Origin: Tribonema minus
Taxonomy: Eukaryota; Sar; Xanthophyceae; Tribonematales; Tribonemataceae
DNA: 64,000 bases
Assembly (NCBI GenBank): GCA_017506865.1
Contig: JAFCMP010000515.1
Coordinates: 310,001-374,000 of the forward strand
Direction: 5' to 3'
Shown: positions 1 through 64,000 of the stretch, one piece after another
Layout: every line of letters starts with the position of its first letter
Position numbering within the stretch: position 1 is the first letter of the stretch
Translations under genes and position numbers: made by a program
Notes under the pieces: model-generated
Seen by the model: the letters and a program-made list of their open reading frames with translations, nothing else
Told to the model about the DNA's origin: nothing
The model's database searches: none

Positions 1-444
1 CGAATCGCCTGCTGCAACCTCGCTATGACGATGTGCTGAGAGCACCGCACGAGCCAGGGCTATTGTCTCTGGCGAATGCAGCAGCGCTCGAGCGCGCGCT
101 GCCTCGGCTCTCGTGTGTCGATGTTGGCGAGTGAATCGGTCTTGGCAAGCGAAGCACCGTGCACATTCCCACGGAGTGGACACACAGGTCGATTGGTGGG
201 TTGGCCAGCCACCGGGTAGGCCAATCCGCAGCGTTGCAGCAGCCACAGAGTCCGGCTTTCGCGCAACGCAGCGCTGCGCTGCTGCGGCCTGCATCGCTGC
301 ATCTCTGCTTGATGTACGGCGTCGCCTCGCACACTCTGGCCAAGTGGTTTACCCACTCGCAAACGCCCCCACACTTCCCCGCCGCTGCCTCCAAGAGACA
401 ACTACCTCAGGGGTCCCCTGCGGGTGCCCAAGCACTCGGCGGCG
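1..444. other. Intergenic, no gene recognised
   Basis: This lies downstream of the 3' end of the minus-strand glycosyltransferase gene. Short overlapping open frames exist on both strands, but none resembles a known family and none connects by splice sites to a neighbour. It may hold that gene's 3' UTR. Confidence 0.5.
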
Positions 445-3400
445 CTAGCACGTGCCCATCGCTATCGCGCACTTGAGCATCTGCCACGCCTGCTTGCAGT
501 TGTGGAAGAAGGCGTTGTTCTGGTGGTTCTTGTGGAACGCGGCGTCGTGCGCAAAGCGGTACGATGCGCACGTGCACTCCCACAGGCGCGCGCCGTCCAG
601 GTCTCGCAGGGACACCACGGATCTGCGGCAACGGCAGCAGCAGCGGCGGCGGCGGCAGCAGCAGCAGCAGTAGCGTACGAAGCAGGTTATGAGGCGGCAT
701 GAGTGATCAGGAGGAGAGCATAGTGAACTTGACACACTTGGCAGTAGCAGTGAAGGCCATTCATCATGATGACCAGTTGGTCATCAAGCAGACGACCGCA
801 CTGAATCCTCTGCGTCATCTTGTTGCTGCATGTCGGCTCAGTGGATTCTTCAAGTATTGCGCTAGAGACCAGCCTGCTTCGCTATAACCGCACATGTGAA
901 TGTGACAGGCAAGTGCGCACACCCAGTCATCAATGATGCCAACTGCTGCAGTGTGGCATAGCTGAACTGTATCGATCACACCTTGAGCTAGGACAGCAGC
1001 ATCGTGTTTTCCTCCCGTGGAGCCGCACTGAGCATCAGGGTGCCGTCATGCGGCAGCTCTACAGAAGCACGCTGCTGGTGTGCTACTACGGCTTGCAAAG
1101 GTGACGCATGACACTGCAGCTAATGGCTCATGTCTATACCACCCGCAAGACGCACAAGGACTCAGGTACATACCAACACACAGTGTAATGAAACGCAAGG
1201 CACACCTGTCAACTCCCATTAGCCACGTGCCCATTGTGACGTCCTCATTAATGAAGGTCAACAAGTGGTCACGCCCCTTGTATAGAAACTCCACCAATGA
1301 GCGGCTCAGGATGTAGCCTGTGCGACAAAGGTTAAGCAGCAGCAGTCATGTGACGCCCCAAGTTGAAGTATCATGTTTACACAAAATACTGGACAATATG
1401 CACTCAGAAACGTGCGGAAGGCTGTACATACTGGTGAGACGGTCCAGACCAGCAGTAGACCAGGGCTTCGTGCCAGTACGTGGACATGTAAAGTCACACG
1501 AGATGGCATGGTGACGCGCAACGGAGCGGCAGCTAGAGTAGACAACACCAAAGCCCCTTGTCTGCATGACAGGTGCCAGATGTTCCAGTGTCAATCGCAA
1601 ACGATGCACAACGCTCATGCATAATCTATATGCGCCCAGATGTCAAGCCTACTCGCAGCACCCAGGCCCCCAAAAGCAGCTCAGGTTGCTCCGGGGCGTC
1701 ACACTTGAACATCGGTGTACCGCCAATCGATACTGCCAATGATAACTTTGTGTGATGGCAAATGCGATTTACTACACCCTGTAGTCACAATGTGTGAATA
1801 GGCAATAGCAACAACATGCCATGAAGCCCATGCCAAGCGGGGCGTAACCGGCGCCTCTCTCCGCAGCAAGGACACGCCGCTATTCTCAGGCCAATATGTA
1901 GTCTGGCTGCCAAGTTCAGCACTGCTCACCTGCACCCTGATGGTATGGTGGATAGCACTCCATGCTCCCCATTGTGTGCTCCACATATCTCTCGTCATAC
2001 CTGTACAGGAAACCACAAAAGCCAGCACAACATGGCAGGCGCACATGGAGCGGTCAATGTGGGCAAGCAACCAGCAGCAGTTTACCCAGCGGAACAACAT
2101 GGCGTACAAAAACATTGATGAGAACCAATGACTGTTAGACGAGGCAATGGCAGTAGCATTGCAGCGATCATTCGGTGAGATGGGGCATCCAATTCGTGAC
2201 GTTTAACAGCTCTGGGGCGCTGCGCGACCAAGTGACCACTTGCGTCACTGCATGCAAAAGAAACGTGTCAGAGATGAAGGTCCTGTTGACACTAGCGAGT
2301 GATTGTGTTGGCCTGCTGTGAGAGACACTGTCAAAACACGATACCCCCAAACAGTGCTTTCAAAGCATTGACAGCTACACCAGCAGCATGACTTTGACAG
2401 CTACGAAAGGCAGGCAGCCCCGCGTCAGCTCACCATTTATGTGTGGGATCCGAGAACACGCGCCCCACCATCTGGTGCCCCGGCATGTTGCAATGCGTCG
2501 GCACCCCCGCATACACCTTCTTCTTGGTCTCCTCTGGCAGGTTGTGCAACCGGTGGAACACTTGCTGTACGCACACAAACGTGTCGTCGTCGCTCTTCAT
2601 CAGGTACCTGGGCCAGACAGCGATGAAGCAGGCGTCGCGAGCGTGAGCTACGCGCCAGCGTCTGTTGGCCGGTGTATGGCACCAGGACCACAATGCAAAC
2701 CACTATGGCACCGCCACCTGAGAGAGGAGAGTAGCTGACACATCCAACGGGTAGACTACATGTGTTATCTGGGTTGACCGCGCAACATATTTCTCAAATG
2801 GGAGCTGCTTTCAAGTTGCTATAGTCGACATACGCGGCACTCAAAGTGTGATTCAGGGACCAATCGCTCTTGCGCACCAAACGCCACAACACTGATCACA
2901 CAAGGCGGCATGGAGGCAGGTCATGTGACATAACTGCCGATCATGACCTGACATGCATGAGCCTCCTCACACCAGCACCAGCGTGTAAGAGTGCATGTGA
3001 AGTAGGTATTTGGAGTGCCTTTGCGTCACTTGAGTTCAGCTGCCCTGTGCGCTCAAGGCACTGGAGTGGTAGTTATGGCAACTGTGCTGAAGTTGGTAGT
3101 TAAGCAACAGACGCACAACTGGCCAATGCTATATGACTCACTTGAAATTCACGTGCTTGAGCAGCGACACCATGCCCTTGGTCTTATGCACGATATTCCT
3201 GTAGCCATCTGGCGCATTGATCAGCAAAGTGTCGCCATTCAGCACGCCGTCCTCCGGAGCATCCGATCTCCCCCTCACAAACACTAGCTGCGGCATAAGC
3301 AGCGACAGCGAGGGTTGAGTATAGCCAGACAGTGGTGTGAGAAGTAGTAAAACGCAGTGCTTGGAGTTTATAACATGTATTATGCAGCCTTCCTCACCTT

Positions 3401-3877
3401 GAATTTGTATTTCTTCCTGGACTTTTTGCCCCTGTTGAGGACGACTCTGCCCCGGTAGCGCCCATAAATACGTCTCATCAGGTCCCTCCTTTTCGCATCG
3501 TCCTCACTGTCCCCCGAGAACACCACTAGCAGCATGTCGTACGTCGGCAGGCTGCTGTCGTTCACCACTTCCGCGATGGCGCGCGAGGAGTTTTTGGCCT
3601 GCTGTTGCTGCAGCGCGACGGCAGCAGAAGCCTTGGCCTTGAAGATGGTGACCTGATCCTGCAAGAGATTGACGCGCTGCAGAAGCGTTTGCTCGTCCTC
3701 GCCCAAAGACTGCACCGTCCGGCCGGGCATGATCGGCGCCATCATGTACATGGGGTTGGTCTCCGAGCACATCCTCTGCATCAGTATGCCCAGCACGACG
3801 CCAGAGCAGAAGGTCCCCAGCAGCAGGAACCAGGACTTCGAGACGCCCCTGCGCCTCCGTCCAGTGAGTTGACTCAT
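445..3877 (-). CDS. Family GT31 beta-1,3-galactosyltransferase-like, type II membrane protein
   Basis: Six exons on the minus strand join in phase: 3877-3398, 3287-3142, 2607-2434, 2000-1930, 1317-1206 and 622-445, giving 386 residues. A basic N-terminus is followed by one membrane anchor (about residues 14-35) and a predicted coiled stem (60-95), as in Golgi type II enzymes. The catalytic region has the GT31 landmarks in order: a DxD-type metal and nucleotide-sugar site (SDDDTFV, residues 214-220), a Tyr-Pro-Pro-Tyr and Gly-Tyr-Ile-Leu-Ser segment, and EDVTMGTW (about 315). A Cys-rich tail follows. The family transfers galactose or a related sugar from UDP-sugar to a glycan in the Golgi lumen; the exact donor and acceptor cannot be read here. 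Start ATG at 3877 precedes a normal signal anchor. It is divergent from the DUF185 gene, 126 bp away. Confidence 0.88.
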
Positions 3878-4003
3878 CTATGCTGCATGTTGCCGGGGCC
3901 GCTGTTTTTCCCTTTGCAGATCAGCTCTCTTTTTTTGACCCCACCGGGAGCGTTCAGACGGAGGGCTGCCGGCAGGTCATCCTGCGATCCTGGCACTGAC
4001 CGG
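3878..4003. promoter_or_regulatory. Short divergent intergenic region, putative bidirectional promoter
   Basis: Only 126 bp separate the start codons of the GT31 gene (minus) and the proposed start of the DUF185 gene (plus). It contains pyrimidine runs but no clear TATA box. The promoter role is inferred from the head-to-head arrangement only. Confidence 0.4.
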
Positions 4004-7000
4004 ATGTTGCTACGAGACTGGGTGCAGCGATGTGTGCACCTGCGACAGAGTCAGCTCGCCCAGGTTGTGGAAACATGTCTGAACACACCATTGGACTTCA
4101 AGATTATGATCGGCGAAGGCGACTACAAGAAAGCCATCGGGAAGGTCATGCCTGCCTCTTGTCGCATGGTGGTACTGCTGAACAAGATTCACGAGCGGAT
4201 TGGTCAAGCAGAGCATATTGAAGTATCTCAAGATAGATCCATGACATCCTGCCCGAACGAGAGTATACTTCAACAGCATCTGGGTCTGCTTCTGCTGGCC
4301 ATGACTTGAGTGTTGCAAGTGTCAAACGCTATGTAAAAGGCTACTGTCCACCTTGATCAGTACTGATGTTTTCTTTACCAGTGCTGCTGTTGCCACAGTG
4401 TGTACGGACTGACCATGTGGCGATTTGTACGCAAGGTTGACGCGCAGTTGCCAGAAATTACGATGTCCTGCTTAGCCTATATGGTCATGTTGTTTTTGAA
4501 TGATCCAGGCATATGCAGCGAAGCCCTTGGCGCCAGTGACTCCTCTGGAGGTGTTTGCGCCGCATTATTCCCAAGCTCTCGGAGCTTACATTTTGGCAAA
4601 TCACAAGCGACAAGTGCGGAATACCAGGTACGCGCAGATGCTGCTGACGTGCACAACTCTTTTTGTGTGTGCTATGGATAGGATGTTAATTCTGCGGTGC
4701 AGATGCTGCTTCAGTCGTTGCTGCTCTACCCCAGGCATCCGAAGTCACGACGAGAACAGGTCAACCAGCGCTCCAATATTGCCATCTCTACTGCGTGTGT
4801 TGAACACTGTCACAAGGACCACCAGCAGCAGTCAGACCGCTCAAGCGAGACACCCCGCACTGCTTCACCACACGCTCTGCTCAGCCCAGCACTCCCGCTG
4901 CCCTGCCCTTCCCAGAGGCTCCAAACGGCCCGCAGAGCCCCTGGTGATCTACGAAGCCGGCGGCGGCGCTGGCGCAAACGCGGGGCACATCATGGACCTC
5001 CTGAGGACGCGTGCGCCGGACGTGTACGCAACGGCCAGGTACACGCTGGTGCAGCCGTGCGCGGCGCTGGCGGAGCGGCAGCGCCTGAGGCTGAGCGCTG
5101 CGCACAGGAGGCAGGTGCAGGTGGTGAGCGGGCGCGGCGTCGCGGAGTGGGCAGGCGCGCTGGAGGTGGACCCCAGGCCGTGCTACGTATTGGGGTGAGA
5201 GATGAACGATATGATGCGATGCGTGGAGGCATTTGGGTGTGCTATCTGTTAAGGTAAGGGATAGACACTGCATAGTAGCATAGGCGGAGTGGGCGGGCGC
5301 GCTGGACGTGGACCCCAGGCCGTGCTATGTATTGGGGTGAGAGGTTAACGATGTCATGCGCAGCATGTCATGCGCTACATGGGGGTATTGGACCATGCTG
5401 TGTTGGGGTGAGAGGTGAACACTGCAATGTTATGCGTAGGCGGAGTGGGCCAGCGCATTGGATGAGGACCCCCGGCCGTGCTATGTATTGGGGTGAGAGA
5501 TGAACGATATGATGCGCTACATGGCCGTGCTATGGGTTGTGGTGAGAGGTTGATGATATGATGCGATGCATGAGGGCACTTGGGCGTGCTGTGTGTTAAG
5601 GTGAGAGGTAAACACTGCAGTATTATGCATAGGCGGAGTGGGCGGGAGCGCTGGATGTGGACGCCAGGCCGTGCTATGTATGGGGGTGAGAGGGTATCGA
5701 TATGATGCGCAGCATGGCCGTGCTATGTTTTGGGGTAGGAGGTGAATGATATGATGCGCCGCATGGGGGCACTACGGCGTGCTAGACTAAGTGTTAGTGT
5801 AAGAGGTGAACAGTGCAATATTATGCGTAGGCGCATAATAGGCGCAGTGGGCGGGCACGCTGGATCTGGACCCCAGGCCGTGCTATGTATTGGGGTAAGA
5901 GGTTAACGATGTGATGCGCAATGTGCCATACGTTACATGGGGGCACTTGGCCGTGCTATGTGTCAGGGTGAGAGGTGAAGAGTGCAGTATTCTGCGTAGG
6001 CGGCATTTTGATGACAAGACTGGCATGTGCAAGCCTGCTGCGTATTGCAATGCGAGCATAACATGGACATGCTGTGTGGTGCAACGCAAGCATGAACGTG
6101 GGCATGAATGCTGTGTGGTGCAGCGTGAGCGTAACCTGAACATTCAAGCTGTGACGTCTCATTGCTGGACACTGTCCTGGGGCTATTTGGCTGACCATTT
6201 CAAGGGCCAGGCTCTGGGCCCCCTGGGGCTGTCAGACAGTGTGTGTGTGCCATGCTCAGCAGCAGCAGCCGAGTGGCACTGGTTCTAATTAAGAAGCTGG
6301 ATGGATAGCTGGTGGACTGGGCACCGATGCCACTGCTGCACAGGTTGTTATTCTGTTGCTACAAGTGCAAGCTACGATCGTGACGTGCACACTTTGTCAC
6401 ATGTCAACATTGCAGAATTGAGGTCGTCCTGCTGCAATGCTCGCTCTGCTGCAAATGCTGCATCGCTTTCTGCATTGATGATGGTGTCACTTGTGTAGGT
6501 TCATGTCTCGATCAGCACAGTAGTGCCTATGGCCATCTAATCAATGTCTTTCGGCGCTGGCATATGTGTTCCAGCTGCCAATGTAGATGCCAACGGTCTG
6601 GTTTTTGTGTTAGCAGTGTGCATGTGTACGGCATACCTCATAGTGCAATCAACGAACCTGAAGTACGTCAAAGGATGTACCAGTATGGCCCGCTTGAGGC
6701 TTGCAATCATGGAGTGCTGGTTTCAAGTCTGTGATAACAAGGCCTTGTAGCTTTGATTTTGACTCTGGGCCAGTGCTAACAGCACCGTCTGTATGCTGCT
6801 TATGTCATGTTCTGATGCCATGTCGTCTGTGACTCTGAGCTTTCAGACTGGACTTCCTGGGGACACTGCCGCATGACAAAGTGGCCTACAAGCGCTTACA
6901 AGAAGGGGGTGAGTCGGGGCCTTCGCTCGGGATGTGCTGGTGGTCACCGGATACTCATGCCACAGATGCACATACGTCATCATGTGCTGCCCGTGCTCGC

Positions 7001-10000
7001 ATGGGACGCCGCTGGCTTGTGGCGACATGTGCTGTGCATGCAAGCTGATCCGTGCACTTTCTAGGAGACCTGCCACTGCTACCTATTTAAGGAGGCTCTG
7101 CTGGTCCTTCGCGAGTATCTGTGCCAGCCCCCTCCCTCCGCATAGTACACCCTCCCGTGCTGTACACCGCCTGCTGTTGCACAACCCTCTGGCTGCCGAG
7201 ATATGACAGAGGTGTGTGTGTATGTGTGTGTGAGGGGGGCACCCGGTACCATGTCAATGAGGTCGGGCGCCTAACCCTAGATAGCGCTGGCAGCACGTGC
7301 GTGTTAGGCGCCCAGCCCTGGTGCCTGGTGTGTGTGTGGTGGATATTGCATGGTGGTGCTGCTGTGCGTATGGCGCGCAATGCAGCAGCCCCACTACTTT
7401 TCAGTCTGTTGAATTTGACGCATTCATGCAACGTCTATGCGATGCTGTTTACTGGGTGGCTGATGCAGGTCCTGTGCAGTTGTGCGAGGCGATTATATCT
7501 GATGAACCGGACGGGCGAGTAGCAGAAACCTATCAACCTCTTGCAGATGGTTCTATCGCACGAGTCCTGGAGCTCTGCCCGGATCTTATCAAAAGGTATG
7601 TAGGCATTTGTACACCTAACCCTAATGCTAATACTAACGCTCAACTCACTCTTCACCCTCACCCTCAACCTAGTGTACACAAGTGTTGCGCTTTACCTAC
7701 TTGTCTACATATGTGCATTGAGCTGCGATGTGCTTATGGGAGAATTGAGCGGGGGCAACCAAGCCTGGCTCTGAGTCATGCCAACTGTGAGTCATGCCAA
7801 CTGAGCCATGCCATGCCATGCCAGCGCGTCATGTTACGTACACGCGTGGGTCGCCCGTCACGCGTGCGGATGAACCGAGCAGCTTCATTCATTGCGGCGC
7901 ATTTGACGCATGTGCCGCTTCAATGCACGCAGATCGATGGTGGCCATCATTTTGACATGGACTGTCGGAGTCCAAAGCAAAATTGAAGTTCCTCGGAAGT
8001 TTGTCTACAATGTTACGATGTTGTTGAAACATGAATGCGATGGCGACTGTTGTCTCTCCTTTAGCGTGGGAAACCTTGTGCTGTGCCATTGGTTGAGAAT
8101 GCACCGTGTGCGGTAGGGTGCTGACATTCCAACAGTGACAGTGCATGCGATACAGTGGCAGCGCATTGAAAGCCAGAACCAAAGGCCTGGGTCAAAAATG
8201 CACCTCGTGCAAATCTTGTGTCACACATGCCGTAAAGTTGAGTTCCACTAGAATGACAATCCATCACTGCGTCATCAGCGTTTGAACAACAAGTGCGCTC
8301 ATGGATCTTTGCATCTGACCTCAATGTTGAACTTGTTGCTGCTGAGTCACAGCCTTGCTTCCCCGCCGGAGCACGAGGGCTTGTTGCCAGCAGCGAAACA
8401 GTTCCTTCGCACTGTTATGCGGTCGTCCCGTCGCGTGGACGGCGCAGTTTTTGTTCCAACCGGCGCGCTTCACGTCATGGAGGCGTTGCATAGAAGGCGA
8501 GCACATCACAAAGCACAGCTATTGTTCAATCTGCTGCTTGATGGCCCGATGCGTGCGCTTTTGTGTGCTGATCACAGGGGCGCACCAACGTGCACATCAC
8601 ATTTTTTGCCTCAAAAGTCCCAACCTAGGCTGCAGTATGTGAGGTTGTGTCTCCGTCAATGACTGGCACAGAAGGTTTAATCCATGAGTAACGTGGCATG
8701 CAGGCAGTCTTCGCTGCGCATGTGCTGTTGCTGCCATGAGCTCTGCATTGAGCACTGCTGTCGACCGCGCTGCGCAGCTCAGCATCCTGCAGCTGTATGC
8801 GTCTTCTGCTGTGCCATGCCTCCACGCTCATACCACACCCCGTCATACGTTCTTTGTGAGCGGTTCCGGCAGTTACAAAGTTTGAAAATCATGAATGGAA
8901 CCCTCCTGCTCGCCCTGTTCAGCTTCCCGAAGCACCGCCTGCTGCTGGCAGATTTTGACAGTGTTGGCGAGCCCTCCGTCACTCGCAAGTCCGCCGCTGC
9001 ATACCAAGACACCATTACAGGCGCCCACCTGGCGCCATTGGTATCTACAAGGTGTGCACCCATGTCGCGCTGAATTTCAGGCTGATCCTGAGATGTGTCA
9101 GGTGCCACGGGTTTGCGATGTCTACATGTACAGCGTGGAGTGTCAGTGTTTGAAGTACGTACGTAGCTTCGTGTACGTATAACACGAGCGGCACCATATG
9201 AGGTACACAGATGCTCTGTGCGCGTGCGTCTCGTGCATCACCCCATGTAGTACGTGCACACCTGTGTGCACGGCACGCTCGTCACCACATGAAGTACCTA
9301 CATACCTATGCGTACATACATAGTACCTACCTCGTTGCTGAGGAGGCCTGGCGGACTCTTGAAGTCTGCAGCAGTGAGGCTCCCACAACAGGATGCTGCT
9401 CTGCCAAAACCCGATACTTCAAGTACATGTCAGCACTGTGGTCCTTAGCTGGGGCACTGCACGTCACATTCTAACTGTCGCATCATGCTTGAAGAGACAT
9501 CCTTGTGCTTTGGCAGTCCTGCTCCTGGTAACCGTAACTGAAACTGTAATTGGTAACGACACACTGCAGAGTCGCAGTAGGCAGACCTGCACGGGCCCTC
9601 CAGTCAACATGTTGCTACGTGCACTCGATCCCCGCACGGCTTTGCGTTGTGACGCTTGACAGGTGCCAGTTCTATCTGCTGGCTGTCGCATGTTTGTGTC
9701 GCGGCGCGCGTGAACTGTTGTGCAGTGAAGTGTTGTGCACGCATGCATCTGATTTCAGGTGCACGGTAATCTGCATAGCCTACATAAACAGCAGTAAACG
9801 CATGTTACATGGATGTGATAGGTGTGTTACAAGTAGCATGCGCACTTGGCTACCTTCGCCAACATGTCGCTTCTCATGACCGCTACAGGGCCAATATGTT
9901 GGGTCGGCTGGTTGCACTTGCACTCCGGGGGGTCGGAGCACGGCTGCCAGTATTGATGATTTGTTTTGTTCTGCAACAGCAGCATCCTGTTGCGCAGCAA

Positions 10001-10746
10001 TCAGCAGACACGCCAGAAACCGTCCGCAGCGCACATGATGGAGCCATCTTGCCCGTGCAGCCGCCAATTTGTGGTACGCTAGCAAAGGCTGGTTTTAGCA
10101 GCATTCTAGGCTGTGTCAACAACGCATGTAAGCTCTGTGCTGCCCCAACGCTTTGTCTGCTGTGCCTGAAACCTATTGAACTCTTGGCCTCTCTCCTTCG
10201 CAGTGATCCAAAAACGGGCTTCACAGAGGACCAGTCCTCGTACCTGCTGCCGCCAGGCTCTGCAGACCTGTGCTTCCCCACTGACTTTGGCAGCTTGAAG
10301 CAGGTGAGCTCCAGTCACTCAGCTCATGGCGTTTACTGCAGGACTGCGCTTCCAGTTTTGCGCATCGCAGCATGAGCCAGTCAGTGCACTGCCAAAGTCC
10401 TGTCTTCTGCCATAGATGACATTACATGTACATAGCAGTTGTTTGGTCTGTCCGGCCTGTACTTTGGAGGAAGTATATGGATTGCTGAGCTGCAGGATTG
10501 AGCCAACACACCTGCCACCATGCCATGGACATGATTCACAAAAACATTTTGCGCCTTTTCCACTTTCCAACCTCCGCACAGGTGTACTCTCAGGTGACAG
10601 GCCGCAGCGGCGGCAGCGTTCACGTCATGAAGCAGAGCGCCTTCTTTGAGCTCCAGAAGACCGAGGCAGCAGCGGCTCAGACCCGCAACGGCTACAATCC
10701 CATGCTCGAGGATTTTGGCAATTACTCGATGCTTATTGGGCAGTGA
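4004..10746 (+). CDS. DUF185 / NDUFAF7-like SAM-dependent methyltransferase
   Basis: Nine exons join in phase: 4004-4144, 4509-4627, 4916-5194, 6847-6908, 7469-7595, 8353-8496, 8923-9051, 10204-10303 and 10582-10746, predicting 421 residues, close to plant homologues. Landmarks are a TPLEVFAPHYS segment, the SAM-binding glycine loop IYEAGGGAGANAG, LPHDKVAY, FVPTGAL, HRLLLADFD, a CFPTDF motif and the C-terminal NGYNPMLEDF. The family includes NDUFAF7, which methylates an arginine of a complex I subunit in mitochondria; this copy most resembles the plant branch, whose substrate is not known to me. The intron after 8496 starts with GC instead of GT (AG|GCGAGC). The first exon is the weakest call: its donor is poor and it was chosen because phase and length fit. 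The intron from 5195 to 6846 is full of copies of the preceding exon edge. Confidence 0.82.
5142..6010 (+). repeat. Tandem copies of an exon 3' edge plus splice donor inside the following intron
   Basis: The last 53 bases of DUF185 exon 3 and its donor (5142-5200) recur, diverged, at about 5284, 5440, 5633 and 5842, with a fragment at about 5998. Spacing is 140-210 bp. Each full copy keeps the GGCCGTGCTATGTATTGG block and a following GTGAGAG- or GTAAGAG-type donor. Shorter partial units lie between them. Confidence 0.85.
7211..7233 (+). repeat. GT-rich microsatellite in DUF185 intron
   Basis: This is a short TG dinucleotide run interrupted once, within the intron between exons 4 and 5 of the DUF185 gene. 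Confidence 0.7.
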
Positions 10747-11090
10747 ATGGATGAAAGCATCTACTTCAAAGTACTAAGTTGCGTTTATCTGTGCTTTTTG
10801 AACTATTGTGCTGGCACTTTCAGCGTGTGTGGGTGTTTGCACTGGCAGCAGGTTGTAATGCATGCTGGCAGGATGCACATACGTGGGCAGCGCTTCGCAG
10901 ATTGCTTGCAGTGAAGGCGCACAAAATTGCTGCGCATCAGCACGTGGAGTGACACCGTGGATGTGTATTTAGGGACCATCGATAACCACAAAGAGCTACG
11001 GCCATACGTGACACCCCCTTTGAAGGCAGCATGGCCCCCTAGCATACCCCCTTAAACGCAAAGTGTGTTGTGTCTATGCACCATTGTCAC
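10747..11090. other. Convergent 3' intergenic region
   Basis: This lies between the stop codons of the DUF185 gene (plus) and ARL16 (minus) and must hold both 3' UTRs. No canonical AATAAA signal or coding segment was seen. Confidence 0.5.
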
Positions 11091-12201
11091 CTATGGTGTA
11101 AACGTCGCCGTTGCGGCCAATGCCTTGCTTGTCTGTGGATCCCTATGAAGAGCGCGTGCCAACTGCAGCACGCGGGCAACGCCAGCCCCGCTTGCTGCAT
11201 CGGTGTGGCAGAGCGTAAAGCCTGCCTTCCAGTTGTCCACGAGGTCATCGATGTGCAGCAGCTCTTGCAGTGTTGCTAAATCTGCTTGAGTCGTCGTCCC
11301 AACCTTGTTCAGACACACAATGACAGGCTTTTGTTGTAGATGGTCGTGCGCGATCAGAGCATGCAAGGCGGCGGAAGCACCGTCTGCGTTGCTTACAGAA
11401 CTGGCATCGATCACAAAAACGAGGGCATGGCAGCGATGTAGATAAGCTGGCCACATGCGCGCCATCACCCCCCCAATTTCTCGGCACACAATCGTTTCGT
11501 TCTTTTCGGCGCCCCACCGCACCTCTTGCAGATCTTGCCCCACCTGGACAGTCAGCGGCAACAGAACAGGAAGAGGAGAAGAGGCGCATGAACGTCAGCC
11601 CCTATAAGGATGTGACATGAAGTTGAAGGGGAGATCCGTTGAGCCATTACATTGTTGCATCATCACATTTGTACTCTTGGGTTCAAGACATGAGCCACGA
11701 AGGCGCTGGCTTGGCTTACCGTGGGCTGGGCAGACAGATCCACAGTCGGCGGGATGGGCGTTGAGCCGAGCTTGCAGTGTTCGGATCTGGCAAGACCTGC
11801 AGTGCAGAAGGCAGCAAGACATTGCAGGCTGCTCATAACCTACATCATCGTTTACATGTGCCAGCATTGATGCAAATCCTGCGGCCTGCTGCTCTGTGTG
11901 GACTAGCTGTGTGCACACGCTCTCTGTTGTGCAAGATTCAGATAAGCCAGGCTACGAGTAATTTTGGACACCGATTCGCTGGTAAGAAAGGCGGGTCATT
12001 GAGGCGTCAGTAGATTTTTGGGCTTGACTCACATTGCAGCTGCCGAATGAGCACAGTCTTGCCTGCGCCTGAAGGCCCCAACACCAGCAGCTCCGGCGCT
12101 GCCAGTGCTAGTGGCGTGACTTTGGAAGTTGCCCGCGACCCCTGCCTTGTAAGGAAATGCAGAACTCCACGCTGCCGACTCACGGCAAAGAGCCTTCTCA
12201 T
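11091..12201 (-). CDS. ARL16: ARL16-like small GTPase
   Basis: Three minus-strand exons (12201-12033, 11796-11720, 11543-11091) join in phase to give 232 residues. The P-loop is GPSGAGKT (residues 42-49). A PTVG switch-I motif is reconstituted across the second junction. The switch-II element is REIGG (103-107) in place of the usual WDxGGQ, the hallmark of ARL16 among ARF-like GTPases. ARL16 acts in ciliary and Golgi-linked traffic in animals; its role in algae is not established. Two oddities are the N-terminal extension of about 37 residues before the G domain and the guanine-specificity motif, which reads NKVG (161-164) rather than NKxD. Start ATG at 12201 is the only one in frame before the P-loop. 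The gene is divergent from PAP/fibrillin, 215 bp away. Confidence 0.85.
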
Positions 12202-12416
12202 GGATCAGCAGCAGCGCTGTCATTTCTCGCCGCTGTAGAGCCACAACAACAGGCAAGCACAGCGGCTGCACACACAGCCAGTTTTCCGCCGTTACGATTT
12301 GGTGTGCCCTTTCACACACAGCTCTACGAAGGCAGAGAGATCACTGCGACGGAGATAGCCACCAGCAAGGCCTGTGCGGGAGCCATTGCTGAACTTTGGC
12401 GCAGGCGACAAAGAAG
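12202..12416. promoter_or_regulatory. Divergent intergenic region, putative bidirectional promoter
   Basis: These 215 bp separate the start codons of ARL16 (minus) and PAP/fibrillin (plus). No TATA box or known operator was recognised, so the assignment rests on orientation alone. Confidence 0.4.
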
Positions 12417-14660
12417 ATGAAGGCTCCCATGCTGATCGCCACAGCGGCTGTGGTCATTGGCTACGGAACTGCATTTTTCGCAGCCAGGCCTCGGTCAACT
12501 GTTGCTCGTGAGTGCTACACGCTGGTTGGTGTCTCATATTGCAGCAGCTTGTCTGCTTTGTGCGCTGTCGAGACTCGCCTGCAATTTCTTATTGCTGTTC
12601 ACCAGGATTGCGCTTCACCACACTTCGCCGTTGCGTCTTCGTTTTGTTGCCGTTTCCCGATGTGCAGGGCCAAGCGCTGTTGGAGCGCTGACGATGCAAG
12701 TGTCTTACGACTACCAGGGTTCCAGCAGCTCTGCGTACGAGGACAAGCTTGACGCCAAATCAGCACTCCTGTCTGCCATTGGGTCTGGGGTCGGCAAGGG
12801 ATACTACATGACTAGTCGCTCGGCAGCCAAGTGAGCGCAGCTTTGTTTACAAGTAGCATGCCTTGCTGCCTGCATCCCATTGCAACTGGTCTTGACATTG
12901 CTTGTTGCTGAAGGCAACGAGTTTTGCAAGTAGCTTGCCTTGCTGCCTGCTTCCCATTGCAATTGGTGTTGATGTTGCTTGTTGCTTGAGGCAACGAGTT
13001 TTACGTTGTGTACCCGTTGCGCGTGTGTTTTTGCAGGGACATCAAGAAGGCCATTGTGGATCTGGAGACTTCGGGGGCAGATATGGCAGTGAAGTTCCCA
13101 TCGTGAGTCACTCATGAGCTGCTAACTCATGAGCTGCTAACCTTAACAGGCCATGCTGTCATGAACAGCGGCTGCAAGCTGCACAAGATTTATGCTGCAG
13201 CACAAAGTCGTTGTGCCGCGACGGCTGTGTAGTGTCTAGGCATTTCTGCAGCTAGGTTATAATCACTGGGAGGTCCGAGGCTGTGCAGCAGCAGCTACAG
13301 AGCAGCGAGCGCTGCCGGTGTTGCGCCACATTCGAAGCAGGAACAGAAAATTCTGAGGTTGCATGTGAAGTGTACGCCATACTGCACAGCTGTAGGCAGT
13401 GCGGGCCACCAGCAAGGCGCTTCATTGCAAGCAACACAGTTATATTCGAGCAAAGCGTCGATATACAACATACATGTATACATTGGCATGCCATGAGCCC
13501 GGCGCAGCATGACCACATATGCCTGCACAATCTGCTCTGGCACCAGGGGGGCACCACCTCTGGCCAGCGTGCTCATGACGAACATTGCCACTCAGCTGCT
13601 GCGCAGGAGCAACATCGTTGATTGAAACACCAAGCACCACTTTTGAACTGCTCACTCCCAAACCGTGCCTGCTTGCCTGCCGTACGCGCAGCGACTTTGC
13701 AACGCTGGATGGGCGCTGGAAGCTGCTGTACAGCAGCAACATCTTTGGCGTGGGGAGGCTGTCGCCGCTCACCCTGGACGAGGTGTACCAAGTAGTTGAC
13801 ACCGCGGGCAACTCCATCAAGAACGTCGTGTACGCAACGCTGTCGCCGCCGCTCTTCGGTGAGTAGTCATTGCGCACTTACGTAGTGTCGTTGGTGAGAG
13901 CAGTCCTTACGCGTTCACGTATGCGCAAGGAAGTGGGGTCCTGAACATGCACACTTGTTGAGGCAACGTCAGTGTCAGGGCTTGGCTTACGTCAAGTTGG
14001 TGTGCGCAATGCACTGCGCATCGTGATGATGGAGTGCGTCGCGTATGCGGTAACTCTACCCTAATGATGCTGATGAGATGTAGGCGGTTTTCGCCCTGCT
14101 TCAACGAGCGCGGTCTGCCTAAAGTATGCACAAGAGGCAATCAACAGGTTGGTGGGAGACGTTTCGACCTAACCCCAACCCTAATTTCAGTCCTGGGGAA
14201 TACCAAAGGGGCGCTGGAGCTATTGCAGGCTGCTGCAAGGTCGGCACCCCACCACGTGCACATGCATTCGCTTTCTGTGGCATCGCTGCCTGAAGCTTTC
14301 ATGCTAACACACACAGTCCAGCAGTGCAGGCGTGACAGCATCTGCACCCCAGTAGAGCTGCTCTGCACAGCCAAATCTTGTCTGTAGAAACTTGGTTGAT
14401 GATGAGTGCCATAGCGCAGCACTGCGCTCACTGTGACACATGCAGCTGCCAACGCTTCCTTGATCGCACTGTTGTACTCCCTGCATGGCCGGCTGGCCGA
14501 CACGCCATTGTGCACAGCCAAATCTTGTCTGTAGAAACTTGGTTGATGATGAGTGCCATAGCGCAGCACTGCGCTCACTGTGACACATGCAGCTGCCAAC
14601 GCTTCCTTGATCGCACTGTTGTACTCCCTGCTTGGCCGGCTGGCCGACACGCCATTGTGT

Positions 14661-14692
<32 letters not shown>

Positions 14693-16860
14693 TGCGCGCA
14701 ACACTCCGCAGTAGAGTGTACATGTGTTCGTAGACTTTTGGAGTACGCGCGTTTGTAGTACAGTGTTGGTTGAAACACTGTGCTCCTCATTGTAGTGTTT
14801 GTTGAAACACTGTGCTCCTCAGTGCTCAGCTGGCCCGCATGACATGTGCTCACAACAATACAGACGCACACATCGCCATCGCATCGTAGGGATAGAGTCA
14901 AACTACACATCATAGTACCAGGGCGATGCTGCTCGCGGCCACGGCGCCAAAACACGAGCTTGCACCGTGCTCACGCACACCTGCTAGAGGTCGTCAGTCC
15001 GGCACGCTGCAGCTGTACCGCTTGTCGCTGCTCCACAACGTTCGCGTAGGCCCCGCTGCTACCCCCAACCCTGACCCCAACAGCAGCATTGTCACAAATG
15101 TCTGTAGCAGTCGACATGAAAATATACGCTGCTGCGCGTCACTCGCATGACGAGGCAGTGCTCCACAGGCCGGAAAGCGCCGCAGCATGCGCCCCGTTGT
15201 GCTGCTGCGGCCTCTTCCTTTAGTGAAACGAATCAGAAGATCGTAGAGCTCTAGATGACAAGGAGTGGTTAGCCGCAAGTGCCTTCCACCAATAACCGTG
15301 GTCGCCGCTGCTGCAGTCATCGGCCACGAGAGTCAAGCTGTCGCACCATATCCACAGTAGTCTTACACACGCCATTGCTGCTGGCCCGCCGCCGCACTGC
15401 AGAGACGACATGGGGGCGGTTCCCGGTGCAAGCCGTTGCCAATGCGGCAAAGAGGGTCAATGAGCGCATATCCTTCCCCGTGGACTTCGCCCTGGACCAC
15501 ACCTTCGAGATCACAAGTGCAGAGTACCCTGCTCAGGTGGGACATGGTGTTGAAGCTGATATTTGAAGTTGGTACTTGGTGTCTCAGATGAGCCGCGTCG
15601 CGGTGTCAAGGCCGATGATGCAGCAAGGGGGGGGGTTGGGGGGCTACGTTTTGGTAATTCAATCAATGTATTGATGTATTCTGTATTCACACGTACTAGA
15701 AGTGCCTTAAAAGTTACATCTGGAAGTATAGACTATCGTATGTTTACGACAAGCAAGAGATTTTGAAAGACGATCCACAATGACCAGTAAACGACGACGA
15801 TGACGAGCCGTAAGATTGCCCTGAGCACTGCAACACACATGCGCTGGCACACTTGCTAGTCTATGGGTACATGCTGGGTGCCAGGAAGTTAGTCTTGCAG
15901 CAAGTGTGCAAGTGTCATGGATGGTCGTGTAGAGTGATGAGAGGCATGCGTTCGTGGTTTTGGGGGACATAATGCAAGTGCGCAAAGTCACTGTATCAGG
16001 AGTGTGTACTGGACTTTCTGCAATAATGCCTCCGATGTCTCCCGCACCCCCTGCAGTGGCGTGATTCACCCTTGATCGAGTTGGTGTAGAATTTTCCCTG
16101 GAGATAAAGACTGCGCCAGCTGAAACTACCGGCGCTAATGGACTCCCTTCACTGTCGCATACGTGTGCCTCTGCAGTTGAAGATAGCACTGAAGGAGACC
16201 AAGATCGTCAACTGCGAGAAGCCAGAGCAGCGGTCGTTGGCTGTGCCTGCGATCCGCCCGTTGGCGCAGGTGGGCAAGCGTTGAGCAGTGCTGCACGTGC
16301 GATGCGTTGATGAGCAATGCTGTATAGAGCAATGTGGAGCATTGCTGTCGTCAGCAACGCGCACTGATGGTGCGCCGCTGTGACTGGCGCGTTTGGTGAC
16401 GTGTAAATTTACTTGTACTTGAGACACCACAAATGGTATCTGTGAACATGTACAGGGTTGTATGATTTATCACAAGCTGTCGGGTAGATTGGGGGCAATG
16501 CAGCCACGGCTACATATGTTCCCAGTCCGTGCTGCGGCGCAAGCAATGTGCAACCAACGCTTATATATAATGTATGGATGTGGTCATTTGAGCTGCTGAC
16601 ACTAACGCTGCAGACAAAACCTCTCTCAATATTCACACCCTAGTGCCCAGCTCGAGTTCCACCAGTGTAGGGCTGCTCTACTGTGCAACACCTCACTCGC
16701 GCTGCGTCGCCGCATGCAGATCGGAGCCGGCAAGTTTGACACCACCTACATGGACGACGACCTCCGCATCAGCAGGGGCACCCTGGGAGAGATCCGCGTT
16801 TTCCAGCGGAGCACTGAGGATGCCTCCGTTGACTACAGCAGCTCTGCCAACTACGCATGA
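12417..16860 (+). CDS. Plastid lipid-associated protein (PAP/fibrillin)
   Basis: Seven exons join in phase: 12417-12507, 12668-12830, 13037-13102, 13692-13858, 15403-15536, 16177-16269 and 16720-16860, giving 284 residues. The first exon encodes a hydrophobic signal-peptide-like stretch (residues 4-19) ending GTA, followed by FFAARPRS, a small basic segment. This resembles the bipartite presequences with Phe at the cleavage site used by red-lineage secondary plastids. The mature part has PAP/fibrillin landmarks: an N-terminal helix pair, DGRWKLLYSSN, a central beta-barrel region and the C-terminal TTYMDDDLRISRG. Fibrillins are lipocalin-like proteins of thylakoids and plastoglobules that bind isoprenoid quinones or other lipids. 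The family is clear; which fibrillin class it belongs to is not. Introns 2 and 4 contain local tandem duplications. Confidence 0.9.
12849..13006 (+). repeat. Tandem duplication of about 80 bp in PAP/fibrillin intron 2
   Basis: Two diverged copies share CAAGTAGC, CTTGCTGCCTGC, CCCATTGCAA and GGCAACGAGTTTT blocks in the same order. They fill most of the intron between 12830 and 13037. A separate 16-bp unit is doubled just after the next donor, near 13110-13142. Confidence 0.8.
14365..14692 (+). repeat. 147-bp direct duplication followed by a run of 31 C, PAP/fibrillin intron 4
   Basis: Copy 1 (14365-14511) and copy 2 (14512-14658) are almost identical, with one obvious mismatch, so the duplication is recent. 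A run of 31 C (14662-14692) follows directly. Both lie in the intron between 13858 and 15403. Confidence 0.92.
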
Positions 16861-17826
16861 CCTGATGAGCAGGCTCGGCTGAGAGTGGGTGTGCAGCGGC
16901 GACGGGCACTTGAAGTTGAAGTAGGTGTTGTGTGTTTGCTTTTGTGCCTGGCGCCGTGTGTGGCGGTGCTGCGAGTGTTGTCCCCGGCCCTAATTTGGGC
17001 GTAGCTCTGCTGATCGTTTTAGAGATGGTATGCCAGCCGCTGAAGGTGTCCCTGCTTGCCAAAGAAAACTTGTTGCAGCTGTTGCGCTGCAAGTCAAATG
17101 TACGTGCACCCTTTCTGCTACCTTCCTGTCATCTGTGCTGTCTGCTGCCATGATTGTGTTGTCTTCTGAAGTGCTGCGTCTTGAAAAGTGGAGAAGTACA
17201 TGGCTTTGGTATGACCAATTCTTTGTTGATGATCCTACTGTGCAACAACTTGCACTCACAAAGGGGCACTGCGACTTTGGATTCTTTAGTGCCACCATCG
17301 GGCTCAGCTGACATGTGCTGAGCCTACAAGCCGCACCGCACGCACTAAAACGTGGGACACAACGGCGTCAATTCCTGCATGTGGTAGTCTACTGAGCCAC
17401 AATGCTCAACGCAAAGCAGCTGCTTCCCTGGCGAACTGCTGCTATGGCCACTGAGATGGCTTGATGAACGGCGAAGCAGGTCATCGTCAGCGCAAGGCAA
17501 GTGTGTTCATGCCCTGAATGGTGCGCAATGCAACGGCACACATGCCACACATCTTGATGCTATGTAGAGCTGCACAAACCTGGACACACTTCAACAGCCG
17601 CACAGAAGGCATGTTGGTATGCACCACATTAGCACGCGCATCACAACACATCACAACAAAGAGAGCATGAGTCACCACTCCAGGCACCTCGCAAACGGGA
17701 GAACCTGTACATGTAAGGAGTGCATTGCACAGCAGCCACTGTGACCGCTGCCGCATAAGGCGGCCGCGAGTCACGCCACGATAACGAACCCGACCAGCAT
17801 GGGGCGATTTCTACGAGAGTCGTGGT
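16861..17826. other. Convergent 3' intergenic region
   Basis: This lies between the stop codons of PAP/fibrillin (plus) and U2SURP (minus). It is less GC-rich than the exons. An AAGTTG-type motif sits at about 16908-16922. No coding segment with family resemblance was found. Confidence 0.5.
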
Positions 17827-20495
17827 CTAATCCCACCGACTCTTTTTCAAACCCCCCAAGTCTGGCTCCGCTGCGGGCCGATCCGCGTCGCTGCCGTCGC
17901 TCGATGCGCTCTTGCTGTGCGCTCGCTTCTCCCCCTTGCCCTTCGCCGCCGCTGCTGCCGCTGCTGCTGGCGGCGGCGGCGGGGGCGCGGGCAGCGGCGG
18001 GCGCGGCGGCGGCGGCAGCGCCAGCGGCACGCCGTCAATGTCTTCGTCGTCGCTGCTGCTCTCGGCAGCAGCGGCAGCGGCAGCAGCGGCAGGTTGAGCA
18101 GCAGCCGGCGCCTCCGCGAGCGGCACGCCGTCCACATCGCTGTCCGATCCGGAGTTGTTATCGCCGGCAGCACTGGGCTCCGCCCCGAGCGCACGGCCCG
18201 CCGCCTTGGCCTTGACGTACGCGTTGAGGTGGTTGAGGCGGTTGAAGAGGTCGAGCGCGCTCATCGCGTCGGACACGTGGAGCCCCGCCTGGCGCGCCTT
18301 GCGCTCCAGCGCGGCGCGGTCCATGTCCTCCTCGCGCACGTCGCCCGCGGCGGTGGCGCCCTCCACCGCAGCCATGTCCGCGGGCGCGCGCATGAGCGAC
18401 GCCTCGAGGCCCGTGAGGAAGAGCGGCGGGTAGATGGACCAGTCGGACCAGACGGCCAGCAGCGCCAGGACGCGCTCGCGCAGCTGGCGCGCCGTGAGGC
18501 GCCCCGCGATCCCCCGCAGAGCCGTGCCCAGGGCCTCAAATACCTGGTTTGCAACGGAGGGGGGGAAATGGTAGTGGCGGTGCGCGTGCGGAACGTGACA
18601 CTGTGGATCAGATGTCGTCAATATGGGGGGGGGGGGGGGGGGGTGCGCGGGAAGGTCTGCTTGGTGCGAGTGCACGGCAAATGCGCAGCGAGGTGTACGG
18701 ATACAGGTACTGTGTGCCTGCGATTATGCTGATCGATGCGCCAAGGGCCTGACTGCATTTCTGCTACGGAGGCGTGATGGCAGGTGTGTCATGTTGGTGA
18801 GAGGGCCCCATGCTGCTGTTGTCTGACCACGGTGACCCAACAGAAAACGCATTTGATACCACAATCAGCTGTAGTTTTGGAGCACACGCTCAATGGCTTG
18901 CAGCTGACTGACACAATGTCACCGCGGCGAATATGCACACCGCTCTGCAGCACACACTAGCCATAGTACTCTGCAGCGCACAACGGGGTGAACAGTACAG
19001 CTAAGCAGCACACAGTAACCAGAGTGCTATGCCACCCAAAACCGAACATTTGAAGGCCCAACACCATGCAGCCTTGCGACCATGCACATGCAAACAGGGG
19101 GCATGTTATGCGTGCTCTGCTCAAGTACTTCTGCCAGTGCACAGTGCACACAACTCTTGCGCAATACATACGAGTACATCTGCTGTACACCTGCAGTACA
19201 CCAGGCCGAAGACACCCCCTCACCTGCGGCAAGCAGCTCTGCAGCAGCGTCCGGAAGCTCGTGGCGTTCCGCACCGGCGCCGCGCTGTTGTGCAGCACGT
19301 CCGACACCAGGTACAGCCGCGCCACGATCACCGGCGGCGGCGGCGGCGCCGGCCCATCCTCACTGATTATCCTTCCCGCCTCCATCAGGCTCTCCGACAG
19401 GATCTCCACCACGTGCGCGCTGCACTCCGAGTTGTCGAGCGCTGCCCCCATAGCCTCGCGGATGAGGCGCCGACTCGGCATGGTGAGTCGCCCCAGAAGT
19501 TCGCGGAAGTTGTCCTCCTCGGGCTGCGGCATGCGGCCCACGGGTCCGCCGCGCTCGCGCTCCGCCTCGCGCGCCTTCTCCAGCTGCCGCCCCGTCATGT
19601 ACTTGTACCTGGGGCAGGTGAGAGTTGGAGGGGTGGAGTGCAGACAGCGGAGAAGGCATGGAATGAGCGCCATGCACTCGCGAAACCTGCGTCACTGAGC
19701 ACAGCACTGCGCGGTTTGTGCTTAGCACCTGTCCTCACCAGCAAACATCGTGAGTTGCCCCCAACAGGAGACATCATAATTTGCCTGCCGGTAGCCATAC
19801 ATACCAGCAACGGGCTGCCTGCTGCACATGCGATGCACCCAACCATCCTGTAGAGCCGACCCAGATTTACGTCGTGCATGGCGCCTGACAAGTACGTTGT
19901 CAGCCCAGATTGACGCGTAGCACACCCGTAACTGAAGCACCGCACCATTACCATGCTGGCATACCTCTCAGCCTGCGCGCCTGGGCAGGGTCGATAGCGA
20001 CATGTAACTGCCACAGCGCATCACACACGCTTGCGTACCTCTCCGCCTGCGCCTTGCCGGGGTCCTTGGCGGCCTCCTCCCTCTCCTTCTCCATGCGCTC
20101 CCGCCGCCGCTCCCTCTCCCTCTTCTTCTCCAGCTCCCTCTCCTCCTCGCTGTCCGGCTCGTCCTCCGGCTCCGCGGGCGGTATCCAGAACGCCCCCCCC
20201 ACCACCATCTGGAACGGGCGCTGGCGCCACCTGCGCTCGCGGTCGCCCATCGCGAACGCGTACGCGCGCCAGCGGTAGTACGTCCCCTCCTCGCTCGTGT
20301 AGTTGGTGAGGAAGTCGAAGTCGGGGTTGCTGGACTCGCGCTGGATGAGCCGGTCCTCGAGCGCCGCGCCGTCCTTGGCGACGTAGCGCGCGGTGCGGTC
20401 GATCAGGTAGCGCCGCCCCTCGTCGCGCGGCAGCACCACCACCACCTTCTGATCGCCCTCCTGCATCTCGCGCTCAGCGAGGGGCTCCGCGCCGC

Positions 20496-20530
<35 letters not shown>

Positions 20531-21582
20531 TCCACAGCGCGCGGCGCCATCGACGCATTGACGGCGGCGACCGCGGCCTCGGCGACCGCGCGCGCCGCGC
20601 TGTTGGCGCTGGCCGGCAGCCCCGCGGAGGCGAGCAGCGCCGGCAGCGTGGGCGGCGACGCCGACGGCGGCGGCCCGAGCACGGTGATGGCGTTGGGGTC
20701 ATTGGGCTTGGCGGCGGCGCCGTCGCGCGCGTCAAGCGTCTGCGGCGGCAGGTCCGAGACCTTGGTCTCCTCGCCGATGCTGCGCTCGAGCTTGCTGATG
20801 GGCTTGCCCCAGCCGATCTGGATGGACATGCCCTCGACGTCCTTGCCCTGCATGGCCTCGCGCGCCGCCTCCGCGTCGCCGCGCCGCCAGAAGCTCACGA
20901 AGCCGCAGTTGCGCCGCCGCGCGCGCTCCTCGTCTGTGCGCGGCCACATGATCTTGATGCTGTAGATCTCGCCGAACGCGCTGAAGATCTCGTTCAGCCG
21001 CTCCTCCGTCACCGTTGGCGCCAGAAAACCGATGTAGAGGTTGGTGCTCGTGGGGTCCCCGTCCTCGATGGACGCCCTGCCGAAGTCGCCCCCGCCCCCG
21101 CCCACCGGCGCCGCTCCTGGATTCTCCTGCCGCTGCTTGATTTCTTCGAGGAAGGCGTCCATCTCTCGCCGTTTCTTGGCAGCGGCGGCAGATGCAGCGC
21201 CGCCGGCGCCGCCGGGTAAGGCAGGGCCGCCGCCGCGGGAGTCGTCCCCACCGGGGCCGCGCGGCGTCCCTCCGCTCTGGATCTCTAGCGCCACCCTCTC
21301 CATTTCGCTCATGGGCTTCGATTGAGGAGCATAAATGCTGCCGCCGGTCTTCAAAAAGCTCTTGCCGCCGCCGCCGCCGCTGTCGCCTTCAAAGCTGGCG
21401 GCAAACTCCTGAAACAGGCTCGCTGCCTCCGCTTCAGCTGCCTTTTTCTTGGCCTCCGCGGCCTCCTTCTCCTTCTGGAATCGGGTCTTCTTCTGCTTGC
21501 CCACCTCGAAGCTCTGAAGCTTGGAGGCCGTCAGATTTTGCTTGCTTCCAGGCTTCAGCATGGCGAAGGTGGGATCAGACAT
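17827..21582 (-). CDS. U2SURP: U2 snRNP-associated SURP protein (SR140)
   Basis: Three minus-strand exons (21582-20039, 19608-19224, 18543-17827) join in phase to give 881 residues. The N-terminus is charged and coiled. An RRM spans about residues 178-257 with LYIGFLAP (RNP2) and CGFVSF (RNP1). A SURP/SWAP module follows at about 393-440 (ESSNPDFDFL). A CID domain, related to RNA polymerase II CTD-binding domains, spans about 525-700 (VARLYLVSDVLHNSAA), and an acidic, Ala-rich tail ends in KKSRWD. This domain order is that of U2SURP, a U2 snRNP-associated splicing factor acting in the nucleus. Start at 21582 gives the conserved short basic N-terminus; an in-frame ATG at 21636 is possible. Intron 2 has a 19-base G-run on the plus strand, so C on the sense strand. 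The gene is divergent from the HMG-CoA synthase fusion. Confidence 0.92.
18625..18643 (-). repeat. Homopolymer of 19 G (C on sense strand) in U2SURP intron 2
   Basis: It lies 82 bp upstream of the exon 3 acceptor in the minus-strand sense, so it reads as a poly-C tract in the pre-mRNA. Confidence 0.85.
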
Positions 21583-22075
21583 GATGATGCTGGAGTTGAC
21601 CTTGTGTGATATGCTCCCTGTATGCACTGGCCGCACTCAGATCCTCTCCTATTGAACGATGCCCCCTAGTGACAATGATGTCGCCAGCGCGGCGGGATCC
21701 TGTCCCTCATCAGCCACAGCGTTGTGCTTCACAGCAAGCGAAGTCAACGCTCAGCAGCGAGGTGACCGATTTCCCGGGGTGTCTTTCGTGAAAGTTTCGT
21801 CACACACCTACCTCGGGACCTATCGGCAGCGCTTCCTGCTTCCTGTGCCTTGCATTGCTGTGCTACTGCTGGAATCGGACAGGTACGTGCAGCGCCATGG
21901 CGTCTGTATATCCGAACCTTGTGCCAAAATCACAGTTTGAATTGCGCGACGGAGGACAAAAATTTGTCGATGGCGTTGGCACATCTACTGGCGCACTTGC
22001 CTTAGTAGGTCGGTGTCCGAGTGCCCTACCTGACGCTTCAAAGCGCACTACTCTTCCTTGCTATGCAGCAGGGCT
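21583..22075. promoter_or_regulatory. Divergent intergenic region, putative bidirectional promoter
   Basis: These 493 bp lie between the start codons of U2SURP (minus) and the HMG-CoA synthase fusion (plus). No TATA box or recognised regulatory site was seen. Short open frames here show no family resemblance. Confidence 0.4.
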
Positions 22076-25000
22076 ATGAATGGCACAGCACATCACGCGG
22101 CAGGGAACTCGGATGAGGGAGGAGGATCGCGGCCGACCAACGTCGGCATTCTGGCTGCGGAGGTGTACTTCCCCAGCACCTATGTCGATCAGGCGGAGAT
22201 GGAGAAGGCGAATGGCGTCTCCAGCGGCAAGTACACCATCGGCCTGGGCCAACTGGAGATGGCGTTCACCGGCGACAGAGAGGACATTAACTCCATCGCC
22301 CTAACGGCATTAGCGGGGCTACTGGAGAAGTTCTCCATAGACCCCAACGATATCGGCAGGCTGGAGGTGGGCACAGAGACCCTCATCGACAAGAGCAAGT
22401 CCACCAAAACCGTCCTCATGTCCCTGCTCGGCGATAACCAAGATGTGGAGGGGGTCACAACGGTGAACGCCTGCTACGGAGGCACCGCCGCCCTGCTCAA
22501 CTCCATCGCGTGGATAGAGAGCAGCGCATGGGACGGCCGCTACGCCATCGTCGTCGCCGCCGACATTGCCGTCTACGCCGAGGGCCCCGCACGGCCCACG
22601 GGCGGCTGCGGCGCGGTGGCGGTGCTGATCGGGCCCGACGCGCCGCTGGCGGTGAACGCCTGCGCCCGCACCACGCACGCGTGCGACGTGTGGGACTTCT
22701 TTAAGCCGGACATGAGCAGCGAGTACCCGCGCGTGGATGGCGCACTCAGCCAGTCCTGCTACCTGCGCGCCATCGACGACTGCTACTCGCGCTTCGCGGA
22801 CAAGAAAGAGCGATCTACCGACGCCGCTGCTGCCACCGCCGCGCCGTACACCGCGGAGAGCGCCGACCACTTCCTCTTCCACTCCCCCTACAACAAGCTC
22901 GTGCAGAAGTCGTACGCGCGCCTGTTCTTCACGGATGCGCGCCGCTGCAGCGCCGCGGGGCGCCCCCTGCCCCCCCACCTCGCCCCCCTAGAGCCCTGGC
23001 TGGACGCCCCCCTGGAGGACACGTACAACGACGTCAAGCTCGCGGCAGCGCTCAAGGGGGTGGCGGCGGCGGCGTACAAGGCGCGCGTGGCCCCCGGCTG
23101 CGTGCTGAGCCAGCGCATCGGCAACACGTACACGGCGAGCGTCTTTGCCAACATAGCGTGTCTCGTGGACAGGGAGGGCGCCGCGCTCGACGGCGCACGC
23201 GTCGCCGTCTTCTCCTACGGCAGCGGCGCGCTCGCGACGCTGTACGAGCTCGTCGGCCGCGCCCCCACGTCAACAGCAGCCGGCTTCACGCTCGCGCGCA
23301 TGCAGGCGTCACTCGCCCTCGACGAGCGACTCGCAGCGCGCGAGAAGCTCACGGCGGAGGACCTCAGCGCGGCGCTGGCGGCGCGCGCGGCGGCGCACGA
23401 CGCGGCGCCCTTCGCGCCCGCGTACCTGCCGCAGCGCCTCTTCCCGGGCACGTTCTACCTGGCGGAGGTGCGCACGGACGCGACGCGGCGCTACGCGCGC
23501 GTGCCTGCCGACGCGTTGCGCTTGACCGGCGGCCCGCTGCTCGCCGCCGCCGCCGCGGCGAGCAACGGCAACGGCGTCGCCAACGGCGAGAACGGCACTC
23601 ACCACGCTGCGGAGGCGGCGGAAAGCGCAGCGGCAGCAGCCGCAGCAGCGGCGCCGGCGCCGGAGCAGCTGCAGCTGACGCTGCAGCCGCTGGTGGTGGC
23701 GGGGGTGGCGTGCGGTCTGCCGGGGCAGGCGAACGTGTTTGAGGCAGACAATCTGGAGAGGCTGCTGAGCGGGACGAGCTTCCTGGCGCCGCTGTGCGCG
23801 ACGAGCATCGGAGCGCTGCTGGAGAAGAACGTGGTGCAGGTGAGAGGAAACTGTTGTGGGCATGAGCGATATCAGGTGGAGATTGCATGTTTGCGGGCCT
23901 TTCGTGGGTACATCACGGTGGTTTGGTCGCATGCCAATGTGCGAGGAGGTAATAGCACAGTCTGCGGCAGGGCCTGGCGGGACTGCAGTACATTCACTCC
24001 ATGCTATGTAGACTCCCCTTGTGTTTACCAAAATGCGCAATGCCAGCAGGCCCCATGTGCCCCATGCACACCCGCTTTCGAAACGTCATGCATGTACGCC
24101 AGCGGTGACTGTGTGCACACAGCTGCTCTGCCGTTTACTGGCTGTGAGTAATCAGAAGCACACAGAGTGATGTTGCTCAACGCCCAAGCCAGTGTAGTTG
24201 TTCAAGCAGTCCTTTTGTTATGCCAGCATTGACTGTCTGCATACAGCAGCTGTGCTGTTTACTGCTTGGCTGCGAGTCATCAGAAGCAAAAGCCAGTGTA
24301 GTTGTTCAAGCAGTCATTTTGTGTCCAGCATCAGCTACAGTAATCGAAACAACACAGCAGTCAGGGCAGTGCGTAGTTTCTGTGGCAGTACGTACCAGAC
24401 ACAGGATGTACACTTTTGCATTCAGCACTGGGTTGAAGTTGACAGCCGAATTGGACTCGCTGAATTGTGCTTTGATTTTGATAGTGCTTGAATGGTTGAT
24501 CAGCATCTAAGTTGAACTTGAAGTTTAACAGTTGATGTTACCGTGTAGTTTATTGGCACCATGCAAGACAGAGGCCGCGTTGACACAATACACTAAAGAG
24601 GCTGTGTTGATGGATGCATGGAGTCTGATGCCACTGGCGGTGTCGCACCCAGCACGTGGTGTTCCTCGGCTAGATCATTGTCCATCATTTGAAGAGCCTT
24701 CTGAGGCACTTGCTTGGCGAACCCTCATTGGCACTCACCTGCTCCCCTGCACTGCCTGTCTGCTGCACATCACCAATTAACCCAACTCGCTAGTGCTGCG
24801 ACACCCTAATATGGCAGTACTTGTGAGTGCCTTCCGCCTTCTCCCGTGACCAAGCTGCTGACACTTTGCATATTGGACTTCGCTGCCTTTGCTATTGCAG
24901 TTGCGAAAATCACCGCCGGAGCGCATCGCCATTACGGAGGAGAGCCAGACCATAAGGGTGGCCGCCAGGCTGGGCAGCATGGACCTCACTAAGTACGGCG

Positions 25001-27020
25001 TCAGCGCCAGCATTGCGGCCACCATGGACAAGGCCGTCCAGGTCAGTGGCCAGTGCCTCAGTGCTCCTCAGATGCCAGGGTACCTGCTGTGTCTGACGTA
25101 CACGCCTGCTGTTTTTGTTAATGGGTGACATTGTTCTGGTATGATGACATGGTGAGTCTGCGCCCTCAGCAGGCCTTTATAGAAATGCAACCTCGCCCAT
25201 CATGGGCTTTTGACTGGCCTGTACATCGGAAGGAAAATCTGTCACCACGGACACAAATGGCGGGTGAGACGGGGCGGTTGTTTGCTGTTTCAAGGCCACT
25301 GTGCTGGCATCATGCATGTATCAATGAAACATGGGTCGTGTGCGCATGACTGTACATCATAGTTGCACACTGCAACAGTCAGTCAGCCCTATGGCTGCGC
25401 TTTGCATTGGCTTTGAGACTGCGCTCGCGCTCTTATTGGGCTGCATGCTGGGCTGTGTGTTTGATTACGGTACAAGCAGGACCGAGACAGGCCGCTCCAG
25501 AGGCTCGGTGTGAGATTTGTCACATTCAGTGAGGTGCATCCCATCCCTCCCCTACGCACCCCTAACTCAGTGCAAGCGCCCCCTGTCACTCTCCTCGTCA
25601 CGCACCAGCTCTCACTCCCCCAGTTACCCCTATCACGCACCAGCGCTCAACTCACCCAAGACTCCTCTCACTTCACGCCCCCCCCCCCCCCCCCCCCCCC
25701 CACCCTCTGTGCCAGGTGGCGGTCGCGGCGGGCCTGGAGGCGCTGCGCGACGCGGGCCTCGTCAAGGGCGGCCCCGCCGCGGCCGACTGGCTGCTGCCCG
25801 AGTCCATGCGCGACAGCACGGGCGTAGTCTACGCGACCAGCTACCCCGCGCTCGACGCCGCGATAGGCGAGGTCATGCGCTTCCTGCGCAGCCGCTGCGT
25901 CACGCGCGCGCGCAAGGGGCGCCTCGTCGCGGCGCTGCGCGCGCGCATGCGCGCGCACGGCACGCTCACGGACGCCGACGAGGAGTCGCTGCGCAACCTC
26001 GAGCGCGCCGTGGTCACCAAGTCCACCGTCAACCTGTGCAACCTCGCGCACGCGGCGGAGGAGGCGGAGGCCGCGCTGAGCGACGAGGACGAGGGCGGCG
26101 ACGGCGCGTACGCCTTCGACCGGAAGTTCCTGTTCCGCATCCTGGTCCTCGGGAACGCGCAGCTCGCGCAGATCGTCGGCGCGCGCGGCCCCAACATGCA
26201 GACGAACGCGGCGTGCGCGGGCTCGACGCAGGCCGTCGCCATGGCTCAGGACATGCTGACCGTAGGGCGCGCCGCGCGCATGATCGTCATCGCGGGCGAC
26301 GACGCGTCCGGCGACGCGCTGCTGCCGTGGGTCGGCAACGGCTTCCGCGCGCTCGGCGCCGCGAGCATCGCGGCGACCGCGGAGGCGGCGTCGCGCCCCT
26401 TCGACGCCGCGCGCAACGGCATGATCCTTGGCTCCGGCGCGATAGGCATGGTGCTGGAGACGCGCGCCGCGGCGGCGGCGGCGGCGCGGCCGCTCGCGGC
26501 GCGGCGGCGCTGCGCGCGCCTGCTGGAGACGCAGATCTCCAACAGCGCGCACCACGGCGCGTCCATGGACAGGGTCCACATCGCGCGCGAGATGGAGCGG
26601 TTTTTGGCGAGCGTGGAGGCGCGGCACGGCGTGACGCGCGCCGACATTGCGGCGCGCGGCGTGTACTTCAGCCACGAGACGGGGACGCACGCGTCGCCGA
26701 CGGCGTCGTGCGCGTACAACGAGATCTGGGCGCTGCGCGCGTGCTTCGGCGCGCTGCTGCCGTCGCTCACCGTCATCAACACCAAGGGCTTCACGGGGCA
26801 CCCCATGGGCGTGAGCTTTGAGGACGTCGCCGCGGTGCAGGTGCTGCGCAGCGGCGTGCTGCCGCCGACGGCCAACACGGTGGACGTCGACCCGACGCTC
26901 GGCGACCTCAAGCTGAGCCGCGGGGGGCGCAGCGACGTCAAGTACGCGCTGCGCTTCGCGGCGGGGTTCGGCAGCCAGGTCGCGCTCGCGCTGTACGCCG
27001 CCTCCGACGAGGCAGCGTGA
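22076..27020 (+). CDS. HMG-CoA synthase fused to beta-ketoacyl synthase
   Basis: Three exons (22076-23839, 24901-25041, 25716-27020) join in phase 0 to give 1,069 residues. Residues about 15-465 are a complete HMG-CoA synthase, which condenses acetyl-CoA with acetoacetyl-CoA in the mevalonate pathway. The catalytic residues are visible: Glu101 (VGTETLIDKSKS), Cys133 (NACYGGTAA) and His269 (HSPYNKLVQKS). After an Ala-rich linker (about 480-535), exon 1 itself begins a second domain (VVAGVACGLPG). Exons 2 and 3 continue it as a FabF/PKS-type ketosynthase with Cys802 (NAACAGSTQA), His955 (SHETGTHASP) and His997 (GFTGHPMGVS). Because both domains start within exon 1, this is a true fusion, not two genes. 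No targeting sequence is evident, so it is probably cytosolic. HMG-CoA synthases are normally about 450-520 residues. No ACP or acyltransferase domain is visible nearby. Confidence 0.9.
24120..24312 (+). repeat. Tandem duplication of about 105-130 bp in HMG-CoA synthase fusion intron 1
   Basis: Two blocks recur in the same order: CCAGTGTAGTTGTTCAAGCA at about 24189 and 24292, and a TTTACTGGCTGTGAGTAATC-like block at about 24133 and 24258. Confidence 0.75.
25678..25701 (+). repeat. Run of 24 C forming the polypyrimidine tract of an intron
   Basis: This C homopolymer ends 14 bases before the acceptor of exon 3 of the HMG-CoA synthase fusion (AG at 25714-25715), the position of a polypyrimidine tract. 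Confidence 0.9.
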
Positions 27021-28282
27021 CGCGCGCGCGCGCGTGCGGGCAGGCGTCGTTTGTGTGTGTTCGTGGTGCCTTGTGTCGGTGGAGCGCGCGCGCTGGCGGG
27101 TGCTGAGCGATGATGCATCAGCTGCGGGGGGCTGTGGGTGCTTCCGCGCGGCGCGTCAGCGTCGCACGCAGCCAGTGCAGAGGGGGGGGGTGAGTAGGGT
27201 AGGGGTGCCGATGCGCACTGGTCAAGCGCACAGACACCAATGCATTTGATTTCGGGTCGGCTTAGCACGGCGGCGCAGCTCTAGCCCCCTGCCGCTGGGA
27301 TCCTGCAGCGCCCACTTGTGTGTGTGGAGCGCAGTTAAGAGATCACGCCTTGTGAAGCGAATCATCCACCACTGGTAGCAGTGGCGGCGCCGTGGGTTTC
27401 TGCGCTTCGGCGCGTGTGCTGTGGGAGTGGGTGCAAAGCTGAGCTGGAACTGCTTCGCGAAGGTGTTACTAAGCGCGCCCGGCGCGTGATGTTGCGCGTG
27501 ATTTCAACTTTATCATTGACGCTCCCCATACTTAGATCACAGCCGGCCGCTGTGTCGTTTGCGGCGTATAAGTGCTAAATAAACGTCAGTGCATTTACGC
27601 ATTGCAATCTTGCAAGGTGTCATACACTGTGCCCCTTTCTGCTGTAGCGGTCTGTGTGCTTGTGCTGCACCGTATCAGGCAACGCACGTGCGCGTTGCAC
27701 AGCAGCTTCAACCAAATTTCAGTTGCCTCCCGCCTATGCCATTACACGTGAGGCTGCCACACTTGGTGCTGGCATGATGGCTGACCGACAGGGGGGAGAC
27801 GGGCAGCAACAATGAAAGAGCTGACGCCAGCAGCAGCGTTGGCACGCGCACAGCAGCGGCGGCGGTGGCAGCCTGTTGCTGCGCGCAATCAGCAGCAGCG
27901 GTGTGGTGGCGGCGCTGCGTGCACGGCGCAGCAGCAGTGAGCAGCGAAGGCATGCTATTCGCGGCGTGGGCAGCACCTGCCTGCTGTTGAGCGCCTGCGA
28001 CGGATGTACACGTGACATGCGTGCAGCACCTGCAGTGGGCGTAGTGCGAACAGCGAAGGGATGCTGTTCAGTGCGGCGCGGGCGGCAGTGGCTGGACGCA
28101 TTCAACGGATGTACACGTGACATGCGTGCAGCGGCAGCAGCGGCAGCGCAGCGGCGCAGCAGCGGTTTTCTCCGCGGCGCGGGGGTTCCTCCGCGCCGAG
28201 AACCGATCGATCTCGAAAAAAGTGGAAGTGCACACCAGGGCTTTGCTGCACACACTTGGCCGCGCGTGCGACTTTCCATACT
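27021..28282. other. Intergenic: 3' UTR of the fusion gene and 5' leader of the DUF1015 gene
   Basis: An AATAAA occurs at 27578-27583 and could serve the HMG-CoA synthase fusion. The second half contains CAG/GCG-rich repeats, including a direct duplication at 27941-28133. No protein-coding segment was supported. Confidence 0.45.
27941..28133 (+). repeat. Direct repeat of about 107 bp upstream of the DUF1015 gene
   Basis: Two diverged copies begin with CAGCGAAGG (27942 and 28051) and end with GGATGTACACGTGACATGCG (28002 and 28107). They are followed by CAGCGG microsatellite-like sequence. The CACGTG core in each is an E-box-like palindrome, but a regulatory role is only a guess. Confidence 0.75.
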
Positions 28283-31200
28283 ATGGTCCGAGTGCAGCCT
28301 TTCAACGCATACCGCCCTCCTCCAGAAATCGCTCGAGAGGTGGCTGCTCCGCCTTACGATGTCCTGGACAGCGACGAAGCGCGTGATGCCTGCAGCAGGC
28401 TTAGCACCAAGACATTCCTGAGGGTGAATAAGCCAGAGGTCGACTTGCCTACTCACATCAGTCAGTATGACACGGCTGTCTACGAGAAAGGCAGGGAGAA
28501 CCTGCAGGAATTCATCGGCGCCGGCTGGCTGCGGCGCGACGCCACGCCCTGTTTGTACATCTACGCTCAGATTATGGGCGACCACGTGCAGCATGGCATC
28601 TGCGCGGGTGTGCCGGTCGAGGAATATGCCATGGGCCTCATCAAGCGGCACGAAAAAACGCAGGTCAAGAAGGAGAACGACAGGACTCGGCTAACGTATG
28701 TGCAAAACGCCAACGTGGGCCCCGTCTTTCTCACCTACAGGGACAACGCTGCAGTGAACTCCATCGTGAATCAGGTCATCGCCAGCCCACCGGAAACAGA
28801 GTTTGTTGCGGACGATGGCATTGGGCACAAAGTCTGGCCAGTGCGCGACCCCTACATGGTGCGAGACCTGCAACGAGCCTTCGCAGCGGTCCCCTGCAGC
28901 TACATTGCGGATGGCCATCACCGGAGCGCATCTGCCTTTAGAGTTGGAGAGATGAAAATCAAAGAGGCGATTGCGAGAGGCGACATCATTACTGGAGAGG
29001 AGCCCTTTACTCACTTTCTGGCGGTGTTGTTCCCTGCATCGGAGCTGCGCATAATGGAGTACAACAGGGTGAGTGGGCAAATGATAGGCGCTGCTGCGAT
29101 GTAACATTCGATAAGCGTGTATTATTTGACACTGCTGGCAGTAGGGCTGTCAGCAGCTCGCATCAGAGCAACTGTCACTCTGCTTTCACGTATTGGTGTC
29201 GCAAAATACATGGACAAAACAGTGGTCCACACTGGTTATACGACGCGAGGCTCACTGCAGTAATTCGCATCATGCTCACAGTCAGCTCACTTTCTGACAG
29301 ACTCAATTGCCAGCAGTTTTGCAACATGAGGCGCAGTGGGTCGCGCAAAGTACATATATATGCGGCAGAAACTGTATATGCGCAGGGCTGTTGGTGTTCA
29401 TGCCTGGTGCGGTCACCGATGAACTGACCATCAATATAGCAAAGCATTTAGTCATTGTGACTATAGCATGTTCGATTCAACTCAGCAAAGCATTGAGTTT
29501 TTGAAACTGCAGCTTCTTTGATGCTGGTTGCTGCCATCGAAATGTGTACATGCGCAGACATGCGCATTTGCTGTTGGTGCAGATGTGCCATCGCCTGCAT
29601 GACGATTACAATTGAGGCAGGCAGACTACTTCAACTTTGACATGTGGTGGTGACAGAGTGTTGTCTGTATACATGGCCCCAGCTATTGTGCTCAACGATG
29701 GAGACTCGTGATCCTCTGTCATTACCTTACCTTGCATTCATTCCAGTCCATGTCACTCCTAGACTAGCAATGTTCGCTACTTGATTGACATCAGATCTCA
29801 GGCAGGGGCTTTCTTACGCGTAATGCTTGGCATTGGCGCAAGCTGTATGCTTGGGGCACCATCTCTATCATCACGTGTCGTACTAGTAGCATCAGCTGGC
29901 TAATGACTGTCACACGCAATTCAAAGCGGCAGACACGTGGCAACCGTTGCATGCATTTCAAGTGGCAGCCAAAGTCATGTCAGCATGCACTGACCGGCAA
30001 CTCTCACATGCGCTTCAACTGGCAGGTGGTAAAGGACCTCAACGGACACACGCGGGAAGCCTTCTTGGAGCTTGCCACGCGGTGCTTTGATGTCACACCG
30101 CTGGCGGAGCGGCCACAGAACATGGCGCAGCGGCGGCATGTGGGCATGTGCGTTGGCGGGGACTGGTTTGAACTTGCGGCGAAGCCCGGAAGCTATGAGG
30201 AGACGGACCCTGTGAAGGGACTGGATGTGCAGGTTTGTGCGTATATATACTCTATATGTATGCAGTATGGCAAACTGTTGAAGTTCAAAACACCTGGGCG
30301 CAGGTGTAAACCAAGGTGCACGCGTTGCACTCGGTTCCTGTACACCGCACTGTTGCTGATGCTCATACGTGGTGTCGAGGTGTGAATGACGCTCAGTGCA
30401 ACAGTCAGGGGCGTGCACATGGTTTACAGGTCTCTTGTGTCGGCGTACACAACGCTCAACAGAGGCTGCTGAACCATTGAAATTTCAGCACAGGCAGCAG
30501 CCTGCTTGTCAGCGACTGGACATTGCCAGGTGGCCACCAACTTGAACATCGCTCCTCAAGGGCTGTCGTGATAGTCTGGACTTCTCCCACACAGCCGCAT
30601 GTGTAGACAAGACAATGTCGTCATGTAGGCTCTGCCCATACACACTGTGGAGCAAGCTGAAGCATCAGAGCTGATATTGTATGTTGACAGTCCTTGTTGA
30701 TGCGTGACTTGCGCTCTGCAACGACTTTGTTCTGGTACGTAATTATGTCCTTTCAAAAGCTTAAGAACACTCTAGCCACTCGCCGTTGGCCGCGTCACCA
30801 AAGGATACGGCGTGCTTGGACTTAACCTGTGTGGCGTCTCATTCGAACGAGGTGCTTCACTGAGACCTGCGCGAACCGCAAAATCGCAGTCCTCCATTCA
30901 GACCTGCGGGCTGTCGCCATGCCTCCACCATTGGCAATGGCTAAACGTGGCATAGAGAATGCATTTTCCTGGGGGCGTTGATGTGTGCAGACAATGAATG
31001 TGGCGGCTCAGCACCTCATGTATGCCAAATTCAAGTTGAAGTTGAAGTTGGCAGTTGGCCGCTCTGTATGCTGTTGTGTTGCTCGGTGACGATGGACCAT
31101 CGCATCTTTTCATTTGTCCTGAGATGGCTGGAAATATTTCTTACAGCTGTGATCGCACACGTCTCTTGTCCAGATCGTAGCGCAGCAGTATCCGGATTTT

Positions 31201-32046
31201 AGTCTGTGGATGTTGCTGAGCTGTCAGAGCAGGCTGTTGTGCAGTCATGATGGATCTGTGAGCATTGGTGCGGCAAGGTTGACCTCCATCTCGCGAGCAC
31301 GGAGCCTCACTTTATACAGCTGCAATCCAGAATGCGCAATGGCTGACGCAGCTTCCCTTGAGGCGAGCGAGCCTGCTTTTAATCCTATTCCAAGTCGCCT
31401 TGGGGGCCTGATGCTCAGCGACTAGGCCGCAGACGTCAGCAGTGCTCAGCAACTGACCCCATCGTGTTGGGTTAATGTTAGGGCTAGGGTTAGGGTTAGG
31501 ACTGTGCTGTGTAATTCCCTCTTGGTGACACCACGGCACTCAGCTGCTACTGGAGTAGCAATGGAATGTCAGGAGATGCCTTTCCGTTGCCACGGTGACA
31601 TCTTGATGGAGGCGTTTTGTGACCCTCAGAATGCACCGCACCCTCTTTCCCAAGCGCGCAAGCTGGCATTGTGCATCATTACGCGCATTGTGACGTCAAC
31701 ACAACACCACGCTCAATCAATCATTCATCATCCATGCTGCTGTTCTACCCTTGCTGCCCATTCATCACTGCAGGTCCTGTACGACAATCTGCTGAGCCCT
31801 GTGCTGGGCATTGGCAACCCACGCACGGACGAACGCATCAAATTCGTGGGGGGCATTAGGGGTTCAGCGGAGCTAGAAAGGCTCACGACGTCTGGCTCCG
31901 AACCGTGGGCCGTGGGATTTCTCATGCACCCAGTGTCCATAGAGGAGGTCATGTCTGTCAGTGACGCTGACATGCTCATGGCACCCAAGGCCACGTGGTT
32001 TGAGCCCAAGTTGCGGTCCGGGCTGGTAGTGCGGCTGCTGGATTAA
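28283..32046 (+). CDS. DUF1015 family protein (SerK/SbnI-like)
   Basis: Three exons (28283-29068, 30026-30232, 31774-32046) join in phase 0 to give 421 residues, the usual length of bacterial DUF1015 proteins. Recognisable blocks are APPYDVLDSDEAR near the N-terminus, IADGHHRSASAF (about residues 208-219), VVKDLNG, GNPRTDERIKFVGG, and APKATWFEPKLRSGL near the C-terminus. Characterised members act as free L-serine kinases (SerK, SbnI); most are uncharacterised. No targeting sequence is apparent, so the cytosol is likely. The start ATG at 28283 gives the conserved MVRVQPFNAYRPP beginning. The family is mainly bacterial and archaeal, so this is a candidate for old lateral transfer, although the gene now has two introns and local codon usage. 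Intron 2 holds TTAGGG-like repeats. Confidence 0.88.
31469..31500 (+). repeat. Interstitial TTAGGG-like telomeric repeat in DUF1015 intron 2
   Basis: A degenerate run of TTAGGG-type units (GGGTTA, TTAGGG, CTAGGG, TTAGGG, TTAGG) lies mid-intron. It is far from any coding edge. Confidence 0.8.
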
Positions 32047-32582
32047 GCTCGTGGTGGTGTTTACGGTGTTGTCTATGCCCTCTTGTGTCGTGTCCAGCAC
32101 ATCAGTCACATACCCTAAGATAATCATATTACACAATCGGCATCATCATGCCTCCCCCCCCCCCCGTCGTCAGTCGTCCCCCTTTTTTGTTGAAAGTATG
32201 TGCGCATACATTCATTCATATTCAACACTTGGGGTACACGCATGGTGATCTGAATATTCAACGTGGTGGTTACATGGAAGGGCATCACCAGCGCTGATTA
32301 GTTCTTCAGTACACAGTCGACACTCTCAGGGATTTGCCATCCTGCCGCTGCCTTCGCTCACCCGGGCGGTGCAAGTAGCCCGACTTCAAAAAAACTGCCT
32401 TCGACAGCTCATCGCGCCACCCAGGGTTCACGACGCGTCAGGGGCGCAGGCGTGCTCAGTATCATCCGAGAGGAGGCAGATAGTCTAGTTGGCGAGCACG
32501 GCGCGGCTACTGACTGCCAACTCAGCTGTTGGCGTGCAAATTCCACCGCTAGCGGGTCCAACATTTGTCAGCAGACGAAACC
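32047..32582. other. Intergenic between DUF1015 and MAF1 genes
   Basis: These two genes lie in tandem on the plus strand. The region holds a C-run at about 32153-32165 and otherwise nothing recognised. It should contain the 3' UTR of the first gene and the promoter of the second. Confidence 0.5.
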
Positions 32583-34968
32583 ATGAAGTTCATAGAGGAT
32601 CCCAAACTGGCGGAGCTGAGTAATTGGATCACGGGCAAGGAGCTGGGGGACAAAGTGCTTACATGTCGCATCGAGTCCTTCACATGTGAGTGCGTCGTGT
32701 CGTCAGAAACTGCCAAAAACACCCCCCTCTTCGTTGACCCAATCTCGCCGTCTGCGCCAACGCTTGCCTCTGCGTTGTCGCTCAATGGAAACACCAAAAC
32801 TCAACGTTTGCGCGTCGATGATGTTCTAGGCCGGCATGTGTGCGCGACGCTTGTCAGATCGCCGCTCGCCCTGGGGGCGCGTTGTTGGCCTCATTGAAGG
32901 CGCGTCCAGCACACATACACATGCAATGACTTCCAGTTTGTCAAGGCCACACAACCTTGTTGCATGGCACTTCAACCTAGTGCTGTGTCGCTGTCATCAT
33001 CACGGTGATTCAGTGCAAGAAGTTAAGTTTGAAATGGCAGTGGCATCATGTGCTGCTTGCTGACTAAGCTGTGTGCCCCAGGCGAGGGATTCATTGAGCG
33101 CCATGCTTTTCACCAGTTAGAAAGCGGCTAAAAGTATGAGCGGGTTGTGCAAGGGACAGTCTGTTGGCACGGTACACTACTCTGTTGTGTTGCTCGACAG
33201 CTTCATGGCAACTGCCAGTGGCGTGTCAGATGCAGAATGCTTTGTGTCTTGTGAGTACTTGCTGATTGCGAAAGCCCTTGCATCGTTGCGCACGAGCACG
33301 CATGGTCTGTGATGGCCTCTAACGATGCACGTGAAGGTTGTGAGCATCGTTCTACCATCACTGTCGCTCTTGCGGCACCAGTGCTTGAGGAGTGCATGTA
33401 CTAGTAGTGGCACTACAGCTATGGTATCTAAGGCGCGGGCGCCAGTTTGCTCATCCTTCGTGCCTTGACAGCACAATGCTCTATTCCAGTGGACTCGGCA
33501 AGCAACACTGGCTTGACGCCAGGTGCCGCAGTGTCAACTTGCGACTGCATGGACGGCCCGATGACTTTTCCTGGCAGTTGCAGTACACCACCAGCTTGAT
33601 CAATCACGTGTTGGCGCTCAGGCAACACGGGGCTTGGGTAGACTTCACCTTCAAGGAGGTGGCTGCTGCAGACAATATGGCAGGCGACGCCTCAAACCGC
33701 TGGAGGCGCAGGCTGTCATATCGTCTAGAAACCACGACAACGCGCGCACATGCTTCGACTTGTATTGTAGAGGCGCCTCATTGCATGGATCCGTTTGTCC
33801 GTGCGGTGAGGATAAGGAGTTTAACCGGAACCCTGCTGAGGTGATGGGGATGAGGCATGCTATTAGTGGAGTTTGTACTTCCAGACATGGCGCAGACATG
33901 AGAACCTGTGCATGCCCTTCAAATGTACTTCTGTGCTGTCGGCGTCTGTCTCATCGCAGGCACTCCTGACCCCCTCCCTCTGCCCCCCTTCCCCATGCGC
34001 GCGCAGGCAAAATGGCGGGCGAGGACAAGAAGTTCAGCAAGAAGCTGGAGGAGGAGATGGACAAGGCGGGCGTGTCCCCCGCGAGCGCCCCCAACTTTGG
34101 CCCCCTCAACAACACGTCCGCGCGGCGCATCCTCATCGACCTGATCATCACCATGAACATGCACTTCCCGGACTACGACTTCAGCAAGGCGGGCGCGGAC
34201 CACTTCCTCAAGCAGCCCGACGCGACGAAGGTCGTGAATGCCGTCAACGCTCAGCTCGTGGACCTCACGCGCCTGTACCACGTCAACTTTCTCGAGCAGC
34301 TGTGGGGCGCGGTCGACGAGAGCATCAAGCTCAAGCAGTGCAGCGTGTACTCGTACGTGCCGGACGCGGACCTGGGGGACCCCTTTACGGATGGCAGCCT
34401 CTGGTCTTTCAACTACTTCTTCTACAACCCGCTGCGGAAAAAGTGAGCGGGTGGGCGTGCGCGCAGGCGGAGTGTGTTCGGGCAGCTTGTGTGTCATCAC
34501 GCATGATCAGCGACTTTCACTTTATCGCAGCGAGTGGGCAGCGAAGTGGGTGTGTGCGTTCTGGTAGCCGTGGCTCACATTTGCAGCCACACCATGTGTC
34601 TGACTTAATCACGGCAGCAGCGGGCGAAAGCCACTGCCCGCCGCCACCGTGCGTGCGCGCCGCTTAGGCGCGTGTAGCGAACGGCATCCACATCGTTGGC
34701 GCCGCCGCTGATTTTGATCGCATTGCCGTTCATGGTGTCAACAACCGCTCAACACCAAGCACACGCCCCCCACTCCCCCGCCCTCTGCAGGATGCTGTAC
34801 CTGACGTGCATCGCGCGCAACAAGTTTGCCGCGCGCGCCGCCAGCGACGCCGCCGAGTACGACGACGGCGACGACTTCGATGACTACGGCGACCAAGACA
34901 ATGACAATGGCAACGACGACATGCGGTCGAGCGGCGCCGCCGACACGCCCTTTTTCATGGACACGTAG
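32583..34968 (+). CDS. MAF1: MAF1, repressor of RNA polymerase III
   Basis: Three exons (32583-32685, 34007-34442, 34791-34968) join in phase to give 238 residues. The product starts with the conserved box A (MKFIEDPKLAEL, then RIESFTCKMAGEDKK across the first junction). The B/C region follows: FPDYDFSKAG, LWGAVDESIKLKQCSVYSY and the diagnostic DGSLWSFNYFFYNPL. MAF1 binds RNA polymerase III and represses tRNA and 5S rRNA transcription under stress; its activity is controlled by phosphorylation and nuclear entry. The linker between box A and the B/C region is short compared with yeast. The C-terminus is strongly acidic (Asp-rich), as in many MAF1 proteins. Intron 1 is 1.3 kb and contains an RNase H-like coding fragment. 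Confidence 0.93.
33478..33844 (+). pseudogene. RNase H-like fragment nested in MAF1 intron 1
   Basis: An open frame within the intron shows patterned codons. The stretch LINHVLALRQHGAWVDFTF, followed closely by DNMAGDASNRW, resembles the C-terminal half of the RNase H domains found in retrotransposons and their domesticated relatives (helix, beta-strand, then an Asn-x-x-Ala/Gly-Asp-x-Ser motif). The N-terminal half with its catalytic Asp was not found in the intron. It is therefore probably a remnant of a mobile element or an orphan exon. Family assignment is by pattern only. Confidence 0.35.
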
Positions 34969-36648
34969 CGGCGCACCACCTGTGCGCAGCGCGCCGCCGC
35001 CGCCGCCGCTGCTGCCGCTGCCAGTGCAGGGCCCTCGGTGCGCGCGGCTCGTCCTTCCTTGTTCTCTGCAAATAGCTGTGTGTGTGTGTGTGTGTAGACC
35101 TCCCCCTTGCCTGTCCGTAGCAGCACTTTCTTTGTAGGGCCGAGAAGCTCGCGAGCACCGCCCGCAGCAGCAGCCGCTTGTGTAATGGGATGGTGTACAG
35201 TCGACGTGGAGCCCAACCCTAACCCTAGCCAGGCACATTCTGTAACATAGCAGCGCGGTTGTGAGGGGGGCGTGCTGTCTTGTCATACATAGGTGTAATC
35301 CATACAGGTATGATGCTTCATGCCCCCGGTCATTTCAATGCACTCCGGTTTGCCCTCCTGGCGTCGGTCCTGATCAACCACCTTGAGCGGCCTATTGAGC
35401 GTTGTCACTTTTCTGCTTTGTTGTCCCTTTGGTCTCTTGCGGAACGTTGCTGCAGTCCTGAGGCTGTGCTTGCCAGGGCATGCACAGGCGGGTTGTGCAA
35501 GTGATTTGAGCACCAGATGTTTGGCATGCCCATTCTGTTTGTTGTATAGAATGGTCTGCTCAGGCCACTGCACGTCATGGCATGGCATAAGAGATGCAGG
35601 TCCATCATGTAGCGCTGATCGCATTGTCGTTTGAGCAGCTGATCGGCAGAAGAAGGTGACTGCTGCTCCGGTGCCTGTCTCGATTGACAGCAACCGGGCG
35701 CCTGTGCACTGCCGTGGGGGTAATTCTCATGTTCACAGTACCATAGCGTGAATGTGGTGTGTTTGTCAAGTGAAGCCATAAAAGTCTACTGTACTTTCTG
35801 ATACATGTGCGCCCACATATTGATGATACAATGCACCTTAAAACCTGTATGACACTGTTTCTGGAGTGTCATGGGCTTCCACATTGCAAGCGTGCAACCG
35901 CGCCCGAGCAGTGAGCGTTTCTCTCAAGCATGTTGCAAGTACGATGAGCAGTGAGGTTTTCTCTTGCATGTTGTTGCAAGTACGCTGAAAGCCAAAGACA
36001 ATGTCAACAACTGTTCCATCAGCTGACGACCGCACCCCCACTGCTTAAAACGGTAACTAGGGCTTCACCCCTGGTCGCATGTTTACCAGTCATTCTTGCT
36101 GTTGGTCCATGATGACTATTGAGTCAGCATTTTCGAACTTGCGCAATCGCCACCCACGACTTACCCAATTGGCGGTGATGGTATACTACGCCAGGTGATG
36201 CAGTGTTAGTGTTACCAATGATGTAGCATTAGCGTCACTGAACCTGCCATTGCCAAAGTTTGACCCCTAGTATACATTATAATTAGTCAATCGAGTTCAT
36301 GTCTAGCTGAGTGACGATGCTTTTATCAAGTCGCATTACCGTCAATGAGTACGATCGCACGTGCACACCGCTTGCAATTCTTGGTGAGCTATGTAAAAAC
36401 ACAAGTGTGCCTCACGCACATCCTGAGCGCACGCCCGAGCCATAGCTACCAACATAAACTGCACAAGTGCTGCTGTCATGCACGCAATGCGAGTGTGGTC
36501 TTCACGCATCCATTGCGTGTTTGCGCTCCTTCAGCACTCTCTTTCCTGTACCTTCCTGGCAACAGAACAACAGCAACAATGAAGGCACGCAGCACAACAC
36601 AAGCGAGGAGTCACCTCCTCCCACCAGAAATACTTGAAGTTTCATTGA
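34969..36648. other. Convergent 3' intergenic region
   Basis: This lies between the stop codons of MAF1 (plus) and the TMEM209-like gene (minus). It has a short TG run at about 35079-35094 and a telomere-like CCCTAA run at about 35214. Short open frames show no family resemblance. Confidence 0.5.
35214..35227 (+). repeat. Interstitial CCCTAA telomere-like repeat
   Basis: Two and a half CCCTAA units (CAACCCTAACCCTA) lie downstream of MAF1. They are complementary in orientation to the repeat at 31469. Confidence 0.75.
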
Positions 36649-39600
36649 TCATCCCACCGCCGGCGACTCAATGAACACGTCATCCAGGACCTCGTGCCGC
36701 AGGTTCACGTCCCCCAGGTACCCGCTCTTGAAGCGCTTCACCGCCCACAGAAACAGCGCGATCGCCTGAAACACATTGAGCCGCCCCGCGGGCACCGTCC
36801 ACACCTCCCCCCCCGCCACCACCTGATAGTGCGGAGCCCCCCCCCCATTTCCCCCTCCCCCCCCCGCCCCCCCCCCACCGCCGCGCACGTCCGTGCGCAC
36901 GAGCACCACGCGCGAGCGGTAGCGCCCCGGGTCGAGCGCTGCTGCGGGGACCTCGTCGTAGAAGCGCGACGCGAAGGGCGCGCCGTCGAGGCGCTCCGCG
37001 GGCGTGCGCGCGAGCAGCTCGTTGCAGCGGCACACGAACACGTGCATGACGAGCTCCGCGTCGGTGGGGAGCGCGGGGGACCAGGGGGCGCCCGCGTGCG
37101 CGCCGCCGCCGTCCCAGCGCACCCCCCCGAGCTGCGCGTCCGCGGCGAGCTGCTGCAGGCGCTCGTACACGTAGCCCGGGTCCGCGCTCACGAGCAGCAC
37201 GCGCTCGAGGTCCTGGTAGAGGTCAAGGAGGTTGACGGGGGCGCCGGTGGCGGGGTCTTGGCAGTCGAAGGCGGCGCGGCAGCGCTCCAGGCTCTGCGGG
37301 GCAGTGTATTGTAGGTAGGTATGTAGGTATACATGTTGAAAGGGGGGTTGGGGGCGCTGTTCCGTTTGGCGGCGGGGTTTCGATCCGCAGGCGGGGTGGG
37401 ATGAAATGGCTCGTGTAGAGCCTGGACGTTCCGAGAGTTGGGTGTGGCTGTGCAGCACGATCCGTATGCAAAGTCATAAATCTATGCAGCGCTTCGCAGT
37501 GCGCCACAAGCATGCGGTGTGCAGACGCAACGAAATCGCATTGCCATTGGCGATGAGCACTGCTGTCTGATCATATCACTCCAAACCTCAACCCAAATTT
37601 CCCAAACTTCACCAGTGTGACCAGCACACCGCAAATATACCGCACGCACCTTATAGATGATGTCCTTGAGAGTGACGTTGCGAAGCCAGTCTGCTGAGCC
37701 GGGCAAGCGGAACCTGGCCTGGCGCAGCTGAATCTGTCACACGAAACCATGAGCAATGACATTTAGGATTTTATTAGCGTGAGCGGACAGTGCTTTGAAG
37801 CAGCAGATGGCTGTCATGCCGGCCTGCACAGGCGCCACGCTGCACAGTAGGTGCTCACTTGAAAGGGGTGTACTGCTGCTGAGCGAAAGTGCCATCTGTG
37901 TGCTTCTGGTGCTTGCGTTGCACTTCTACCAGAGCAGCAAACATGGGTGCTGAGTGCACACGGCTAACCAACATCAAGCCCCATGTACTGCAGCAATCAG
38001 CCCGGATGGCAAGACCACAAGCATCAGCGCAGCGCTCCCCCAACCAGCATGAGGGGATAACAAGCAGCTCAGCTCACCCACTCCTTGGCGATGTAGCGTC
38101 ACGCGCTTGAAGTACGCATCCAGCGCACGCACACACATCAACTAAGCACATACACACACACACACACTCACATACACACACTCACACACACACACATACA
38201 CAGACACACACGTGAACGAGACACACATACACACACAAACGCACACACACACACACATGTGAACGGGACACACACACAGCAACCCATACCACGCAACACC
38301 TAGACATACATACATACCTGCTTTGCAACGTCCGGATCCACACCTTTCCGTGCCAGCTCCTCCGCGGCCCACCTGAGCGGCCGTGCGTAGCGGTCGCGCA
38401 GCAGCACGGCCAGGTACCTGCGTGTGGCATCCACGATGCCGCTGAAGCCCCGCTCCAGCCCCTGCTCCCTGAGCACGCGTTGGAGCGCTGCTGTCTGCGC
38501 TGCCAGGGTGCGTGGTGACAACTGGCCGCGCCCGTCGTATGCGCCTGCGGCGTGGCGGCGGCGGCAATACGGTGGTTGGTCGGCAGCAACATCACAACAT
38601 AGGTAGAAAGGCGCAGACAGCAAGGCAGAGACGTGTTTCGTGATCAACTGCGGCGTTTACGTAGTAGCCAGGGTGCGCGGCGACAGCTGGCCACACCCGT
38701 CGTATGCGCCTGCGGCGTGGCGGCGGCGGCAATGTTATGGTGGTAAGTTGGCAGTTTTGGCATCATAATAAAGCGAGAAAGGGGCAGGCGAGTTTGCAAG
38801 GCAGAGACGTGTCTCATGAGCACCCATCGCATGCGCCTACGATGTGGCGGCGACAGCAATGTTATGGTGATAATTTGGCAGTTGTGGCATTATCATAAAG
38901 AGAGAAAGGGGCAGGCGAATGAGCAAGGTGGAGACGTGTTCTGTGAGCAGCTGTGGCCGTATACAAAGTCAGTTTTCTGCTAGGGCCCCAATGCCGCCCT
39001 GCCGTCTCAAAACCTGTACCTTGAGGTACAGAACAGCACATCAAGATGAATAGAAGGCGAATACTTTTGTTGAATAGTAAGCGTCTGAGGGTTCAAACGT
39101 GCAAGCCCAACGACAGTAGCAAGGAACCTGCGGCACGCAGATCCTACCAACAGCATCTCATCTGGCAGAACAGCATCGTCGCGTGGGTTTCAACTGCATC
39201 ATGCGTGCCGCATCAATGAGTACGTGCAGAGATATCATGCAGCGGCCAGCAAACGCAAGCATCATGGCACGTCACTCCCAATCAGTTGAAGTTTACACAT
39301 GCAATGTTCACTCAATCACCAACAACTAGCCGCGCTCACCGCCAGTCCCCAGCATCGCCCGCGGGTCATACACCTTGAACGTGGACACAGGCGTCACCGG
39401 CCCCACTTGCCCCCCACCCCCCATAACATATCCCTCGCTCCTCTCCCTAGTCATGCCAGCGGGGGGGGCATAGGAGGCGTACCCCCCAGCACCAGACGAC
39501 CACTCGCGCGCGCCCGGGTATGACGCCTGCGGCCCTTGCTGCATGTGCTGCGCTGCCGCCTCCCGCGTCGCCGCATTGTAGTCCTGCATGTCCGGTATGT

Positions 39601-40677
39601 AAGGTCGTGTAACAAGTATGAAAAAGGGGAGTGAGATTTGGCGTATGAACCTTGGTGGCAAATTTGATTGCCAAATTGGTGGCAGCCCTGACCAGGGTAC
39701 AGTGCTGTGCATCATGTCAGTAGTTTTCAACAGTACCGGCTGCGGCAAATGTGTGTTGCGCGGTGATCAGTCGCGTCAGCATCAGACGATCTACAGCAAT
39801 CGCCTCTTGCGTTGTTGGTATGTCGTGGTGTGCATCAACCACGCATAGTGTCACAGGCATCTGCTGGGCGCTGTTCAGCCTTCCTCTGTTGCTGGGCACT
39901 ATTGGCACAGCATTCAACAACGAGGTCGGCCATTCAACATCACCGTTACTCTAAATTTTGACCCGTGCCAGCATGAGGCAGTCGCAAAACACAGTACACC
40001 AACCACAACGCACCGCCATAGGCACCGACCTCCATCAGCTTCGGCACGTCATTGGTATCATACGACAGCGCGCGCTGCGCCGCCGCCGCCGCCGACCTCC
40101 CATGCCCAGCCGACCCAGGCGTCCCAAGTGTGGGCCCGGCTTTCGCATACTGCGACCTATACCGCAGGCTGCTGCTCCCGCCGGGCCCTGAGGCGGTTCG
40201 TAGCACCTCCGGCGTCGGGATTGCATTGTCCCATCGAGTATCCCTCTCCTGATCCTTGCTAGCAGAGCCGCCGGGGACACCCAGTGTGGCGTGAGGTATT
40301 TCGGCCCCTCGGGCTCCACCGCCCCGAGCGCCGAGCAGCCTTGCCTGATCTGCTGAAATGGTGCTCAGCTTCTCCTCCAGGCCCGGAGGCAGGCGGGTGC
40401 GCCATGCTTGCAGCAGCTTGCAAACTCCAGACAGCAGCAGGGCCCCTCCGAGAGCTGCAAGCACCATCGCAACTGCGGAACTGGTGCCGGCGTCCAGCTG
40501 GAGCTCCAGGATCGAGGTGACGATCTTTTGCTGGTATAGGAGGACGACGGCAGAGCCCCCTGCCAGCAGGCCGATCCCTACGCCGGTGCGCCTGCTGCGA
40601 CACAACCTGATGTCATTGATCCTGGATGCTTGCAGCAGCACTTCATAGTCTTCCAGCTGCTGATGCTGTCTCCACAT
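36649..40677 (-). CDS. TMEM209-like nuclear-envelope protein (CytochromB561_N family)
   Basis: Five minus-strand exons (40677-40030, 39583-39340, 38544-38318, 37733-37650, 37293-36649) join in phase to give 615 residues; human TMEM209 has about 560. Two membrane segments lie at about residues 32-50 (GIGLLAGGSAVVLLY) and 68-90 (VAMVLAALGGALLLSGV). A low-complexity middle region follows. The C-terminal region has LDLYQDLERVL, then LNVFQAIALFLWAVKRF and YLGDVNLRHEVLDDVF, typical of the family named for a supposed cytochrome b561 N-terminus. In animals TMEM209 is a nuclear-envelope protein linked to nucleoporin NUP205; the plant homologues are poorly known. A Gly-rich insertion with C/G homopolymers lies near residue 545. 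Intron 2, upstream of exon 3, contains copies of the exon 3 acceptor edge. The gene is divergent from the J-protein gene. Confidence 0.8.
38145..38262 (-). repeat. CA/TG microsatellite in TMEM209-like intron 3
   Basis: Imperfect ACACAC runs extend over about 115 bp within the intron between 38318 and 37733. Confidence 0.85.
38541..38960 (-). repeat. Tandem copies of an exon 5' edge plus splice acceptor in the preceding intron
   Basis: The acceptor and first bases of exon 3 of the TMEM209-like gene (plus-strand GCGCCTGCGG at 38541) recur at 38706 and, diverged, at 38833. Spacing is 165 and 127 bp. Each copy also carries the flanking GGCGGCAAT and AGAGACGTGT-type blocks. All three keep an AG followed by GCGCAT in the sense direction, so each could act as an acceptor. 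Confidence 0.85.
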
Positions 40678-41039
40678 GATGAGCTCCTAAACTGCCACTT
40701 TGGAGGCGATCCGAGGGCGGGCGCTCACGAGGACAGGTTGTGCACCTGAGCTAGGCTGCAGATGCAGGATCTCTCATTAGCCCGACCGTGAACACTGCCC
40801 GCTATTCGACGCTCGCTCGCCACATGCCATCCAGACTGAACCTCAACCCAGGAGACTGCACTTCAAGTTTCGAGTGTGTCGAAATGGAACTTCACACGTG
40901 CCTGGTCATTGTAAGCGACAAGCGACAGGTACAGTGCGGCCTGGACACAAGCGTTTTTCAGCAGTAACAGGAGGCGCGGCCGCAGTGCTGACAAAGGAGC
41001 GCTTCACCAGCGACTACATCAACTTGTGGTAGCAGGAAG
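40678..41039. promoter_or_regulatory. Divergent intergenic region, putative bidirectional promoter
   Basis: These 362 bp separate the start codons of the TMEM209-like gene (minus) and the J-protein gene (plus). No specific motif was recognised. Confidence 0.4.
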
Positions 41040-42344
41040 ATGGCGGACGGCGATGGGAGCGACGGCATAGTGTCGTTGCTGTTCTACGTGGTGCTTGTGT
41101 ACCCTGCTTGCAACTGGATCCTCACATCCAAGAGGTTCTCCAGACGGAGGTCGATCGTCTACGCCATCCTGTTCTTGGGCGTCATCGCCATCGCCAAGGT
41201 GGCGCTAGAGTGGAAGGACAGAGGACCAAACCACTATCAGCTCCTGGGCGTCGGCCGTACAGCATCAGTAGGCGACATCAAACAAGCGTACAAAAGGTTG
41301 AGTCTAGAACTGCATCCAGACAAGAACCCATCCCCGGACGCCGCGGACCAGTTCACTGCTGTCAAGGACGCTTACGATGTCCTCACAGATGTCGAATTCA
41401 GAGACATTTACAACAAGCTGGGGCCGGAGGCCATACGCACTCACCAGCGCCTCGACGACTCCCAGCTAATGCTGCAGATAGCGGTGCAGTATATCGTGTG
41501 GGGGGTCATCGCCTACATGCTGACGCTGGGGAAGAGCGGGGAGTCCGCGCGGTCACTCGTCTTTACGGGCGAGATGGTCATGCTGGTCTTCGAGGTCGCC
41601 AACATTCGCAAGCCGCAGGGCGCGAGCGTACTGCCGCCGTGGTTCCTGCCGTCCATGACGGAGTTCGAGCTCGTCTGGTTCATGCGGGCCATGTTCCCCG
41701 CCTACATGAACGGCTGCCGCTCCATCTGCGGCTACCTCCACGTGGACTACGACGAGCAGACGCGCACGCTGCTGCGCGCGCTGCAGAAGGGCCACAACGA
41801 TGTCATGCTCAAGGTCCAGCTCATGACCACGGAGACCAAGGACTTGGTGCTCGCGGCGGGGGCGGGCCGCGGGGCGGGGGGCTCAGCGAGGCTGGGGGGG
41901 CAAATGCGGGGGGAGCAGGGGGAGCGGTAGCCCCCGGGGTCGGGCAGTTGCGGGAGCTGGAGCAGCGGCTGCAGGAGAGTGCGACCGTGACCGCGGCAGA
42001 GGCGCCGGCGAAGGAGCCAGCGGCGGCGGGGAAGGGGCGCTCCACGCTGTGGCTTTTGCTCGGGGCGTACGTCATCTACTGTGAGTGCAGCAGTCTCGTG
42101 TGCCTGAGCGCGTAGGACGTACGACCAATGATGCAGCGATGAGAACAGCAGGGTCTGTGCGTTTTGGGCATGAACTCGCGTTGAGACCACATGCGGTGTG
42201 GTCGCAGGCGTGCAAGTCATCAAGCTGAGGGGCGGCCATGTTCTGTCACTGCTTGTGTTGCGGTATGCCGTAGTTGTGGTCCCGGTACGACCACTGCGCA
42301 CACCACCCGTCTTTGGCAGCGCAACCTGCTTGCAATTGCGATGA
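41040..42344 (+). CDS. Membrane-anchored J-domain (DnaJ) protein
   Basis: The proposed exons are 41040-41846, 41948-42080 and 42208-42344 (358 residues). Two membrane segments (about residues 10-28 and 38-56) precede a full J domain (64-128) with HPD at 92-94. A third hydrophobic segment lies at about 147-167. The topology resembles Sec63-type ER co-chaperones, but no Sec63 Brl domain is visible, so it is only assigned as a membrane Hsp70 co-chaperone. The J domain would stimulate ATP hydrolysis by an Hsp70. Read without splicing, the first exon runs to a stop at 41930. A 101-nt GT-AG intron (41847-41947) was preferred because the new frame continues as a charged helix (LRELEQRLQES) and a membrane-like segment (LWLLLGAYVIYC). 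The last exon is weakly supported. Confidence 0.68.
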
Positions 42345-44415
42345 ACGGTGCCAGCATCTATGTGCCACCACAGTCATGAAGCGTTCCTTGCGTTCAGCTG
42401 CTTCTTACCACTTTGAAGCGTTCCTTGCGTTCAGCTGCTTCTTACCACTTTGGCCAACGAAGCGAAAGCCTGCTGGTATATGATCAACTTTTGAATAACA
42501 TTGGTATTTAGCCTGCTGCTACGCATGCGCTTGGCGCGTGCAATGAACGTCTGTTGATGGCCTGTCAGCTTCAACTTTTGTAATCACCTTCATTCTCCAT
42601 CACTGGTGCATAAACGCAACCAGAAGAAGCGTAATTGTAAACTCTGATTTGCTGTCGGCAGATGGCACTACAGGTTGCAGCTTGCGGATCGAGCAGCAGG
42701 AAACGGCTGCCATCAATGTTGGCTGGGTGGATGAACTTCAATGCTCACTTTAGACAGAGTTTCATATACGCCGTTCGCCTCCCCCTTCCCATCTTGCAGA
42801 CTATTTCTTCCAGAGCTAGTTCTTACACATGGGGGGGGCTCTGTGAGGTGCAGCCCTATGTGAATTTGGTGGCCGCAATGGGTGGCCACACCCATGTGAT
42901 ATTGGTGGCCGGAGGGCCACAACCAACACACAAATCACAATCTCCTTTACACTGATCCATGTCTGCGTTTGTACATGCACTCCTGCTGTGCTGCATGCTG
43001 GTAAGCTGTTTAGTCAGCAATTGTTGTGTCTCAATCGTTGTGTTGCCATGTAGCTGTGATGCAGAGTGTTTGCACAAGTGTGGCATAGAGCATCAGCGCT
43101 CAGCGCCAATCTGCTTTGCAGGGTTACCATGTCACTATGGTCCTATGGTGTGGTCATCACTAGTTACCAAGCAGCCGCGTGTGCAAGTATACTTATTGTT
43201 GCTGTGGCTGTAGCTGCTCGTGTCCAGGTAGTTCAACCTGTTCCTTGCCAGTGCACAACTTCAACTTTGTCATTGCCTTCCTGCATGCTATATGTTTGTA
43301 GAGGTGCGTTAGCAAAGCAGCCTGCTGTAAACGCACGACGAACGAGCAGTAATGGTTACGATGCTAGATGTGGCCTTGTGATCGCCTCACAGCACTACTG
43401 CTGGGGCCACCCTGGGTCGCTTGCAGTTCATTTGCACGGGCGTCATTTCACCTGATTGATGTGCCCCAATCCATTCTCATTGACTGAACACCACCCATGC
43501 CAGCTGCGGAATTTATGCCAGCTTCCTATTGAGGAGAGCGGCAATGCTACAGCAGTGCCTGCAAGACTTTCAACCATCACATCAAAACAACGAGGCAATC
43601 ACTATCCACAGTTGCACATGTGCCGAGAGACATCAGCATGGCTTGCCATATATGGGGCAGCAAATTACTGTGAGCGCATGCCTTCGTCAAGTGCTCCGAA
43701 GTGGCATGCCATTGTTTGTTAAGTCGCTTTGCCTTGTGCACTACCAACACCACCATATCTCGTGCATGAGCATGGGGCAGTTGTCACCAACAAAGTGGCA
43801 CCATTGCGAGCAGCAATTTGCTCCACCTGCACCATCAGCTCGCATACTTCAAGAACACTCTTCTAAACACAGAACCTCATTGATAAACCACAACTGGTTG
43901 CACAGCACCGCTGTGTAGTAGACTAGTGGTGAAAAAAACATACTGCGCTGGAGCATGGCCCACTGCTGAAGCTGGAAACATGTGCCTAGCAATTTGTGCA
44001 TTCCCTCGCCATCAACAGAGGCGATGAGCTCCCCCCCTACGCATACAATTCAAACCGCGAACGACAAAAGAGCATCAGCCTTGCCTCAGCATGATGCTGA
44101 CGACGTCTGTGATGTGTGCATGATTTTCATTTCCACATTCAGGCTGTGTTTGCTGTGAGATGCCTCTTTGTGCATGCTCATTCACCACGTGTGTTTTGGC
44201 CTGTGGCCCATGGGTATCCAGCCCAGCGCAACCCGTGCGCTGGCTCCTCTCCTGGCCCCCGCCCCCTTGCGCATAGCCCCCGCCGCTCCCCCCATCCTTG
44301 CATGGACTCAGCCGCCTGCAACGCCGCCGCTGCCGCCAAAGCCGCTCCTCCTGCACCCTCCACTACTGCCGCTGTCGCGCTCTCGCAGCCTCGACTACCG
44401 CAGCATCCGCGCCGC
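42345..44415. other. Convergent intergenic region without recognised genes
   Basis: These 2 kb lie between the J-protein gene (plus) and the RNPS1-like gene (minus). Composition is more AT-rich than exons. Open frames of up to about 130 codons at 43066-43918 show no family resemblance and no splice-consistent links. A 37-bp tandem duplication is near the left end. Confidence 0.45.
42378..42451 (+). repeat. 37-bp perfect tandem duplication
   Basis: Two copies of a 37-bp unit (42378-42414 and 42415-42451) begin GAAGCGTTCCTTGCGTTCAG. They lie just downstream of the J-protein gene. Confidence 0.9.
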
Positions 44416-44755
44416 TCACGAGCTGCGGTCGCTGCTGCCGCTCTTCCCGCGCTTCCGCCCCCTCCGCGGCTTGTCCGAGGAGGAGGACCGGCTCGGCGAC
44501 TGCTTGCGCGGCGCGGCGGCAACCTTGCGGGCCGGCGGCGAGCGCGACGCCTTGCGCGACGGCGACCGCCCGCCCCTTGCGCCCGATGCAGAACGCGACT
44601 TGGAACGCGATGCGGAACGCCCCCGGCGCGCCCTGTCCCCCCCCGTGCGCCGGCGGCTCCTGCTCCTGCTGCGGCTGCCGCCCCTGCGGCGCGCCGGCGA
44701 GCGCGAGACCCTGTCGCGCCCCCTGGCGCCGCGCGGGGGGGACGCGTAGCGCTTT

Positions 44756-44795
<40 letters not shown>

Positions 44796-45657
44796 GCACA
44801 TTGCGATCCACGCCGAGGTCCGCGTAAGACTTGCCGCCCTGGGGCCTGCGCAGCGTGCCCGTGCCGGTGCCGCCGCTGGCGCCAGCTCCTCCTCCGCCGT
44901 AGCGGCTCAAGTTGTTGCCTGGCCGGTTGCGCGGCGGCGAGCGTTGCCGCGGCGGCGGCTGGCGCATGCCCCTGGCGTCATTGATGCGGCCGCCCCTGCT
45001 GTCCGCGACCGGGCCCGGGGACGGCTTGCGTTCCTTGCGCTTGTTGAAGAGGATGAAGGCCACCTTGACGTAGTTGCCATCCAGTTGGCCTCCGTCGAGG
45101 TACAGCTGGGCCTGCTCTGCGTCTGTCCTGTTGGAGAACTCAACGAAGGCATAGCCCTTCGGCAGCCCCAGCTTCTTGTCTATGGCCAGCTCTACCTTGG
45201 CGACTGTGCCGTAGCAGCCAAAGATCTCCTGCAGATGGGCTGCTTTCACGTTGCGCGTGAGGTTGCTGACATGCAGCACTGTGGCGGGGGAGGGGCTACG
45301 AGACTTGACTGGGCTGCGAGGCTTCACTGGCTCCGGCGCTGGCTTGCTGGGCTTCGCAGCGGGAGACGCGCTGCGATTGCGGCGGCGCCCGCGCCCTGCG
45401 GATCTGCTCCTGCTTGGGGACCTGCTATCGCCCCCTCCCTTTGTCCTTCGCCTGGGCTTGCTGGAGCTTCTGGACGAATAAGAAGAGGAGCGGCTTCCAG
45501 AGCCCGAGCGGGATGGACTGGCTTTGGCCTTAGCGCCATTCGCCGGTCGCCTGCCCCGATCCTTGCCTTTGCCATCGCTGCTGCTGCTGCTGCTACTGCT
45601 GCTGCCGCTCTGGGAAGCGGATCTTGACCGCGAGCGTGAGGAGGATTCCCTGGCCAT
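44416..45657 (-). CDS. RNPS1: RNPS1/SR45-like RS-rich splicing factor
   Basis: A single open exon encodes 413 residues. The first 120 residues are Arg/Ser/Lys-rich. One RRM spans about residues 125-205: LHVSNLTRNV (RNP2 region), KGYAFVEFSN (RNP1) and LDGGQLDGNYVKVAFIL at its end. The LTRN and DGGQxDG signatures are those of RNPS1, a component of the exon-junction and ASAP/PSAP complexes (SR45 in plants), which acts in splicing and mRNA surveillance in the nucleus. The C-terminal half is RS-, RG- and Gly-rich, with a poly-Gly run. The start ATG at 45657 opens the MARESSSRSRS segment. A GTGAGC overlapping the stop could be a donor to a further exon, so the 3' end is not absolutely certain. This is the only intronless gene in the window. 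Confidence 0.87.
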
Positions 45658-45976
45658 GGCTCTTGCCTGGAGTCGATTGGATGCCGCCAACACCTGTTAC
45701 ACTTGCAACTGGATCACCGCAACTCTCAAACCTCCAGCGTTCGTGAGCACTTAGATGTGTTGCAACTCTCGACAATATCACTGCTGAGCGATGCTGGATC
45801 CAGCCGTTGATGAACTGTCAAAAAGATCTCTTGTGCTGAGTGTGAGGTTCTCTCAAGGCTGCTGCTCTCGACAACAAACAAGCTGCGTCTTGAAGGAGGC
45901 ATAAGTCAAGACAACAGCGATGAGAACGGCAAAGGCAGCCATTGCGGGAGATATCGATTGAGCTGAGCGCGCCGCG
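45658..45976. promoter_or_regulatory. Divergent intergenic region, putative bidirectional promoter
   Basis: These 319 bp separate the starts of the RNPS1-like gene (minus) and the giant CLU gene (plus). No TATA box was recognised. The assignment is by orientation. Confidence 0.4.
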
Positions 45977-48900
45977 ATGGGCGGCAGCCTCAGCACAACT
46001 TTCGCACCACCGTCTTGGAACGATGATCATGACTGGGCGGAGAAGCAGGCTGCGTGCCAACAGCGTGTTGCCTTTTTCAGGTACTCTCACTGTGAGGTTT
46101 CTAGGCTGTGTGCCTGGATGTGCCTCAACATTCCAACTTCAACCCGTGTGAAGCTGTCGTGCGCAAAGTATGCAGTTGCGCGCAGTTGCATGCCAACAAA
46201 CTACGGTTTTTCACCATGTCACGACCATGCTGCACTGTGTGATTGCTGTTGTGTTGGCTTGCTCTTCCTGTGTCCTGTGCATCCGCTCAAACAGCTCCTG
46301 GACGGTCACCGATGTGGAGGCTGTGCTTGATCACTACAAGCACGCAGCAGCAGCAGCAGCAGCAACAGACACAACACCAGCAGCAGCTGCTGAGAGTCAG
46401 CAACAACCAAAGCCATCTCCGCATGTTCCATGGACAAGGCTGCGCACGCAGTGGCGAGAATTCTTCCAAGCGGTCCATGACGCCGAAGATGACCGTCTCC
46501 ACTCCAGCCCGCAGCGCACAGTTTGGCATCCCTGCACGACAGGCTTCGCGATGTGCCCGGCACCAGGCGCGGCAGCGGAGCTCGCAAATTGGCGCGCAGG
46601 CAGGGGGCCGGTGCCGCCGCCGCCGCCTGACTTCACCGATGACGAAGAGAGCGACGACGAGGACGGCGCCAACGGGAGTGCCGCGCTTGAAGTTGCGCCA
46701 TCAGCACGCAGCGAAAGGAGTGAGGCGGCCCAGAAGCAGTCTGGAGGCGACCTGCCACCGCCCGCCTCCGCAGCAGCAGCGGCGCCAGCAGCAGCAGCCG
46801 CGCCGCAGCGGCCGCCGCCGCCGCTGTTCGACCCCGCGCTGCGCTCGCCCGTCTTCTTCGGCTACTCCATGGCGACGATCGCCGCGCAGCGCGCGCAGCG
46901 GCGCGCGGCGGCGGCGGCGGAGGCGGCGGCGGGCGATGCCATGGCGCGGCGGCAGCGTGAGCGCGCGCGCGCACGCGTCGCGGACATGCGCGCCGACGCC
47001 GACCGCAAGCGCGAGGCCAGAGTTAAGAAGGAGGCAGCGGCCGTGGAGGCGGCGGAGGCAGCATGGCGCGCCAGGGAGGGGGAGCTGGCGGCGGCGCGGC
47101 GCACGATGGGCGCGGCGGCGTGGGCGGAGGTGCGGGCGGAGCTGGAGGGGGATGCTGCGGCGAGCGCTGCCGCGGAGGCGGCGGCGATCCAAGAGATGCG
47201 GCTGCGGTTCGCGACGCTCAACGTGTGAGTGCGCGCGTGAGGGTGCAGGCGTTGCAGGGCGTTCGATGATGTGTCTGCACTTGATGCCGTTATGGCATTG
47301 TGCTGGTGACGGAGGCACTACGGGGAGGCTGTCAAGGCGCAGGATCCATTTGATGACGAAGGGTGTGGATGACAGCTTCGCGGCCCATTCAATATGCAAC
47401 ACATTCAACCAGGTCATGTCCATGAACTGGCTCCATTGTTGCAGTAGCTTGCAATTATTTTGGGTCAGCGGTGGCTGCAACTGCGCCCACCAAGCGAAGG
47501 CTTGCCGCACATGACCTTCTGGAGGCATGTGCTGCGCATATCGCAGCAAAGCCAGTCCTGCAAGTACTGCTGTGCGGCAGAAAAGGGTGCACAAACACAA
47601 TCAGCAGCTTAAGTTCGCTCGTCGTGCCTTGACACGTCAGCTCAACGCAGAGCAGACCGCCTCCTGACGCACACGCAAACCCGCGCTGACACACCTCACA
47701 TGCGCGCGTGCAGCGAGGAGCGGCGCTCGGTAGCAGCAGCGCAGTCCGCGGCGGACGAGGCGGAGCGCGCGGAGAGCAGCCCGCTGCCGCGCGGCGCGCC
47801 GCTGGAGGCGCTCGCGCGAGCGGAGCTGCTGCGCGCGGTGGACCGCGTCGAGGCCGCCGGCGACGCCGCAGAGGCAGCGCAGGAGGAGCTCGTCGCCGCC
47901 TGGGAGCAGACGGGAGTGTCAACTTCAACAAAGGGCGACGACGACGGCGATGGGGGTGGCGGCGGCGGCGGCGTCAACAGGGCTGCGCTGCAGCTGCTGG
48001 AGGGCCGCGCGCGCGCGCGCCGCGCCGCGCCGACCTCGAGACGCAGCTGGCGGAGATGGCGGAGGCGGAGGCGGTGCTGACGCGGGCGCGTACGCTGCGC
48101 GCCCGCGAGGAGCAGGTGCTGCCGCTGTTCGAGGCGGCCTGCGGCGGCGACGGCAGCGGCAGCAGCAGCAGCAGCGGCGGCGGCGCGCCTCTCGTGGGCG
48201 CCGCCATCGCGCTGCTGGCGGCGGTGAAGGCGGACCTGTGGGTGCGCATGGGCGCGGTGGTGGCGCTCTTTGCGCGCGGAGAGTGGGTCGCGGCGGCGGA
48301 GCTGGCGGCGCTGCTGCTGGAGTGCGCGCGCGTGCTGCGCGCGCTCGGCCTGTGGGATGGCGGCGACGTCTGCGCGGAGGGGGCGCGCAGCGTCGCGCTG
48401 CGCGCCGTCGCTGAAGCGGGCGTGGCGCCGGCCGCGGCGGTCAGTGGCAGCAGCAGCGCGCAAGCAGCGGCGGCGGCGGCGGCGGCGGCGGGGCTGACGC
48501 AGTTCGAGGCGAAGCGCTGGCTGGCGGCGCTGGTGCGGCGGGACCGCCGCCTGAGCGAGGCGTTCGGTGCGCCGTGGGGCGCGGCGGAGGCGAGCGCGCT
48601 CATGCGCGCGCGCACGGCGCCGGCGCGCCAGCTCGAGCTCGGGCTCATCACGCTGGCGGACCTCAAGTACCGGCTCGCGCGCGACGGGGCGCGCCACCGC
48701 CCGCAGCTCGACCCGGAGCGCCGCCTCGCCGTCCACGAGCGCGCGCTCGCGCGCGGCGACGGCGACCCGCTCAAGCCCGACTACTCGCGCTTCCTCGCGG
48801 CGGCGCGGCGCGCATGCTCCAGCGCCGCCGTGCCGCTCGCGCACGGGCACCTTGGCTCGCTGCCGCACTGGCGCGCGCGCGCCGCGCAGCGCGGCGCGAC

Positions 48901-51900
48901 CAAGCTGCAGAACCTGTGGCGCGGGCGGCGCGCGCGCGCCGCGGCGGCGGCGGTGGCGCGGCGGCGCGCCTTCGCAGCGGCGCGCGCCGCGGCGCTGGCG
49001 GACGCGCGGCGGCGCATGGAGCTGGACTTCCGGCGGCGCGAGGCGGAGGCTGCAGGCGTCGCGCGCATGCGCTGGGACGCCAAGGTCCGCGTGCGGCAGG
49101 CCAAGATGCGGGCGTCAGGTGCGGACGTGGGAGGGTGCTCTGAGCGCTGCAGGGCTGCATGTTGAGGTTGTAGCGGTGCCGCCTGTGAGACGCTCGTGCT
49201 TACTGTACACGGCGCAAGGGCTTGGAGTCTGCGTTGTGCCTCAAAGCTGCCGGCAGAATGCCCAAGCGCGCGTGAGCGTCCACCATGTGTTCCAGTATGT
49301 ACTGCTCATCGATGCATGTGGGCTGATTATACGTCCGAAAGGCTTTGCAAGGTGACATTGTCACCCCACAGAGATGAAAACTTCTTTGATGGCACAGCGC
49401 CTGTTGCTCGCGGGCAATGCATCGCTGAGCACTGCTGCACTACGCCGCCGCGCCCGCAGGCAGCGCCGGCGACGGCGTCACGCGCGCCGACGCGCTGCGC
49501 GAGATGCTCGAGGAGACCGCCGCCGCCGCAGAGGCGGACGTCCGCCGCCGCTTTGACGAGATCGCACGCGAGAGAGGCATCGAGATGGAGACGGAGGATG
49601 CTGCGCCGCCCGCTGACGGCGCTGCCGCTGCTGCTGCCGCTGGAGGCGAGGCAGCGGCAGCACCGGCGCCGGCTGGCGGCAGCGTGCGCGCGACACGCGA
49701 GGCGCGGCAGCTGCGCAGCGCCGCCGCCGCCGCTGCCGGGGGGGGCGACGGCATGGCGTCGCTGGGGGAGACGCTGGCGGCGGCGGCGGCGGCGCAGAAG
49801 GCGGCGGTGCGCACAGAGAGCCGCCAGCAGCGCGTGCACATGCTGCAGCGTGGCGTGCAGATGCTCTCTGCGCGCTTCTTCCCGTCCGACGACGGCGCGG
49901 ACCTGGGCAAGGTAGAGACGCCACGGCACGCGGGCGACGCCGGCGCGGCCACCAACGGCGGCAGCGGCGAAACCGCTGTGACTGAAGCTGGCGGCGCAGC
50001 GGCGGCGTCGGTGGGCAGCGGCGCGCTGCTGGCGACGGATGCGCTGTCGCCGCGGTCCGCAGGCGCCCTGTCGAGCGTTGACTCGTTGGATGTGATGAGC
50101 GCTGTGGAGGACACATGGGCTGCGGATGCGCGGGTCCAGAGGAACGTTCTCAGGAACATCGGCCTCTTCCCCGCAGGTGCGTGGGCGGATGTCAGCCCTT
50201 GGTAGGGTTGCTGCTGTTGTGCTGGTGGCGGTACATACGCAAGCTCGTGGGCGTGCTTCACAGGTGGACGTTCTGGCTGTGAGTATGACACACTTGTTCG
50301 CATACTTGAAGCACGAAGTCGCCTGACACAAAGCCAATTGCCAGCACCGTACATACATACATACACATACTTCTACCTCACAAATTACGATACATGCGCA
50401 CCATTGTCGTCATGTTGCCCGCGCCCATCACATGCGCGCCACACCATCACAACCTCAGCGTGTGCCACCGCCCCCCCGCCATCAGGCCTCTACACCTTCG
50501 GCGAGACGGCGGCGGAGCGCGCACTCAGGCGCGCCCTCGCGTCCCCTGAGCCCCCCATGGCAGCGCTCCCCGCGCGGCTGCGCGCCTGGGACCCCGCCGT
50601 CACGCAGCTGCGCGCGGAGGAGCTCCTGCTCGAGCTGCCCGGCAAGCGCCTGCTGCTGCGCTACGTCTCGCGCTGGCTGCGCGCGCGCGGCGACAGCGCA
50701 TCAGCAGCAGCAGCAGCGAGCATCGCAGTGGACCCTGCCGCCGCCCCCTACGCCGGCGCCTTCGTCCCCGGCCTCGGGGAGCCGCCGCCGCCCGACGCCG
50801 TGGCAGCGCTCGCCGGCGACCTCGCCGCGCACTTCAACATCGTGCGCGCGACGCCGCAGCTCGCAGCGGCGCTGGCGGCGGTGCTGGCGAGCGACGCGGA
50901 GGCGGGCGTCGCGCGCCGCCACGCCGCGCGCGCGCTGGGCGCCGCTGCGGACGCGCTGCTGCGCGCCGCCGCCGCGCGAGACTGGAGCGAGGGCCTGCGG
51001 CGCATGCGCGACGAGTGCCGCCGCCGCGGCCTGCTGCTTGGCGATGGCGGCGGCGGCGGCAGCGGCGCTGCGGCCGACAAACTGCGCGCGGCGGCGGAGG
51101 AGCTCGCCAAGGGCGAGGCGGCGCGCGTGAAGGCGATGGAGGAGGCGCAGGCCGGCATCGCGGCGCAGGCGCGGAAGCTGCACGTGGCGGCGCTGGAGCT
51201 GGAGGACGTGCGGAAGCGGCGCGCGCACGCGGCGGCAGTGCTGGCGGGTGCGGCTGCGCGGAGCGATGATGCAGATGGCGGCGGCGGCGTCGGCGGCGGC
51301 GGCGCGGCGGGAGAGGTGGCGGCGGAGCTGCGGCACGACTGGGTGCGGCGGTATGGTGATGCTCAGGCGGCGCCGGAGGGTACGCCGGAGGAGACGCAGG
51401 TGCATACATACGTACCTACTATCGACTCCTGAGGCACTGCCACATGCGTAGCACGTTTGAATGCAGAGGGAGGTGGTAGTGTGTTGTTTTTGCCACGTGC
51501 TCGGTATCACAAGTGATGGAGTGTTCCGCGAGTCATGCTCTAGCTGCTTCACTGCACCAGCTTCAACAGAATGTGTGCACAGTTTTCTTTTGATGAGTTC
51601 ATGGACCCCAGGCTGCTGCAATGGCCTTTTTCACGGCTCATCTGAGTGAGCTGAGAATTTCATTTCTCAGGTATGATAATCAGTGCGAGCTTGTGGAGAG
51701 CGCCTCACTTAGCAAGCGTTGTCAATCAGCAGGAGAGTACTTGTACTAATGATCCGAAGAGATGTGTGTCGCTGCATGCCTGCAGCCTGCAGCGCTTTCA
51801 ACTCTGACAGATGGCTGCCATGCCATAGCCGTTACATGTATGTATACCATACCTACATGCCCATCATCGCAACACCTCTCACACCATCGCTCAACAGATC

Positions 51901-54900
51901 AAGTACACGGAGCTGGGCAACGTGTGCCGCGAGTTCCTAGCGGCGGCGCGCCACGCCGCCATCACCATCGTCGACGAGCTTCACCTTCCCGTCGAGGCTA
52001 AGACGCTGCAGCCCGCGGCGCAGTCGGAGCCGGCGGGGCGGTGGCTGGAGGGCGGGCGGCGGCGGAAGTTGAGGTTCGAGGCGCACAACATCCGCTTGAA
52101 GTTGTGCACCGACGACGACGGCCTGTTTGACGGGAGCGACGAGTACGCAGCCAAGGGGCGGGGGGGCAGGGAGCGGCTCGGCGCGGCGGCGTACCTGCAG
52201 GCGGCGCAGGTCAGGGGCGCTGAGCGGTGTGCACGTTGTGTGAACTTCAACTTCAACTGCTGCGTGATATTTCAACTTCAACTGCTGCGCGGCGGCGTAC
52301 CTGCAGGCGGCGCAGGTCAGGGGGCGCTGAGAGCTGAGCCGTGTGTGCACGTTGTGTGTACTTCAACTTCAACTGCTGCGCAACGGCTGTTGTGTGCGTG
52401 ATTCTGCGCGCGATGGGCGTGCGATGAATTGGCAGCGCGGTCGTCGTGTTGTGGCGGTGCGCTTGATGTTCCGTGATGCGATGGCCGCGCATGCGGCAGG
52501 CAGCGGCGAGCTCAGCCGTGTGCGCGTTTGTGTGCATGTGTTTCAACTGCTGCGCGATGCGTGTGTGCGCCTGCGCCGTGGACGCGATGGGCTTGCAGCG
52601 ACGCAGCGGGCAACGGCGCAGGTGCAGCCAGGCATACAGTCAGCTGTACCTGTGTCCATGTATGACATCCCACACACCGTTTCGGTGCATGGGTGTGTTG
52701 ATCTGGCACTCCTGCTGAGCAGCACACGCAGAGATCAGCAAATTCGCCATCCGACGCCTGCCCAGCCCTCGTACACACCTTGCATGTCCAAGCAGAAGGT
52801 ACCAGGGTTCCAATACATCCCCCAGCATACGCTGCTCAACCTCTCAATCCTGACAGTAACACTCCGTGTAACTGTCACACAGGCGGTCACCGCGGCGGGC
52901 CCGCGCGGCTCCCGCGTCAAGGTCATCGTCCCCCTCGTCGCCACCATCGACTATCACGGATTCCGCGTGCTTGCCGTGGCCAAGCTGCCCACAGAGCGGC
53001 GCTCCTTCACGTTTGAGGGAAAGCTGAGGAAGGCGGCGGAGGAGCTGGTGCACGGTACGCGCGACGGCGGCAGCACGTTCACCGCGGACGAGCGGCCGCT
53101 CAACGCGGCGCTGCAGGTGCGCACTGGCTGAGCGCTCATGCCATGTATATGCCATACATAACGCATATAGATACCCTGCGCGACGGCGGCAGCACGTTTA
53201 CTGCAGACGAGCGGCCGCTCAACGCGGCGCTGCAGGTGCGCAGTGGCTGAGGGCTGGTGCTATGTGCCATATATAGCTTACATACATACCCCGCGCGACG
53301 GCGGCAGCACGTTCACCGCGGACGAGCGGCCTCTCAACCAAGCGCTGCAGGTGCGTGGTGGCTGATGGCTGCTGGCATATGCCATACATGCCTTATGTGT
53401 GTTCGATGTATGTGCTGGTGGATGTCGCCTAGAAGTGAGTGTTGCGCATTGAGACACTGTGCGACAAACTTTAAGCCATACATAGATACCCCATACACGT
53501 ATATGGTCCAGGCCTCGCGGCTGTGCGTGTCATGCTGAGGTGCAAGGGCAGCAGTCTTTGGTAGGTTTTTGCCTGTTTAGATGTATCTATTGAAGTGACC
53601 GGTACCCACACCCAATTTGATAGCGCCGCTGGCATACACACTCCTCACCGGCCCCGCTGACCTGGCAGCCACATCGAAGGTAGTATCGAAACGCACCAAT
53701 CTTCTTGGCAGAAGCGCATGTCCCCGCGTCATCACACCCCCCTCTCAACCCTCATGCCCCCCCCCCCGCCCCCCCCCCTCCTATACCACCTTATTCGCCA
53801 CCACAAGACATCATCAAACGCTCATCTCAACCTCCATACCCCCCCTTGGCCACCGCAGGACATTGCTCAGCAGCTCAACCTCGCGCGCCACCTCGCCAAG
53901 GGCGCCAAGGAGCTCAACCCGCACACCCTCTGGGCCAGCGCGGACCTCCGCGCCTACCGCGGCGCCGCCGCCGGCGAGTACCTGCTCCTGAACTTCTGGC
54001 GAGCGCTGCCCCCGGAGGACCCCCAGGCCACCCCCCACCTGCCCCCCGCCCCCCGCGGCCACACCATCTTCTGGCGCGGCTTGCGGCCGGAGGCGCTCAG
54101 GCGCGCTGGGGTCGCCGCACTGAGCCCTGACGCGCTGAGTCTGGCGACGCTCAACTGCGCGGACTGGGAGGAGCAGGCGGCGCGCGTGAGCGCTGTCACC
54201 AAGGCGAGAAGTGGAATTTGAACTTGACAGTCGTTGTTTTCTCGTGCTGCGCTGGTGCGGTGGATCTGGCAGTGCTTCAGTTGCGGTGATGCGGGCGAGC
54301 GAACCGCAGTTTTTGACTTGCAGCAGTTCAGCAGGTTACCGTGCATGTCTCGACCTGTCACCATGTATCGGTCGGCATGGATGGGGGGCGTAATGGCGTC
54401 ATTGCGCATACCGATATTCACATCATTGCCTGACATCACATACCCATACGCACCCATGCGTACTTGTGCCTGACATAGTATACCTCTACATGCACATCAC
54501 ATGTATATAGACACTTGCGCCATTGCCTATCACGGGCGAAGCGTGTAATTGCCTCAGCTGGGTCGTACCTGCTGCAGGGCTGTGGGACTAATGAGCAGCT
54601 GCAGAACCTTTATGATAATATGCAAACACACCGGCATGAAGCATGTGCGTCAATATAGGCCAGCAGACATCACCCTCTTGCTCACGTCACTCTGCCGCGC
54701 CCGTCTCTTAACAGACCATCATCACTGAGGTCCTGCCAGCGTATGCAGAGGAGCTGGGGTCGCGCATGGCGGCCCTAGCAGAAGACCCAGCATATGAGAG
54801 CTACGACGCCGCGATGGAGCTGCACTCCCGTGGCATCGGGCTGCGGCACCTGGGCCTGCTGCGCAACATGTTCTGGCGGCCGTTAGAGGGCGAGGTTGGT

Positions 54901-57900
54901 GGTCTGTGTGTATGGAAGCACAATCCCTCCGTGCACAAGCTGGGGATTAGCATGCTCAAACAAAGACTACAGAACGGGTTGCATGCATACAAATATGTAC
55001 TTGTGTCCCGTCCGCCCTGTGCGTGCAGGCAAGTGACAGCGTGCGACGGCCTGAGCGGGACGTACAACGCATGTAGACCTCAGAGTAGATGTATGTTATA
55101 GCAAAGAGCATATGAGTGACTTGTGTACTTCAAGGTACTGTATACTGAAGTTTCATATGCTTGACATCAGAACGCGCACACCATGTGCTCGTTCTCCCGC
55201 TGCACCTTGCATCAACTGCTTCACGTGCACTTCCGCGGCGTGACACCAAACCCCCCGCCGTCCGCTCCCCCCTCCCCCCCCCCCCGCGCGCTGCCGTGAC
55301 CAGGTGAGCGTCGCGGCGAACTCCGCGCGCGTGCGCACGCGCGCCGACCTGCGCGGCGTCCTCGCGCCCGGCGACACGCTGCGCATCGACGGCGCCGCGT
55401 ACCGCCTCTCCGCGGCGCCCGGCGCGCGCCACAGCGCCACAACGCTCACCCTCGACGCCCCCGTCACCGGGCGCAGCTGCAACGACGCGGCCGTCTGGAA
55501 GGGCAGCGTGGCGACGGTTTCGGACGACGCGTGCGTGCGCGCGCGTGCACTGCTGCTCGGCGAGATGGTTGCGCGGACAATCAAGGCGGCGGTGCGCGGT
55601 GCGTTGCGCGCGCGCTGCGAGGACGGCGCGCCCGCGAGCCGCCAGGCGCAGGCGGCGCTCGCGGCGGCGTTCCTCAACGCCGCCACCGGCGCCGCCGGCG
55701 CGCACGCCGCGGAGCTCATGGACGAGCAGATCGCGCCGGCGCTGGCGGCACGCTTCGGCGCGTGCGCGCTCGACCCGCTGGAGGCCGCCGCGCTGCTGCA
55801 GCGCGCCGCGCCGTGCGCGCGCCACGTCGTGCGCCGTGTGTGCCAGATGCTCGGCGTCGCGCTCGCGCCGCCGTGCGCGGCGGCGTTCGCGGCGCACCCC
55901 ATGGGCTTCGCGTTCACGCCGCTGGACCTGTGCGGCGACGGCGGCGGCAGCGGCGGCGGCGCCGGCGCCGATGACATGGCGCGCGTCAAGCACAACCTGC
56001 CGCTGCTGCCGCTGGCGGAGGCGGTGACGCTGTCGCTGCAGGCGGAGGCGGCGGCGCGCGACACGTACGCCGCCGCCGTGCGCCGCGACGGCGCGCTGCT
56101 GTACCTGCCACTGCAGGAGCGCCGCGGCAGCGCGACGGCGGTGAACCTCGGCGGCGGCGGCGGCGGCGCGGCGGCAGCGGCAGCAGCGGCGGCGTTTGCG
56201 GGCGCCGTGGAGCACCAGCTGGGCGGCCCCGGCGTGGACGGCACGCACGACTGCGCGGTGCGCCTGCGGCCGGAGGGCAGGGGGCGCATAGACACGCGCC
56301 ACACGGCGCAGCTGCTGGCGCCCGTGCGCGCGCCGCCGGGCGAGCCGTTCGCGTTCAGCGTGGAGGCGTGGGCGCGCGTGCGCGGCGGCGAGGACGTGCT
56401 GCGCGTGGTGGTGAACACGGGTAGGTATGCGCTGGCGGCGACGCGCGCGAACCGCTGGTCGCTGTCGGTGACGACGGAGGAGCGCGTGGAGGTGCAGGCG
56501 GAGGGGCCGCCGCTGGCGCCGGGGGAGTGGACTCACCTAGCAGGTATGTATGTGGGTAGTGGACGAACATCTGTAGAGCATGTGCATACAGGTGACATGA
56601 CTTGTATGTGTGTATACATGACTATGTACATGGAAGTATATGTGTGCCCAGCAATGCATGCATGACAAGCGTGCGGACATGTGTGTGTATGTGATCCGCA
56701 TCAGTATGCGCGTTTGCATGTGCGTGACGGCGTGCGCGACTCGGGCAGCACAGGTGCCATGCGCGCCATGACACGCAGCAGTTCATCGACGCTGCGCGGC
56801 CATCGGGTGCGCTGTGCAGCACAGCCTGCAGGAATAGCCAACAGCTTGCTACAATGACCACCATCACCCTCACGTGCATTCACATACACCCCACATACAC
56901 GCACACAGGTGTCTACGACGGTGCCCTGGCCCGCCTATACGTCAACGGCGCGCTGGAAGCGGAGCTCGACGTGGCGGCGGCGGCGGCGCGGCGCACCGCG
57001 GAGCTCACCGAGGCCGTGCAGCGCGCGGACGCAGAGCTGGCGGCGGAGGAGGCGGCGGCACGCGAGGCGGCGCGCAGCGCGGCGGACACAAAAGCCAATG
57101 CGTACTTCAAGACGCAGGAGGGCAAGGCCAAGGTGTCGCGTGCGGCGACCAAGATCATCGAGCGCGCGGGCGTTCAGGCGCAGCTGCGCGCTGCTGCGGG
57201 CGGCGGCGGCGGCGGCAGTGGTGGTGCGGGCGGTGACAGCGGCGATGGCGGCGTCAACGGCGGCAGTGCGGCCAACGCTGCGGAGGCCGCAGCGGTGCCC
57301 AGCAAGGGGGACGCGCGTGCGCGCGCACGGCAGGAGATCAAGACGGAGATGTACCTGCAGGTGCGTCAAAAGTCAGGCCAATACATGCTGTAGAACCCAC
57401 CTCCACTTCAAGTCACAACAACAACACTGTGTGCTGTGCGCAAGGCGTTGATGTGTGGCCTGCCAGGGCAATGACTGTGACCATTGTTTCTGCATGCAGT
57501 CTTGTCTGTGCTGAGCCAGCCTCCTCCACCAGTTATTGCTTGCAGTGCATGGCAGCTCACAACTACAACAGCAGCAGCGCCTGGTCTGCTCTATACATCT
57601 CTCACACAGTGCGCGCATGACCATACCAGCGGCGGCACTGCTGCGGAATGCCTTGCGCAGCTCTACATCTGGCCCTAATTTCATGTCAGCGCACTCTCCC
57701 CCCCCCCCACGCCGCCGCTGCGGCGCCGCAGGGCGTGCGCGCCGTCGCCGAGACGTTCGCGCGGCGCCGCCACGAGCTGCGCGACGCGCGGCGCCTCGAG
57801 CGCGAGGAGGCCGAGGAGAGCGCGTCGCGCCCGCTGCGCGTCGGCGCCACGTGCGGCAGCCACCGCAGCGCCGAGGGGCGCCACTTCTTCCCCGGCGACC

Positions 57901-60900
57901 TGTGCCACGTGGCGGCGTACAGGACGCCGCTGAGCGCTGACGCGGTGCGCGCGCGCTGGCTGCGGCGCGCGCACGCCCCGTACACGTCCGCGGACCGCCT
58001 CTTCGCGCTGGCGCACGCGCGCTTCGAGGCCGCGCTCGCGGCCGCCGGCGACGGCAGCAGTGGCGCCGCCGTCGCCGCGCGCTACGCCGCCAGCATCGCC
58101 GAGTCCGTCGCGCTGGAGGTGGCGCGCGGCGGCGGCGACCTGCGGCGCGCGCGCTGGCGCGTGGCGCGCGCCGTCGCCGCGTGCGCGCGGCTGCGCGCCG
58201 CGGACGCGCTGGCGGCCATCGTCGCGGCGCTGCCGTCGGACCCCACGCTCGCGGCGTGCGCAGCGGCGGCGCTGGACGCGCTGCTCGCGATTGAGCCGCG
58301 CTACTTTGACCGCCGCGACGCCGGCGCCGCCGCCGCCGCCGCGCTGCCGCTGGACCAGCTGGCGCTGCTGCCGCGGCGCTTTGGCATGACGGAGCCGGGG
58401 GCGCCGCCGGCACTCATCGCGGCGGCGGCGCGCGCGTACCGGCTCGTCCTGCGCTCCTCCGACGCGCGCGGCCTGAGCGCGTTCGGCGACGGCGTGAACC
58501 TTGCGTGGGTGCCGCGGCTGCGCAGCGATGCCGCCGTGGTGACGCTCGTCGCGGAGGCCGCCGCCGCGGAGGACCCCGCATTCGCAGAGCACGCCATCGA
58601 CCTCGAGGCCGCCGCGGATACACTGACCGACGCCGACCTGGACGTCGTCGCGCAGCAGCGCCGCCTCGCGACGGTGCTCAACCTCGCGGGCTGCGCAGGG
58701 GTGAGCGCGGCGGCACTGTGCCGCGCCGCGCGCGCGCTCCCGCGGCTGCGCGCGCTGACCCTTGACGGCTGCGGCGGCGCGACCGACGCCGCGCTCGCGG
58801 AGCTCCTCGCGCACGCGCCCGCGCTCACGGCGCTGGGGCTGTCGCGCTGCGGCGCGCTGTCGCCGGCGGCGCTCGCGGCAGCGCCGCGCGCCGCACCGCG
58901 CCTGCGCACGCTCAACCTGAGCCACGCGCCGGGCGTGACGGACGCCGTCGTCGCCGCCGTCGCGCGCGGCTGCCGCCAGCTGCGCTCCCTCTTCCTGCAG
59001 TACTGCGTGTTTGTGACGGACGCGGGGGTGCAGGCGCTGGCGGCGGAGGCGGCGGCGGCGGCGCCCGTGTGCGCGCTCACCGCGCTGGACCTGAGCGGCT
59101 GCGTGCGCGTGGGCGACGCGGCGGTGGCGCCGGTCGCGGAGGCGTGCGCGGCGCTCACGTACCTCAACCTGAAGGGGCTGGACAGGGTGACGGAGGCGGG
59201 CGCGGGCGCGGCGACGCACCGGCTGTGGCGCCTCGCGTTCGCGTCGTTCGAGGGGCTGTGCCTCGCGGAGGACGCGGCGTTCGTGCACAGCGTCGTGACG
59301 GATGGGCGGCGCGCCGTGGAGGAGAACATGATGCGCGAGCTCACGCAGCTGAGCGTGCGCGACTGCGTGCGGCTCACGGACGCGACAGTGGGACAGGTGA
59401 GCGCGGAGACGCCTTGCCTTAAAGTTGAAGTTTGGAAAAGATCGACCAAGACTTGCAAAAGAGGCGGGGAGGATACTGCATGCCCTCGAGTTGGGGCTTG
59501 GAAGTTGATGATGACATAATGTTGGGGTAAGGGCATATTAGCCCTGATATTGAGGTTTGCGGTTCAAGGAAAGATCAATTTGCCAGAGAGTGTCCTGTGT
59601 AGGGTGTGTACATATTGTATTTGCGGAAAGCGGCACAGCTCAGTTTCATGGACTGCACCGGCCTCACAGTCACAGAGGCAGTGAGAGCGCTTCTGACTCT
59701 CTGCGAGGGACGACAAGCAGTGGCCTAGAGCGTACTCGCCATGTCACACACACACACAGCACAAACAGACGAACACTTGCGCGACACCCAGGATCAGACG
59801 CGCAGCTGACCGCCGCTGCCGTTCCACCCACCCTCGCCGTTGCCGCGCGTACACAACCCCTGCCCACCATCTCGCAGATCGGCAAGCGCTGCGCGCGCCT
59901 CGAGACGCTGGACCTGAGCGGCTGCGCGCTGCTCACGGACGCCGCCTGCCGAGCGCTGACGCGCGACCCCCTCTCCAACGCGGAGCGCTGCCGCGCCCTC
60001 ACCGACCTCAACCTGGGCTACTGCACGCGCGTCGGCGACGGTGGCGCCGCGCACCTCGCGCGCGCGCTGCCGCTGCTGCGGCGCCTCAACCTGGCGGGGT
60101 GCGTGGGGGTCTCGGACGCGGGCGTGCGCGCGCTCGCGCGCGGGTGCCCCAAGCTCGATGCGCTGGTGCTGGCGCAGTGCGCGCTCATCACCGACAGGTG
60201 CGCGCCGCTGGACTGGCTGAAGTTTGTCAGGGAGCAACTGCAAGCCCATGTCTGTCTTGAAGTCTGGATGAGGTCGGAACAGGAGTGACACTGATGCCGT
60301 GAAGTGCTGCTGGCATCGAGAGATGCCTCGGCGCGCTCTCGCGCAGGGGCATGGTGCCCCGTTTCGACGGCCATGAAGCTGCATCTGCTGTAATCGCATG
60401 TGCGCAAAAGTACAATTCGAAGTGTACTCCAACAAAGTGGGTGATGCTGCAGATGCTGGGTACTTCGTCGCTCAGGTGGCTTGCCCGCACTGCTGAATGG
60501 TGCCACTGATCTGGTGCGTCATGCCTAATAGCATGGGGAGTTGCATGAGTTGCACGCAATCCATCTCAGCAGTATGCTGCCATCACAGCGCCGCATCCCT
60601 TCTTTCCTTGCCACCAAATCGCTCCACACTGACAACGCAACTCGCGTGCACGCACACGCATTTCGCATGCAGCTCCGCGTGCGCGCTCGCGGAGCACGTC
60701 TGGCTGGAGGAGCTCGACGTCTGCCACTGCACGAAACTCACGGATGACGGCATCACCGTCCTGTCCCTCGAGTTTGCGGGGCTGCGCGCCCTCGACATAT
60801 CGCGGTGCCCGCACCTGACGGATCGCGCCATAGACGCGCTGCAGGCCAACTGCCCCGCGCTGCGCGAGCTGTGGGCGGCGCAGTGCCCGCGGGTCTCTGC

Positions 60901-60976
60901 GGACGCGCTGCGGCGCATCGCCGCAGATCTGCCGCTGGTGACGCTCCACGAGGGCCTCAAGGAGTCCCACGTGTGA
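45977..60976 (+). CDS. Giant protein with IQ, CLU, LamG-like and leucine-rich-repeat domains
   Basis: Fourteen exons join in phase: 45977-46080, 46295-47224, 47714-49118, 49460-50176, 50486-51399, 51898-52209, 52883-53116, 53859-54203, 54715-54894, 55304-56543, 56909-57360, 57732-59396, 59878-60197 and 60673-60976. The one break is a 2-bp excess in a CG run near 48007-48020; allowing for it gives about 3,039 residues. In order: MGGSLS start (possible N-myristoylation), Ala-rich coiled coil, IQ-like motif at about 740, more coiled coil, CLU homology at about 1357-1713 (TIDYHGFRVLAV, ASADLRAYRG, LLNFWRALPPEDP, LHSRGIGLRHLG), a LamG/ConA-like fold at about 2000-2340 (THLAGVYDGALARLYVNGAL), and about 14 Cys-containing LRRs at 2560-3039. 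CLU proteins bind mRNAs for mitochondrial proteins; LRRs and LamG suggest protein or glycan binding. The intron after 54203 starts with GC (AAG|GCGAGA). Overall function is unknown. Confidence 0.8.
52182..52385 (+). repeat. 106-bp duplication of an exon 3' edge plus splice donor (CLU gene exon 6)
   Basis: The end of exon 6 with its donor (GTACCTGCAG at 52191, donor after 52209) recurs 106 bp downstream (GTACCTGCAG at 52297). The copy includes GCGGCGCAG|GTCAGG and the following GTGTGCACGTTGTGTG and CTTCAACTTCAACTGCTGCG blocks. The last block is present a third time at about 52360. Confidence 0.9.
53060..53355 (+). repeat. Three tandem copies of an exon 3' edge plus splice donor (CLU gene exon 7)
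   Basis: The last 57 bases of exon 7 and its donor (53060-53122) recur at 53179 and 53294, at intervals of 119 and 115 bp. Each copy keeps GCGCTGCAG|GTGCG. The intron part of the unit contains ATGCCATACATA-type sequence. Use of a distal donor would retain an in-frame TGA located soon after the first donor. Confidence 0.92.
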
Positions 60977-61479
60977 TGCAGCTCTCCCGGCACTGCCCTA
61001 CAGTGCGCTGGGGTGCTGATGCAGCAGCGACAAGCAGTGGCGGAGGGGCGGGGTCCGCTGCGCGGGGGCTGCGTCGGCAGCGCGTGGCTGGTGCCAGGCA
61101 CGCGCGCTTTGTGTGCGCATGGTCAGCACCTATATATACTGTGAATAACACATCAGTTTTGATTCAATGACGCTTGCGCAGTGCAGATTTGATCTTCCTG
61201 GTGCAAGCGCGGCTCGTGTGAGCATGCCGTGCTCTCCCCCTGGCTGTGTAGATCTTTTCTGCCGCCGCATCATCGTATGCCGGTGTCACGCGCGTGCCCA
61301 TCCTAATCTGTCGATCTGGGCATGGACATCAGCTGTACTAAGCGTGCACGCGGACGATACTCAGCGGTGCACACGCGATAATTGAGGCAGCAGCCGGCGC
61401 GCCGCCGCTGCCGCCGAGAACTGTCCCGGGAACTGCAAACTTTGTCAGCACAGTTCACTGAGGGGGGGGGGTGGCTGCC
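60977..61479. other. Intergenic between the giant CLU gene and APS kinase
   Basis: The genes lie in tandem on the plus strand. TATATATA occurs at about 61131-61138, and nine G precede the APS kinase start region (61462-61470). An in-frame TGA at 61459 stops any upstream extension of that exon. No other coding segment was recognised. Confidence 0.5.
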
Positions 61480-63714
61480 ATGGACATGAGCGGTGGGGTG
61501 CACTGGCATCAGCAGTGTGTGACGAGCCGAGAAAAGGCAGCGCAGAAAGGACAGCTGGGCTGCATTGTTTGGTTGACAGGGTTGAGGTGTGTGCTGTCGT
61601 GCCCTGGCACAGTTGTGCACGTCGTGAAGCGCTTGGCCCTTGTGTTGATGTAGCAGCTGGAAAACGAGAAACGTGTATGCGATACCGCCTGCTGGTGCGC
61701 GGACTCTGTACCTTGATCGCAATCGCAGCAAGCCTTTGTCTAGAGCTCCGCAGGGCGATTTGCACCTTCGATTTTGTGCTGCTCGCGCTAGCATTCCTCC
61801 TGCTGCAAGGCATTTAAGCGCCAGTTACCACAATGTCAAACATTGTAGCCATGTCTCCTTGTTCCAACCTTTGAACAAATTTTTAAGCTTGTTGTCAAGT
61901 CCTTGCTGATGATAGATCAGGATCCTGGCACCGATGTATTTCCTGTGTGCTACTGTCGATGTCGCAGCGGGGCAGGCAAGAGCACAGTGGCAAATGCCCT
62001 CGACAAGCTGCTAACGGACCAGGGCAAGCATTGCGCTCTTTTAGACGGTGACAACGTACGGCATGGGCTCAACAACAACCTGGGGTACGTCCTTCCCGAT
62101 GCCAGACCACGTGGCCTTTGTAGGTTCGTGTTGCGTGGTTGGCGTGTGCATCAAAAGTGAGGCTGTTGAGCACGCACATGCTTTCAGGAAAATGTGCGCC
62201 CTGACATGTGCTGATGACTCGCAGACATCAGCAGAAAACTTGCTAGCCATCGTTAGTCTCTGAAGGCATGGGTTCTTGACCCTGTGCATGTTCATCAGCT
62301 GCTGTCTAAACTCAGTGCAGTAAACCCCACCAAGGTCAAAGCGTTTAACTCTGACTGCCATCAATTCGACGCTTGCTGCCATAGCCCACCGCCGTAGTGC
62401 ACTGCATGATACAGTATGTAGCGGATGCTGTAGTCTACTATACTACAGGTTTCCGTCCCCACTTGTTCAAAGCCACGGGGACGTGGACTACCTCATGCCG
62501 ATGCTGCACAGCTTCGTCGCTTCTGGGACCGCAGTATCCAGTGTAGAGAGTAGTCGCAATCAGGGAGCAATCGACCCTTCTAAAAATGCCAATCTTGCCC
62601 TCGGGTGCCTTACAGGTTCAGCCCTGAGGATAGGAAGGAAAATGTGAGGCGGCTAGGAGAGGTGGCCATACTGCTGGCCGAGGCTGGACTCATAGTTATT
62701 GTGGCTGCAACTTCACCGTATCAGGACGACAGAGATGCAGCCAGGCAAAGGTGCACATGTGGTGCAAATGTTGTGCCTGAAACCATGCAACGCAGTCAGT
62801 GTTGTCATTGACTTGAGCAATGTTTTGAGATCGCAGACATGTCTCCTATTGGGTATCGATGTGTGTAATCTTACTTGTAGTGTGCCGGGCTTTTGCAGCT
62901 GGTTGAATGCCAATGGCGTGCGTCCATGCAGTCTGCATGTACGTCTTCGGCTGGCACAGGCAAAGGCCATTCTGGAATAGAAGTATGTGTGCAAGCTCAA
63001 GTCTTTCATGCTGCTTTGCCACATGTACTGCAGGCATCCAGGCCGCTAGCATCTGCAATCAAGATATGAGTCAGCTGCTGCTGCTCATTCCATGCAGAGT
63101 CACAATTGGCGATCATCAAGTGATGCAAAACAGGGAAGGAATAGGTAATAGTATGTCACCTGTAGCACCACACAGCTGCATGTTGACGTATGCTCGCTGC
63201 GGAGGCGGCAGCACTCATCAGCAGAGCTTGAACCATGCGCTGCTGCCTTGATGAAGCGTCCTGGGCTTTCATAACCAATATGCCTGCATGAAACCCTGCC
63301 GCTGCATGCCAACAACACTCAGGACTTTTCTTGCACAGTGCTCTGTCTTACTTCTACGTACTGTAGTAGTTGTGGGCTACAATAGGGTTCTGCATCAGTG
63401 CTCCGCGCATGCGCCTGGTGCCATGCAGGGCCGCTGCCTGCAAAGTCCCCTTCATGGAGGTCTACATGGCGACGCCACTCGCCACATGCGAAGCCAGGGA
63501 CCCCAAAGGCCTGTACGCCAAGGCCAGGAGACACGAGATCATCGGCATGACGGGCATAGACGCGCCGTATGAGGAGCCAGTGAATGCGGAACTGCGCCTT
63601 GGCGGAGATGGGAAGGTCCCCAATGAGCTGGCGGGCGAGATAAAGACATTGCTAGATGAGCAGAACATTACAAGGGTGTTAGGCAGCACTAGTGTAGCGG
63701 GTGCAAGTGCTTGA
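61480..63714 (+). CDS. Adenylylsulfate (APS) kinase
   Basis: Four exons (61480-61586, 61968-62084, 62616-62750, 63429-63714) join in phase to give 214 residues, normal for a stand-alone APS kinase. The enzyme phosphorylates APS to PAPS with ATP, supplying sulfate for sulfated compounds. Landmarks are the entry motif [20 protein letters not shown] leading into the P-loop GLSGAGKS (residues 34-41), [18 protein letters not shown] (APS-binding segment), [10 protein letters not shown], and the C-terminal [13 protein letters not shown] followed by GIDAPYEEP. The start ATG at 61480 follows an in-frame stop at 61459. With this start there is no obvious plastid presequence, so the product would be cytosolic unless an upstream exon exists. 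Brown-algal-type organisms need PAPS for sulfated polysaccharides, but no direct link to the nearby genes is seen. Confidence 0.92.
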
Positions 63715-64000
63715 ATGAAGGCATATGTTTCAGCATTCAGCTACGTGGACAAGTAGTGATTCATCCCGCACATCTGCAAGGGTTAATGCTGTCGTAAGTG
63801 TGCCAATTGCACATGACGTTTATTTGCACAACAACCGACTGAGGCAATCAGTGAGACGCTTATGTTGTTTACATGGCATGGCCCGTTGTGTTCCTGATGC
63901 GTTTGGTGCGCTGCGTGGAGATCTTCCGGAGGTTGTTGCATGACACATGTGTGTTGCGAAGCACAGCCTTGACTGATGACTCAGTGATGAGGCTTGTGAT
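63715..64000. other. Downstream of APS kinase, no gene recognised
   Basis: This would include the 3' UTR of APS kinase. No family resemblance was seen up to the window edge. Confidence 0.5.

Follow-up and report, generated by a model that had tools for sequence, protein, structure and literature searches.

The locus examined here in Tribonema minus raises the question of whether an HMG-CoA synthase (HMGS) and a ketosynthase (KS) are truly encoded as one polypeptide and, if so, what the KS contributes to the enzyme to which it is joined. The gene lies within a 64-kb window, which is the whole stretch of DNA analysed.

Structure and integrity of the fusion gene

Three exons on the forward strand (Table 1), separated by GT-AG introns and all in phase 0, encode a product of 1069 aa whose sole stop codon is terminal. 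An earlier note on this DNA had described one phase-consistent gene for one polypeptide, and the frame is indeed intact over all three exons; the six residues it had placed (E101, C133, H269, C802, H955 and H997) were all found at those positions in the translation. The junctions used, 23839/24901 and 25041/25716, match those of the note and are the ones giving the longest product among the in-frame GT-AG combinations. Five other combinations at most 9 bases from the donors keep the frame and give shorter products, and the first in-frame stop is met at 24149 in intron 1 and at 25126 in intron 2. Both junctions are spanned by prokaryotic KS relatives (aligned from KS residue ~1-10 to 528-536), and we infer the splicing of the gene from frame, consensus and homology.

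Table 1 Features of the HMGS-KS gene (positions within the 64-kb window)
Feature	Position	Strand	Description
Exon 1	22076..23839	+	588 codons; HMG-CoA synthase in full (aa about 19-478), followed by the Ala-rich linker and the initial 57 KS residues
HMG-CoA synthase catalytic region	22130..23509	+	aa 19-478; E101, C133, H269
Linker, Ala-rich	23510..23668	+	aa about 479-531
Intron 1	23840..24900	+	1061 bases, GT-AG, phase 0
Exon 2	24901..25041	+	47 codons, within the ketosynthase
Intron 2	25042..25715	+	674 bases, GT-AG, phase 0; poly-C tract near its end
Exon 3	25716..27020	+	remaining KS: C802, H955, T957, T959, K992, H997; stop codon

The fusion is present in the DNA and is far beyond chance, because exon 1 carries the whole HMGS together with 57 KS residues in frame and the relatives cross both introns. 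Since the HMGS, the linker and the KS start (aa 532-588) share a single frame within exon 1, the fusion is independent of gene-model joining, as had been claimed, and a KS product starting after the HMGS would lose conserved KS residues. That two adjacent genes were merged into one by an artefact of the gene model is improbable in the extreme. The HMGS and the first KS residues form one unbroken exon frame, by which two separate genes are ruled out, and the same domain pair is tabulated in other genomes (PMC2705460, Table 2).

The HMG-CoA synthase half

Judged by its domains and residues, the HMGS half is a complete canonical HMG-CoA synthase (EC 2.3.3.10), in agreement with the earlier description. 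Both Pfam domains lie above their cut-offs, HMG_CoA_synt_N at aa 19-190 (E 1.7e-80, 269.4 bits, cut-off 25) and HMG_CoA_synt_C at aa 196-475 (E 7.9e-66, 223 bits, cut-off 25.1), and in alignment the motifs with E101, C133 and H269, which we take to be the catalytic Glu, Cys and His of HMG-CoA synthase, line up with those of known enzymes. Human cytosolic and mitochondrial HMGS (2p8u and 2wya) match over their full length at E of about 1e-120 with identical Glu, Cys and His, the mitochondrial enzyme scoring 409.9 bits (E 1.8e-121); unlike the Tribonema minus protein, they carry no attached KS. The scores against CurD (5kp5) and PksG (4yxq) were 79.6 bits or less and 67.1 bits or less, respectively. 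An archaeal thiolase/HMGS/DUF35 complex (6esq, 6et9), in which an acetoacetyl-forming enzyme presumably stands beside HMGS, resembles the arrangement proposed here for the fusion. However, its HMGS parts share just 43.7 bits with the fusion, and it consists of separate subunits with a thiolase, whereas the KS of Tribonema minus is covalently attached.

The ketosynthase half and its relatives

The KS half scores above the cut-off for ketoacyl-synt (PF00109; E 4.4e-12, best stretch aa 783-886), no Ketoacyl-synt_C (PF02801) match was reported in the fusion protein at E 0.01, and FabF structures can be aligned with KS residues 246-528. The Cys-His-His and Lys of the FabF/PKS class are present as C802, H955, H997 and K992, so that the class assignment and the retention of the Cys, both asserted previously, hold good; with this triad intact the domain is not a KS of the Cys-less decarboxylating type, as had also been pointed out. 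C802, H955, H997, T957, T959 and K992 are conserved in all 81 prokaryotic relatives examined. Full-length matching and the motifs NAAC, SHETxT and NTKGFTGH assign the domain to the "second KS" (KS2) group of prokaryotic KS-AT-KS2-ACP-KR megasynthases, a domain order taken from domain scans of two of the relatives. The active site is thus apparently intact, but activity is not assured because the KS sits on a long branch and has changed positions: G958 where relatives carry Y/F, H960 where 81/81 carry P, and G804 where relatives carry S/T.

Megasynthase KS2 domains, such as those of L013 (Nonomuraea; 45% identity over the full length in pairwise alignment) and L015 (Heimdallarchaeota), have the same catalytic motifs as the fusion KS. 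They sit inside a long synthase, whereas the fusion KS is joined to HMGS and has no AT, ACP or KR; the Pfam scan of the fusion protein found neither ACP nor AT, and the KS lies outside any KS-AT-KS2-ACP-KR polypeptide. Open frames of at least 890 aa, many cut by contig ends, hold 80 of the 81 relatives. L021 stands alone as a frame of 548 aa, and the KS of L037 starts from aa 67.

No donor lineage is claimed for the KS from the trees. In a quick tree of 83 rows (the query, 81 relatives and one outgroup) the query joins L021 with support 83, a meeting of long branches; by BLAST, other Asgard KSs are closer to L021 than the fusion KS, which comes last in its ranking. A second tree of 49 rows, from which L021, the outgroup and 32 relatives were dropped, groups 39 bacterial rows with support 98 to the exclusion of the query, which sits next to archaeal rows on a branch 3.37 long. 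A viral origin was rejected, single-protein queries with the KS and exon 1, which reach close relatives only, having returned no relative in viral_contigs. A whole megasynthase elsewhere in the genome was likewise dismissed: the three KS2-group matches in the genome are all exons of the fusion gene, and the type I KS-AT locus on C30 resembles only the first KS and AT of L013.

Genomic context and prior record

The single HMGS match in the 158-Mb genome (1/1 candidate) is the fusion gene itself. HMG-CoA reductase is present as three exons on C513, and mevalonate-diphosphate decarboxylase is represented on C554 by four exon matches that span residues 2-304 of 305, each below the whole-protein cut-off. 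As the only HMGS in a genome with these two enzymes, the fusion is very probably the housekeeping HMGS of the mevalonate pathway and not a beta-branching enzyme. Four thiolase loci were found, one of them (C28) of acetoacetyl-CoA type with acetyl-CoA acetyltransferases as its best PDB matches. The start of this thiolase holds 4 K/R and 0 D/E in 36 residues, as against 1 K/R and 3 D/E for the fusion, and by inspection only it looks mitochondrial.

With reference to Table 2 of Morris et al. 2009 (PMC2705460), a "Beta-ketoacyl synthase & hydroxymethylglutaryl-CoA synthase" is entered as a single protein for Phytophthora sojae and for two diatoms, namely Ps128154 (P. sojae), Tp260768 (T. pseudonana) and Pt 16649 (P. 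tricornutum). As far as the table goes, the two domains lie on one polypeptide and form the same pair as in Tribonema minus; compared by table entry alone, the KS is named first there, whereas HMGS comes first in Tribonema minus. The assertion that no eukaryotic enzyme with this layout had been described therefore has to be withdrawn, the domain pair having been tabulated in 2009, albeit as a mere table row. The listed proteins come from stramenopiles, and the 18S/ITS sequence and red-type Rubisco fragments of the genome analysed here are in keeping with a red-plastid alga, probably a stramenopile as well. The number Pt 16649 matches Phatr3_J16649, which is treated as a mevalonate HMGS where it appears in PMC12168105 and PMC6330534. 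Being tabulated as common to an oomycete and two diatoms, the pair looks old and retained. Among the matches listed in literature searches for the fusion, no paper testing its KS was found.

Possible functions of the fused ketosynthase

Bacterial beta-branching cassettes pair an HMGS-fold enzyme with a KS, a pairing that the fusion resembles, and a branched polyketide had been offered as one possible product. A polyketide enzyme of the HMG-ACP-synthase type carrying its own ketosynthase is nevertheless very improbable and was ruled out by the type of HMGS, its single occurrence and the intact KS Cys. Those cassettes combine a CurD/PksG-type HMGS with a Cys-less decarboxylating KS, and the fusion has neither: its HMGS half is much closer to CoA-type eukaryotic enzymes (410 bits to human mitochondrial HMGS against at most 80 to CurD/PksG), it is the only HMGS of a genome that has mevalonate genes, and the 64-kb window contains no further match to PF00109, PF01154 or PF00698. 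Of the 68 open frames in the same window with 200 aa or more, 10 were scanned, and none fell in ACP or enoyl-CoA hydratase-like families.

The reading we favour, tentatively and as somewhat short of probable, is that the KS uses a malonyl unit to supply the HMGS with an acetoacetyl thioester; the earlier note had suggested such a supply in place of thiolase, and the idea is plausible. The KS would load an acetyl unit onto C802, decarboxylate a malonyl thioester using H955, H997 and K992, and release the acetoacetyl thioester adjacent to the HMGS site, where a second acetyl unit would be added to give HMG-CoA; the first cytosolic mevalonate steps would thereby become irreversible and dependent on malonyl-CoA. 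We infer the cytosolic location, the substrate and product of the KS and the transfer between the halves. Consistent with acetoacetyl supply, the KS catalytic residues are those conserved throughout the relatives, the genome's one KS2-group KS is joined to its one HMGS, and the start of the acetoacetyl-CoA-type thiolase resembles a mitochondrial leader while that of the fusion does not. Against it stand the thiolase route in the genome and the lack of ACP and AT in the fusion, whereas the KS relatives (two scanned) sit in ACP-bearing megasynthases. NphT7 differs from a FabF-type KS fused to HMGS in being a free-standing enzyme of the KAS III type. The reaction proposed for the KS is the same as that described for NphT7, which forms acetoacetyl-CoA from acetyl-CoA and malonyl-CoA to feed HMGS and aids mevalonate output (as presented in PMC4857421).

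The same thiolase and the same missing ACP and AT, along with the long branch and the altered residues beside the active site, would fit a KS that no longer condenses and instead acts as scaffold, or as a malonyl-thioester sensor or decarboxylase tuning HMGS, with thiolase supplying acetoacetyl-CoA. We consider this rather unlikely; each of the six residues checked, whether catalytic or in contact with phosphopantetheine, is kept, and an idle domain would have no need of them. Less likely still is a KS that condenses another substrate in trans, on an ACP belonging to a fatty-acid or polyketide synthase, its link to HMGS being no more than a tether. Its relatives do operate inside ACP-bearing megasynthases, and the genome offers the KS-AT locus on C30 and a weaker acyltransferase match on C10, but as these account for both of its acyltransferase matches the partners are few, and the KS is attached to the genome's only HMGS.

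Implications

Taken more broadly, acetoacetyl supply by the KS would mean that in stramenopile-type algae a malonyl-dependent KS built into HMGS feeds cytosolic mevalonate, that acetyl-CoA carboxylase and not thiolase controls entry into sterols, and that the KS came from an ancient megasynthase KS2 group of Asgard archaea and bacteria; this wider picture is doubtful. Overall, the only HMGS detected in Tribonema minus, which acts early in the formation of sterols and other isoprenoids, bears an additional carbon-joining domain of microbial megasynthase type that seems intact. If the KS is active, a large eukaryotic group, comprising diatoms, an oomycete and Tribonema minus to judge from the 2009 table and the present gene, would start mevalonate by a non-textbook route, and sterol synthesis would be tied to malonyl-CoA and hence to fatty-acid synthesis. 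An active KS would also be relevant to terpenoid engineering in diatoms, where Phatr3_J16649, in the sources cited above, counts simply as an HMGS.

Structure of the fusion gene

The three joined exons give 1069 codons and a stop across two phase 0 GT-AG introns, and the content of exon 1, up to and including the start of the ketosynthase (KS), is read in a single frame, so that the fusion of HMG-CoA synthase (HMGS) to KS is independent of splicing. Prokaryotic KSs align across both intron positions. The earlier note's description of one HMGS-KS polypeptide with a KS starting in exon 1 is confirmed; all six residues that it had named (E101, C133, H269, C802, H955 and H997) are in place in the joined translation. 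Pfam searches matched the two HMGS domains, with a weaker match to the N-terminal model of ketoacyl synthase. Just ahead of the intron 2 acceptor, window 25680-25702 is a tract of about 23 consecutive C. No pathway gene cluster was seen around the gene among the 10 window frames scanned for domains.

Coordinates of the fusion gene, its neighbours and selected loci
Feature	Sequence	Position	Strand	Remark
Exon 1, fusion gene	window	22076-23839	+	whole HMGS, Ala-rich linker, first 57 KS residues
Exon 2, fusion gene	window	24901-25041	+	
Exon 3, fusion gene	window	25716-27020	+	
DUF1015 protein	window	28121-29101	+	downstream neighbour
RRM + Surp domain protein	window	19951-21636	-	upstream neighbour
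Acyltransferase match	contig C30	220607-224252	-	adjoins KS matches
Stand-alone KS, KS2 group	L021, Heimdallarchaeota contig	743-2380	+	545 aa
NMO-KS-AT-KS2-ACP-KR-phosphopantetheinyl-transferase megasynthase	L015, Heimdallarchaeota contig	4646-15370	+	3575 aa

The architecture is already known. The claim that no such eukaryotic layout had been described is contradicted by a table in Morris et al. 2009 (PMC2705460), where Ps128154 / Tp260768 / 16649 (P. sojae, T. pseudonana and P. tricornutum) share the entry 'Beta-ketoacyl synthase & hydroxymethylglutaryl-CoA synthase', one of 21 for multidomain proteins with a domain order conserved from the oomycete to the two diatoms. Phatr3_J16649, which from its matching number we infer to be the same gene as 16649, serves in PMC12168105 and PMC6330534 as the HMGS of the P. 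tricornutum mevalonate pathway, and no mention of its KS was found in the available text of either; the latter prints this number for HMGR as well as HMG-CoA synthase.

HMGS half and acetoacetyl-CoA supply

The HMGS half scored 409.9 and 405.5 bits against human mitochondrial and cytosolic HMGS, followed by plant-type 2f82 (400.4 bits), in contrast to at most 79.6 bits against CurD and 67.1 against PksG of beta-branching. PF01154 had a single candidate in the whole 158-Mb genome, the fusion gene, which matched. HMG-CoA reductase was found as three exons on C513, with one extra weak match on C412, and mevalonate-diphosphate decarboxylase as four pieces on C554 covering positions 2-304 of 305, each under the whole-protein cut-off and one with a stop within the matched stretch. 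The fusion is very probably the mevalonate-pathway HMGS. HMGS is reported to be retained in red and green algae that lack this pathway (PMC6642084, in whose available text neither 'ketosynthase' nor 'fusion' was found). By inspection of composition, the first 36 residues of the fusion hold 3 D/E and 1 K/R, and a leader is not obvious.

Thiolase model searches of the genome gave four loci, on C28, C24, C35 and C46, while an additional weak match on C138 falls inside a KS gene. The C28 gene, with acetyl-CoA acetyltransferases as best PDB matches (E 2.9e-101), is by this likeness of acetoacetyl-CoA thiolase type; its N-terminus, MITVARRCGSSTLLRLNSLAALRSGTTQQHFSTSGG, has 4 basic and 0 acidic among 36 residues and looks like a mitochondrial leader. 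The other three we take, by motif, to be beta-oxidation thiolases; a cytosolic thiolase is not evident in the genome.

Two loci, L101 on C334 and L102 on C112, carry decayed, stop-interrupted red-type Rubisco large-subunit fragments, apparently plastid DNA within nuclear contigs. Judged by known signatures, these fragments and an 18S/ITS stretch agree with an algal host that has a red-type plastid and is probably a stramenopile.

Relatives and origin of the KS

The best solved-structure match was FabF, at 71 bits over KS residues 246-528 only. The KS belongs with KS2, the second KS of prokaryotic KS-AT-KS2-ACP-KR megasynthases. Among 235 matching plasmid records, only one, from Nonomuraea gerenzanensis, reached at least 80% query coverage; the matching domain there is the KS2 of a protein of 2555 aa that carries KS, AT, KS2, ACP, KR and dehydratase-type domains. 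Prokaryotic genomes yielded 420 relatives when scanned, and within the best 80 of these the top scores fell to Heimdallarchaeota and Thermoplasmata, then Acidobacteria, Myxococcota, Actinomycetota and Chloroflexota. In 80 of 81 loci the KS is part of an open frame no shorter than 890 aa, and many of these frames are cut off at a contig edge; L021 carries a stand-alone KS. The neighbours of the latter, identified by eye, are CTP-synthase-like and purine-synthesis-like genes. Besides the L015 megasynthase, frames of 3265-3663 aa with a KS2-group KS occur in further Asgard/Thermoplasmata contigs (L017, L018, L020, L022, L067). No HMGS was found near the relatives' KS in the 81 loci of 3 to 25 kb (tblastn, E 1e-3), nor a second KS2-group KS in the algal genome.

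In trees with relatives drawn from the same best 80 of 420, the fusion's KS, with a terminal branch 2.6 to 3.4 changes per column long, was placed near archaeal rows and outside the sampled bacterial rows, a position flagged for long-branch effects.

Role of the KS

Across the 81 relatives examined, C802, H955 and H997, and likewise T957, T959 and K992, are invariant (81/81). Near these site residues the alga has G804 against S or T, G958 against Y or F, and H960 against P (81/81). An inactive, regulatory KS is conceivable in view of these changed positions and is rather improbable. Action in trans on an ACP appears less probable still; acyltransferase matches in the genome are few, the only strong one marking a single type I KS-AT synthase locus on C30, with a weaker one on C10.

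A useless KS would be expected to undergo domain loss. The intact site, the sole HMGS and the sharing of the pair, which lineages are said to have kept since before the diatom-oomycete split, favour a role tied to HMGS, and the presence of thiolase weighs against the KS being indispensable. We tentatively predict that the KS would form an acetoacetyl thioester from a malonyl unit, a reaction with precedent in NphT7 (PMC4857421), and that this thioester would be passed on to the HMGS half of the same polypeptide.
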